In this document: in pieces, positions 1 to 64,000 of the stretch | Numbering within the stretch: position 1 is the first letter of the stretch | Layout of the letters: every line of letters begins with the position of its first letter | Assembly (NCBI GenBank): GCA_033964015.1 | Contig: CM066917.1 | Coordinates: 25,079,951 to 25,143,950 of the forward strand | DNA from: Scolanthus callimorphus | Lineage: Eukaryota > Cnidaria > Anthozoa > Actiniaria > Edwardsiidae | Direction of reading: 5' to 3' | Length of the DNA stretch: 64,000 bases | Translations under genes and position numbers: made by a program | The notes under the pieces: generated by a model | Seen by the model: the letters and a program-made list of their open reading frames with translations, nothing else | What the model was told of the DNA's origin: nothing | Database searches by the model: none

Positions 1-205
1 TGATGGCGGCGAGAGGGTGCGGTTAGTCTGCTGTGCAACAACTATACACCACCTTAAACAGATCTCTGCACTTGAGATGGAGTTTGACTATTTACACTAG
101 TCGGCTGGAAACGGTATTAAGATAATTGCGAGACAAATTATACCGAAGTAACGAGCACAAGTGAACACTTGATTGCAACGTAAAGGAGGCAACATGGTCC
201 ACTGG

Positions 206-449
206 TTAAAAGGGGCACTCGCACGCTTAAGTTTTGAACCACCTGTCAAAAAATAGGTCAAATTCTAATCACCAAAATACATTCAAGTATTAAATGAATA
301 ACCAAAATAACAGTCCAGGTTTGTTTAATGGCCTTTTATCTGTTAAATCAATACAAATCTATAGTGTTTTTATCTATTATGAAGAGGATGGAAATGGATT
401 GCGATTTGAATGATTTGCTGCTCAGGCAAGCGTGCGAGTGCCCCTTTAG
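206..449. mobile_element. TTAA MITE family, copy 1
   Basis: The ends AAGGGGCACTCGCACGCTT and their inverse bound about 200 bp of AT-rich sequence shared with copies at 6897-7144 and 35758-35959. TTAA is present on the left; the right flank reads TTAG. Confidence 0.6.
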
Positions 450-660
450 GGCGACGGCCTTATAATCCGGAGATCCCTAGTTCAAGACGCGCTCTGGCCA
501 CAGGAGATTTGTTTGTAAATAGCCAACTTGGTTGGTCTCCTGGCCAGTTACGTTGTTTAACAAGTTTGTTTGAGTTTGTTCTTTGTTTACCGGTTTGTTT
601 ATAGTGTCCCCAATTGGCTCTACGAGCCAGTTACGCTGACACTTCATTCATTTAATTTTT
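450..660 (+). other. Possible SINE-like sequence at the left edge
   Basis: A B-box-like CTAGTTCAAGAC occurs at 478-489, next to TTAA MITE copy 1. No convincing A box was found. Nothing coding for the expected E4 U-box was seen at 1-943. Confidence 0.2.
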
Positions 661-943
661 TTTCACATACCGCTGATGCCGCGCGCTGGGAAATAGGTGG
701 CCTTAGGAAGCAGCGGGCAACTCGCTTCTCCTCGGTTATCATGGCTAAGAACTCCAAGGTGTTGTTCGCCTATGGGACGGGATAGAACATCAAAAGAGAG
801 CAGAACATAATCCTTTTGCATCATGCTTGCTACCCCTCCTCACAACTCTCCCCGTTGATAAGCCCGCGACACACATCAAGCGCTGACAAAATGCAAAACG
901 GCTGTCACTAAGGCTCAATATAAAAGAGAAAATACAAACTTAC

Positions 944-3900
944 CATCTTCATGAAGGATTTGGAGACGTGCTCTTCATTCTTTAGGAACTGTGCTTTTTC
1001 CTGCTGCTCCTGGAAATCCAGCTCATTCCATTTCTCTTCTAAGCAATCAAAAAAGAAGAATATAAAAAGCCGCCTACTGGTTTAGCTCAACGCCGATCTG
1101 ACGATTTGAAGAAATGTTAAAATATCTGCCACAGGGTTGGTACGCTTTCTGGATTACAAAAATCCAGGATTTCCAGGAAAGTCTTTTAAGTTATTTTTCC
1201 AGGAGTTTTTATTGGGTAGAAATGCCCCCTCCCTCCCCCCCAAAAAAACATGATAAGTCTGGAGGATGTAAGATTCACGAAACTGACTGATTCAACCACA
1301 TTTGAGTTGAAACATTTTTCCAGGATGTAAGATTCTTTAAATTCCAGGACTTTCCAGGAAGGAAATGAAAATCCAGGACATTCCAGGATTTCCAAGACGC
1401 GTACAAACCCTGATTTCAGAAGTCCAGAATATCTCGACATTCGATTTCCAACTCGAAATCATTTATCGAGCAATAAAAAATACGTACTGTCTTCCTTTGA
1501 TTTCTGTAGCTTTCTCACGTGTTGGACTCGCGACAAACCGTCGTTCAACAAGTAGAGCAAGCTGTCGAGAATTGCATTCAGGAAGCTCTGAAATAAAGCA
1601 AAATATGAATAGATGAATTCATCACATGACGAGTGAATTCCACGGCAATAGACCTCCTCGGCTTGGGCGTAACGTTTTCCCATTTCAGATCACTTGACAT
1701 TCCCATGAGTATTGTCTCTTTGTGTTTCTGCTACGCACAGAAGGAGATATGAATATGGAAGCAACCCAAACAAAGAACGATTATTCAAATGAATGCCACG
1801 TGATCTGAAATGGGAAAACATTACGCCGAGGTCTATTTTCACGCGGAAACGATATCGTTTTTCAAGTGAAATTTAACGTAGAATTTACGAGTCTAGTGAT
1901 TAATTTTTCTTGAATCCCATAGCAAAGATTTAATATTATTTTATTTAGCGAAATGATTCGAGCTTTGAACTGTTTTTGCGCGCGGGAAACTTGTGTTTTG
2001 TCGAATTCAGGTTTCAACCATCAAATCTATATGGGATGGAAGAGGTTGTGGCGAACACGGCTGCTGTGGTGACTGCATAAGGAGGTTCCCATGGCGACAC
2101 AGGTCACACTGACTTCTCAGTGGAAAGCTATACTTACTTGGTTGAGGTGGGAGGGTGGAAGTGCGTGGAAAACTGCTGCACTGCTGCGAGCACGATTGCA
2201 CCGTCGATTACACTCATGCGCAACACCAGCAGACTGCTGGCCACAATTGCCAAACTGCAAGCTCATGGGGACAGGCACTTTGCGAGCAGCTTCAGCCAAA
2301 ATGGAAGCCACCCGATACTTTTCGTCACTGGACCAATCGCTCCAGGCTCCAGCAAAACGAAATATACCCCGTGCGGGCAATAACTGCGGGATTTTGTGGC
2401 TTTCAAATCCGACACTTTTCGCTACTACTAGGCTATAACTTATAGCTTACTAGTAGCTCAACCAATCAGAACGCAGCATTGACAATAGACCACTAGAGTG
2501 ATTTGACTACAACAAAAGATATAGGTATAGGTATATGCAATGCAGTGTACCTGGAATGTATTCTTTCCACATTCCAGCTTGAGCGAGTCTCTGTGATCGA
2601 CGTCTGTCCATAGCAACTCTAACAATTTGACAATCTCGGCTCTAAAATAGAACAGCCGAATTTAATCAAATAAGTATTTCATTAAAAGTCCATAGACGCC
2701 ACTTCTCAGCTGTCTTACCCATCATCACCACCCCTCCCCCCTCCCCATCAGTTCACTGTAGCTCATGGAGTATAGGGTAAAGCACAAACCTTGCAATGTC
2801 TTACCCATCATCATCACCCCCTCCCCCCTCCCCATCAGTTCACTGTAGCTCATGGAGTATAGGGTAAAGCACAAACCTTGCAATGTCTTACTCATCATCA
2901 CCACCCCCTCCCCCCTCCCCATCAGTTCACTGTAGCTCATGGAGTATAGGGTAAAGCACAAATCTTGCAATGTCTTACCCATCAACACCACCCCTCCCCC
3001 CTCCCCATCAGTTCACTGTAGCTCATGGAGTATAGGGTAAAGCACAAACCTTGCAATGTCTTACCCATCATCATCACCCCCTCCCCCCTCCCATCAGTTC
3101 ACTGTAGCTCATGGAGTATAGGGTAAAGCACAAACCTTGCAATGTCTTACTCATCATCACCACCCCCTCCCCCCTCCCCATCAGTTCACTGTAGCTCATG
3201 GAGTATAGGGTAAAGCACAAATCTTGCAATGTCTTACCCATCAACACCACCCCTCCCCCCTCCCCATCAGTTCACTGTAGCTCATGGAGTATAGGGTAAA
3301 GCACAAACCTTGCAATGTCTTACCCATCATCATCACCCCCTCCCCCCTCCCCATCAGTTCACTGTAGCTCATGGAGTATAGGGTAAAGCACAAACCTTGC
3401 AATGTCTTACTCATCATCACCACCCCCTCCCCCCTCCCCATCAGTTCACTGTAGCTCATGGAGTATAGGGTAAAGCACAAACCTTGCAATGTCTTACCCA
3501 TCATCACCCCCCCCCCCCTCCTCCCCCCTCCCCATCAGTTCACTGTAGCTCATGGAGTATAGGGTAAAGCACAAACCTTGCAATGTCTTACCCATCATCA
3601 CCACCCCCTCCCCCCTCCCCATCAGTTCACTGTAGCTCATGGAGTATAGGGTAAAGCACAAACCTTGCAATGCCTTACCCATCACCACCACCCCTCCCCC
3701 CTCCCCATCAGTTCACTGTAGCTCATGGAGTATAGGGTAAAGCACAAACCTTGCAATGCCTTACCCATCACTACCACCCCTCCCTCCCCTTCCCATCAGT
3801 TCACTGTAGCTCATGGAGTATAGGGTAAAACCTTGCAATGCCTTCGTCTTTCCACAAGATAAATAGGATGATCTTTTTGTTAACAGTTTTAGCTCATTGG

Positions 3901-6900
3901 CATAAGCAATGTTCAGAATCAGACCGTTCGAGGGGGAGCTATGAAATTATGAGTTCTGAATATCGAAAGAGGACAGTGAAAAGAAAATAATAAGGAAATC
4001 TCAAGTTGATATTTAGAGTTTTAAGTGGGTGGTGCGATGTTCTAATGAGCCTTCTGTCCACGAGAATACACGAACAAGCACCGAAAAGTTATCCAGGTCC
4101 CAAATCAAATTTGCATCCTGCCACAGGGTACCCAGACTCGTACCTGGAGCTAAACTTGTCAAACTCCTCTTTGTCCACGTCCAGCCCTTCTACCACATCT
4201 ACAGATGTGTATGTATGTATAAGGGCGGAGGAGAGCTTTTTCTTGATTGCTTGGCACGTTACCACACATGCAGTCAGGTCTCCTTCGATTCCACTACAAA
4301 AAGGAAAATGTCGGTCAGAGAGGAAACAGGAACGTCAGATCAAAACAATGGCGCGATACGATACGATACGATAATGCTACGAGGGTAGCATTTTAACGGT
4401 TTACAGTTTTCTACTATATGACCCTTGTTAGTATTTTGAGCCCTTCACCGGGGATGGACGCCCGCGTCCCCGCGGTTCTATCCCTCTTGTTCTGATTAGT
4501 GCAATTAGTGTACTGTGAGATGGGGCCTACGGTTCAACGTCCTTATTCCTACGAGACGCGAAGGTCGAACCAGTTGTAGACGTTGAAGCCAGCAAAGGCC
4601 CTCCAATGGCTGTCCCCAGGGCCTCCCCTGCGAGCCCACAGAGGGCCACAGACAACAGAGAAGGATTGATATAGAATGTTTCCTCATACGTTGCACTTCA
4701 TCAGCAAAAATGAACCCCCCTTCCCCCTCCCTCTCCCTCTTAAAATCCTGGATCTGCCACTGCTTTTATTGATCTCGCCTACCTTCCCCAGCTCGAGGTT
4801 TCCAGTAGAGACTGGTGCCTAGTCAAAACAAACATCCGCTTCAGTTAACAAGAATAAACAGTTCGAACGCAAAGAAAAATGATCTTACTAGAATTAAGGT
4901 GATTCAAAATGCAAGCAAACTACAACAATCAAAGCTTATGTAGAATCTAAGTCATGCCTGTACATGATATATTTCAGGTTGAAGTTTAATGACTTTCGTT
5001 ATTACTCTTTAAGCATCTGTAAGTTTACTACCTATTTTTATCACATCCCATTTGTGAATCAGTTGTTCCTATTTCTGTTTTGTCATGTAAAAGGAGGGTT
5101 AATTATGGCTATCGTGTTCAAATAAAGATGTATGTAAGTTGTATGTACTCAGCGGCATCACAGCATTTTGAATTTCGAGTAAGTCAGCTTAAGCCTAGCG
5201 GACAAGATGGATTGGTGTAGCATTACTTTTTCTTTTTTGAGCAGCATTCAGCGAAAGCCAGGAGTGCGCTGACAATCTTACTCGCCACCATGGGGCCTGG
5301 TCTACATCCCTTGTTATTCATTAGCGTAGCTGAGCAGTCGACAAATTTGTAAACCTGGAAATAACAAACGTGAATAGTTAATCAGGATCAAGCCTAAGAA
5401 TAATCATAGTTGTAATTTTACGTCTTGTGCCAAGATTTAAGGCTGGGCCCAAAGTTTTTTGTGTGAAAAGCTTTGAGAACCCGGTATAATTAGCGATATT
5501 TACCGTTCTTCAATGCATGCTTAACGTCGTCTAAATATTCCAAGATACCAGCCACACGATTCGGGCGTACGCTTGGTTCCTATTTGCAACTTACGTTTAG
5601 CCCCTTGAGGGTGTTAGGATTATGGACCACCACATAATGAAACCACGTACACATGTCCTTGATGTAGAACTCAGGGATGCAGGACAGAAGTTCCCGCTCT
5701 CTCTCGTGGATCTCTTGGTCCGAAAGATCCTGTATAAAACATCAACCCCAGTTAGACTCAGTTCCAAGGGATCTCATGTCACGTCGAATCTAATTCGTAT
5801 TATAATAACTTTGGCGAGCATTGTGGTGTATTATCAGGGCTCTAGTGAGCATTTTGGCGGGCTGTAATATATTAGTGCCCGCGCGAGTCAGTCGGCGTTA
5901 TGATGGTCGCCATAAATTATCATTTTTGTACTCAATGCTCTCCAAAGTTATAATAATAGTAATGTAGTTGATGTTCTTGGGCGTGCTTTAGGCCCTTCTC
6001 AGTGCTCATTTTATCCCTCGCTGCGCATATCCCTCGATGAGCATAAGTCGGGCCCAAAACATATTTACGCCCGCAAACATCAACTATATTGTTATAATAT
6101 ATCAAACATGAGACATAATGTTTCAACAGGAGTTTCTAAACACTGAGAAGTGAGGTAAAGCCGACTTTTTAACTCACTTCGAGGTGTTGGAAATCCTGAT
6201 GAAAACGCTGTCGAGTGTATGATATAGCTTCTCAAACGAACGATTTAACGTCGAGAAAAAGACAGACTAAAATCAAAAACAAATTATGCAAATTAAGATC
6301 GCGTATCCTCCTTCGCGCTTATCATTTTCTTTGTTTTAGAGCGGATTCCAGATGACTGTCGTGAGTAATTCGCTATTACTTTGTAATCACTCCTATATGT
6401 TTTATTCAGAATTTGTGTAATCACTTTGCGATTGATTTTACTACAGTCATATGAAAATCGCTCTATGCTTGATCAATTTTCAATGAGTTTGAGAACTGTA
6501 TTTAGCTATTGCATAAAGGTGACGTGGTCGTGGAAAAGGGTGAGAGTCCTTGCTAAGGACAGGGCCAGATGGCGAAGTAGTGTTAAGGCCTTATGCGCAA
6601 CAGAGCGCGAAGAGGTGAGGTAAGGTAAGGTAATAAAGATGACTATCTAAATTATACGCAAATTTATTTCAAACTATCATATTGGACGCGAAAAACGATC
6701 TGCGTTTGAAGCGTATGTTAGTAGTATGGGATGCACCAAATAGACAGCAGTTTTCAGGATGTTAAAGTAGCGACAAAATCATCACTACAAAAAGTTTGCA
6801 GCAAAATCGCACGCGGTTTTTCGATTCTTGGCCTTTCGTTTCTTAGCTACCTGTTTCATAAGCAGGTTTAACGCACCATGAGAAACCAGACTACCGTTAA

Positions 6901-9900
6901 AGGGGTACACTCGCACGCTTAATTTTCGCACAACCTGTCAAAAAATAAGTCTAATCCTAATCACCAAAAATACATTTAAGTTTACCGGGAATAACCAATA
7001 TAATAGTCCAGGTTTGTAAAATGACCTTTTAACTGGTAAATCAAATCAAATCTATAGTATTTTTTTATCTATTATCAAGAGGATGGAATTGGATTGCGAT
7101 TTGAATTATTTGCTTGCCAGGCAAGCGTGCCAGTGCCCCTTTAAACGCCGGGTACCACTGCAGACAATAGTGATGCATCAAGTGCGCATCTTATAATTCA
7201 AATACACTTAGTATATTTCGCCTTCCTAGTGAGTCATTGCTGTTTTTGCAAGATCTAGAAAACGCTTGTTCACCAAGAAATGCGCAGACTCTACAGCTGT
7301 ACTCTAGCAGGCTTGGGACAAACGCTGCGCAGTTGTACATGCAGGCTCACCTTATTGGAGGCAACGCAGTGCTCCATCTTCATGACAATCCAGTAGGCGG
7401 TGGTGATATAAAACTCACTGCACATGCGCATAAACTGGTGGTCTTGGATCACGGTGTCCCATTGAGAGACGAAAAGCTGTAGAACGAACACCAGAAGCTG
7501 AGCTATTTTCTCACTGGATGCAAAACGTTCAGGTAAAAGAAGATCTAACCATACTTGGAAACCACTGTTAGTGTATACTCCTTATTCAAAAAGGTTGCTT
7601 TGGTGTTTGGTCTTTCAATTATATGCACGAAACAAAGGAATTCTTTGCTTCAGTGACCACGAAACAAAGGCGTTCAATGATCAAAGCAACCTTTTCTGAA
7701 ATAGGTGTATAACATGGTCCGACCGTAATTCTTAAATGTTTCTGATTTGGAGCGACACACAGACAAGAGGCCACAGTATTTGGGCAAGTATTTGATTGCA
7801 AGTATTTGATTGGCTGAATGAATAAAACCGTCAGCCAAAAGAAACACGCAGCGGAGATATAAAAATCTACAAAGGAAAGGACGTACCGTTAAGAGCCCAT
7901 CAAAGTGAGCTTGGGACTCCTTTCCTTCGCTTCTTTCTTTGATTAGAAGATAATTTCTAGAAAACAACGAGAGAATGTTTACTGCAACTTACATAATTTC
8001 ACGAGAAGCACTAGCTCTGATTCCGCGAAACACTGGCTCTGATTCCGCGAAGCACTAGCTCTGATTCCACGAAGCACTAGCTCTGATTCCGCGAACCACT
8101 AGCTCTGATTCCGCGAAGCACTAGCTCTGATTCCGCAAAGCACTAGCTCTAATTCCGCGAACGGCTTTGAAGCTTCGACTTGAGTCTCCCTCTAACAACC
8201 CACGAGCTAGCTATACTTACTACTGTCGGAGGCTCTGCCATCCTTTAGTTTGCAGTTTCAAAATGGAGGATTAAAGTATTAGCCAATCAGAATAGACTTT
8301 TGGTTGTCTGCCGCCAGAGCCCTAAAACGCGGAGGAGTCTGGGAATGAGATAGCCTCCTCCGCATGCATCTCTCTCAAGAAGAACGAAAGAAAATGAGTA
8401 AAACGCGAAAACAGGGGCTTCCTGTGTTATAGGAAAGGAGCAAATTTTTACGTCCATTGAGGTCTAAACACAGGAAGCCAATTTCTTCTTCATTTAGAGT
8501 TGAATTCAGAGGAGGAAAGAGAATTCCTTGCCACCTCGCGCCTTGATACGCGGTTAGTGTGACAGCATCATGATTATCTATTAAACAAGATACCTTAGGA
8601 GTCTGTTGTAGTGTTGTATGGTATTGGTAAGACCAATATGCAGCGCGCGATGGGTGAGATGAAACACTTCAGTCTTCAAGTTAAAGCGACCTATAAGAGA
8701 ACACAAGTGAGTTACGTCAAGGTGAATTCGGGCATGAAATGAAGTGCAAAATGAAATGTTAGCAAGTGAAAATACTGTAATCAAATGCGGTTTACATTGG
8801 TGAGATGTCTGATCCCTAAGATGCGGACTACAATTTCACACTGCAGTTTCAATCCAGGGCCGTAGCTAGGGGAGGGCCAGAGGGGGCAGCTTCCCCCCCC
8901 CCCCCCCCCCCCCCCAACCAACAAAAACAACAAAAAGTAAGTTCTGTAGTTAGCTTAACGTCCGCCATGTACCTTTGAGATCATCGCTCAGCCGATAGCT
9001 TCGTTTAAAGACTGTCTCCTCCCCTTCGTCACCTGTCGATTGATAATTATACAATGCCTTTGAGTGGAATACCATGGAATATACAACGTGCCAAATACAG
9101 TTGGATATCTACGAACTACCACACTCGTAAGCAACCAGCGTTCACGAGGAACTCCAAATTCCAAAACTTGCTCAACCTTTGCTCAATTCCAGGCTCCTGC
9201 TCAACCCCTGTGAAAATTCCAGGCTCCTGCACAACCCCTGTGAAAATTACATGCTCCTGCTCAACCCCTGTGGAAATTCCAGGCTCCTGCTCAACCCCTG
9301 TGGAAATTTCAGGCTCCTGCACAACCCCTGTGGAAATTCCAGGCTCCTGCACAACCCCTGTGGAAATTCCAGGCTCCTGTACAGCCCCTGTGGAAATTCC
9401 AGGCTCCTGCTCAACCCCTGTGGAAATTCCAGGCTCCTGCACAACCCCTGTGGAAATTCCAGACTCCTCTACAGCCCCTGTGGAAATTCCAGGCTCCTGC
9501 ACAACCCCTGTGGAAATTCCAGGCTCCTGCACAACCCCTGTGGAAATTTCAGGCTCCTGCACAACCCCTGTGGAAATTCCAGGCTCCTGCACAACCCCTG
9601 TGGAAATTTCAGGCTCCTGCTCAACCCCTGTGGAAATTCCAGGCTCCTGTACAACCCCTGTGGAAATTTCAGGCTCCTGCTCAACCCCTGTGGAAATTCC
9701 AGGCTCCTGTACAACCCCTGTGGAAATTCCAGGCTCCTGCTCAACCCCTGTGGAAATTCCAGGCTCCTGCACAACCCCTGTGGAAATTCCAGGCTCCTGC
9801 ACAACCCCTGTGGAAATTTCAGGCTCCTGCTCAACCCCTGTGGAAATTCCAGGCTCCTGCACAACCCCTGTGGAAATTCCAGGCTCCTGCACAACCCCTG

Positions 9901-12900
9901 TGGAAATTCCAGGCTCCTGCACAACCCCTGTGGAAATTTCAGGCTCCTGCACAACCCCTGTGGAAATTCCAGGCTCCTGCACAACCCCTGTGAAAATTCC
10001 AGGCTCCTGCACAACTCCTGTGAAAATTCCAGGCTCCTGCACAACCCCTGTGGAAATTCCAGGCTCCTGCTCAACCCCTGTGGAAATTCCAGGCTCCTGT
10101 ACAGTCTCTGCGGGAATTTGAGGCAACCCCTGAGGAAATTCCAAGTTTTCTTGTGACCCCTGTGGAAATTCAAAACTTGCAAATGAATACCCTGTGAAAA
10201 TTCCAGGGTCAAAAACAACGACCCCTGTGAAAATTCCCAGGTCAAACACAAAGATCCCTGTGGAAATTTCAGGGTCAAACACACAGATCCCTGGGATATC
10301 AAATGGAACAGCCCGAAACCATACCTAAATGCCGTCCAGCGATCGTCCGCTCGCTAGGATACTCCAGCCGACAGGCCTCCGATACGGGGTAATTCGTGTT
10401 GATATCCAGGAGCTTGTCGGCTCCCTTGGTGAGGAAGAATGGCTCACAGAGCTGAAGCAGGACGGAACACAAGTTCATCATGTAGCCTGAGAGAAAGAAA
10501 AACACCATCAGTCTTCTCTTTTTGCGCTGTTACGACGCTTGGTTGCTATGTCAACTACGTTTCTAAGGACCGGTTTACCTGTGGTGCGTGCGGAGAAAAA
10601 ACAGATTCCGAAGCAACGTAAGGAATGAAATGAAAACACGAGAACGGGATAAAAGCGCAACTCACCGTCACCGGCCACGACGTCTTCGTATTGATCACTG
10701 ACTAGAGTTGCAGTGCGCAAGTCATTCAAGCTGACAACCGCTGATATCCATGCCAGTGCACTGAAAAGAATTGTAGAATCTTCAAACTTTCTCCCTGCTC
10801 GATCCCTTTCTCCCAACTTTCCTTCCCTCCTCCCCCCTTCCATCTTCCTTCTCCGCCTCCCTCCCTTTCATTTTTCTCTCTCTCTCTCTCTCTCTTCATC
10901 CATCTCTCCCTCCCTCCCTTACCTTCCTCCTACTTCCCCTCCCATCCTTCCTCCCTCCCTCCCTATCTCTCTCTTCCTTGCAAACAACCAACAAACCAAT
11001 CAACGACTGAACTCTTGACCAGCCAAAGAACCAAGTTTAACGTATTCAGGAAACGAGACTGTCTTGATGCTCATTTAAGCCCAATTTACACGACAGTTTT
11101 TTTTGGCACGGCTCGGATAAAAAGTGGTACGGGTACCAAATTTAATGGCACGGCTCGGGTATATTTGCGCTGTGCCCCACCGAAATTTCATCCGTGCCGA
11201 GACTAAAGCCACATTTACACGACAGACATTTTTTAGCACGGCTCGGATAGAAATGATTCTTGGACTACCTCGCCACGTAGTCCCAGCACGGACGAAATTT
11301 CGGTCCGGCTCTGACAAAATGTAGTACGGCAAAGCCATTTACACAGCGCAAATATACCCGAGCCGTGCCATGAAATTTGGTACCCATGCCACTTTTTATC
11401 CGAGCCGTGCCAAAAAGTCCCTGTCGTGTAAATGGGGCTTTAGCGTCACAGCACTGGATCCCTCCCTGTCATCTCACAAGGTCAGATCGTGAACTTAAAA
11501 AACACTTTCACAGAAAAGCGATTTGAAAGAACATCAACAGGCATAGGTACCTTTCTTGATTCTTGGACAAAACTCGTCGTAAAACCTTCTGCACGACATT
11601 CTGACAAGAGTGTATTCCATCTTGGATTTGACTCTGCATATCAAGAGACGGTAACACGGTGTAAGAGCACAGTATATAGATAGTAAAAGCTTTGAGTGAA
11701 GAAGACAATTTATAACATCCGCAAAACAGGGATTAAGATGTAATAACCTGTAATGGACGACGTAATTGTAAAAATTATAGCTTAAGCTTAACTAGTTAAC
11801 TTGTAACTCTAGTACTCAGTGACTCATGCAGGACTAACCCGCTTACGACCTCTCCCTGTGGCTTTGATAGCTCAGATGGACGAGCATTTCACCGGTATGG
11901 CAAAGGTCGTGGGTTCAAATCCCGACCAAAGCCTGACTTTTTTCTCAGGTTTTCAGTGGTGAATAATGGCCCCGCATTTGTACGTTTCCCATTTGTCGCA
12001 CTACTGATAAATGACAAATCTCTCTGTATATGTCTGTAAGTACTCAAAGAGTGAGCCGATTCAAGACAATGTTGCGGTCTGGGCGCACACAGCTTCGGAC
12101 AATGTTTTGTTTTTATAAATAGCTGTATTCCCTTTAACAAGGTTGAGAAAGAACACTTGCCTGGACTCGTTCAGCGTCGCTTTGGAACACTTGTGGAAAG
12201 TGGGGAAGTTGCTTGAACGGCTCTGATGCGCGAGATTTACCAGAAATCTTTGCCTCAAGTGTGGTCAAAGTCAGAAAGGTGGAAAATATGGAGTTGGTTT
12301 GGAAATAGATCCACTGCAAACGGGAAAACAAGAACGTTAATCAAGCGCGCGCTCATACACGCCACGAGGAAGTTTAGGAAGCACGCGAAGGGTATCGATA
12401 TAACCGTAACAGTCCTCAGTCACTCCTTAATTAATGTTTGAACCGATAAAAGAAGATGAATTTTGCGAAGAAAAGGCGAAATAACCATCTGCAATCATAG
12501 TTCTATCATTCATCTACCGAATTCAATTCAAGATATTGCTTTCCATTTCCAAAATCAGCCGATGGAAACGGATGCTTTCTCCTACTCGGTATGTTGCTAG
12601 GTAGACAAAATGGAGGCTAACAGAGGCTCTTTAAAGTCCATGATACGCACCAGTTCTGATGTCGATTTGGTGACTTCTTTGTCCAAGGCGTCAGTAATGA
12701 ACTGCATCATGCGAGGCTGTATTAAAGGGAAAAAAGAGACGCGATACGCAATGTTGCAGGTATAAATGCGTGACTGCGTAGCGGACTACAGTATTCACCT
12801 GTTTGATAAGAGATTCCAGTCCTTTGAAAACACGACTGCATTCCAAAGCGATTTCATCCATTCTGAAGAGAAATATGCTGTGAATTAGACCTACACGGGT

Positions 12901-14828
12901 ACCTAGAGCATTTGAAAACATGGAGGCATACCAGCTGATGTCATCTCACGATGGGCAAAGGAAAGTTTGCCAAAACGAAACGTTCCTAGGTTCAGTGAGA
13001 GATCACCGAATTTTCGCAGTTTTTGGAAGGAAAAACTAGATTTAATCATCGCCCAAGTCAAACGCAGTTTACATGTGACTTCAGGCAATATTTTCAGTAA
13101 CCAATCCGACTACATTTGTAATTCTGGTGGCAACCGTTTCATCTCCATTCGCAATATGCAGGGCTGCAAATTGCGCCCGTGAGGGTCGCTTTTGCCACTA
13201 AGTTTTTCTCTTTTGCGACTAAACTTTGTCAGTGAGTCGAAGTTTTGCGACTCACTCACTTCCTGTCTAACTCGTGGGCGCGAGTTCAGTTTTTGCGACT
13301 AACATTTTTTCTGAAACTTGTCACAAATTTTCGACTGGATTTTTTTTTAAATTTGAAGCCCTGATATGGCGACCAACTTACAAATCCTCTTGCGGGAAAC
13401 GTTTTCAACTTGGCAACAAGAATAGGAGGCATTTGGCGCCCCCAGAAACAATAATTATGGGACATGCAATTGTATTTATTATCATAATATTAAAATAATA
13501 CTTTGCTTACCGTTTTGTGTTTTTGACAACATGTACATACTTTCCAACAGATACTACCTACGGAAAACAGACAAGGATGAGAAAGTTTTTTTAAAGAACT
13601 AAATTAGGCAGTTACATCTGCATCTTAGATTGCCCTAAATACCGTTCAATTTTTTCTCGTTACCTTGATGTATTATTATACATTGTACTCACTATCTCGA
13701 TTCTGATTGGCGCGTGCTTTAGTTTGGGAATCATGCAATTTGAGGGTATTCTAGTCGTCACATCAGGAATAGAAAACGGCCTACATCAAGGCTCAAAATA
13801 CCATTTCCAGGAAGGTGTCTTTCACATGTGGGTCGCCATTTCCTTTTTCCAATAATTCAGCAAGAAACTCTGGGGAGACTGAGATTCCATCAGAGGACCA
13901 GCCAGACATAGCTGCCAGAAAGTACAACGCTGGACCCTGGGAAAGGACAATGGATTGAAATCAATAGCTGATCGCCAAATGACAGACCTAAATGGAGGTA
14001 TGGTTAGCTTAATGATTAGGGAACTGGATTGTTATAGAAGAATACCTGTGAGTCCCCTGTGTTGTGGAAGTCAGACCAGAGGTCATCTTCTGCAGTAGTT
14101 GGGCTTGTGCTTGCTGTAAAGACAAAGGCATAAAACCTATAAAACCTCTTGGGTCAAGCAATACCTGATGCTTGCTCTTTCTTTCTGCTAAAGACCCTCA
14201 ATCAAATACATTATTTAAAAAAAATTGGTTATACAAATGGCTCCACCAGATGGCTCTTCTTCCGTTGTGGGGTCTATGGTTTTAGGTCCTTATCCGAGAA
14301 GACGCGAAGGTCTAACCATTTGGAGATGCTAGTGCAAAGGCAGCACCTTATCCCAAGTGTTGGTCCAGTTGGGACTTGAACCCCAGCTTCCTGACAACAG
14401 CCCGGTGCTCGACCACTGAGCTAACCAGTCGTCAGTCCCAACCATGTACTCCTGTCCCATCCAGTCATATGTGTGACTGGGGAGATGGGTAAGGTCACGA
14501 AAGGTCATGCTTTACTGTAAACATTGTCACACTATGTGCTAGTCGTCACGTCGGACTAACTCACTTTCAGTCAGACTTGCCTCCCAACGCTATCTTGCTA
14601 TCTATCTATAGCGACATTAATTGGAATGAAGTGGAGAAAATTTGCTTTTCACATTACATAGCAGTTCCTACCATGTGATAAATGCTTCAAGACAGTAATG
14701 GTGCAGGATTCCTTAATGGCGGTGGTAACATCAGACCATATCCTGGCTCCATTACTACTACCACTAACATCTGATGGTAATGCCAAGGAACATCTCTCAC
14801 GGCACTTCATTGCAAACTTCATTGGTTC
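944..14828 (-). CDS. UBE4: UBE4/Ufd2 core region (exons 11-28)
   Basis: Residues 372-1002 follow the armadillo-like Ufd2 core segment by segment. Exon 13 has PEFLAELLEKG. Exons 17-19 read KVLRRVLSKNQE, ALAWISAVVSLNDLR and GYMMNLCSVLLQLCEPF, equivalent to the FMLNFLWVLQQL block. Exon 20 has LTHRALHIGL. Exon 23 has IPEFYIKDM. Exon 24 has GPMVASKIVSALLAF, equivalent to NPYLVAKLVEVMF. Exon 25 has LIHTYTSVDVVEGLD, equivalent to the MKFYTDVEHTG block. Exons 27-28 have LLYLLNDGLS and EEHVSKSFMK, equivalent to TTFLLDESLE and DERVSRSYL. The family adds ubiquitins to pre-formed chains through a C-terminal U-box. No U-box is encoded at 1-943. The sequence shares features with both UBE4A and UBE4B; exon 28 favours UBE4B and exon 20 favours UBE4A, so I do not assign a paralogue. 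Confidence 0.85.
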
Positions 14829-17800
14829 CTAATGAATAACAAGACAATGGCATTTGTTAAGTCAATATATATAGTTTGCTATATATTGCTACATTTGCAT
14901 TGCCCCTCTAATTCTGAGTTTAGGAGGGAGACAGAGTGGCCATGTGGTCTGAGCGTCATCCTTGTGACCTGATATCATGAGCACAGTCCCCACTCTGGCT
15001 CCTTGATGACCATAACCATTCTTTGCTGACTTGGTTTACCTTCCGCAAGGGTGTAACCAAGGGGGGTTTTCAGGGTTTCCAAAAACCCCTCTTGTGTCAA
15101 GGAACCCCCTTCTGCCTCTCCAATTTTTAGTGATTTTATCCCAAAACTAAGTACTACCTTCACTATGACTAGTATTTGAGAGCAACCTTTTTTTCATTTT
15201 GAACCCAATTTGGACCCCCACCCCCCTCTCCCCTCTTAGAAATCTTGGCCACGCCCCTGCTCCAGCCAGTTATTTTAATGTGTTGTTTAAGTGTGATGCT
15301 TGAATTAGCTTTTATAGCTGTATATCAGCAGTTACAAGCATTACAACACAACGTGATTCACCAAATAAATAAAATTGGTTCCAAAGCTAAAAAAACAGTT
15401 CAAGGTTTTAAAATAAGGTTGCAAAGTCCACACCATCTACTCATTGATATTTCTGTACCGATTTATAATACAACAAAGTATTATATGAGTGTTGATCATG
15501 GCGGCGGCGCTTCGTTGAAGTCGTGATAAACAACAGTTCTAAATGGACTGTTTCATCGGCGCTTCATTGAAGTCATGGGCCATGTTGAATCACAGTTCTA
15601 AGTGAACTGTTTTGATAGCTATGTATATGCAAGACCGGTTTCGAGCCCTGGATAAGGCGCTCTTCTTCAGTTGCGTATAGCTTTGAGTCAGTGCACTCGC
15701 AGGATGCAAGATGCAAAGACTAAACACTCGTTGAGGCAACCGGGTTTTGTTCGAGCAGTTTCGTTGAATCTTATTGGCTGGTTAAACTTGGCGCTGATTG
15801 GACGGGAAGTTAATTTATGCATATATACGCACATTTCGATCCGCGTCGGTTCAAGCTCAAGTTTTAGGAGCACAGATGAGAAGTTTTTTTACAAGTTGTA
15901 AAAATATCTAAAGCTCCTCAAACAGCATTGTAGATTCAGTATTTAGATGTTAATTATGTTGTCTCTTATAACAATGATGACTGGAAACTAACAGACTAGT
16001 AAATGACTTCTGAACAGAATAAACACCGGCCGCGGTTCCGATGAAATCCCGCACAGGGAAACAATTTACTGCTGAGTTACAAGTCAACCCGATAAGAAAT
16101 CAGGGAACATCTCGTTCGTTTCTGCTCTAAAGAGAAGCCGTTGTGCGTGTGTGAACAATATAGGATAAGGAGTTTTTAAAAAGTCCTTTTAGGGCTTTGT
16201 TCACGATTGCACGTGACTTTCTCGTTCGCTTCTGCTCTTAATCCAGATCCCAGTTCATGTCACCTGGCTTGTACCACAGATTGCTACTGTACATGGTGCA
16301 GAAACCATTAACTGCTTGAATTCCTGATGGTTTTTCCTGCATTCGACTTAATACTAATAATGGCCCGTTCGAGCCGTCGAGTTTCTCAGATGTCCTATGA
16401 TCCCATATCTTCAGCTCCTGTGTGTTTATATCTAAGTTGACTGTGGAGCCAAACACATGAGGCAGTGTTGAACACATGACAGACAGACAGACAGACAGAA
16501 AAGGGTATCTCCTGCAAGTAATGTACTCACCAGCTCTGGACAGATTCTTTTCAGAAACAATTTTTCAATTTTCTAAAGACAAAACGAGGACAGGTGTTAA
16601 TGTTACAGATAGATTGCAGGGTAACAAAATCCAAATACTATGTTGTATTTTAAATGCATGGTACCTTTGTTTTGTCTTCACCATCTTGTGGAAGGTCAGT
16701 AGGTTTTAATTCCAGTTCAGCTGGCTGGGAATGTGATCTCAGTGGCAAGGTCTTTTGATAAAAAATTAATAAATTACATGCTTACAGTAGGTTAGGTTAT
16801 TGGAGAAACAAATCATACAATATCAGACATCTGGTGAGGACAGCGATAGCGCAGGGACATCAATTCTCATGGTTTTGCCAGGAGTCCCTAGAATTTTCAC
16901 TCCTGTCTCCAAGTAAAATTGTCCTGAATTGCCATATACTGGTGACTATTACTGTATATCTCCCGATTTTCTTTCTTGGCATTTTCTCATAATAACCTTT
17001 GTATAACCTTTTCCTTCGGTCTGAAATCCAAAGGTTTCTCCTCATATAACCTTTGTATCTCGTCTGAAATCCCAAGGTTTATCACGATTTCTGAAGTCCT
17101 AGGGTTGATATCCTTGATCCCTCTAGACAAATCTCAATTTCAAGTTGGCCATACTGGTATCTGTGTTCAAGATTAAAAAGAAAAGATGGCCAGATGCCAG
17201 ATAACCCTCAAGGAACTACACCTTATTTTGATGCCAAGAAAAAAGAGGTTTTAATTTCCCACAATTTTATACTCAAATTATTAAATGGTCAAAATAGTTC
17301 CACAACCCTGCTGGCCATCAATTACATTTTACCTTTCCTGTAACAGGTCCTTCTGATATTTTCTGAAAGTGAATTTTAAATATTTATCAGATCACATTTT
17401 TGCAACATTAAAAATACATGGGTTAAACATGTACACCAAACAGTGAGTGCTGTGAAGGAGTGTAGCATGCTAAATCATTTCAGGGTGAAACTCACCAAGG
17501 TGAAGTCCAACAAGTGGGACAACACTGACTTCATGGCATCTTGATACGACATCTCAACCTGTGATAAACCCAACAGTTTTAAAAATCATTACTACCATCT
17601 GCATTGGCCATCCATGAAGCGTGACAATTTTTTCGAACCATGGGGCCAATGTTCGAGAAGTTGTCGGGTTCTTGCTCGCTGATTGGCTGCAGTTTTGACC
17701 GTTATTTTTCAGCCAATCAGAGAGCAAGAAACGTGACTACTTTTCGACAAAATATGCATGTTTGAAAAGTAAACCTTCGTGAAAAATCATCACACTTCAT

Positions 17801-20800
17801 GGATGGACCCAAATGATAGTACACCCCAAAATTTTTAAAAAATTTTATTTGGTTGCCAAATCCACTCAAAGCAACTAAGGTAATTGACCCATTAGCTTCT
17901 AGCTAAAAAAAGATTTTTATTAACGAGGGATATTATGAAAAAATAAGGAAAAATGGACCATAATTGGATGAGTTAAGAGCATCACAGCTTGTGGGGTTGC
18001 TGTATCAAGAGGGTAATGAAATATAGAAAATTGTCTGCAGCCCTATTTATATGTATTGTGCAATTTCAATACAAAATTCCATACCCCCACCATGGAGGGA
18101 ATGCACTCATAAGACCCCCAACCCTCTGGAATTCCCTCTGTGATAGGGGGTATAGATCTTTTCTGGAATTGCACAATATTTACCTTTTGCTTTGTGCTTC
18201 CTCCTCTTTCCTTGAAACCAGCTGAAATTGAGTTTATTCATTGGTTAGGCGTCGTTAACACCCATTCATATAAAAAGCTCAAATGTTCGGTAAAAAAGGG
18301 AATGTTTGCCCATTTATACTCTATGACACAACCATTTCCCATTCAACTTCTTTAAGGCGACTGTAAACCTTCGAAGGTGCCCTTCGCTAAAAAAATTCCC
18401 TCGCGCGCGCAAACACAATTATACATATAAACTATATACCATTTTAAAGCTCAATAGTAGTAGTTTCCAAATATGCTATTTTTATTTCTTCTCTTTTAAA
18501 ACCTTTTACGCTAGGCGCCGCGCAATGAGTTTCCGACGCGCTCTAAAAATATGAATTATGCGCATAGTGAACGCGTTTCTTTCAGCTCAAAAACTGCATC
18601 ATGTCCATCAGCACTCATAGGGCTGTCAAACCGTGTGGGGATTTGTCAATATTTTACTTAGTTTATGATTTATCAAAGGCTAAAGTCGAAAGAGTAAAAA
18701 TTACTTACATTCCTTTACTTACGGCGCATTTGCATCGCAACAAAGCAATATTTCTTTAAAGCCCCACACGGTTTTAGAGATCAATGTTTAAACTAGCAAT
18801 TGGCCAAGTTTCAAACGAATCCATCGCTTCCCTCTATGCGCATAATTCAGTTTTATGTTGGTAATCTGCTCTAAAACTACTAAAGAGTTACGGCTCGAAG
18901 AAGCTTTCCTGGCTTCTCAAGTGGACAGCAAACAAACGTCAAGCAGATGTCAACTGATAACCAATGAGAACGAAGCGCCCCGTTGGGCCAGGAAAGATCG
19001 CGGGAAAGCTCTTCCGATCTCGAATTTCAAGAGCATTGTTTATCGTTTTAAGCCTCGACTTCCATCAGGATAATGGAATGGCAAAGCCAAAATCAAACCG
19101 ACGCAAATCAAGCGCTGCAAATCAAAGTAGGAAGACTAAAAACTCTCCAACAAAGAGGAAAAAGGCCAAGGGAGGAAAACAAAAGACAGCAGCGGTCACA
19201 GCGACCCGATTTAAATCACATGGAAATCATGTTCAGGGAACGCGAGCTCGAGTAGCGAGAACGATCAGATTATCTAGCTTCTTTGGAAATATCGAATCTA
19301 TTTACTTCAGTTTGACGGAACACATTTTGCGGATACGCTTAAATAGCATGCAGAGACATGGCCAAGCGCGAAAGCCACCAAGACGAATCAGAAATGTACA
19401 ATACTGCAAAACGTTGTATTAATTGTTGAAATTCGTGAGATTGAAAGTTGAGTTGTTCGCGTTCACTTGTAGTTCGATGTTTGAAGGAAATGTGCGTAAA
19501 TATGCTAATGAGTCCCGGATTATGTTTTCGCGCGCAATCAGTGGGGAGCCTGTGTCATATGTAAACAGGATTAAAGGATTAAAGTCGGCTGAGTTAGTAA
19601 ATGCTTCGACGAAATGAATAATTATTCTCGTTTTTACGCATGAAAACACTACTTCTTTGTATTTTTCTTTTTACGAGTTGCTAGATTATGACACAAACTT
19701 TAAGTTCAGCCGAAAAAAGAAAAACAGAAAAAAATTTGCCTCGAAGGTTGACAGTAGCCTTAATGGGAAACATAGATTTTAGATGAGATTTTTTAAATTC
19801 CTGAACTTTCAAGTCAGGATATGAGACATACGAACTCTGTATACCTTCAGGTAATAATAATTTTCTCACCTTTCCTATCATCTCCTTCTTTCTTTACACT
19901 CTTTTCTGGTGACACTTTTTCATCTCCTTCTTTCTTTACACTCTTTTCTGGTGACACTTTTTCAGTGCCCTTCCTTGTCAATCCACCTGTGCTTGCTGTT
20001 GGAATTTTCTTGATTTCCTTATAAATGGTTGAGCTTAAAGCAGCCTTTACACTGCTTTCAACAGTCCCTTCACTAGTAATCTTTCCCCCTGGGCTGCATT
20101 GATTATGATCACTTCTTTGAGTAGGTCGCTTACGAATGTCAGATTCTCTTGACCCAATTGGAGAAATATTCCTGTCAGGAGGTTTCCCCATTTTTACATC
20201 ATCTAAAGTTGGGGTCCTTTGGGTCATATTTCTATCAGAGTCTTGATTTTGTGGAGTTTCAAGAGCCAGTCTTCTGAGTCTTGCAGTTCTAACATTTTCA
20301 ACAGCCACTGAAACAAGAATATCCATAACCAGTCACTAGTGAAAACCCCAAGGGGGATCGTAAAGATCCTTTCAGGATCCTATAGGCGGATTTATTGTGA
20401 CGTCAGTGTTTACATATTTGAAGCATCCGTGAAAATCAGCAAGCGTAACGGAGCTACAAAAAGAATTGTTCTGAATTTCAATAGCGCCTGGTGAATGAAG
20501 CGTAATTTCAAAGTTTTACGTTCGTCATTCAAAATATGAGCGCATGGCGATAAGTTCAATTTACAGAAAACATGACGGGTAATGAGCTTCTTGCCACCCA
20601 AGAAATTCAAGGCTATTGAAAATGCCTCTTTGCTCTTGAAAAATGTAATAAATATGTTCGCAAGATGAAATAATTACTATTCCTAAGAACTTATTGAAGT
20701 TTACGTTCGTTTTGGAGGCTCTACGCAGGTTTTTTGAAAATGAGTGGATTGCTGTGTGGCAAACGACTCATTATCCCACATATTTTCACCAAAATGAACA

Positions 20801-22871
20801 TTTAACTACGTCGTTACAACTGAATGTTAAACCTTCAAATTTTCAGAGTACCAGGTTTCATTTGCTGTCCGCTATTCATATTCAGTGCTGATTATTTTCG
20901 AGCTCCTTCAAACATTCTGAATCTATGCAAATTAGCCCAAACTGTAAACACGAAATCCCCCTATAGGATTCTTAGCTTCCTGTCAACCCCCAGAGCATAG
21001 GAATCTCTTTATTTGGGGTGGGGTGGGATGAGAAATTTTGAGCTCTGTAGTAGGAACCCCTGTCATATGAAACAATCTCAAACCAAAAATTGTCGTTTTT
21101 CAACACCTCACGGCCAAAACCATATTTGGAATCATTTATCTTATAAAGAAGTGACAGGAGATCCTCTTTTGAGAAGAATTTCGGCATATGTAGCAATAAA
21201 ACTGAAATTTTGAATGAAAACTTGCAGGAATCACAGAGACTGGAGTTCTCGATCTGTCCACCAATGATTTTGGCTTGGTAACCACACTAATACCCACACT
21301 AGCCCACGCACGACTCGACCCAGTCCTCCCAAGTGCATTCAGCAAAAACGACAATGATTCGTTGATATGAATACTTAAGCTGGTCTGCAGCCATAGATTG
21401 GCTGGTCAACCATTAACCCATACAGCCAACCAGTCAATCAGTCTGTGAATAAGATGACTAAGTTTAATATTTTCAAACTTCAATTTATTTGTTGTTGCAA
21501 TTACCTTTTCCCGTTGCAGAACTAGAGCCAGAGTTTCTTCTAAAAACAACAACAACAATACCAGCCAACAATATAAGAGCTACCAGGCCAATTCCTAACT
21601 CTCTTTTGCCTAGGTTAGAGTGTAACTTGTTCTTCTTCTGTTCAGATTGTTTTTCTCGCTTACTAGCTTCTCTTGCCACTTTTTCCTGTGTGCATTAAAA
21701 CATAGTAACAAGTGAAATGATTGTGCTCGTTCAATTTTGAAATCACCCCTTTTTAAATCCAAGTAGAAAAAGCAAAAACTTACCAAGGTATCTTTTAAAT
21801 ACTTGGCCATTTCATCTTGGTCAATTTTTCCATTGCCATTGCGATCATACAAAGCAAGTTCCTAGCAAATATAAAAACAATATTATCATGACAATCTTGG
21901 TACTGGCAAATGGTCAAGAATATGGTTATACCTCATCACTAGGCAGGTACTTTTTATCAACTGACTGTGTTGCCATGGCATCCTCCAGCTCATCCATAAA
22001 GGCATCTCTGGCATTGCCACTGAAATAAAAGTGCAACACATACAATATATTACAGGTACAATATATTTCAGGATATAGTATTGCATTTCCTAGTACCAAA
22101 GCTGCGAAATAAATGTAACCACTTTAGTGTCACTTTAGCTTTTAGTAGTTTAAAAACAACTGGACATTTTAAAAATCGGGAACCCCCTGGGCATTTATTT
22201 TATTTGTTGGTGTATCCCTGCAGACATGACTGAAAAAACTGTTTTAGTCAGGACTTTTTTAACAGCTTAGCACAGTACCCCGGGACACTTTGTCCCCATG
22301 AACATTTTAAGGTCAAGACCCCCTGGAAAAAGGCCCAAACCCCCCCCTGACAAAGTGTGTGTCCCCAATCCCCCCAGTAGGGATATTTAAATATGCAAAA
22401 GCTGTCTGCCGTTTCCTGCAAAACCACTCACTCCTTTATTCATGACCTAAAGGTCTGACTATTTTCAGGTTCATTTCCTTAAAGGAAGTTTAGAGTTATC
22501 AACTTGACAGTTGATTTGAGTAGTACAACTTCTTAGTTTCGAGAACAGTGCAAATCACCAAATGTGTGACAACTATTGTCGAGGACAAAGACCTACGCCT
22601 ACACTCTTGCAAAACTGTCACAGCTTCGTTTGGTTTTGAATCTGAAGCTTTACGATTACACAAAAAGCTTTTATGAGCTCAAATATTTTGTCAATAACTG
22701 TAAAGGCGGGAAAATTGTTTACAATACCAAAGTAAAAGAAATGCACTTCCTGGCGCGCGCGCTATGCAAACACTACTTCCATGGCGGCAAACCCAGCAAA
22801 TACCTGCTGCAGAAAACAGCTAAGACCACTAGGAGAACAGCAATCTTCCGATCCCACCGAAGAAACGCCAT
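944..22871 (-). CDS. Predicted signal-peptide/EF-hand/TM/E4 (Ufd2-type) ubiquitin ligase, 3'-partial
   Basis: Twenty-eight exons, all phase-compatible, give 1,002 codons without a stop. In transcript order they are 22804-22871, 21932-22019, 21784-21861, 21505-21685, 19870-20307, 18184-18221, 17496-17558, 17333-17362, 16665-16751, 16531-16572, 14672-14828, 14046-14113, 13802-13936, 13511-13553, 12799-12890, 12651-12716, 11551-11633, 10666-10760, 10325-10486, 8594-8690, 7887-7956, 7351-7476, 5595-5729, 5227-5354, 4144-4293, 2551-2641, 1488-1587 and 944-1038. Exons 11-28 match the UBE4/Ufd2 core, which extends ubiquitin chains and works with p97/Cdc48. Exons 1-4 encode a secretory N-terminus. 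The last donor (gtaag beside 944) leads out of the window, so the U-box must lie to the left. The E4 identity is firm. Joining it to the N-terminal part is an inference from splice phase alone; two overlapping genes or alternative first exons remain possible. Confidence 0.65.
1132..1412. mobile_element. CAGGGTT-ended inverted-repeat element
   Basis: The ends CAGGGTTGGTACGC and CAGGGTTTGTACGC are inverted and the interior is filled with TTCCAGGA motifs. hAT-like termini, no clear target duplication. It lies in the last E4 intron in the window. Confidence 0.5.
1647..1838. mobile_element. Short MITE with about 45-bp inverted ends
   Basis: AATAGACCTCCTCGGCTTGG through TTTCAGATCAC is mirrored at 1797-1838. 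It lies in the E4 intron between exons 26 and 27. Confidence 0.6.
2716..3843 (-). repeat. 86-bp minisatellite, 13 units, G-rich on the E4 sense strand
   Basis: Each unit carries CAGTTCACTGTAGCTCATGG, GAGTATAGGGTAAAGCACAA and a C-rich block. On the minus strand, which is the E4 transcript sense, the block reads GGGGAGGGGGGAGGGGG then GATGATGGG, four G-tracts able to form a quadruplex. Variants alternate with a three-unit period (CATCATCATC, CTCATCATCACC, CATCAACACC), giving a higher-order repeat of about 260 bp. It lies in the intron between E4 exons 25 and 26. Confidence 0.9.
4490..4600 (-). repeat. Headless fragment of the second SINE family
   Basis: Shares the CCTTATTCCTACGAGACGCG-type body with 14290-14330, but the promoter boxes are missing. 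Confidence 0.35.
6338..6464. mobile_element. AGAGCGGATTTCAGATGA MITE, copy A
   Basis: AGAGCGGATTCCAGATGACT is mirrored by AGAGCGATTTTCATATGACT. It lies in the E4 intron between exons 22 and 23. Confidence 0.55.
6897..7144. mobile_element. TTAA MITE family, copy 2
   Basis: TTAA occurs on both sides. The inverted ends read AGGGGTACACTCGCACGCTT and the inverse of AGGGGCACTGGCACGCTTG. It lies in the E4 intron between exons 22 and 23. Confidence 0.65.
8004..8160. repeat. 22-bp tandem repeat, about 7 units
   Basis: The unit is CACTAGCTCTGATTCCGCGA plus AG, with minor variants. It lies in the E4 intron between exons 20 and 21. Confidence 0.85.
8891..8915. repeat. Poly-C run
   Basis: An uninterrupted run of about 25 C follows GGAGGGCCAGAGGGGGCAG, part of a degenerate CAGGGCCGTAGC-type repeat starting near 8857. 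Confidence 0.7.
9175..10290. repeat. 30-bp minisatellite, about 31 regular units plus degenerate 3' units
   Basis: The unit is ATTCCAGGCTCCTGCACAAC plus CCCTGTGGAA. Because 30 is divisible by three and the unit has no stop in several frames, long repetitive open frames appear on both strands. The array is intronic, between E4 exons 19 and 20, and ends about 35 bp from the exon 19 donor at 10324. Confidence 0.9.
10795..10981. repeat. Polypyrimidine tract with (CT)n microsatellite
   Basis: About 185 bp almost pure C/T, including a CT repeat at about 10875-10895. It lies just upstream, in transcript sense, of E4 exon 18, where it is purine-rich. Confidence 0.8.
11075..11442. mobile_element. Fold-back element with about 100-bp inverted arms
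   Basis: The left arm (AAGCCCAATTTACACGACAG then GGCACGGCTCGGATAAAAAG) is mirrored at 11338-11442. A third partial copy of the arm starts at 11204. It lies in the E4 intron between exons 17 and 18. Confidence 0.75.
11860..12050 (+). mobile_element. tRNA-derived SINE
   Basis: The head, 11860-11934, has a perfect A box (TAGCTCAGATGGACGAGC, 11868-11885) and B box (GGTTCAAATCC, 11912-11922), and GGCTTTG pairs with CAAAGCC. The anticodon stem does not fold, so it is not a working tRNA gene. The body after the head is unrelated to tRNA and its end is uncertain. Confidence 0.6.
13159..13363. mobile_element. CAGGGCTGCAAATT inverted-repeat element
   Basis: The ends CAGGGCTGCAAATTGCG and CAGGGCTTCAAATTT are inverted and the interior repeats TTTTGCGACTAA. 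It lies in the E4 intron between exons 14 and 15. Confidence 0.55.
14217..14432 (-). mobile_element. tRNA-derived SINE, second family
   Basis: On the minus strand the head has an A-box-like segment (14407-14424) and the B box GGTTCAAGTCC (14372-14382). A body follows, containing a GACCTTCGCGTCTTCTCGGA segment that is partly shared with 4530-4575. It lies in the E4 intron between exons 11 and 12. Confidence 0.55.
15048..15260. mobile_element. CAAGGGTGTAACCAAG / CAGGGGCGTGGCC element
   Basis: The inverted ends GCAAGGGTGTAACCAAGG and GCAGGGGCGTGGCCAAGA enclose C-rich and G-rich blocks. It lies in the E4 intron between exons 10 and 11. Confidence 0.5.
16238..16477 (-). other. Unassigned 79-codon open frame
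   Basis: It encodes a non-repetitive sequence (for example WDHRTSEKLDGSNGPLLVLS) ending in WDLD then stop. It lies in the E4 intron between exons 10 and 11, beside a (GACA)n tract. Its splice phase does not fit the E4 chain. It could be an alternative terminal exon or a transposon remnant. Confidence 0.2.
16531..18221 (-). CDS. Linker exons 6-10 of the E4 chain
   Basis: Five small exons of 38, 63, 30, 87 and 42 nt connect the disordered exon 5 to the E4 core. Exon 6 (18184-18221) converts phase 1 to phase 0 and the other four are phase 0 at both ends. Exon 7 encodes a predicted helix (EMSYQDAMKSVLSHLL), weakly like the N-terminal helix of UBE4B. Exon 9 is proline-rich. Exon 10 is short and basic (KIEKLFLKRICPEL). 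These exons have no recognisable domain and rest mainly on splice signals and phase. Because exons 7-10 are all multiples of three, any of them could be skipped without a frameshift. Exon 6's donor lies 3 bp from the end of a short inverted-repeat element (18053-18179). Confidence 0.5.
17604..17812. mobile_element. MITE in E4 intron 6
   Basis: Ends TTGGCCATCCATGAAGCGTG and the inverse of TTTGGGTCCATCCATGAAGTG; two inverted CAAT-box-like GATTGGCTG motifs lie inside. Confidence 0.6.
18053..18179. mobile_element. Short inverted-repeat element abutting the E4 exon 6 donor
   Basis: TATTGTGCAATTTC and CATACCCCCACCATGGAGGG are mirrored at 18130-18179. The end is 3 bp from the exon 6 donor GT (18182-18183). 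Confidence 0.55.
18352..19763. mobile_element. 1.4-kb TTAA-flanked inverted-repeat element in E4 intron 5
   Basis: Bounded by TTAA on both sides. The terminal inverted repeat is TTAAGGCGACTGTAAACCTTCGA versus TTAAGGCTACTGTCAACCTTCGA. The interior has an open frame at 18964-19422 (152 codons, Lys/Arg-rich) that I do not recognise, and no transposase. A TTAA target is typical of piggyBac-type elements. Confidence 0.6.
19870..22871 (-). CDS. N-terminal exons 1-5 of the E4 chain: signal peptide, EF-hand, TM, basic-acidic linker
   Basis: Exon 1 starts at 22871 with MAFLRWDRK followed by a hydrophobic run ending near VFCSS, a typical signal peptide. Exon 3 (residues 53-78) holds a canonical EF-hand loop, DRNGNGKIDQDE, at about 58-69. 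Exon 4 (79-138) has a charged coiled stretch, then a transmembrane segment around 108-126 (LGIGLVALILLAGIVVVVF), then arginines, which fits a type I topology with a cytosolic C-terminus. Exon 5 (residues 139-284) opens with VENVRTARLRRLAL, which resembles the short basic N-terminus of vertebrate UBE4B (xEIRRRRLARL). It is otherwise low-complexity and disordered. It carries a 42-bp in-frame tandem duplication giving two copies of a GDEKVSPEKSVKKE unit (about 19875-19965). Exon 4 ends and exon 5 begins in phase 1. I recognise no family for the lumenal part. Confidence 0.6.
20345..20990. repeat. Possible 650-bp inverted-repeat element
   Basis: The segment near 20350-20395 (GGGGGATCGTAAAGATCC, TAGGCGGATTT) is weakly mirrored by AAATCCCCCTATAGGATTC near 20955-20975. 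It lies in the E4 intron between exons 4 and 5. Boundaries are uncertain. Confidence 0.3.
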
Positions 22872-23059
22872 TCTTCCATTCAAAATCAAAGAAACTTCCT
22901 TGAATTTCCGAAAAGCTGACTCATGCTTGCTTGCACGAGATTTTCTGTTTTGGTTTTGGTGCGAAGAGAGAGCCTGGGGCGAGTGATCTGCGCATGCGTA
23001 ATACGTCCCAGTGCTTTCTCATAGATAGCGTGAGATTGGGAACTAGTTTTGATTTCAAA
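22872..23059. promoter_or_regulatory. Short bidirectional promoter between the E4 chain and LYRM4
   Basis: Only 188 bp separate the two divergent start codons (22871 minus, 23060 plus). The interval has no TATA box. It holds a palindromic NRF-1-type site, TGCGCATGCGTA, at 22989-23000. A YY1-type core, AAAATGGCGGCG (23057-23068), overlaps the LYRM4 start codon. Both motifs are common in TATA-less promoters of mitochondrial genes. On the minus side two upstream ATGs (22924 and 22879) precede the signal-peptide ATG in other frames. The first opens a 13-codon uORF; the second overlaps the main start out of frame. They matter only if transcription starts upstream of them. Confidence 0.5.
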
Positions 23060-26000
23060 ATGGCGGCGAGGTCGAGGGTTTTACAACTTTACAAGCAAAT
23101 ATTACGAGAAGGGCAGAAGTTCTCAAGTTATAATTATAGGTGAGCTATGCATAGGTCTGGATGTGTGTTTTTTGGTTTTACGGGAAGGACGAAAACGAAA
23201 TGTCAATTTCACGTGCGTACCAATGTTACGTCATACCCGGGGGAGCTGCCTATAGGAAAACTGCTATTTCACCCCTTAGGGATAGCAAAGACAAGGCTAT
23301 ACTACATTCTAGTTAGTTGTCACTTCGTTCGTTCTAAACTAAAAGTGTAAATACTGAGTAAGTTTGTCAGATCAGGCTACCCTTGATAGAGGGGATTTCA
23401 GATGAGTCTTGGTGTATTTAGGGCCTGGGAGGGGAGTTCTTCACATGTCGACTTGATAGGGGTGCTCGTCCTATTTTTTAGGGGTCAAAATCGACTCTCA
23501 GGTATTTTTTAGGGGGTATCGGAGAAACATTGTGGCTTTCACTAATAAATGGTATTTTTTAGGGGGTATGCAAATGAATAAATGGTCACAAACCAAGCAA
23601 ACGTTTTCTGGCTTTCTTTATTTCATTTATAGCTCTAAAAACAAGGGATATGCTGGATGAGAAACAATAAACAATAACAAAAAAGTTTTATTGTTGGTAT
23701 TTTTTAGGGGTCATTTTGTTTTATAAGGTATTTTTTAGGGGGTGGATTTTTTATGTCCTGGTATTTTTTAGGGTATATTTTCCGATGTCCCGACGAGCAC
23801 CCCTATCACTCTTACTTGGGAGACCCCCCCCCCCCCCCCCCCCGGGATTTAGGGACTGTTCGTTAATTACGTCGCAGGGGGGGCTGGTGTTTTTTTCTGC
23901 TCGTAGGTTTTGTGAAAACTTACCCCCATACAAAAAAAGGAGTTTCAATTTCTACCCCCTTCGAAAAACGGCTATTTGAAATTTTACCCCCCTCCCCCCC
24001 TCCGTCTCCTATGGTTTAACAATATTGCCAGGTTACCTTTCTTTCTAAATGGCATCTAAACTAAGTAAGATTGTTGAAGAGGATGTACCAGTAGAACAAG
24101 CTCTAAACAGGCAAGAAAAGAGAGGAGAAGTTTGACAGAAATCTTTGGTAGGAAATCTTTAGTTGGCTCAGGACAGATTTATACAGTGCTCTCAATCCTT
24201 GTCTGTTGAAAATTTGCATGACACTGAAATGGACCCCCCAAAAGTTTCGTGTGTTCTAAAAATTTACCCCCAAATTTTTCGACGTTCTGCAAAATTTAAT
24301 TCAGAACAAAATTTCAGGTTTGTTCTACTCTAGAGGAGACTAAACAGCAAATTAAAAAGCTTCTCATTTGTCATAGGATGTATGCTGTAAGGAAAACCAA
24401 GGACACATTTAGATCAAATAAAAATGTTACAGATGAAGAAATAATAAGAACATTAATAGCTGAAGCAGAAAGTAATTTACAGATGATTAGAAGACAGGTA
24501 AGTTTCATCATGTTCTATTTTAAATATTTATTTGTCATGAATATATTGTCAGGGCATCTGGGGAAGTGTGGTAAAAAAACGGCAAAAAAGTGCGGAAAAG
24601 TGCGGTATTTTTTAGAAAAAAGTGTGGAAAAAAGTGTGGTAAAAGGGTCAAAAGTGCGGAAAAGTGTGGTAAGTTATTTTCTTTAATTTGTAGTTTGCGC
24701 TTTTGGGGGATCATAACGAGTCATTTCTGTTGATTTTCTATTTGTTTTGTCATTTTTAAACGTAATTTAGTTGAAATTGAGAAACAGCTGTTTTTGTATT
24801 TTGTGTAATGCTGCTATGATCCTGACCAGGCCTGTAATTCAGCCGCTGCTGCAAAAGGTTATAATAAACTACATATCTATCTATCTATCTATCTATCAGC
24901 TAACTTATAAAACTTCGCATGTTCAATAGTTTAGGTCAAGAACAATGGAAAAATGCAAAAAAAGAAGGGCTCACCATGCGTGCTTGCGCGCCATGAGCCA
25001 TTGAAAACTCGATCCCCACAAAATCACTGCAATAATAAACGGTCTAAAGTACTCCAAAATAAAATAAAAAACACTGTTTTGTCATCTCCATCTACGGTAA
25101 ATGGCTCCGGCAGTTTCGTAGGATATTTACGGCTTTTAAGTACAAATAAACAAACTTCTAACATCCAACGTTTTTCGTTCTCCTGTAACGCGCATTTGTA
25201 TTTACCCATTTCTTACAAGATCAGCTATTGGCTTATTTCCATCCAATTGCAGATCTCCTAATTGATGGTTTCTTGTACTCATGTTCAAACGGTCTGTAGT
25301 GGAACGCCTGGTATTTTTTTCATTCGGTGGCGATCGTATTGGAAGAAAATGGTAGAGTTTTCAAGGTTTTTACGCTTAATACTTCAACATCGACATAATA
25401 AACTAGGTTTTGACCTGCAAATCTTTGAAATAACCGTGTTTAGAAGGGTTTTTTCACACAATTTTTAGTCATTTTCTTAAAAAGTGCGGAAAAGTGCAAA
25501 GAAAGTGTGAAAGTGCGGTTTAGTGCGATTTTTGGGCAAAAGTGCGGAATCGCACTGCCGCACTTCCCCAGATGCCCTGTATTGTGTTCATGAAGCCCAT
25601 GCGTGGGAAAATATATTGCATTTTATTATTTTCCTTACTGTGAATGAGGTCTGAACTGCTCTGTTGAAAATCCCACTTTCATAATGCCCTACTATAGGGT
25701 GGCCAAAAAAACAAAAATGGATAGGACGTGACAACCACTAGTAAAAAATTGCCAGTACAGACTTCTCCGTGCAATGTAGTTGCACGAGTGGCATATTCGA
25801 TGCGTCAGCTTGGATTAAGCTGTAGATGAAAAACATGTTGTAAAATGACAATACAGTGCACTTATGTTGGATAATATTAATTTTAAAAATATCAGGTTAT
25901 TGCTTAATATTTATTTTGGTAACCATCAATATTATTGGGGAAGCCAGTACCCCCATCCCCCCCCCCCCACTGCCTCTGAACAATGTTACCCTTATCCATT

Positions 26001-26122
26001 CCCCTAAGACCAAAATTGTAACTACTGATGTTCTTACCTATTAATTTTGGCGGATTTTGTTCCAGGCTCTTCTTAGCCAGATGTATGGCCATGGAAAACT
26101 GATAATTGAAAGCAAGCAATAA
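23060..26122 (+). CDS. LYRM4: LYRM4 / ISD11, mitochondrial Fe-S cluster assembly factor, complete
   Basis: Three exons: 23060-23139, 24377-24497 and 26066-26122, giving 85 residues (human about 91). LYRM4 is the small adaptor that stabilises the cysteine desulfurase NFS1, with acyl carrier protein, in the mitochondrial matrix. Diagnostic stretches are KFSSYNYRMYAVRKTKDTFR (human [20 protein letters not shown]), NKNVTDEEI, IRRQ at the end of exon 2, and QMYGHGKLIIE in the last exon. The exon 1/2 junction splits the arginine of NYR and the second junction is phase 0. One oddity is that the family's LYR tripeptide reads LYK here (VLQLYKQIL). Intron 1 contains the G-run element 23424-23846; intron 2 contains the inverted-repeat element 24550-25579. 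Confidence 0.95.
23424..23846. mobile_element. G-run inverted-repeat element A (hAT-like, 8-bp TSD)
   Basis: Flanked by ATTTAGGG at 23416-23423 and 23847-23854. The ends are CCTGGGAGGGG and a C-run followed by GGG. Both sides also carry an inverted GGGGTGCTCGTC segment. The interior repeats a GGTATTTTTTAGGGGGTAT unit. It lies in LYRM4 intron 1. Confidence 0.75.
24550..25579. mobile_element. 1.03-kb inverted-repeat element in LYRM4 intron 2
   Basis: The terminal repeats begin CAGGGCATCTGGGGAAGTG on both sides, and TATTGT occurs at both flanks. Just inside the ends are arrays of AAAGTGCGG/AAAGTGTGG units (24570-24670 and 25480-25555). The CAGGG terminus suggests a hAT-like non-autonomous element. 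An (ATCT)n microsatellite sits inside at about 24874-24898. Confidence 0.65.
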
Positions 26123-26350
26123 CAGAACACACTTGTAATATTGGACTGTATATATTATTAGGGACTTTATTGATGTTGGCCTTCTCCCCTTTTGTGGTAC
26201 AAGATGACGCAAGTATTTATATTTACAGCATTGGGTTTTATTGTTGCTTATGAAACAATGAAAACTCATAGTCTCCATTACAACCATTACTGCTGTTCAA
26301 ACATAGAATCTTTATGTGGAAATACTTGTTAAGTTAACAATATTTGTTTA

Positions 26351-26839
26351 TACAATAAAAACCCACATAAAAGAACAAGTGGATTAAGAACACTCATGCT
26401 GAAATTTGGTCAAAAAGGTACCTTATACATAAGAACACAAACAGCCTGAAAATATTAAAATTGTTCTTGTATACAAAAATGCCTGCCAGGTACATTAGAA
26501 TACAGTAACCTAAAGTGGTAGAGTACCAAGTAGATTAATACAATGTGCTAGACCATTGCACACAATGTTCAACAGCAGGTACTCTATGGGGATTTCCAGG
26601 GTACATTAAGCAATTATTTTTGGACTTGACTATAAATTGTTGCTACTAAATACTGTTACCTTCTGTCAATCACATTCAATCTGTATTTGACTGCTGGTAG
26701 TGTATGCAGTATTTTGACCAATTTTAAGAACACCTTAAGAACATTTTCAGGCTGTTTTTGCAGAAAACATCAAATGTACAAGAACAAAATCAGCCTGAAT
26801 CCCCAAAACACCTGTTCTTTTATGCGGGTTTTTACTGTA
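26351..26839. mobile_element. TA-flanked MITE downstream of LYRM4
   Basis: The ends TACAATAAAAACCCACATAA and TACAGTAAAAACCCGCATAA are inverted and both continue AAGAACA. Inner segments AACAGCCTGAAAAT and ATTTTCAGGCTGTT are also inverted. The left end places an AATAAA about 230 bp after the LYRM4 stop. Confidence 0.65.
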
Positions 26840-26956
26840 TGATCATCTGGCTGGATGATCCTGAGAATGACTGTTTGATATCAGTGGTATACGCAGCTTA
26901 TAGGCCTGAAGACAACACTGTAAATCTTTTGGGGACTTTGGTACTAGTGCTATACT

Positions 26957-27189
26957 CAGGGGCAGATCCAGGAATTTTAAAATGAAAACATGGGACGAAA
27001 ATTTGCGAATTTCCTTCAGCAAATACAGTAAATGTATGGAAAAATCTCCTCAAAAGGGGGTGGCCCCTGCCCCTCCTCCCTTAGCACTGCCCTTGGTACA
27101 TCTTTCATGAGCTCCTTGACATGTAGATTTGAAACATGTGCACCCGAGGCTGTGCCTGAAACTTTTTTAAAATCCTGCGTACGCCCCTG
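26957..27189. mobile_element. CAGGGGC-ended inverted-repeat element
   Basis: The left end CAGGGGCAGATCCAGGAATT and the right end CAGGGGCGTACGCAGGATTT (inverted) both run into AAAA. It is the same terminal style as 15048-15260. Intergenic. Confidence 0.5.
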
Positions 27190-28099
27190 GTTGCAAAAAT
27201 AAAATTCATTCCAAGATGAATGGGATTCACTATTTGACTTCTTGCACCATCATGGTTTACATATGATAATGTGCAGTCAATCTATGTTTATGCAGTAAAA
27301 GAACTTAAAACAGCAGGTCAAAGTCTTAAAAAGCTATGTGTCCAGGGGGTCGATTTCCTTTCCTGGCTGTTGCAGATTCTCTCCTGTGTTTCACGTCTTT
27401 CGGATGAGAAAATTAATCGAGGTTTCGTCTCTAGCTGGAATTTCCCTGTTGAAGGCGCTCCATGGGAGAGAGGTAAACATCAGAGGGATTTGGAAAACGA
27501 AAACCAGAAACCAGTAGGCCTGTGTTTCGCTGGACTGACTATTGACGAAAAAGGATCTCTGCTAGCAGGATACATAGACCGCCGTTAACAGGGAAATTTT
27601 TATTTCATTTTATGTATTTTTTTTTTTACCAGAAACTTCTGCTTCGTGTTCGTGCGGGCAGTTTTTTTTTTCTCCTATAGAAAGATGAAAGGGGAAGTTG
27701 ATCTGTTTTAATTAAGCATTATATAAAGCCAGGAGATGGAGTTATCACTTAGCGCGGCAATACAAATATACCTTTGAACAATACATCCAGACAAAACTAT
27801 GATAAACGCTGTTGCGTAAGGCAGTTTTTTGATGAATTACGTCAAATTCGCACTTTTGCATCGCATCCTGGATTTCTTTTCGACTGACTTCCTTTTGATA
27901 TGTCTGATATCTCAGATGTCTCTTCCTTTGGTTTCCGTTTGTTTGCAAGCCACTGGTGTTGTCAAGAGGATTACTTTACTCGGCGCTTTCAAGTTTTCCG
28001 AATCACGTTTTCACGTAGCCTTAATTTCAGACGTCTTTTCCCTCGTAAAAAAAATGCGTCTCGTATTTTTTTACGATGTGAAAGATTTAGGCTAATTTT

Positions 28100-28410
28100 C
28101 ACGCAGAAAATCAACCATTTACAGAAATACTCTTGTCTGGCTAAATTTAACAAAAATATATATTCTTAATTCCATGTTTATGTATTTTTTCTGAATAAAA
28201 TATATAAACAGATTACATTATCAGTTTACACTAGGATACGCGAGGCTTTCTTGTCATTTTACTGGTCGACCTTTTTTCTTAAACACGCAGGAAATCAACA
28301 ATTTACATTAAAACACTCTTTTCTGGCTGAAGTAAATAATTGTTTTATTCTGAATAAAAATTCATAAGACAGATTACATTACCATTAACAAGGATACGTG
28401 AGGCTTTTTC
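28100..28410. repeat. Diverged direct duplication of about 180 bp
   Basis: The segment from GAAAATCAACCATTTACAG to AGGATACGCGAGGCTTTC (28105-28250) recurs in diverged form at about 28288-28410. Apart from this and a 45-bp direct repeat shared by 27467-27515 and 29847-29893, I see no gene or element in 27190-30959. Confidence 0.5.
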
Positions 28411-30959
28411 GTTTTATTGGATCTGTTCCGCTTTCAGTTCAGCGAAAGTTTGCGTGACGCATTCCACGCTCCCCATTGGCTAATATGCCCTCAAGGTCAA
28501 CGAACGCGGAAGTAGGAACATTCCTTTTTATAAACCCAATATTTTCTAAATTGCTAAACAATAGAAACATTTCGAGCATACAGTCCAAAAATACCTAGTT
28601 CGTTTTCTAATGAGCTCAAAGAACTCCTGTAAGATACCGAATGTTTTACTTCCGGCTGATAGGCCATGAATCAGGCGTCTTACAACATCCTGTGTCCCGC
28701 AAAACAGTTCACCCCAGATGCAACTGATTAGTCCTACTTAAAATCAGACTGAAATGGCAACGAATTCACAGCCAAATTGTCTAAGTCGCTGGTCGAATCT
28801 GGATAGCTCGTAAAGTATTCTGCAATGCCCACAACCTACGCTCTGCTTTGTGTGTTTTCCGTTACGATCAATTGTAGCGTCGGGGCTTATTTTTTCGTAA
28901 CACCGATACTGGAGGCTTGCATAAAAGGATCTCGGCGTTCTTTTTGCCAAAAGCTTCTCAAGTTATACGAAGAAAAACCGGACATCGCTCGTAAATTGTA
29001 AGTGCATATTTCTATATTATTTTTATCTCCATTTCTGTGTGTTCAAATTTTCTTTCAATTTTAGTGTTATAAGGGTTTTCAGTTTGGGGATGGATGCATG
29101 TCTGTGTAGTAAACACAGGAACAATTTTTGAATTATTAGTTTCTAAAAGACCAGTAATCAGACATATCTTGCCTATTTTGCAAAAAATGTACATATATCA
29201 GCTCTGAAATAGTTTCGCGCTTCATTTCCTTCCATTTATGATGCTATAGTTAAAGTAGTGAAAAGTGTTGAATTTTACCGCGTTTTTGGTGCGTTAAGTT
29301 AATGCACCTTAATGTAACACAAATAACTTAGAATAGAGAGGAAATGTTGCCATTTCATGACATGATTATTCGAATCCAAAGCGGACGTACATATAATTGT
29401 CAACGCGCATCCGGTCTTGAATTAAAAATTTATGAAATTATGTTGTTTCACAATGAATCAATTTTTATAACCACTACTCACTTGAGCTTAGCTGAGTCAA
29501 AGTTCTAGAGTTGAATGTGACTGCTTTCCCGAAATGAATGTTCTGAGCATGTTACTGAAATGTTGCAAGACTACGGTTAAAAAATCAAACGAGGAAGTAC
29601 TAACTGAATTGAGGGGAACTAGTCGCTGACAACCAGACTTGACACGGCTACGATCTCGGGTCGTCTTATAGACTTTCCATTAGCTCTGTCTGAAAGACGC
29701 CAATCACTCAAATTCTTCACAGCAGGCCGCCAAAGAGATCTAGGCTGGGGCTTTTATAACTGTTAGTCATCGAAAGAAAGAACAGTTTTCTATATTCTAA
29801 TCTCATTTTATGAAAGTCGAAATATGCAAAGTGAACCGCGGAAAGGAGAGGTAAACATCCGAGGGATTTTGAAAACGAAAACAGAAACCGATAAATATGA
29901 AAAACATGGGAAACTCTACTGTGCCCATTTACAGCATATTACACTTCATTACGCTCCATTTCCTTTGTTGCTTTGTATTTTTTTGTTTATTACTTCCACC
30001 TTTGGCCGGCGGCGCTTATTGAAGCTTGTACAAAAATGTATTCATATCGTGTTTTAACTCATTTTCAATACTTTGTAGTATAATAATAGGCGCGCTTTCT
30101 CCGCTTTGTCGACGACGCGTGCAAGTAACGCTGGTTTTTGCTTAGATCTCTTTATTATTTTTCACGAGTTTTGTCGCTTGAGGCCATGCCTACATCACTT
30201 ACTTAAACATAATAAGCGGATTCTAGAATATGGTAATGAAAAAATATAACTGTTAGTACGTGGTATAGAAAAATACGTACAGGCAATGGGTTGACGTAAT
30301 GCATAGGCACACATGCGGTTGATCACTGATCCTCAGGCGGAATTGGATTTAAAGAAGAGTTTATCATGCATTCTTATATGTAACGAATCACGCAATACTC
30401 TCGTTTAGAATCGGCTTCCACCTTGGGTGAAAGGGGCGAAAATGTTATTTTTTGCTACAGTAAATGTATGAAAACGTTCATGACTTTTTTTGAAAATGGC
30501 TTACGGCCTCAACGTTTCTATGATGCGCAGTTCGCAAGGTGCGCACACGGCTTCCTCGTGCCATGTTGCTTTAGTTGTGTAGAAAATATATATGAAAGAT
30601 AGAATCAACATCCGAGAAGATAATAGTGTGCGACTGCGTAGCACAGCTTTTAACAAGTATATCAGTCAGGTCAGCCAGGATTCTCACGCCTGAGGTACTA
30701 GTCTTATTCGCCGAACAACCGTAAAAAGTGGTACTTTCGAAAAAATACAATATTTCGGACATGATTTACAGGCCCCGAAAGTGAAAATTTTCTCCTCAGA
30801 TGGTACGTAGGTAGTGTTTCAAATAAAACCGATTTTAGTGTGCGACACGTCACTATTTTTTTTTAGAGAAAAGCGAATATATTTCGATGCCTGAGATCTC
30901 AAGGAAGTCAAGATCCTTTGTTCTGTAACTCGCTTTCTGATTGGCTAACTTCTTACAAA

Positions 30960-32509
30960 ATGGCCCGGTTGACGTGAGTCGCACAGTAAACCATCCACGT
31001 TTTTCCTCTGCGGTCTAAGTTTCAGAGGTAAGTTTCCAACCAACAATTACGACTCCTAAATTACGGTGACGAGCCGAGACTGGCGTCGCGCGAAATCTTT
31101 CAAAGAAAATAATAACAGCGATAAGCTGATTGCCGAATAACTGAATAACGAATAAGAAATCAAATTTACAAGGATGGATCAAATCAAATAACAAGTGTCC
31201 TTGACATTGATCTTAATGAAGGCTTCACAAAGCTTTCATCAGATAACCATCGATCAAAATTTATGTTCAAGCATCTAGTGCTACCAAATGCACTACTCAA
31301 ATTCGGATGTGTAGTTATTGGGGGCATGTTCGCCAAGTTTGTGGTTGGTATGAGCAGTGACGCAGCGCGCAAACCATGCCCCCCCGTTTCGCTGAAAAAG
31401 CCCTGGAAATCCAGTATGGGTAAAACATGATTTCCAGGGTGGCCATGAGACTGTTATTCCAGGGTGGGTCAGTAGGGAGAGCCTAAAATTTTCAGGGTGG
31501 GCAGCTGAACCTAGGTTACTCAGCAGGGGGTGCAGATTATTTTTTGCGACTGTCCCTTCTGGTTGGTCGTTAATATGTTAACGCTTTCTTTTCTGCGTTT
31601 AGTTGCAGGGACGAACTCTTTTCGGCAATCCTATTTGTCTACGGCCTTTACCTCTTAGCCTCGGCCGACGTGTTGAACAAACCTTTTGTGGATACCCCTC
31701 AGTCAGTCCTCGTAGCACTCGCAATCGATGTGGGACACTACACTTACAAAACTTTTCAAGACTGCATACTTCACAGAAAAATCCCTTTATTCAAGATCAA
31801 TCTGTTACACCATATAGTCACCATCGCCACGTATATCGTGTTTATTTACTACAGGCAGAATGCAATATCGGGAGTTATTGGACTTCTCTTTGAAGGGAGT
31901 GTTATATTCCTCGATTTGGTTATGTTTTTACGAGGGTTGGGCGTACGCAAGAATGATTACGCCTACATCTGTCTTGTATTTACAAGTTTTTTGTTCACAG
32001 TGGTGTTCAGAGCAATCGCTCCTATATTGCTATTAATCACAGCACTTTTAAGATACAACCCCCTTTTGATGGACTATTTTCCTTTAGGGATCTTTTTCAT
32101 GAACATAGTGTTCTTCTCCATGGTAAATGGATGGCTAGCGAAGAGCTCGTTTGAGAGTCTAAGACGTAGGATTTTTTCGCGGAGAATAATTAATGAGCTC
32201 GCCCGAGCCCGCGGGATTGGCGGGGTTGAACTCGACCTAGAAGGAAGCCTTGTAGGAATGGAACTCAACAACATGGCGGACAACCAAAGGACATCTGCTA
32301 GGCAACCACTGACAATGGTGATTCCAGCCAATGAGAGCTTTCGCCTGGCTCCGCCGGTGTCTAATGTTAACATGGACAGTAACAGTAGTGTTTTGTCTAA
32401 TCTGACAATATCTAAACATGAGCGAACACTACCACGGTTTAACATGATTGTGAATGACTCGTCTTCTACAACTGATACTGAGCTTACATCAGGAGCAAGC
32501 TTTGTGTAA
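30960..32509 (+). CDS. TLC (TRAM-LAG1-CLN8)-type multipass membrane protein
   Basis: The main exon, 31609-32509, is open for 299 residues before the stop. It has about six hydrophobic segments and a NLLHHIVTIATYIVF motif, whose LHH followed by T is typical of TLC domains (ER or plasma-membrane lipid-related proteins). The tail after SMVNGWLAKSSF is hydrophilic, Ser/Thr/Asn-rich and probably cytosolic. Upstream, a 14-nt exon at 30960-30973 (MARL plus two bases, then gtgagt) joins in phase 2 at the ttgcag acceptor before 31609. It lies just downstream of a CCAAT box (30939-30945). That tiny first exon is inference; an internal ATG at 31670 would still encode most of the domain but would lose the first hydrophobic segment. 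I cannot say which TLCD, CLN8 or ceramide-synthase-like subfamily it belongs to. Confidence 0.65.
31173..31430 (+). other. Open stretch with one hydrophobic segment upstream of the TLC exon
   Basis: An 85-codon open frame contains a hydrophobic segment (LLKFGCVVIGGMFAKFVVG) preceded by HLVLPNA. It might be an extra 5' exon of the TLC gene. However, its best donor (gtatga near 31345) is phase 1, which does not match the phase-2 acceptor at 31609, and there is no pyrimidine tract before it. It is recorded as possible coding sequence only. Confidence 0.2.
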
Positions 32510-33393
32510 AATAAGAAATAACGTTGATCATATGCGACATTAGAACTGGCAATTGAAAGCATTAACTACACTACAGAATCTAGCATATAAGCTTTATAAC
32601 CGATCAAAGAGTACAGTGCCCAGAGTAAGCATTAGTTATAGCGTCAGAAAAGTGTCTATTTTTGGAAACAAATTTTCCCATTGAACAGAAACTTGCAGTT
32701 AACCAACTTGTAGGGTTCTGCTATAGGTAATAGAAGTACCTGCAAGCCACACGAGTGAAAATTAATGCAAAATAAACACACTGAAAAAAGAAGATAAATA
32801 ATAGACACTTTTTTGGCGCTGATGGGGTGAGTAGGATGTCCAAATAGGATGCTCTCGTGTCCAAATACAAAGTTTATTTGCATTCATACCGAGAAAAACA
32901 AAATGGCAACCAAGAGAGCGATGTTTCTCGAGTATCTGCACGTTTTGGCGAATTTTCCAGTTACATTCCCTAAGATATGAGGAAAAATACTTACAGACCT
33001 TCCAAATAAGGTAAGGGGATTTCCCAATAAGGACGTTTTGCAACGTCGGCAGTTCTATTCGACAGTTTTCGGCGAAATATTCTTGATATGTCCCCTTAAA
33101 AGCGTCCAGGAGTAATCATGCAATCATATCACTCCAATCCATGTTGGTTCACTCGCGCATGTCATTTAGATAATGAACCTAGTATTTGGACATGAGAGCC
33201 TCCTATGTGGACATGAGCGACACCGCGGCAGTTCACATGCGCTAAAGATTCACTGGCATGTGACATGAAAACAATTGAAAAAAATCTATATAACAACAAC
33301 GAACGATAAATTTTGACTTTAAACCATAATTTTCGCCTTGGGTGCAAGCCTTAAAGTGCGAGGTGCAAAAGTTCAGAGAAAGATATAGAGGAT

Positions 33394-33700
33394 ATTACAT
33401 GACCGCGCGGAGATACGAATTTTATCTTCGAGTGTTTAAAATTTATCTCACGAGTGAGCGTAGCGAACGAGTGAGATAAATTTTTAACACGAGAAGATAA
33501 AATTCGTATCTCCAAGCGGTCATGTAATGTTCTGTTTATTATATAAACATCAATGAAATACCAAATTCAAAATTTACTTGAGTTAAGCCTAAAAATCGAG
33601 CATTGAGCAAAGGCAAGTGTGATATTTTCACGTGTGAAGATATCAAGTTTTCGCGCGGGAGATCACCCGGTATTTCATTGGTGTTTATATAATAAATATT
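33394..33700. repeat. Two adjacent palindromes
   Basis: 33394-33528 is a near-perfect palindrome (ATTACATGACCGC to GCGGTCATGTAAT, centre GTGAGCGTAGCGAACGAGTG). 33531-33700 has inverted ends around TATATAAACATCAATGAAAT. It lies downstream of the TLC gene. Confidence 0.75.
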
Positions 33701-33961
33701 CATATTCTAGCTGCTCTGCAATTTTTGGCCTTAAGTTTAGTGTCTGGAGCTTAAGTTTTCCAAATTTCCAATAGAGCACGAGATATATTTTTTTACGTAG
33801 ATTATTTGTTTTCTTTTCATTTCACTTCACAGGAAGTGAATCTTTAGCGCATGGCAAATGCGTTTTGCCGCGGTCCTCATGAGAGCATCGTATTTGGACA
33901 TCCTTATATGGAGGTCGTACGACGGAGATGGGGACAATACTATTACAATATTCTTACTCTT

Positions 33962-34195
33962 AGAATGGATTTCAGATGAGCGTGGAAAACGCACAAGTAT
34001 ACAAATAGCCAATCAGAAACGAAACACATTTAAAAACTGACCAATCAGAGGACAAGTACGTACGTTTAGTTGCATTTTCCCCCTTCTGATTGGCTGACTA
34101 CACAAAGACTCAAGGCCTCAACCAATAGGAACGCGTAGAAAATGCAAGCCTGATTTTCTTTCGCCGGTCATCTGAAATCCGCTCTAGCAACAGAC
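33962..34195. mobile_element. AGAGCGGATTTCAGATGA MITE, copy B
   Basis: AGAATGGATTTCAGATGAGC at the left and AGAGCGGATTTCAGATGACC at the right, inverted. Intergenic between the TLC gene and TMEM208. Confidence 0.55.
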
Positions 34196-34888
34196 TATAC
34201 CTGTAAAAAATGAATCAACGCCCTTCCCAGCAGATGCTTGCTCTAAGATAAGCCTGAGAGATCTATATAAATTATGTTGGAGGAACACAAAAAATAAATT
34301 TAATATATATTTAAATCTCAAGTCTAGGTGTGCACTTTTCAAGCATGTGGCCATCTGGCATGATCTGGTAATGAGATTTCTGAGGATTCAAAGATTGGAA
34401 CATTTTTCATGTCGAATGTTTTTTGGGTCCTGTGGACTAATTACCAAACAAACTCAGTGAAAGCGAATTGTAGCCCAATTATACAAATGAAGGATTGACA
34501 GTTATCTAATTGTAGCTTGAAACGAGCATAATGACTGGGATCCAGGCCTCTCTGGACAACATTTTTGCTCTGGGACAAAAAACTCTGACGACTCCAACTT
34601 GGTAACCTCATTCCTCTATCTACATAGCGATTGCTAATAAATTAATTCATTATTGTGTCAATAAAATGGATGCATGCTCTTTATAGTGAGCTGAATTGCT
34701 GACTCAAGCAATTTATATCGTCATGTCTCGATGGGATTTTCATGTTCAGAATCACTCAACATGTTGGTTACCTTGCAAGTACTAGTTTGCTTGTAGGTTC
34801 AACATTTCCTTTTCAGTGATTTTTAGAATAGATTGTAAGATTACAATGTTAGAATTCACATGACTATAGTGAAACCAATCACAAAGTA

Positions 34889-34988
34889 TAGAGCGGACTT
34901 CAGATGACTGTCAGGAGTAATTCGCAATTACTTTGTAATCACTCCTATAGATTTTACTCAGAATTAGTGTCATATGAAATCCACTCTA
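34889..34988. mobile_element. AGAGCGGATTTCAGATGA MITE, copy C
   Basis: AGAGCGGACTTCAGATGACT and AGAGTGGATTTCATATGACA, inverted. A lone right-end fragment is also at about 35465-35512. Confidence 0.55.
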
Positions 34989-35041
34989 ACACCAACTCCA
35001 GACTATAGGAGTGATTCAGTGGTGTAGCCAGAATTGTGTCA

Positions 35042-35300
35042 ATGGGCAATTCCAGAAAATAAAGGTACCCCCCCCCACAAAGGGCAGCATTTGGCAATTC
35101 CGATGGGATGGGGGGGGGGGGGGGGGTTAAGAGCTCGGAATTCTGATTGCAAGGGGGGGTTTTCGAAGCTGGATTTCTTTAAACTGCCCAGAATTCTATA
35201 TGCATGGGGGGGTAAACCATTTTGGAAATTCTGATGCATGGGGGGTCAAAAACTAGTGCCGCCCGTGGGGAGGGTACCTTTATTTTCTGGAATTGCCCAA
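35042..35300. mobile_element. G-run inverted-repeat element with perfect ends
   Basis: The ends CAATTCCAGAAAATAAAGG and their exact inverse bound a G-run (about 35110-35127) and three loose copies of a unit around GAATTCTGATGCATGGGGGG. It lies downstream of the TMEM208 stop. Short CAATGGG-like sequence occurs on both sides, but no clean 8-bp duplication. Confidence 0.55.
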
Positions 35301-35525
35301 TGGGGGTCCAGAGGGAGTTAGCAGCCCTTTTTGTTGCAAATTTTTCCATGCATTTAGAAATTTTGTCACATTTACTGTGATTCAGGGAATTGAGAGAACT
35401 GTATTTAAGTGCTTCAAAAGAAGGGGGGCCGGGCACCCTGAGTCCCCCCTGGAATTGTCCCTGTGATTGCAAAGCAATTGCAAATTACTCACGACAGTCA
35501 TCTGAAATCTGCTAGTCTTATAAAT

Positions 35526-38500
35526 TCACTGCATCATTCCTGCTCGTTTCATTTTTCTTTCCATTTTCTTTTGTTTCTTTGGATCCATGTCATCCTCAGG
35601 TGGTTGTGCAAAGAACCAAGGTCCAAGAATGTTGGTCCATAGCATGTAAAAAGCTCTAAAAGGAGCCTGAACAGAGAAAATGGAAATATTTAATATATCT
35701 TGGGAAGTTTATTTATGTCACTAACATCCCTGCAGATATGGTAATAAAACAAGAGTTTTAAAGGGGCACTCGCACACTTAATTTTTGGACAACCTGTCAA
35801 AAAATAAGTATAATTCTAATCACCAAAAATAAATTTAAGTTTACCCAGAATAACCAAAATAACAGTCTATAGTATTTTTTTATCTATTATCAAGAGGATG
35901 GAATTGGATTGCGATTTCAATTATTTGCTTGTTAGGCAAGCATGCGAGTGCCCCTTTAATACTGGCTGTTTACATGTTTCCCATTTACTTACCTAAAAGA
36001 AAAGCTGTCTCCAATGTTTTTCAAGGTAGTGACTTACAGAAAAGGTGTTCAACTGTCAGCATTTTTCTGATCATGTCACACTCACTGATATTCAGGCAGA
36101 TATACTCACCAGCAACCAGAAGAACCAAAAGTAGTCTGTAAAGATGCCTAGTCCTTGTACAATAACTGTCAGTAATATAAGGTCCTTCACATGCCTTACG
36201 AAAAAAGAGGAAACATGAATATGTTATCCTTGTACTGAGTGTTATTCAGCATCAGGGACGTCAACTCCCGGTTTTGCTGGGAGATTTTTCAGTTTGTGTC
36301 CCGGGAAAAAATCAAGACGACTGGCATACATTTTTTTTGTATTTTCTCCTGGGAGAATTTCAGGAAATTTTGTCATTTCAAGGAGCCCTAGAGTATGTAT
36401 GAGTGTGCAGCAAATTCAGCCATTGTTATTCAAAATGGTGCTTTCCAGTGATTACACCAGCACAAAAGCTACCACAAGGACTGATTCCCATGATGAATGG
36501 TCCTGAAGCCAAGCCTCTTGTGCATGCTTAGGCTGATGCATCACCATTTTGAATATTCACACATGAAGTTGAATCAACTTGGCAGTTTTTCAGAACACTT
36601 GCTATTGTTTAATATTTTTTCTTACTCTGCAGTTCCTGACTCAGCATTAAGATCCATCCCTCCATCCAGCATGTATTTCATGAATTTATAGCAACCAAAA
36701 TAGAGCAGGGAGACTAGCACAAATAGAGTCTATAAATGAGAGAAAACAATAAAAATTATTGCAATATCATATATTCATCCAGATAGGTAGACAGATAGAT
36801 AGAGCTCCAGCCGCTTTCAATCCTCAGGGTAATAATCTTGAGGCAAGTAGAAAGCTCAAAGCTGCTGGGGACCATGATTTCCAGTAACCTGACTTGGAAT
36901 GACCATCAAGCTTTTTTTTGCAACTGAAAAGAGCATGTGTGCCTAATTTGCTATGCTAACTTATATTTTAACAATATTAGTTTACGAGTTTAAGTTTTCT
37001 GAGCCATTAGATAGTCAACAAGTTGACAAACAAGAAATTGTAGTCTAATATTATTTACAGTGTTGTACGCAGCTTATAGGCCTGCAGGCAAGGGCCTGAA
37101 AAGATTGAGGAAATTCCTACATCAGCCTGCGGCTCATGATTTTATGTTCTCCTGTCTCTCCCACATCACATATGCTTTAATTTGCTGATAAGATGCAGAC
37201 TGCAGTATAACAACCTAAGGTTACTTACCCATGTTAGCCATGTAACAGAGAAGCTAAAAAATGTAAACCTGAAGACTAGGTAAGTAACCTAAAAAGCAAA
37301 AAATAAGAACATAAATTTCATTGGGTAGAAAGGAGGTGGATTTACAAGCCACAATTGGTTTTAAATCACGTTTCATTACATGGCTAAAGCATAATAGCCC
37401 GGGGGGGAACATATTTTGGGGGCGGGGGTGCTCGTCGGGAACTTTTGATTTTACCCCTAAAAGGTACCAAACATGGCGTCGCTTAGTTGACCTAAAAGGT
37501 ACCAACAAGACATATTTTCCCTCATAATTTTCTCCTCGTATTTTTTACGAGAGAAAATACATCTGAAATTCAGGTTACCAACAAGTGTGATTTGCTAGAA
37601 CGGACCTCTAACAGGTACCTATCTGCTAAAAATTACAAGTTTTCGAATTTTACCCCCTGAAAGGTACCAGAGGCCTGATTTTATACCCTAAAAGGTACGA
37701 CAAGCACCCCTGCCCCAAAAATATGGGAGTCCCCCCCCCCAGGCATAATAGATGGCTCATTTGAACTCATCACTGTACATGGGCAGCAGAACAGATTTTG
37801 AAGTAATTTTAGAGGCTTTGGTTTCATCCCATGTTCATTAGATCCTTTCCATCCACTTGACTGGATTTGATAGAATGGAAATGTTGCATTTGTTTGTTTG
37901 AGAAGGTTGTGAATAACAATGGGGATCAAGGGGAAAGCTCTGTACTTATCCCTAAAATATGCATGTAGTAGCAGGGATGTCAACCCTTAGGAGTTCTGAA
38001 ATTGGGAGAAACTGTGAGATTTCAGAGGTTATGAGGAATAAAACTGGGAGCAATACAGCACCTAAATCCCAGGGGGTACTCGGATATAAAAATGACCAGG
38101 GGGGGGGGGGGGGGGGGGGGGGGTCCGACGTATTTTTTGGGGTATGAAATTTGTAAGTAAAAGTATTTTTTTGGGTTAAAAATTTCACCAGGTATTTTCT
38201 TGGGGGTTGAAAAATCTGTGGGTATTTTTTTGGGTTGAAACGTTAAGTTGATCATCAAGATACTGCACTTACTTAAGCTGAAGCTATTTCCAGGAAGCAA
38301 AATGGGACCGGCCATCATGTGTATGCTGGTATCTTTTTAGGCTAAAAACATTGGGTATTTTTTGGGTATGAAATTTTGGGAGCAGGTATTTTTTTGGGTA
38401 TAAAATTTATGGCTCAGGTATTTTTTTGGGTATGAAATTTGGAGCTCCGCCAGACCCCCCCCCCCCCCCCCCATCATTTTTATATCCAAGTACCCCCTGG

Positions 38501-39217
38501 GACCTAAATTTATGGCAATTCAGGAAAATTTTGCCAGGAAACAGGAGTGAAAAATCTTGAGACTCCCGGAAAAACCAGGAGAGTTGACACCCAGTAGTTG
38601 ACAGTTGTGCTTTGACAGTTGTGTTATTTTTATCATTAAATGTACAAATGTAACAACTTACATCTATACTAATCATCAGTTTGGAATAGAAATCAATAGT
38701 ACTGTTGTTTTCTTCTGTGATCTGTTTCTGGCCTTTTGTTGCCTGTTTACCTTTTGGCTAGAAAGAACATAGAAACGGTTTCATACAAACAACATGCGGT
38801 ATGTTTTCACACAAAAGCTCGCTGTCAGTGCAAGAATAGCTGAATTAGAAGTTAAGTAATGTCATGTTTAGTTTTCGACGCTAAGAATACTAGTGTGGAA
38901 ATTTGTACTCTACTACTCTTGGAGCACATGTCAAGCTGATAGAAGGGTAATAAAATGACCACAGAACGACTGCTCATTTATTTTCTGTAACTGATGCAAA
39001 GATCGGGAAAGATCACTCGACAAAAACGCGTCATCACTATACTATATATATACTGTGTAATCTCTACAGTTGTTCGTGTTTATGCGGACAATTTGACGCC
39101 ACCTTTAGAATTTGTTAATTGTGTGGGATATTGCAATAAATAGCTCGAAAATAAGACTGTAAACTGGCCTTAAGACTATTTCTAGAAGAGAAACAAACAA
39201 CAACTTACCGGCGCCAT
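35526..39217 (-). CDS. TMEM208: TMEM208, ER membrane protein, complete
   Basis: Six exons: 39209-39217, 38662-38757, 37229-37288, 36626-36729, 36110-36194 and 35526-35666. They give 164 residues (human about 173) with all phases matching. TMEM208/SND2-type proteins sit in the ER membrane and are linked to SRP-independent targeting. Diagnostic segments are MAP-PKGKQ near the start, KQITEENN, GGMDLN, EHVKDLILLTVIVQ, FWFFWLL, and AFYMLWTNILGPWFFAQ followed by a lysine-rich C-terminus. There are two helical hairpins, in exons 3-4 and 5-6. The first coding exon holds only Met-Ala-Pro. Intron 2 contains two G-run elements (37397-37742 and 38068-38501). The Penelope dimer lies 310 bp upstream of the start codon, so it may sit in or near the promoter. 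Confidence 0.95.
35758..35959. mobile_element. TTAA MITE family, copy 3
   Basis: TTAA occurs on both sides, with inverted ends AGGGGCACTCGCACACTT and AGGGGCACTCGCATGCTT. It is shorter than copies 1 and 2 because about 40 bp of the centre are missing. It lies in the last TMEM208 intron. Confidence 0.65.
37397..37742. mobile_element. G-run inverted-repeat element B (hAT-like, 8-bp TSD)
   Basis: Flanked by GCATAATA at 37389-37396 and 37743-37750. The ends share the GGGGTGCTCGTCG inverted segment with element A, and the interior repeats AAAAGGTACC. It lies in TMEM208 intron 2. Confidence 0.75.
38068..38501. mobile_element. G-run inverted-repeat element C (hAT-like, 8-bp TSD)
   Basis: Flanked by ACCTAAAT at 38060-38067 and 38502-38509. 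The terminal inverted repeats begin CCCAGGGGGTACT and differ at about one position over 28 bp. A run of about 25 G (38099-38123) and a run of about 19 C sit just inside the two ends. The interior repeats GGTATTTTTTTGGGTATGAA. It lies in TMEM208 intron 2. Confidence 0.8.
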
Positions 39218-39513
39218 CTTGGAATCTTGCTCGTACCAGTCTCTTGTGTCAGAAGAAGGACCCCAGTGGATGCCGGGAAAAACTAGAGGTTTGCGGTTCA
39301 TGCACCAGCGAACTAAAAGTTGCCAGCTGACGACAGAGCGGAATTACCAAAAATGAAATATCTAACTTCGCCATATTTCAAAATATAAGCTCACGATTCC
39401 GTATACAAAGAGTTTCAGTGACCAAAAGCTTAATTCCAAATTTTAAAGAAATTTGAAGAATATGACTTTTAGATATGATCGAGCAAAGTTTGCATAATTC
39501 CTGATCAAAGTAC

Positions 39514-39526
39514 TAATTCTCCTGTA
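39514..39526. repeat. Left target-site duplication of the Penelope dimer
   Basis: TAATTCTCCTGTA directly abuts the left end of the dimer and is repeated exactly at the right end. Confidence 0.8.
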
Positions 39527-39811
39527 CATGAACAACAACAACCAAAGGTTGAGATTTATGTTAAACGCCGTGGGAAAATTGGTGTTCTGCTGACGTTTCG
39601 AGCGTTAGCCCTTCGTCGGAGCAAAGAGAGAAAACTGAGGGAGTGGGGGCGTATATAAAGTAAATGTAGAGCCGTTGCTAGGCAACAGATAAACATTCGG
39701 AATGACTAAAGGTGATAATTGGTTAAGAATAACAAAGGATGTCATGGGCCATTGAAATCGCAAACTAGTGATGAAAGTAAAGAAAGAGGAAATATGATGA
39801 GATGTAGAAAA

Positions 39812-41703
39812 CTAGATAAAAGAGAAAAATTCATTGATGCCGTGGGGTGATCGGCAACCGAGTGAAAGAATAAGTCTATTCTCTTTCTGGAAGCGAGAAT
39901 GATTAGACCCGTTGTGAAGAGAAACACCGCAAACAGTCATATGATCTCTAGTGTGACCGGGAAGATTGAAGTGTCGGGCCACTGGTTTGTTACGGTCATT
40001 TTTCTTCACATCATTGCGATGCTGGCAAAAGCGCGTGGAAAGCATTTGGCCGGTTTGTCCTATATAGATCATGCGGCAAAGGGAGCAAGTAATACAATAT
40101 ATGACGTTGGCGGTGGTGCAATCAAAGTGATCCGTGATGTTAAAAGACTCGCCGCTAGGGCCGTTGATCGGGTGGTGGAAACGACATGATCACACGTTGT
40201 GCATTTTTTTTCTTGTACATTTGAAAGTGCCGGGCTGTAGACCGCCAGGCGTGAGAACGCCTCTAACAAGAGAATTGCGCAAGTTTCGGTCCCGCTTAAA
40301 AGAGAACAAAGGCGGCTTGGGGAAAATTGCGGCTGTTTCCGGGTCCCTTTGTAGGATCTTAAAGTTCCTGGATACAAAATGCTTGATTGCTAGGTTAGTA
40401 GGATGAAAAGTAAGGGGGAAGGGAATCCTATCCTCTAGAGTGGGTTCTGATGGCTGCAAGGCTGTGGTTCGGTCGATCGAACGGGCGCGGCTAAGGGCGT
40501 TAGCGATGACATTGTCAGGGTAACCACGATTTCTGAAAAAATCGCTCATTTCGTCCGATTTAGCCATAAAATCAGCCTCTTCGCTGCACAAGCGACGGAG
40601 TCGGAGAAACTGGGAGAACGGGATAGCTGTCTTGACATGCGCGGGGTGCGATGAAGAGAACAACAGGTAACCATGAGAATCAGTAGGTTTGTAGTGAACC
40701 GAAGTAGCTAAGCGATCTCCGTTAATAGTAAGATTGATATCTAAGAATGTGAGAGAGGTCTCCGAAATTTCCCATGTGAATTCGAGCGCTGGGTGAAAGT
40801 TATTGACAAAAGAAATGAAGCGCTCGAGGTCAGGCTTAGGGCACGATGTAGCGCCAATGCAATCGTCAATGTAGCGTCCGTAGAAATGAGGCGTGGGGCC
40901 ATCGTACTGCTGAAAAATTAGGTCCTCGATGTAGCCAACGAAGAGGTTGGCGTAACTGGGTCCCATTTTAGTGCCCATGGCTACTCCATTGACTTGCTGA
41001 TAAAAATCGCCTGAAAAAGAAAAGCAGTTAAGAGTGAGGACTAACTCAGCTAGTCTGAGTAGAGTGGCAGTGCTAGGTTCTAAGACACTCCTGCGGTCAA
41101 AGAAGTGTTTAAGGGCCTTTAGACCCTCGTCATTGGGAATGACTGTATACAAAGACTTAACATCCATAGTGAAGATAAACCTATGCGCACTATCGGCAGG
41201 AAAAGAAAAGTTATTGAAAATGTGGAGAGCATGGTTGGTGTCCTTAATATAAGAGGGAAGTGCTTTGACAAACGGGGCCATCTGTTTGTCTAAGTAGCTC
41301 GAAATGAGCTCTGTAGGACAATTACATGCAGAAACAATAGGGCGCCCCGGATTGTTGGCCTTGTGGATCTTGGGCAGAAAGTAGATATTAGACGTTCTAG
41401 GTGTAGTAACGATAAGATTGGTAGCAGTCTTAGGCAGCTCATGATCTGAGATGAGTTCCTTAATAGTTTGAGAAATAGTATTCTGGTTGGTGGTCGTGAG
41501 GTCTTTCTTAAGTTAGAATAGAAAGTAGTGTCGGAGAGTTGGCGAGCGGCTTCCTGTTTGTACAGGTCGGTGCGCCAAACGACCACCGCGCCGCCTTTGT
41601 CGGCAGGCTTAATGACAACGTCTTTGCGCGTGCGGAGAGATCTAAGAGCTGACATCTCTTCTCTAGAAAGGTTGCTGAAATTAAGTTTGCGGTTGAAATG
41701 CAC
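39812..41703 (-). pseudogene. Penelope RT and GIY-YIG ORF, left copy (frameshifted)
   Basis: The RT has motif A (MDVKSLYTVIPNDEG), motif B (GVAMGTKMGPSYANLF) and the catalytic YIDD (GRYIDDCIGA), plus the PKIHK and GRPIVSACNCPTE blocks. A GIY-YIG endonuclease domain follows (MIYIGQTGQMLSTRF, stop near 39812). Compared with the right copy there is a 1-nt loss near 41512, one extra A in a homopolymer near 40205, and a 1-nt loss near 40170. The ORF is therefore broken into three parts (41290-41703, 40190-41281 and 39812-40072). Confidence 0.85.
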
Positions 41704-41762
41704 GCGCTGTAGGTCCTGACGACATTTTTTAACAAAAGATCAACGGCAGAAAATTGACCGTC

Positions 41763-44007
41763 GTTTTATCTGCTTGCCGGTCCGCCTGTTGTCCCCGAGC
41801 TTTCCACTCAACGGAATGCGGTTGTCACTATACCAGACGACCTGCCGCTCACTGACGCCGAGAGATCCGTTCTCGGGAAGGGCCTTAATTTCGTGCCTAT
41901 ATCCAACAAGGCAGATGAATTTACAGCTAGGCAAGATACAGAGCGCTTTCTCCGTCGCGTTAAACTCAGAGCTCATTTTCACGATAGGGACTCAGAACCG
42001 GTTGAGAAAGACGACTTTGAAGCGCTTAAACCCAGCTCTTCTCACTGGACTCCTAACGACGGTCAATTTTCTGCCGTTGATCTTTTTGTTAAAAAATGTC
42101 GTCAGGACCTACAGCGCGTGCATTTCAACCGCAAACTTAATTTCAGCAACCTTTCTAGAGAAGAGATGTCAGCTCTTAGATCTCTCCGCACGCGCAAAGA
42201 CGTTGTCATTAAGCCTGCCGACAAAGGCGGCGCGGTGGTCGTTTGGCGCACCGACCTGTACAAACAGGAAGCCGCTCGCCAACTCTCCGACACTACTTTC
42301 TATTCTAAACTTAAGAAAGACCTCACGACCACCAACCAGAATACTATTTCTCAAACTATTAAGGAACTCATCTCAGATCATGAGCTGCCTAAGACTGCTA
42401 CCAATCTTATCGTTACTACACCTAGAACGTCTAATATCTACTTTCTGCCCAAGATCCACAAGGCCAACAATCCGGGGCGCCCTATTGTTTCTGCATGTAA
42501 TTGTCCTACAGAGCTCATTTCGAGCTACTTAGACAAACAGATGGCCCCGTTTGTCAAAGCACTTCCCTCTTATATTAAGGACACCAACCATGCTCTCCAC
42601 ATTTTCAATAACTTTTCTTTTCCTGCCGATAGTGCGCATAGGTTTATCTTCACTATGGATGTTAAGTCTTTGTATACAGTCATTCCCAATGACGAGGGTC
42701 TAAAGGCCCTTAAACACTTCTTTGACCGCAGGAGTGTCTTAGAACCTAGCACTGCCACTCTACTCAGACTAGCTGAGTTAGTCCTCACTCTTAACTGCTT
42801 TTCTTTTTCAGGCGATTTTTATCAGCAAGTCAATGGAGTAGCCATGGGCACTAAAATGGGACCCAGTTACGCCAACCTCTTCGTTGGCTACATCGAGGAC
42901 CTAATTTTCAGCAGTACGATGGCCCACGCCTCATTTCTACGGACGCTACATTGACGATTGCATTGGCGCTACATCGTGCCCTAAGCCTGACCTCGAGCGC
43001 TTCATTTCTTTTGTCAATAACTTTCACCCAGCGCTCGAATTCACATGGGAAATTTCGGAGACCTCTCTCACATTCTTAGATATCAATCTTACTATTAACG
43101 GAGATCGCTTAGCTACTTCGGTTCACTACAAACCTACTGATTCTCATGGTTACCTGTTGTTCTCTTCATCGCACCCCGCGCATGTCAAGACAGCTATCCC
43201 GTTCTCCCAGTTTCTCCGACTCCGTCGCTTGTGCAGCGAAGAGGCTGATTTTATGGCTAAATCGGACGAAATGAGCGATTTTTTCAGAAATCGTGGTTAC
43301 CCTGACAATGTCATCGCTAACGCCCTTAGCCGCGCCCGTTCGATCGACCGAACCACAGCCTTGCAGCCATCAGAACCCACTCTAGAGGATAGGATTCCCT
43401 TCCCCCTTACTTTTCATCCTACTAACCTAGCAATCAAGCATTTTGTATCCAGGAACTTTAAGATCCTACAAAGGGACCCGGAAACAGCCGCAATTTTCCC
43501 CAAGCCGCCTTTGTTCTCTTTTAAGCGGGACCGAAACTTGCGCAATTCTCTTGTTAGAGGCGTTCTCACGCCTGGCGGTCTACAGCCCGGCACTTTCAAA
43601 TGTACAAGAAAAAATGCACAACGTGTGATCATGTCGTTTCCACCACCCGGATCAACGGCCCTAGCGGCGAGTCTTTTAACATCACGGATCACTTTGATTG
43701 CACCACCGCCAACGTCATATATTGTATTACTTGCTCCCTTTGCCGCATGATCTATATAGGACAAACCGGCCAAATGCTTTCCACGCGCTTTTGCCAGCAT
43801 CGCAATGATGTGAAGAAAAATGACCGTAACAAACCAGTGGCCCGACACTTCAATCTTCCCGGTCACACTAGAGATCATATGACTGTTTGCGGTGTTTCTC
43901 TTCACAACGGGTCTAATCATTCTCGCTTCCAGAAAGAGAATAGACTTATTCTTTCACTCGGTTGCCGATCACCCCACGGCATCAATGAATTTTTCTCTTT
44001 TATCTAG
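41763..44007 (+). pseudogene. Penelope RT and GIY-YIG ORF, right copy (frameshifted)
   Basis: This copy runs further 5' and shows the N-terminal block (LNFVPISNKADEFTARQDTE). The RT frame is intact to about 42905, where a one-T loss just before the YIDD motif shifts the frame. The C-terminal thumb (43157-43610) and the GIY-YIG segment (43600-44007) are in separate frames, because an A-run near 43608 is one base shorter than the frame requires. The GIY-YIG part ends GINEFFSFI then stop. Confidence 0.85.
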
Positions 44008-44346
44008 TTTTCTACATCTCATCATATTTCCTCTTTCTTTACTTTCATCACTAGTTTGCGATTTCAATGGCCCATGACATCCTTTGTTATTCTTAACCAA
44101 TTATCACCTTTAGTCATTCCGAATGTTTATCTGTTGCCTAGCAACGGCTCTACATTTACTTATATACGCCCCCACTCCCTCAGTTTTCTCTCTTTGCTCC
44201 GACGAAGGGCTAACGCTCGAAACGTCAGCAGAACACCAATTTTCCCACGGCGTTTAACATAAATCTCAACCTTTGTTGTTGTGTGTTCATGTTCACGTCT
44301 CCGCCGACGCAGACCACCTAGTTTTCTCGTAAAGCTAGTCATACCA

Positions 44347-44359
44347 TAATTCTCCTGTA
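44347..44359. repeat. Right target-site duplication of the Penelope dimer
   Basis: TAATTCTCCTGTA directly follows the right end and is identical to 39514-39526. Confidence 0.8.
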
Positions 44360-44804
44360 AAATGGCACAGAAACCAAAATTTACAGCCTAATATCTCAAA
44401 GACGGATCCATTAGAAAAAAGTCATTTTTGATATTTTGTTGTCCATCAAATGAGGAGTCTGTATGCAAAAAAAACAAGCTTATCTGAGTTAACCCGACCT
44501 TACTATTTGAAATTTAGTGATTTTAGCAGGGTTTTTCCGCTCTGTCACAGCTGACACTGATAAAGGGACCATCGAGCAGCCTTTTAAAAGCTTAAAAGCT
44601 GTCTTTTTTGGCGAAGTTTTTGTAGGTACAATAGAAACGACGGGAATGGAAACATCCATATTCGCGTTAGTCAGCACCAGTGCGACCACAATCATTTGCT
44701 GGGAAATTCTGTGGCAAACTTTAAAACTTTGCTAAGTGCGACTCCTGCCTTAGCTGTGTTTGTATTTGGCTTCGATTACAATTTTTTCTCACTATACTAC
44801 ACTT

Positions 44805-45146
44805 CCACACACTCAAGGTCAATGAAAGCCGGTTTATGGAACTTTACACCACTTGAATACCTTTAGTTTACTGTGGTTTTCATGTAATTCTGCAAACTCT
44901 AAAGCAAACACGAAAGCTACCGGGTTTGCTTAGATGTTTGATCCAGGGAACAGTTACATAATAATAATAATAATGATGTTTTAGGAGCATTTCACGAAGT
45001 CTCAATGCTCTTACAATTAAAAGTATAATATACAGTCAATTAACAATCAATTTTGAATATATCGATTTACAAATATTCTAAAAACTTCCACACACTCAAG
45101 GTCAATGAAAGCCGGTTTATGGAACTTTACACCACTTGAATACCTG
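44805..45146. repeat. 59-bp perfect direct repeat flanking about 225 bp
   Basis: ACTTCCACACACTCAAGGTC through CCACTTGAATACCT occurs at about 44806-44865 and again at about 45086-45145. The sequence between is AT-rich with an (ATA)n stretch. No gene seen in 44360-46080. Confidence 0.7.
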
Positions 45147-46080
45147 TAAATACATACATGTAAATACAGTTCGCACAATTTTTAAAACCTACAAGTCCGT
45201 TCCGCAAGTCCTAGCCTGAGTATCAGGCGGAATTTTATTTTTCTGTGAGAAAATGAGAGAGGCCAAAATAGAATGAAATACTCACAAGTCCAAAACCCAC
45301 GCACTTCCCGCTCTCTGGAGACTGGTTACTAGCGCAATTTCTTCTGTGGAGGGGTAGAGTGAAATTTGAAGTTTCGATCGCAGGTGCTGGGAAGAAACAT
45401 CGGAAAGAAAAATAAACGAAATTATATCAACTTTTCAACTACATTGAAAGATAACCATGGCTTCTACCTAGTAACGAAAGGTACGTTTATCAGCTAATGT
45501 ACTTGTGACGTGGTAGGATCCCCGAGAAACTACAAGAATTGGAAAACGTTTGCGTGTTTTGTCCGCCATCTTTGTTGGTGCGTTCGTCTACTAGAAATGC
45601 TCGCCACTTGAAGTATCACGCTTTCTCTACTGGTTGAAGTCGAAAGTGGATAATACTCGATATTTTCTCCCTTGCAAAAATAATATTTCGTGTTGGTGTT
45701 TTGTTTGAAAACTGGGGACGACGTCAAAGTGATAAAAGCGTTGAATGAAAACGTCTGTGACTGTGTTTTGGAAGGTTTTGAGTCAGTAAGCTCTGAAAGG
45801 ATTTCCCTTATCTTTTAGGTTATATTTAGATACGTATTCCTGTGTATTTCTTAATAAAAAGGGCACATTATTGAATCTTGAGCACTTTTTCTTTAATCCT
45901 CAGGCTCAAAGATGTACCCATGGCGAAGAATGAATCAATAAACATGATCGATCGCCTTCTGTCACGGATAAAGTCGATTTCTCTTTAGCTTTTCGATTTC
46001 CGTCTTGAGAGACACGTCCGGTAAACGACATTAAGTTATTGTGTTTACATACATTTACATCGTGTGAAATACGGAGAGAC

Positions 46081-48411
46081 ATGGATTTACTGTTTTATGT
46101 GTAAGTATGAACCCACGAAAATATGTATAATGAATTCTAACATATTGTTTGCGAAGACAAAAAGAAAATTGTACTTGGATATAAGGTTCGTGTTTACCTC
46201 CTGTACAATTTTTACCGCAATCCTGGTGTCTCCAATATGAAATTATATCTGTTTAAGCGATCAATAATGCCATAGGTGTATTTTAATTTATGTTTTCCCA
46301 TAGTCACGTATTTTTTTGTCATTTCCAAGTTTCCTCCCACCCTAGTTTGTGTCATCATATTGTTCAATACTCAAATGTTAATAAATGACTAAAATTACTA
46401 CCACTAAATTTAACTCATCCGCAACTGTACAATTTCTTTATTACTTAAGATTTTAAAACAAAAATCTTGAATGTACTGGGAGCAAACTTCTATCTATTAC
46501 AACCCCATAGATGACGTCATACATGTAATAGTCCTTGATATGATTGTGTGAGTACAGTTAAGATCCATGCCCCTTCCATTTATTTTTGTGGCTAGCTCAT
46601 AATGAAAACAGCCTTTACAGCCAAGAGTTTATTATATACCAAGGCATCAATGGCGCAATAAATACAGTGGGAGCCTCAGTTTGAAGTTGAAAAAGTTACG
46701 ATTACAGATGAGAAACTGATGAGGCTTGAATTGAGACAACAGACAAACTTGAGGAAACTTTTCAAACTCGATGGCTTTTTTTTACTTCAAATTGAGTTTC
46801 CCACTGTAGAGCAGAGAATTTAAAACTGGACTATTTTAGTCTTTTTTATTATGAATGCTATGGTATTTATTTTGGTTTGCACTTTTGGCAGCATATTAAA
46901 ACTGGACTATTTTAGTCTTTTTTATTATGAATGCTGTGGTATTTATTTTGGTTTGCACTTTTGGCAGCATATCCTAAGTGAAAAATCAAGACAATCCTAT
47001 AAAATCCTATAGGATCCAGATCATGCTTAGGATTTTCACTAGGGACCAGAATTTTGTTGAAGGTACAGTTTTATGAGGGTCCACAATAGGTTTTTCGGGA
47101 TACGCGATTGGGCCTTTTTTAGATTGGGATACGGGAAAGCAACAAAAAAGCAGGCTAGATTCAGGATTCTGATTGTTCGCGGGATGCAGGATCTTCATAA
47201 TTCAATGCACGGGAAACAATATTTGAGCTTTTCTTGTGGTGCCGGATTTAGGACTGGAAATATGATTGTAGGCAATTTAACGTCATGTAACTGAAGAAGT
47301 CCAAAACGAAAAATCATAGGTCTAGCTTAAGTTGATAATAAATGTGTTTTTTTTGCCGGGTAGGGGTATGGCCCGTCCGAAACCCAATCTAATATAAGAC
47401 GCACAATGAGTACCACAGGTTATTGATTTTTCCGGTTTATTTTCAATTTTTTTTTGGCACTTATATTCATCCATTTTAAACCGTTTTATGGATTTATTGG
47501 AGTTCTGAATGATCTGAATCAGGATACAAAGAAAAAGGCGCTGGGATAGCGGGATTTAGAAAACAAATTGGTCGGGATAACGGGATCTGAGACCCCTATT
47601 ATGTCAACCTTGAACTCAAGATAATGCTTGTTTTGTTTAGAATCCTGATTGTGGTGATTGTTCTGAAAGTGGTGTTTTGGATTTTCTACTTTTACGCAAG
47701 AAGCAGAAGAAGACAGCAGCTGTTGCAATTAAGAAATGGCGTGGAACAGGTAGGAAAAATATGGCCCAAGAAATGCTTTGCCAAACAGAGTATTTCCATC
47801 TTTTTAAATATCTTTTTTATTTGGCTTGGTTTAAAAACCACTGTATTTCCAGAATGAGTATTGCTAAACATTTTTTTATTAAATAGAGTTACTGTGGCTT
47901 TCATAATTCTGTGAACTCTGCTGCACTGACTAGCTGTTTTCAAAGCGTTCTGTGAGTGAAGCATCTCATCAACCCCAGTAGCTTTTGTGAAATGTCTGAG
48001 TGATGCTTGTGGTTGCTATATGTAAGTGCATGTTAGTTGTGCGATCAAAGGAAGCTACTAAAACATGGTTTGATTGTTAGCAGAATTATGAAAACCTCAG
48101 TAATGCTGCATGTTTAAACATTATTACCAATTTTATCTTTGATAAATTCCATATTACTCTGTTAGGTTCCAGAAGGTGTTCGTCAATATGAGGAAAATCC
48201 TGCCATTCCCCAACCTGCCTACATGTTTACTCAGTACCCATTTGGCCCTGACGTGCCGGCCACATTCCAGGTCCCACCAGAATATACGGTAGAGGATCCT
48301 ATAAAGACTGATCAACCTCCACCGCCATATGTTGATACAATAACAGTAGAGGTGTCTACTCAAATTGATGTTAGTGACACTCAACGATTGGTGGACAACC
48401 AAGAAAATTAA
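46081..48411 (+). CDS. Small single-pass membrane protein with two PPxY motifs
   Basis: Three exons, 46081-46100, 47641-47749 and 48166-48411, join in phase to give 124 residues. The N-terminus is almost entirely a transmembrane helix (residues about 5-25, MDLLFY then ILIVVIVLKVVFWIFYFY) with no ectodomain. A strongly basic ARSRRRQQ follows. The remaining cytosolic tail is proline- and tyrosine-rich, with PPEY near 80-83 and PPPPY near 94-98. PPxY motifs bind WW domains, notably those of NEDD4-family ubiquitin ligases, so an adaptor or trafficking role is plausible (compare VOPP1/WBP1L-like proteins). I do not recognise a specific orthologue. Exons 2 and 3 have good splice signals and coding character. 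Exon 1 (20 coding nt) rests on phase and a clean gtaagt donor. Confidence 0.65.
46821..46972. repeat. 76-bp tandem duplication, two units
   Basis: TAAAACTGGACTATTTTAGT to TTTTGGCAGCATAT occurs twice in tandem with one mismatch. It lies in intron 1 of the PPxY gene. Confidence 0.85.
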
Positions 48412-49243
48412 CTTACAGACTGAAAATTATACAGAAACCCAATTGACACATGAAAAGCTTATAGGCCGATCAACTGAAAGCCTTTGCGGTCTATTAGCCA
48501 ATCAGCACCTGAAAACAATGACCTGGAAACACCTGAAAACAATGAGGCACAAAGGGTTCCGGTTGATGGTAGGCCTAATTTAAAGACCCTGTGTCCTATA
48601 GGCATGACATGTAGTTTTTAAACTACATTAAAATAGCCCATAAAAGTCTCTGCTAATGAGGTAACGATTAAAGTAGTTAACTCAATCCTTTCAAATCTCA
48701 TGGAATGTTGATCCTGCCTTCCTTTGGTCTAAAACTTGTTTCTTGAAATATTATCTTACCATTGGTATTAGATCAACAACAACAAACAGATATTCATTAC
48801 ATTGTCACACCATCGGATACAGGGTCGACTTTAAACTTCCCATGGCAAAAGAATGTTGCCTGTGGAAAGAAATTGCCACAAGAAGCTTTTTATGGCAAGC
48901 ACTGACCAACTTTAACCATTTTTCTGCCATAAGAAATAAGATTTTTATGTGTCTCATTACTTTCTGCAAATTTTCTTGTGTTAAAGATATTAGATGTTTT
49001 TTAGGGTTACATATTTATTAACTGGTAGGCTTATGTTTTTCAATATGCAAATTTAAAGCACAATATTTTAGGCAAAAATAGAGTCAGTACTACAGGGTTC
49101 TCATAGTTTTTTGTGTAAGATGAACCAAGCTGTTAAGTAGGCTGGGCCATTCCAATTTTTAGCCGCACCCCGCTACAGAAGAGGTCATTTTCTTTAGCAA
49201 CACCCTCGGAAATTCTTGCTCTACCACCGCCATGGAAAAACCT

Positions 49244-49262
49244 ATGGGGGGGGGGGGGGGTG
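49244..49262. repeat. Poly-G run
   Basis: About 18 G. The surrounding 48600-49900 holds only AT-rich and G-rich repeat remnants; I see no gene. Confidence 0.7.
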
Positions 49263-49931
49263 ATGGCCAGTAGTAGATGCTGCAATTCAAAAAGCGGGGA
49301 GGTAGCTAGTACTAAGGGTTATACCAGAAATGTTTGGGAAAGGGGGGACTTGAGTATTAGTGGAAATATACTGAGAACATTTCGAAAAGGGGGTGGCTAG
49401 CCAGCCTATTCACCTTCCCTGGATCCAATACTGAAGGGTTTTTTTTTTCAAAATAGCAGACTCAAAATTCAGAGAAGACCAGGTAACAATGCATTGTTGA
49501 AATATTTAAATAGTACACATTTCTGATGATTTTCACTGTTTTTTTAGGCAGCACTTGAAAAACAAAATTTGAAAAACAAAACAGGCATACTGATTATGGT
49601 CCTTAGCAAGAATGCTCATTAAAGCAAGTGGGTACCCCTGAATTGCATAATTATGAAAAACCTATTTGCCCATCAAGTGCCTAATTGAGCTATAGTGATA
49701 TAGCTTAATATGCCACTTGTGACCAAAACAAAGCCATGTCTGCTATAATCATACATGAAACAAGTCAGGGAATCAGTGTACATGATTTAATAACAAATCC
49801 AGTCACTGTATGATAAATATGAGAGGAAAAATGTGAGAAGTAGGAATGGGAATCATAATATGACAGTTAGGCGCAGGGCATGCACCAAGTGTAATCAGGC
49901 GCTGTTCCTCAATGCAAATGATGAAAATCTA

Positions 49932-50040
49932 TTTGCATTTAGGCTCTATTTCCAGCCGTTGTTAGGCGTCCGGTCGTGCGATCCTCCTGGGGACGGACCG
50001 CTGGCTCACAGAAACGGCTGGAAATCGAGCCTAATTTGCA
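49932..50040. mobile_element. Small inverted-repeat element
   Basis: TTTGCATTTAGGCTCTATTT continuing CCAGCCGTT is mirrored by AACGGCTGGAAATCGAGCC at the right. Confidence 0.5.
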
Positions 50041-50458
50041 TTAGGAAGGGCTCATGATTAGACTGGCATAATGTCCTAGGCCGTAGAACACCTTTGTCAC
50101 ATGTGCCATCTTGTTTTTCTCTTTGGCATGAGGTCTAGTGTGCCATGACAGGCAAGTCTGCCCTGAATTGCAAACAGCGGATAGCAAAGATGTTTGGCAC
50201 AAGTTTGAAAACCATGTCAATAATTATGAGGTCGACATAAAAAAAGATTGTCTTTTGGCCTTGTTTCCATGCTCAAGATGGCAGTGCATGACAAAAGCAA
50301 ATGGGAAATGCTACCATTTTCTCATTTTCATATTTTAAGCTATTCAATGATTTTTTTTTCCTGTGGGTCAGCACCCTCTTCTAAGGTCTAGCCAAAAGCA
50401 GTCTATTAGAATGGATATGCGGCAATTTTGTATGGCTTTGACAATGCTATGGCACAGA

Positions 50459-51412
50459 TCACACCATAACCATGACACTGTAACAATGACAGAGTAACCA
50501 TGACACCATAACCATGACATTATAACCATGACACTGTATGCATGACATCATAACCATGACATTGTTACTATGACACTGTAACCATGGTACCATAACCATG
50601 ACACCACAACCATGGTACCATAACCATGACCTTATAACCATGACGCCGTAACCATGACATCATAACCATAACATTGTAACCATGAAACTGTAACCATGGC
50701 ACCATAAGTACCATAACTATGACATCGTAACCATGACACCATGACACTGTAACCATGACACCATAACCATGGTACCATAACCATGACCTTATAACCATGC
50801 AGGGCTCGATCTTAACTTTTGAAAATAGTAGTCGAAAGTGGCCAGTAAATGGCCAAGATTCACTAGCCATAATATATTTTCTACTAGCCACACCATGCAC
50901 TGAATAAAAATGAATTTTTAAATGTTACCCATTATTCAGTGACAGCAGGGAACAGTCTTAGAATTCATACAGATGATATTGTGCGCCGATTGTTGTCAAA
51001 TGATTTTTACCTCTTCTTTTCTTTCAATTTATTTAGATGAAAACCTCGTGAAAAACATTTTGAAAATTTTACTTCCTTGCCAAACACCCAGTAGCCAAGA
51101 TGGCTATTAGAGAGCCAAAATCCACTAGCCAAAACGAAAATTCTACTTCTAGTATTTGGCTAGTTGGTCATCTTTAAGATCGAGCCCTGCCATGACACCA
51201 TAACCATGACATCATAACCATAACATTGTAACCATGGCACCATAAGTACCATGACACCATAAGACCATAAACATGACCACGATACCATAACACTGTAACC
51301 ATGGCACCACAATCATGACACCATAACCATGACACCTTAAGCATCACATCATAACCATGACATTGCAACCATCACTCCCTAACCGTGACACCCTAACTGT
51401 GGCAATAACAAA
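50459..51412. repeat. Degenerate CCATGACACCATAA minisatellite, interrupted
   Basis: Arrays of ACCATGACA(N)CATA units occupy 50459-50799 and 51190-51412 and are split by the element 50800-51189. The runs of HGYNVMVMVSW-like codons on the minus strand are a by-product. Confidence 0.8.
50800..51189. mobile_element. CAGGGCTCGATCTTAA element inserted in the minisatellite
   Basis: The ends CAGGGCTCGATCTTAACTTT and CAGGGCTCGATCTTAAAGA are inverted, and the interior repeats ACTAGCCA/TGGCTAGT motifs. CCATG occurs on both sides. hAT-like terminus. Confidence 0.65.
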
Positions 51413-52303
51413 GCAGGGAAGCTTACCTACACGACACCATGATGCTGTGCCATAACTGTGCTGTATTCCAGTTTTTTTTAGTGTCATACAAAATTTGCTA
51501 TTGTACGTACAATATTATTACATGTAAATAGTAGTTTTAGTGGAAAAAATGGGGTGACGAATGTACGTGTGGCTGTAAATAGATTTATATCCCGTTGCCT
51601 GGTATAACGTATATAGTATTTTTAGAAAATAGAAGTGTTTGGGTATGAAATGGTTGGAGGAATCTAGAAACCATCAGCATTTTTAAGAGGCTGTAGTTTA
51701 ATGCAAATTCTGAAAGTGCTCTGCTAAGAAGGAGCTCAGGATCGTTAGCATTTGCGAGCAACGCACCAAATACACCTAACCAATCATGAACGAGAGCTAA
51801 TTTCAAATTGCAGCTGAATGGTTTCCCGTCAGCCAATCACAAACCAAGCACTATCACAGAGGCATAGATAAAGGTGTACTAGGGTGTCTGTGACGCCCCT
51901 TTTGGGACGAAAAGTATAGTGAACATTAAAGGAAAAATGGTCAGTCATCAAAGGGGCTGTGTCACGAATTTAGCGCAGGTGATGTAAAAAACATACAAAT
52001 AACTGACGGATAGCAAAAATACAAGTCTAGGTTTGTTAAATAGCCATTTAACTACAAATCGATCATGATTGTAGGCTTCATGGACCTATTACACGGTATT
52101 ACACAGCGTATGGAAACGGATTGCAACAATGAGTTTTTGAAATCTTGTCAGGATGACAAGTTTTCAAAGTTTGAAATTACATACAAATTTGTTTGTAAAT
52201 CGGCAGTCTTCTCGCTAAAACTTGCCTACATAGCCTATTAGGCTAATATCAAGTGATATAAGTGATGATTTATATACAAATTTAGAGCTGTATTTACCCA
52301 TTA

Positions 52304-52447
52304 AGAGTGGTTTTCATCCGACTGTGAAATAGATACTAACCAAACACTACGAAAGTCATTTTTATTGTATTTTCCTTTGTAATTATGACTAGTAGACACT
52401 ATTAAACACTATTAGTTTTTGTTTCACAGCCGGATGAAAACCACTCT
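52304..52447. mobile_element. MITE with 26-bp inverted ends
   Basis: AGAGTGGTTTTCATCCGACT and AGAGTGGTTTTCATCCGGCT, inverted; the ends resemble the AGAGCGGATTTCAGATGA family. Confidence 0.6.
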
Positions 52448-52650
52448 ATTCAAATGACCGTGACACAGTTGTTGTAATGAGAAAGTAAACGCAAATGCAA
52501 AGACTTCGACGCTCTAAATGTCACATTCCCATTGTTTAGTTAGAGCTATTATCTCTAGCTCATTTGCATTGTTATATAGCGAGTGCTCACTCCAACCGAG
52601 CGCGCCCTCTTATTGGCTAAATCAAGGTCACGTGGTGAAGTACAAATCAA

Positions 52651-52889
52651 ATATTCCCCGATCAGTCAATATTTGGAAAAATTATTGACTGGTTGGGGAA
52701 TATTGCTTTCGCGCGTCGCGTTTGAGAGCGGGAAAAAATTGCGGTATATTTTCTGCTATATAACAAAACACTTAATGACTACTCCCTCGGGAAACACAGT
52801 TTTGTTTCCCTCGAATCTTCGTCTCGGGAAACATCGAGGTTCTCGGGAAACAAAACTGATGTTTCCCTCGGGAGCAGTCATTAAGTGTA
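52651..52889. repeat. Two palindromic segments
   Basis: 52651-52704 pairs ATTCCCCGATCAGTCAATA with its inverse. 52768-52889 pairs ACACTTAATGACTACTCCCT with its inverse around GTTTCCCTCG/CGGGAAAC motifs. No gene seen in 51420-54050. Confidence 0.6.
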
Positions 52890-54051
52890 TATTATGAACG
52901 GCACTCTCCGCCGTGTCAATCCCGCGCTCCTAAAATCAGGGCTGAGATCTCTATTATATTAACTTCATAAAATCACTCGTATCGAAATTGTTAGTTTTTA
53001 CTGGCTAAAAAACAGAGTTCGACGTTTAATAACGAAGGAGAAGTTACAAAGTGTGCGCGCGACTGCATCATGTAAAGGGAAATACTCCTAATTATAAAAT
53101 AATTTAGATAGTACGCGCGCTGATTGGCTTAGAGCCATGTGTATACTATCACCCGGGTTAATAGCGCGCCCCCTCACTGATCCTGTTCCTCATCCGTTAG
53201 AGTGGGGAACGTTCAAGTGCTCTACCGTAGTGACCAGACAATCCCTCGCCTTATACTTTTCAGAGTAGAAATTTATTATCGGACATCCTGGGGCGGAGAA
53301 AAAAGAGGGACGGGAGAAGAACGCGCGCCGGCGCTCCATATTCAAGATGGCAATAATGGGTAAATCCGCTCTGCCGCCTGCAAGGCGGCTACTAGCCCCA
53401 CCCCGGACAAAGACGAAACGCCTATCACGATGATCCCTTTTACATGGCAGAATAAAGAATAAACACTTCACAACATCTTTCTATTCTCTGTTCCCTTGCT
53501 GTTGATATACATTTACTTTTATTAGAACGCCTACAACCAACTCTGCTTTATAAATGCCGACTGAAGTAAGCGTGGCTCAAGTTACAGAGATAAATACACT
53601 TCACAATTTCATTGATTTGTTGTTTTCACCACACAAGTCCATGCGGTAAAAGATAAACATACTGCATCGTGCAATAGGAAGGAAACGCTTGTTTCGGGTT
53701 GTGCACATCTTTATACATGTCCGCTTATGGTATTCAGTGCCATAAAAATCCATCCGACAAATACAGTCTTTATAATGTGTTCAGCACGAAAAATTCAACT
53801 CAAGAGTCATTTGAATCCTATTGATAAGTTGTCTTAGTTGCCTGAGACCCTCCTGGAGAAACTGTCAGGGCGTAGCTAGCTCCATATTAAGGTGGCCTAT
53901 GGCTAATTCACAGAACAGTTCTCAATTCGAAAACAATCCTATAGTGGTCTAGTTTACATCATCACTAGCTCGCTAAAAGCATAAATAAGCATACATTTTG
54001 TTTTACATTATTATTTTTTAATGTATGCTAATTATCTAATTTACACTACAG

Positions 54052-54245
54052 AATTTTAAATTAAACAAGAGGTACACTTACCTTGCAGGATAATTGTAAT
54101 TCTCCGAGTCCATACGAAGCAATTATGACGTCATAATGCGATCCCTTATCGCGCATGCGCAGCAGACCACTCTTTAAAGTCAATTGTTATGTAAATCAGA
54201 TACTCGTATAAAACACCACCGTTGGCAGGAATCGTCCTCTTTCTT
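54052..54245. repeat. DIRS element left terminal repeat
   Basis: From about 54128 on, this is the reverse complement of about 55940-56065. It includes TGACGTCA (54126-54133), the palindrome GCGCATGCGC (54151-54160) and a TATA-like GTATAAAAC (about 54206). The outermost 75 bp are copied in inverted form in the internal complementary region. Confidence 0.75.
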
Positions 54246-54332
54246 TGAGTGCACACAGTAAACAAAGCGAAGAATAAAAATAACATACCTTTTTGGCACA
54301 TTCATAAAGGGTGGGCCCATCAAGGGTGGGAC

Positions 54333-54450
54333 CGACGTCATAATTGCTTCGTATGGACTCGGAGAATTACAATTATCCTGCAAGGTAAGTGTACCTCTTG
54401 TTTAATTTAAAATTCTCCTCATCCATACTCCGCATTATGACGTCATAATG
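54333..54450. repeat. DIRS internal complementary region
   Basis: The first half (to about 54400) is the reverse complement of the element's left outer edge. The second half, from AATTCTCCTCATCC, is the reverse complement of its right outer edge. This fused-ends structure is what a DIRS element uses to circularise. Confidence 0.75.
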
Positions 54451-54508
54451 CGCTATTCAAAGCAATGTGACAAAAAGTGTAGAAGTGATATTTTATTTAC
54501 TTGTATTA

Positions 54509-55642
54509 TCACAACAAAATTATTTCGCCCATAGAGGAACCATGAGGAATTTCCCTTTTATAAAACTTAGAGAAAGTTCTCTCATTTGACCAATTGGCTA
54601 AAGCCAAAATATCCTTTATAGAGGCACCACTAAGAAACGCCTTTGAAGTGGCTGCTGATCTTGTGCTATGGGCTTTAAAAACATTTACATCAATACCAGA
54701 TTTTTCGAGCGTGGACTTTACCCACCTCGCTAAAGTGCTGGTGGAAATGCCTTTATGGGGCTTACAATACGAGACAAATAATTGTTTAGTATCGCCACGG
54801 AGGTTCTCCGTCCTCTTAATATATTCTATCAAATGTGTTCGAGGGCAGATTGCCCTATCATTTATCATCTCTGGAACCACAACTTTAATAGAATGGTTCC
54901 CGGGTCTAGATGTTTTCAATCGATTATTAACAACAAAGACAACTTTATCATTTTCAATGCACATGTGATCAATATCAAGCACTTGTAGTGTCTGGCCTCT
55001 TTGTGCTGAAGCCAAGGCAATGAGTGTAACTATCTTACAACTCAAGTCTTTAAGTGAAATTGATTCTAAAGGAAACAAAGTCCTGAGATACTTGGTAACC
55101 ATGGCAACGTCCCAAGTATGAGTGTATCGTGGAAGGGGAGGCTTTGAGACGTAAAGTCCCCTCATAAATCTTGATACGAGATGATCTGTAGCTAGATCCC
55201 GACCTGTGACCGACTTAATTGTAATTGAAACTGCTGATCTATATGTATTGACTGTACTATACGCTTTGCCTTCCTGGAAAGTGTCCAGTAAAAAGTCAAT
55301 AAATAGGGTCACAGGCGCCTGAAGAGGATCAGCCTTGAATTTGTTACACCAGCCAACCCATTTGGCCCACGGACGGTTGTATTGCTTTTGAGTACCTTCA
55401 GTCCACGATTTGAGGATGATTTCGGAAGCCCCTTCTGAAACTCCTCGATCTTTGAGTCCTTTCCTGATACAAGCCAGGCGGCTAGCTGCATCTTTTCGCG
55501 GAGAGGGTGTCGAGCACTGTTGTGGGGTAGAGTTAAAATGTTGTCCCACCTCGGCAAGAGTAGAGGCCGTTCCACTAGAAGGCTCAAGACTGTCGGGAAC
55601 CACACCTGCGTAGTCCAAACAGGGGCTATCAACATTATGCAA
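54509..55642 (-). CDS. DIRS-type tyrosine recombinase
   Basis: A 377-codon ORF, apparently intact. Catalytic residues of the tyrosine recombinase family are visible: the first Arg in LASAQRGQTLQVLD, the His-x-x-Arg box in AHSTRSAATSKAFLSGAS, and the C-terminal block LANWSNERTFSKFYKREI with the nucleophilic Tyr. An N-terminal SAM-like segment (WVGWCNKFKADPLQAPVTLF, then TYRSAVSITIKS) precedes them. It would recombine a circular cDNA intermediate into the genome. Its 5' end overlaps the RNase H reading frame, as is usual in DIRS elements. Confidence 0.8.
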   Translation of the reverse strand: MHNVDSPCLDYAGVVPDSLEPSSGTASTLAEVGQHFNSTPQQCSTPSPRKDAASRLACIRKGLKDRGVSEGASEIILKSWTEGTQKQYNRPWAKWVGWCNKFKADPLQAPVTLFIDFLLDTFQEGKAYSTVNTYRSAVSITIKSVTGRDLATDHLVSRFMRGLYVSKPPLPRYTHTWDVAMVTKYLRTLFPLESISLKDLSCKIVTLIALASAQRGQTLQVLDIDHMCIENDKVVFVVNNRLKTSRPGNHSIKVVVPEMINDRAICPRTHLIEYIKRTENLRGDTKQLFVSYCKPHKGISTSTLARWVKSTLEKSGIDVNVFKAHSTRSAATSKAFLSGASIKDILALANWSNERTFSKFYKREIPHGSSMGEIILL

Positions 55643-55964
55643 GCTTGGTCTTGTTGGACCTTTGATAGTACCTTTGGTATGAGACTGAATGGAGGGAAAG
55701 CATAATAAATACCATCACTCCAAGACAACGTAAAAGCGTCTGTGGCTACTGCCTCTGGGTCGGGTTGCCAAGAAACAAACGTTCGCACTTACTATTCAAA
55801 CGTGTTGCAAAAAGATCTAGGGTTAGAAGCGTATATCTAAATTCAAGGTGGTAGACACTGAATATAGATTCATAAGAGTCTTTTAAACAGACTCGAGTAT
55901 CACCGAGTGGTATGCTTACCTGAGCTTTTTCTGCACGAAAAAGGAAGAGGACGATTCCTGCCAA
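55309..55964 (-). pseudogene. Truncated RT/RNase H C-terminus of the DIRS-like element
   Basis: Two overlapping frames carry successive parts of the usual DIRS RNase H tail. 55746-55964 ends in LDLFATRLNSKCER; 55309-55788 continues with FVSWQPDPEAVATDAF and YAFPPFSLIPKVL. They must be joined by a frameshift near 55780. The catalytic RT upstream is absent. Confidence 0.7.
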
Positions 55965-56087
55965 CGGTGGTGTTTTATACGAGTATCTGATTTACATAAC
56001 AATTGACTTTAAAGAGTGGTCTGCTGCGCATGCGCGATAAGGGATCGCATTATGACGTCATAATGCGGAGTATGGATGAGGAGAATT
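55940..56087. repeat. DIRS element right terminal repeat (5' end of the element)
   Basis: Reverse complement of the left terminal repeat. It contains TGACGTCA (56053-56060) and TGCGCATGCGCG (56025-56036). On the minus strand a TATA-like GTATAAAAC points into the element, consistent with an internal promoter. Confidence 0.75.
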
Positions 56088-56172
56088 ACTATTTTCCTTA
56101 TGGTAGGATGTCCCGCACTTGTTATGCTATCAACAGTGCAAACTAGACCAATTTACCACGGCATTTAGAACG

Positions 56173-56346
56173 AATTATGACTGTAGTTAAACCAATCGCA
56201 AAGTAATTACACGAATTCTGACAAAAAACCTATAGGAGTAATTACAAAGTAATTGCGAATTACTCACGACAGTCATCTGAAATCCGCACTAAAACCTATA
56301 GGAGTACAAAGTAATCGCGAATTAAACACGACAGTCATCTGAAACC
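56173..56346. mobile_element. AGAGCGGATTTCAGATGA MITE, copy D with duplicated right end
   Basis: The right end (ACGACAGTCATCTGAAATCC) is present twice, at about 56265-56288 and 56325-56343, each after CCTATAGGAGT. It lies just outside the DIRS element. Confidence 0.5.
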
Positions 56347-56920
56347 AAGTACAATTCTGCCGTGTCATTTTCGAACCGGTGAGTTCTGTCATATTTTGAC
56401 ACCTTTAGGAAAACTACATATGATGCCATCTTTATCACCAAAGAATGTTATCACTTTCTGTGTTGATTTATGTTATGTCTGTTGTTCATCTTTTAATGAG
56501 CAAAGGGGCACTTTTAGCCATCCCAGTCTCGTTCCCAGACTCTTTCCGTTTTTTTAAGGGCGCGCAAAGACTTGTTGGATTGTTTTAGCAGGGCGCACAG
56601 GGAGTTGTGGGATAGTTTTAACAGGGCGCAGGGTTATCCCACAGCTCATTGCGCGCCGTGTGATACTCATTCCCAGTCCCTACGCCTCCAAAACAATTTT
56701 CACAGATAAATCCATCAAGAGACGGCAAAAAATAACGTCTGGGTAGGAGACTGTAGTCATCCTCTATTGCAAGATGATTCTTGAACAAAAGCACAACATT
56801 TGTACTGCAATCATTCCTACGGAATAAAACTCTAAAAGGGCGAGGACCATATATTGTCCAGTAGTGATGTTACATAAGAAAACCGGGCTGTAAAATGGAA
56901 AATCCACTAACTACGATCAG

Positions 56921-57071
56921 TTATGTAGCAGCTGCTCGTAAGATCTAACGCTATTGGCTCGATGTACCCCATTGTTCTATTGTATTCGCGTTCTATTATC
57001 TTGTGTTTCCATTGTTTTCATTGAGGTGCAACAATCTAATAGGGTTAGGTCTTCCGATAGCTTCTACATGA
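56921..57071. mobile_element. MITE family with GCTNCTCGTAA ends, copy 1
   Basis: AGCAGCTGCTCGTAAGATCT and the inverse of TAGAAGCTATCGGAAGACCT. It has the same layout as 59767-59919, including the central TCCCATTGTT-type motif. It lies downstream of the CK2 alpha stop. Confidence 0.5.
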
Positions 57072-57484
57072 CACTACGCTGACTATAGGAGCAAAAATGC
57101 CATCTTTTAGTCGTGTACGATTCTTTTTAGATGCAGGATATATTTCTAACATAGCCATGCTGGAATCTTGAGAAATGAACCACCAGGTGCTGTCTGTTTC
57201 AAGAGGGACTTTCGTTTATCCATTAAACAAATCAATGATCTATAATGCGATCTGTGATCTGTTGTTGGACTGATGCACGCGCAGTTAGCCTCGACCTCTG
57301 TAGCATCCAGCTTTGGTCATAGTAACGTGATTTCCAAAGGCCGCTGAAGAGACCATTGCTAACTGAAAGGGTGCTGTATCAGAAACATATAATTGAGTTA
57401 TATGTTTCTGGCTCTATTCAATGCTGGCCTTGATTTTTCCCGGGCCCTTGGTAAATGGATTGATGTCTTGCCAAGCACACTGGG

Positions 57485-62025
<4,541 letters not shown>

Positions 62026-62806
62026 CTAAAAAGAAGACAAACAAAAACAAAACGAAGTCAGTGAGTACTCTGCTCTGTTCAGGAGTAGGAACCACACCCC
62101 ACAACGACTGAAATCATATTGCAGGGCTTGTGTTTGGACACAAGATTGCAAGAATTAGCTCAAAAGTTTTCGAATTCTCACCTAAATTTCATGGATAGGG
62201 AACCAAGTCTCCCTCTTTTAGTCTTAACGTGCCATTTCTTTGGGAAAATCTAAATGCGGATGTGGACTTTTCGTTTCTTTACAGAAATCTGAAAATGGGT
62301 TGTGAATCCTTCGGATCCACACCAAGGCAGGATTCAAAGCATTCAAACTTAATCCGGATCATTTTTTGCTTCGTTGGGGGAAAATCCAAAAGCGATACAC
62401 TTTGCCAGTGGTGCTTCTTTGCTGGCGTACTGCCATTGGCCGATTGTCAGACAGAGAGCACCACATTGTCTGGGTTTTGTTACAAGAATTGTCTGTGGGT
62501 ATATAAAGGTGATCTATCTAGTTACTGGTACAACTCAAATTAATACAAATTGTAACTCCATTTGCATTTAGAAAGGGAATGAAAATCAACATTAGGTATG
62601 TCGGCACTGTAGCTCTAGCTAGAACAAATACAATATCAAAGGGAGACATTCAAGAAAATAATTTTTTTTGCATGATTGCTTGCTACAAAGAGGCTGGCTT
62701 TGTTGTGTCTTCCCGCAGTCAATGTGAAAACAGCTTTCTCCCTCCCAGAATGAAATTCTCACCCACTTTCAAAACCAAGGGGGCATACTACAAAGTGCAT
62801 TCCCTA

Positions 62807-63134
62807 TGAAATACATATGAAAAACCTATGAAAAAAGTCCAATGCTATGAAATAAAATTCATAGTACTATGAAATGCATATTTCATAGTGCTATGAAATC
62901 TGAACACCCTATGAAATCATAGAGGTGCTATCCCAGTGCTATGAAACCAAAGACTACCAAACATGCCACCCTATGAAATATATGTGCTATGAAATGCCCA
63001 TGAAATCCGAACCTCAGTAAAAAATGAAACCCTATGAAATTTTTCAATGCTATGAAATACCCATGAAATCATAACACACCCTGTCTACCACCCTATGAAA
63101 TTATCCATGCTATGCAATGCCTATGAAATCAGCA
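62807..63134. repeat. Degenerate CTATGAAAT array
   Basis: About twenty copies of CTATGAAAT, irregularly spaced. The rest of 62026-64000 shows no exon that I can support; it is probably CK2 alpha intron or 5' flank. Confidence 0.7.
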
Positions 63135-63520
63135 CATTAATAAAAATGCTACCCACTACCTCTGAAACAAAGAAAACTTCCAACTACATCCTATGATCTT
63201 GATCAAGCAAGCAAGACTTTTAAAATTCGGCAAGACATTTGGCAATCCCTGTGCCATCGTCACAGTATCGTCAGTTGTTAAAGAATTAAGCAACTGGAAT
63301 GTAAAACTAAGACAAAATTGTTAAAACCCTTATTAAACTGTAATTATATAAGTGAATTACAACTAGGAACTGCGTCCTGAGTGTAAAGAAAGAATGCATG
63401 TATCATGGAAATAATCATTTTCATTTTGTGCTTTTCTCAAAAATGGCGCGGCTATTTTGATCCATGCTAAAAGAGAGTGAATATGTTCGAGCGGGACTGG
63501 GCCGATTCCATCTCTCATTT

Positions 63521-63545
63521 GATTGGCTGCCGTATAAAAGGCAGC
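63521..63545 (+). promoter_or_regulatory. CCAAT- and TATA-like pair
   Basis: GATTGGCTGC (63521-63530) is followed immediately by CGTATAAAAGGCAGC. The spacing is tighter than usual for a real CCAAT/TATA pair, and only an 18-codon frame starting ATGGATGG (about 63579) follows. Confidence 0.2.
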
Positions 63546-64000
63546 TAAAGTTCGAATATTATTGAGTAACGTTAATCATGGATGGAGTTCTGTCGAATTC
63601 TACAGCATTATTTTCTGACAAAGTTGATGCCTGATCATTGTTGATCATTGTCTAGTACATATTTTGTCTGGCGTTTTCATGAGGGAACTACCGAGGAAAA
63701 GCAAGGCCTTACTTCTTCTGTTGAGGTGAGAACAACACATCGCACGCGTGTGTTCAGTGTCTGGGTGATCTAGTGTCATGTTGTGCCGGGATAAACTATC
63801 ACAAGATGTCCACAGTGGGCCGTAATATTGCAAGGAATAAAACAGAATCTTGAAAGGCAACTCGTTAAAATGTAAGGCTGTTTATTTCACCACATTTCAA
63901 ATCATCTAAAGTGTTATGTTGATCGCATCCCTTCCTACACGTTAATCTTTAATACTCTCGAACCCTCGGCTCTGCGCATGAGAAGTCAATGAACTGAATC

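Follow-up and report, generated by a model that had tools for sequence, protein, structure and literature searches.

A 64-kb stretch of Scolanthus callimorphus DNA (the window) carries, on its minus strand, exons for a signal peptide, an EF-hand and a transmembrane (TM) helix, followed by exons for a Ufd2 core. Do these exons form one gene or two, and is the product the membrane-anchored E4 ubiquitin ligase with a lumenal EF-hand that a first-pass annotation proposed? We rebuilt the gene from splice sites and reading phase and then corrected it against relatives. Where 28 exons and 27 junctions ending at 944 had been counted, the rebuilt model has 32 exons, from 22871 to 671, with 31 of 31 junctions in phase and 1110 codons (1110 aa) free of stops. 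Alignment with relatives put the first base of exon 24 at 7476 and supplied one more exon, 4818-4783, which encodes residues present in those relatives; exon 769-671 sits past the earlier end point, 944. The Ufd2 core match starts close to the 3' end of exon 17, which has a GC donor. The window edge then cuts the gene within the core (profile position 534 of 628), and the 3' exons lie beyond it. The features are listed below.

22804..22871, minus strand: exon 1, start codon and signal-peptide-like segment (MAFLRWDRKIAVLLVVLAVFCS...); in-phase model and aligned N-termini
21932..22019, minus strand: exon 2, acidic segment, predicted to be lumenal or extracellular; in-phase model and alignment
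21784..21861, minus strand: exon 3, EF-hand exon; Pfam EF-hand_1, under the curated cut-off
21811..21846, minus strand: EF-hand loop DRNGNGKIDQDE, residues 58-69; pattern and shuffles
21505..21685, minus strand: exon 4, lysine-rich juxtamembrane stretch and TM; in-phase model and alignment
21542..21598, minus strand: TM helix, residues 108-126, with basic residues on its C-terminal side; hydropathy
20324..20326, minus strand: internal in-frame ATG, from which a soluble isoform might begin (MDILVSVAVENV...); sequence inspection
19870..20307, minus strand: exon 5, linker after the membrane; in-phase model, with junction 4/5 aligned in relatives
20270..20293, minus strand: VRTARLRR, residues 144-151, exact match to the p97-binding VBM consensus PsiRXXRXXR as given in PMC5559722
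18221-18184, 17558-17496, 17362-17333, 16751-16665, 16572-16531, 14828-14672, minus strand: exons 6-11; model aligned with relatives
14113-14046, 13936-13802, 13557-13511, 12862-12799, 12716-12651, 12313-12161 (GC donor), minus strand: exons 12-17; model aligned with relatives
11633-11551, 10760-10666, 10486-10325, 9032-8973, 8690-8594, 7956-7887, 7476-7351, minus strand: exons 18-24, Ufd2 core; corrected model
5729-5595, 5354-5227, 4818-4783, 4293-4144, 2641-2551, 1587-1488, 1038-944, 769-671, minus strand: exons 25-32, Ufd2 core; corrected model

Tandem repeats are found both in the coding sequence and between exons. A 42-base coding duplication in exon 5 (19878-19964, 100% match) repeats VSPEKSVKKEGDEK in the post-membrane linker. 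Between exons 20 and 21, a 30-base unit is present about 30.6 times at 94% match (9185-10103); because the unit is a multiple of three, long open frames of up to 402 aa arise on both strands, and these are unlikely to be genes. An 87-base unit is repeated about 12.8 times between exons 28 and 29 (2711-3829, 95% match).

Translation from the ATG at 22871 begins with a segment that is signal-peptide-like, as judged by eye and by hydropathy. The TM segment in exon 4 is strong, with a mean Kyte-Doolittle hydropathy of 3.09 across 19 residues. Pfam EF-hand_1 matches the window protein weakly (E 8.2e-5, 22.3 bits; curated cut-off 25.4). The 12-residue loop has the canonical ligand positions, a pattern that occurs with a frequency of 0.0005 in shuffles of the segment. 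A CHD5 match of the N-terminus (Pfam E 0.0027), under the cut-off, was treated as chance.

Phase agreement by itself is weak evidence for a joined gene; what truly tests it is whether relatives conserve the joined protein. The locus might instead hold two adjacent genes in accidental phase, a small secreted or TM EF-hand protein ending with exon 4 and, from the ATG at 20326 or nearby, a soluble Ufd2-core gene. Several features lend this reading some substance. Neither a terminal exon for an EF-hand gene nor a separate E4 start had been recognized in the first-pass annotation, but both have candidates: reading through the exon 4 donor gives GNCNNK and a stop (TAA), overlapped by AATAAA at 21489, and an in-frame ATG lies at 20326, just upstream of the exon 5 acceptor. 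The gene models of Littorina and Lingula also begin downstream of the expected TM position.

These potential ends do not show separate genes, because relatives carry the joined protein. Signal peptide, EF-hand, TM and Ufd2 core are combined in a single polypeptide in relatives from Actinia, Nematostella, Oculina and molluscs. The joined-protein query returned 15 proteins, 7 of which cover 95-99% of it: Actinia tenebrosa (48% identity), Nematostella vectensis (LOC5513359; 47%), Oculina patagonica (42%) and four lgn entries (43-44%). In all seven, the interval 55-73 contains a canonical EF loop and the interval 104-144 a TM helix. Their N-termini are signal-peptide-like by eye, and a 19-residue stretch with hydropathy of at least 1.6 is present in four. 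Within a 38-sequence set, the N-terminal 138 residues of the window protein match each of the seven (E 1e-17 to 7e-5), and the reversed N-terminal query reached a best E of 0.12. A 63-residue piece spanning junction 4/5 aligns with six of them at E <1e-3, and with Nematostella at E 1.2.

Joined relatives are present in seven cnidarian-clade entries (three named) and ten mollusc-clade entries (seven named), which argues against two genes. The seven lgn entries among these were assigned by tree alone, P0003-P0006 to the cnidarian clade and P0011, P0016 and P0022 to the mollusc clade. In each of the seven, the joined protein (1528-1637 aa) sits on a contig no longer than 4.8 to 6.5 kb; the TM of P0016 is weak (mean hydropathy 1.44). 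As the window gene spreads 3330 coding bases over 22 kb, these contigs are best read as transcripts, and their small size again speaks against separate genes. So does the EF-TM part, which as a stand-alone 144-aa query found no relative at E <=0.01 among 250 candidates, in a search of limited sensitivity and with a length limit. The joined protein in relatives led us to reject separate EF-hand and E4 genes, and we regard an accidental phase match as very improbable. The minus-strand chain as originally proposed, open and in phase from the ATG at 22871 and with the same layout in relatives, is borne out. We conclude from these comparisons that a single gene encodes the predicted signal peptide, the EF-hand, the TM helix and the Ufd2 core.

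One gene could still give rise to two proteins: exon 1 would begin a membrane form, and an internal promoter with ATG 20326 would yield a soluble one. This arrangement would suit the position of that ATG just before the exon 5 acceptor, with an in-frame stop shortly upstream, and the models that lack both signal peptide and TM in Littorina, Lingula and three distant sequences. However, these models may be merely incomplete, and the three sequences are distant in the tree. Scanning intron 4 with a strict donor pattern revealed no alternative ATG-to-donor first exon. We consider a second, soluble product rather unlikely.

What kind of enzyme does the joined gene encode? Ufd2P_core matches the window protein with a Pfam E of 1.3e-75 over profile positions 30-534 of 628 in the first gene model. 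In six relatives analyzed by Pfam, the core is followed by UQ_con, an E2 domain, and there is no U-box. This pattern extends across the 35 members of the family, from which we left out P0015, a U-box E4 that served as the control, and P0037, a model mixed with GPCR domains. Ufd2P_core is present in 35 of 35 and a C-terminal UQ_con in 32; the three members without an E2 domain are probably partial. Pfam detected no U-box in any of the 35 at E 0.01, and the control was positive at 2e-26. On these results we rejected an ordinary UBE4B orthologue with a U-box. Of the proposed "membrane-anchored E4 ubiquitin ligase with a lumenal EF-hand", the data support the membrane anchor, an EF-hand loop across the membrane from the enzyme, and the Ufd2 core. 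They do not support "E4 ubiquitin ligase" in the U-box sense.

The window stops short of the C-terminus, so that Scolanthus callimorphus alone might encode a U-box, and with it a true U-box E4, in the end of the gene outside the window. We give this scarcely any weight: it would make an exception to all 35 relatives, and Nematostella, nearest to the window in the tree, has the E2 domain. The window gene itself would therefore be expected, by its kinship, to carry an E2 domain past the window edge.

In sequence, the Nematostella E2 domain is closest to BIRC6 (E 1.9e-68), followed by UBE2O and UBE2Z. The segment DGKVCLSLLGT, aligned to DGKVCLS of BIRC6 and taken as the mark of the predicted catalytic cysteine, occurs in 31 of 35 members and is missing in P0027, P0034, P0035 and P0036. 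A predicted coral structure matches yeast Ufd2 first and the BIRC6 E2 next; the active-site region of this model, residues 654-673, has pLDDT <50. Unlike BIRC6 (BRUCE/Apollon) and the rest of the large-E2 class, UBE2O and UBE2Z, the family has a Ufd2 core, most of its long members are membrane-anchored, and the 12 Pfam families that its 35 members match do not include BIR.

The joined protein had been thought a possible peculiarity of "this lineage", which proved too narrow. A second search with a C-terminal alignment returned 28 proteins, including three from amphioxus and others from Lingula, Owenia, Liolophura, Patella, Haliotis and other snails, as well as the sponges Dysidea and Oopsacas. 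Relatives extend to other cnidarians, molluscs, a brachiopod, an annelid and amphioxus; the sponge records hold the Ufd2 core, and that of Dysidea holds core and E2 domain. The homologue searches scored the 7991 and 7994 candidates sharing most words, so that vertebrates, insects and nematodes being missing from the matches does not amount to loss. The family is old: it spans cnidarians and bilaterians, and Dysidea extends the pairing of core and E2 to sponges.

The tree and motif table comprise 27 long rows, the window plus 26 of the 35 members; the other nine members (P0009, P0012-P0014, P0029, P0030 and P0034-P0036) are 622-1000 aa long. The window is sister to Nematostella (100/99) and then to Actinia (100/100), the placement of a sea-anemone-like cnidarian. 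Named public records label members "uncharacterized", "hypothetical", "E4 A/B-like" or similar. A Biomphalaria glabrata protein annotated "ufd-2" (BGLB026024-PA) is reported in a snail survey to have Ufd2P_core without a U-box, for which the authors suggested an annotation problem (PMC6548493); it may be a further member. In P0037 (Batillaria attramentaria), GPCR domains precede an EF loop (residue 374) and a partial core, which looks like two adjacent genes merged by annotation.

The N-terminal modules are less evenly distributed than the core. A TM near the N-terminus (score at least 2.2) is present in 21 of 27 long rows and the canonical EF loop pattern in 18: the window, all seven other cnidarian-clade rows and 10 of 11 mollusc rows. 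At E 0.01, EF-hand_1 itself matches 7 of 35 relatives. The loop is absent from amphioxus (0/3) and Owenia (0/1), both of which keep a TM near the N-terminus, while the models of Lingula (0/1), Littorina and three distant sequences (0/3) have no EF loop, signal peptide or TM. Predicted membrane anchoring is thus commoner in the family than the EF-hand, and the family does not depend on calcium binding, because amphioxus, Owenia, Lingula and the three distant sequences do without the loop. The EF-hand was either ancestral to cnidarians and bilaterians, with several losses, or gained twice; sequence does not separate the two, given how far the N-termini of molluscs and cnidarians have diverged. 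Since the window N-terminus has no significant similarity to mollusc N-termini (best E 0.011 in the 38-sequence set), kinship with molluscs in this region rests on layout and loop pattern.

These observations bear on whether the EF-hand does anything. It could be structural or a relic, in which case the membrane-anchored E2–E4 enzyme would not be controlled by calcium. The anchored but loop-less proteins of amphioxus and Owenia fit such a reading, as does a single EF-hand without its usual partner; moreover, extracellular calcium would saturate an EF-hand outside the cell. Against it, every cnidarian-clade row (8 of 8, counting the window) and 10 of 11 mollusc rows retain the canonical loop despite strongly diverged surroundings. 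We see an idle or purely structural EF-hand as a substantial possibility, if somewhat short of an even chance.

The first-pass annotation also placed a basic motif right after the TM exon, and one is indeed present near the start of exon 5: VENVRTARLRRLA stands a few residues into it. According to PMC5559722, the p97-binding VBM is aliphatic-R-x-x-R-x-x-R, UBE4B binds p97 through an N-terminal VBM, and Hrd1 and gp78 have p97-binding helices. Another review, PMC5468458, places UBE4B/Ufd2 and Hrd1 under the VBM and writes it as RRRRXXYY, a version that the window does not fit. By eye, exon 5 also fails to fit the VIM (Rx5AAx2R; PMC5468458), which we rejected.

Across the 27 long rows, the consensus PsiRXXRXXR is matched exactly in three (window, Actinia and Owenia) and in 12 when K is permitted at the last position. 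Even with K last, it is not matched in Nematostella, in any of the 11 mollusc rows or in three distant rows. A loose fit arises in 0.0365 of shuffles of the 45 residues after the window TM; for this reason, conservation and not the single match carries the argument. The best reading of the exon 5 motif is that it is VBM-like, a putative recruiter of p97.

Given these features, we think it likely that the gene encodes a single-pass type I membrane E2–E4 hybrid, in which a signal peptide, an outside EF-hand, a TM, a VBM-like p97-binding motif and a divergent Ufd2 core precede a BIRC6-type E2, past the window edge, that replaces the U-box, with tuning by calcium. The EF-hand loop would lie on the lumenal or extracellular side and the enzyme parts in the cytosol, an orientation suggested by the basic residues that follow the TM and by the fact that ubiquitin chemistry is cytosolic. 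The E2 domain would take ubiquitin from E1 onto its own cysteine and hand it on directly, by analogy with BIRC6 and UBE2O, which are E2/E3 hybrids. Meanwhile, the Ufd2 core would grip the ubiquitinated substrate, and the membrane-side VBM would draw in p97, as for Hrd1. Chains could thus be lengthened on membrane or ER substrates at a self-contained station, plausibly in ER-associated degradation, and the EF-hand domain may tune or stabilize the enzyme through calcium outside the cytosol.

STIM1-like control by calcium is possible and is the least supported step of this proposal. STIM1, the ER calcium sensor, is ordered as signal peptide, EF-hand, single TM and cytosolic effector. The family has the same module order, a layout analogy and not kinship. 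STIM-like sensors have a SAM domain beside the EF-hand, whereas Pfam matched none in the 35 members or in the window N-terminus. The effector differs as well: a ubiquitin enzyme in this family, a channel activator in STIM1. Full STIM-like gating, in which the EF-hand would sense ER or outside calcium and switch the built-in E2–E4 with its attached p97, seems to us decidedly unlikely. If it did operate, depletion of calcium stores would directly set membrane-protein degradation, and a STIM-like system would date to early animals and have been retained in many invertebrates; vertebrates are not among the matches.

E2, E3 and E4 steps are normally divided among proteins. Compared with the E4 chain elongation factors UBE4A, UBE4B and Ufd2, the family differs in its E2 domain, undetected U-box and N-terminal TM, and its core has diverged, scoring 292-336 bits in four long members versus 746 in the U-box control. 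Membrane-bound E2s (UBE2J1/UBE2J2, or Ubc6) and ligases of the ER (Hrd1/gp78) likewise place ubiquitin machinery at membranes. The anchor of UBE2J is a tail anchor, whereas in this family an N-terminal anchor precedes a C-terminal enzyme, and a single chain contains both the E2 and the E4 part. Among the literature matches listed, titles and abstract openings contain no description of this architecture, which apparently combines known modules in a conserved but undescribed order. An E4 core with an E2 in place of its ligase module, tied to a membrane across which sits a calcium-type loop, would offer a natural single-chain test of two questions: how E4s pass on ubiquitin, and whether ubiquitination can be controlled by calcium from outside the cytosol.

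Elsewhere in the window, Rfam and tRNA scans gave no matches. Two similar reverse-transcriptase copies in opposite orientation, which we take to be Penelope-like, lie at 39812-44007 (Pfam RVT_1 1.5e-7 and 9.8e-4, the second under the cut-off), together with a GIY-YIG nuclease-like stretch. A 401-codon open frame with a tyrosine-recombinase domain at 54509-55714 on the minus strand (Phage_integrase 2.2e-8) is probably a mobile element. An exon of a TLC-domain protein occupies 31574-32509 on the plus strand (TRAM_LAG1_CLN8 7.5e-8), and a protein-kinase exon at 61654-62025 on the minus strand (Pkinase 2.9e-14) presumably resembles casein kinase II alpha.
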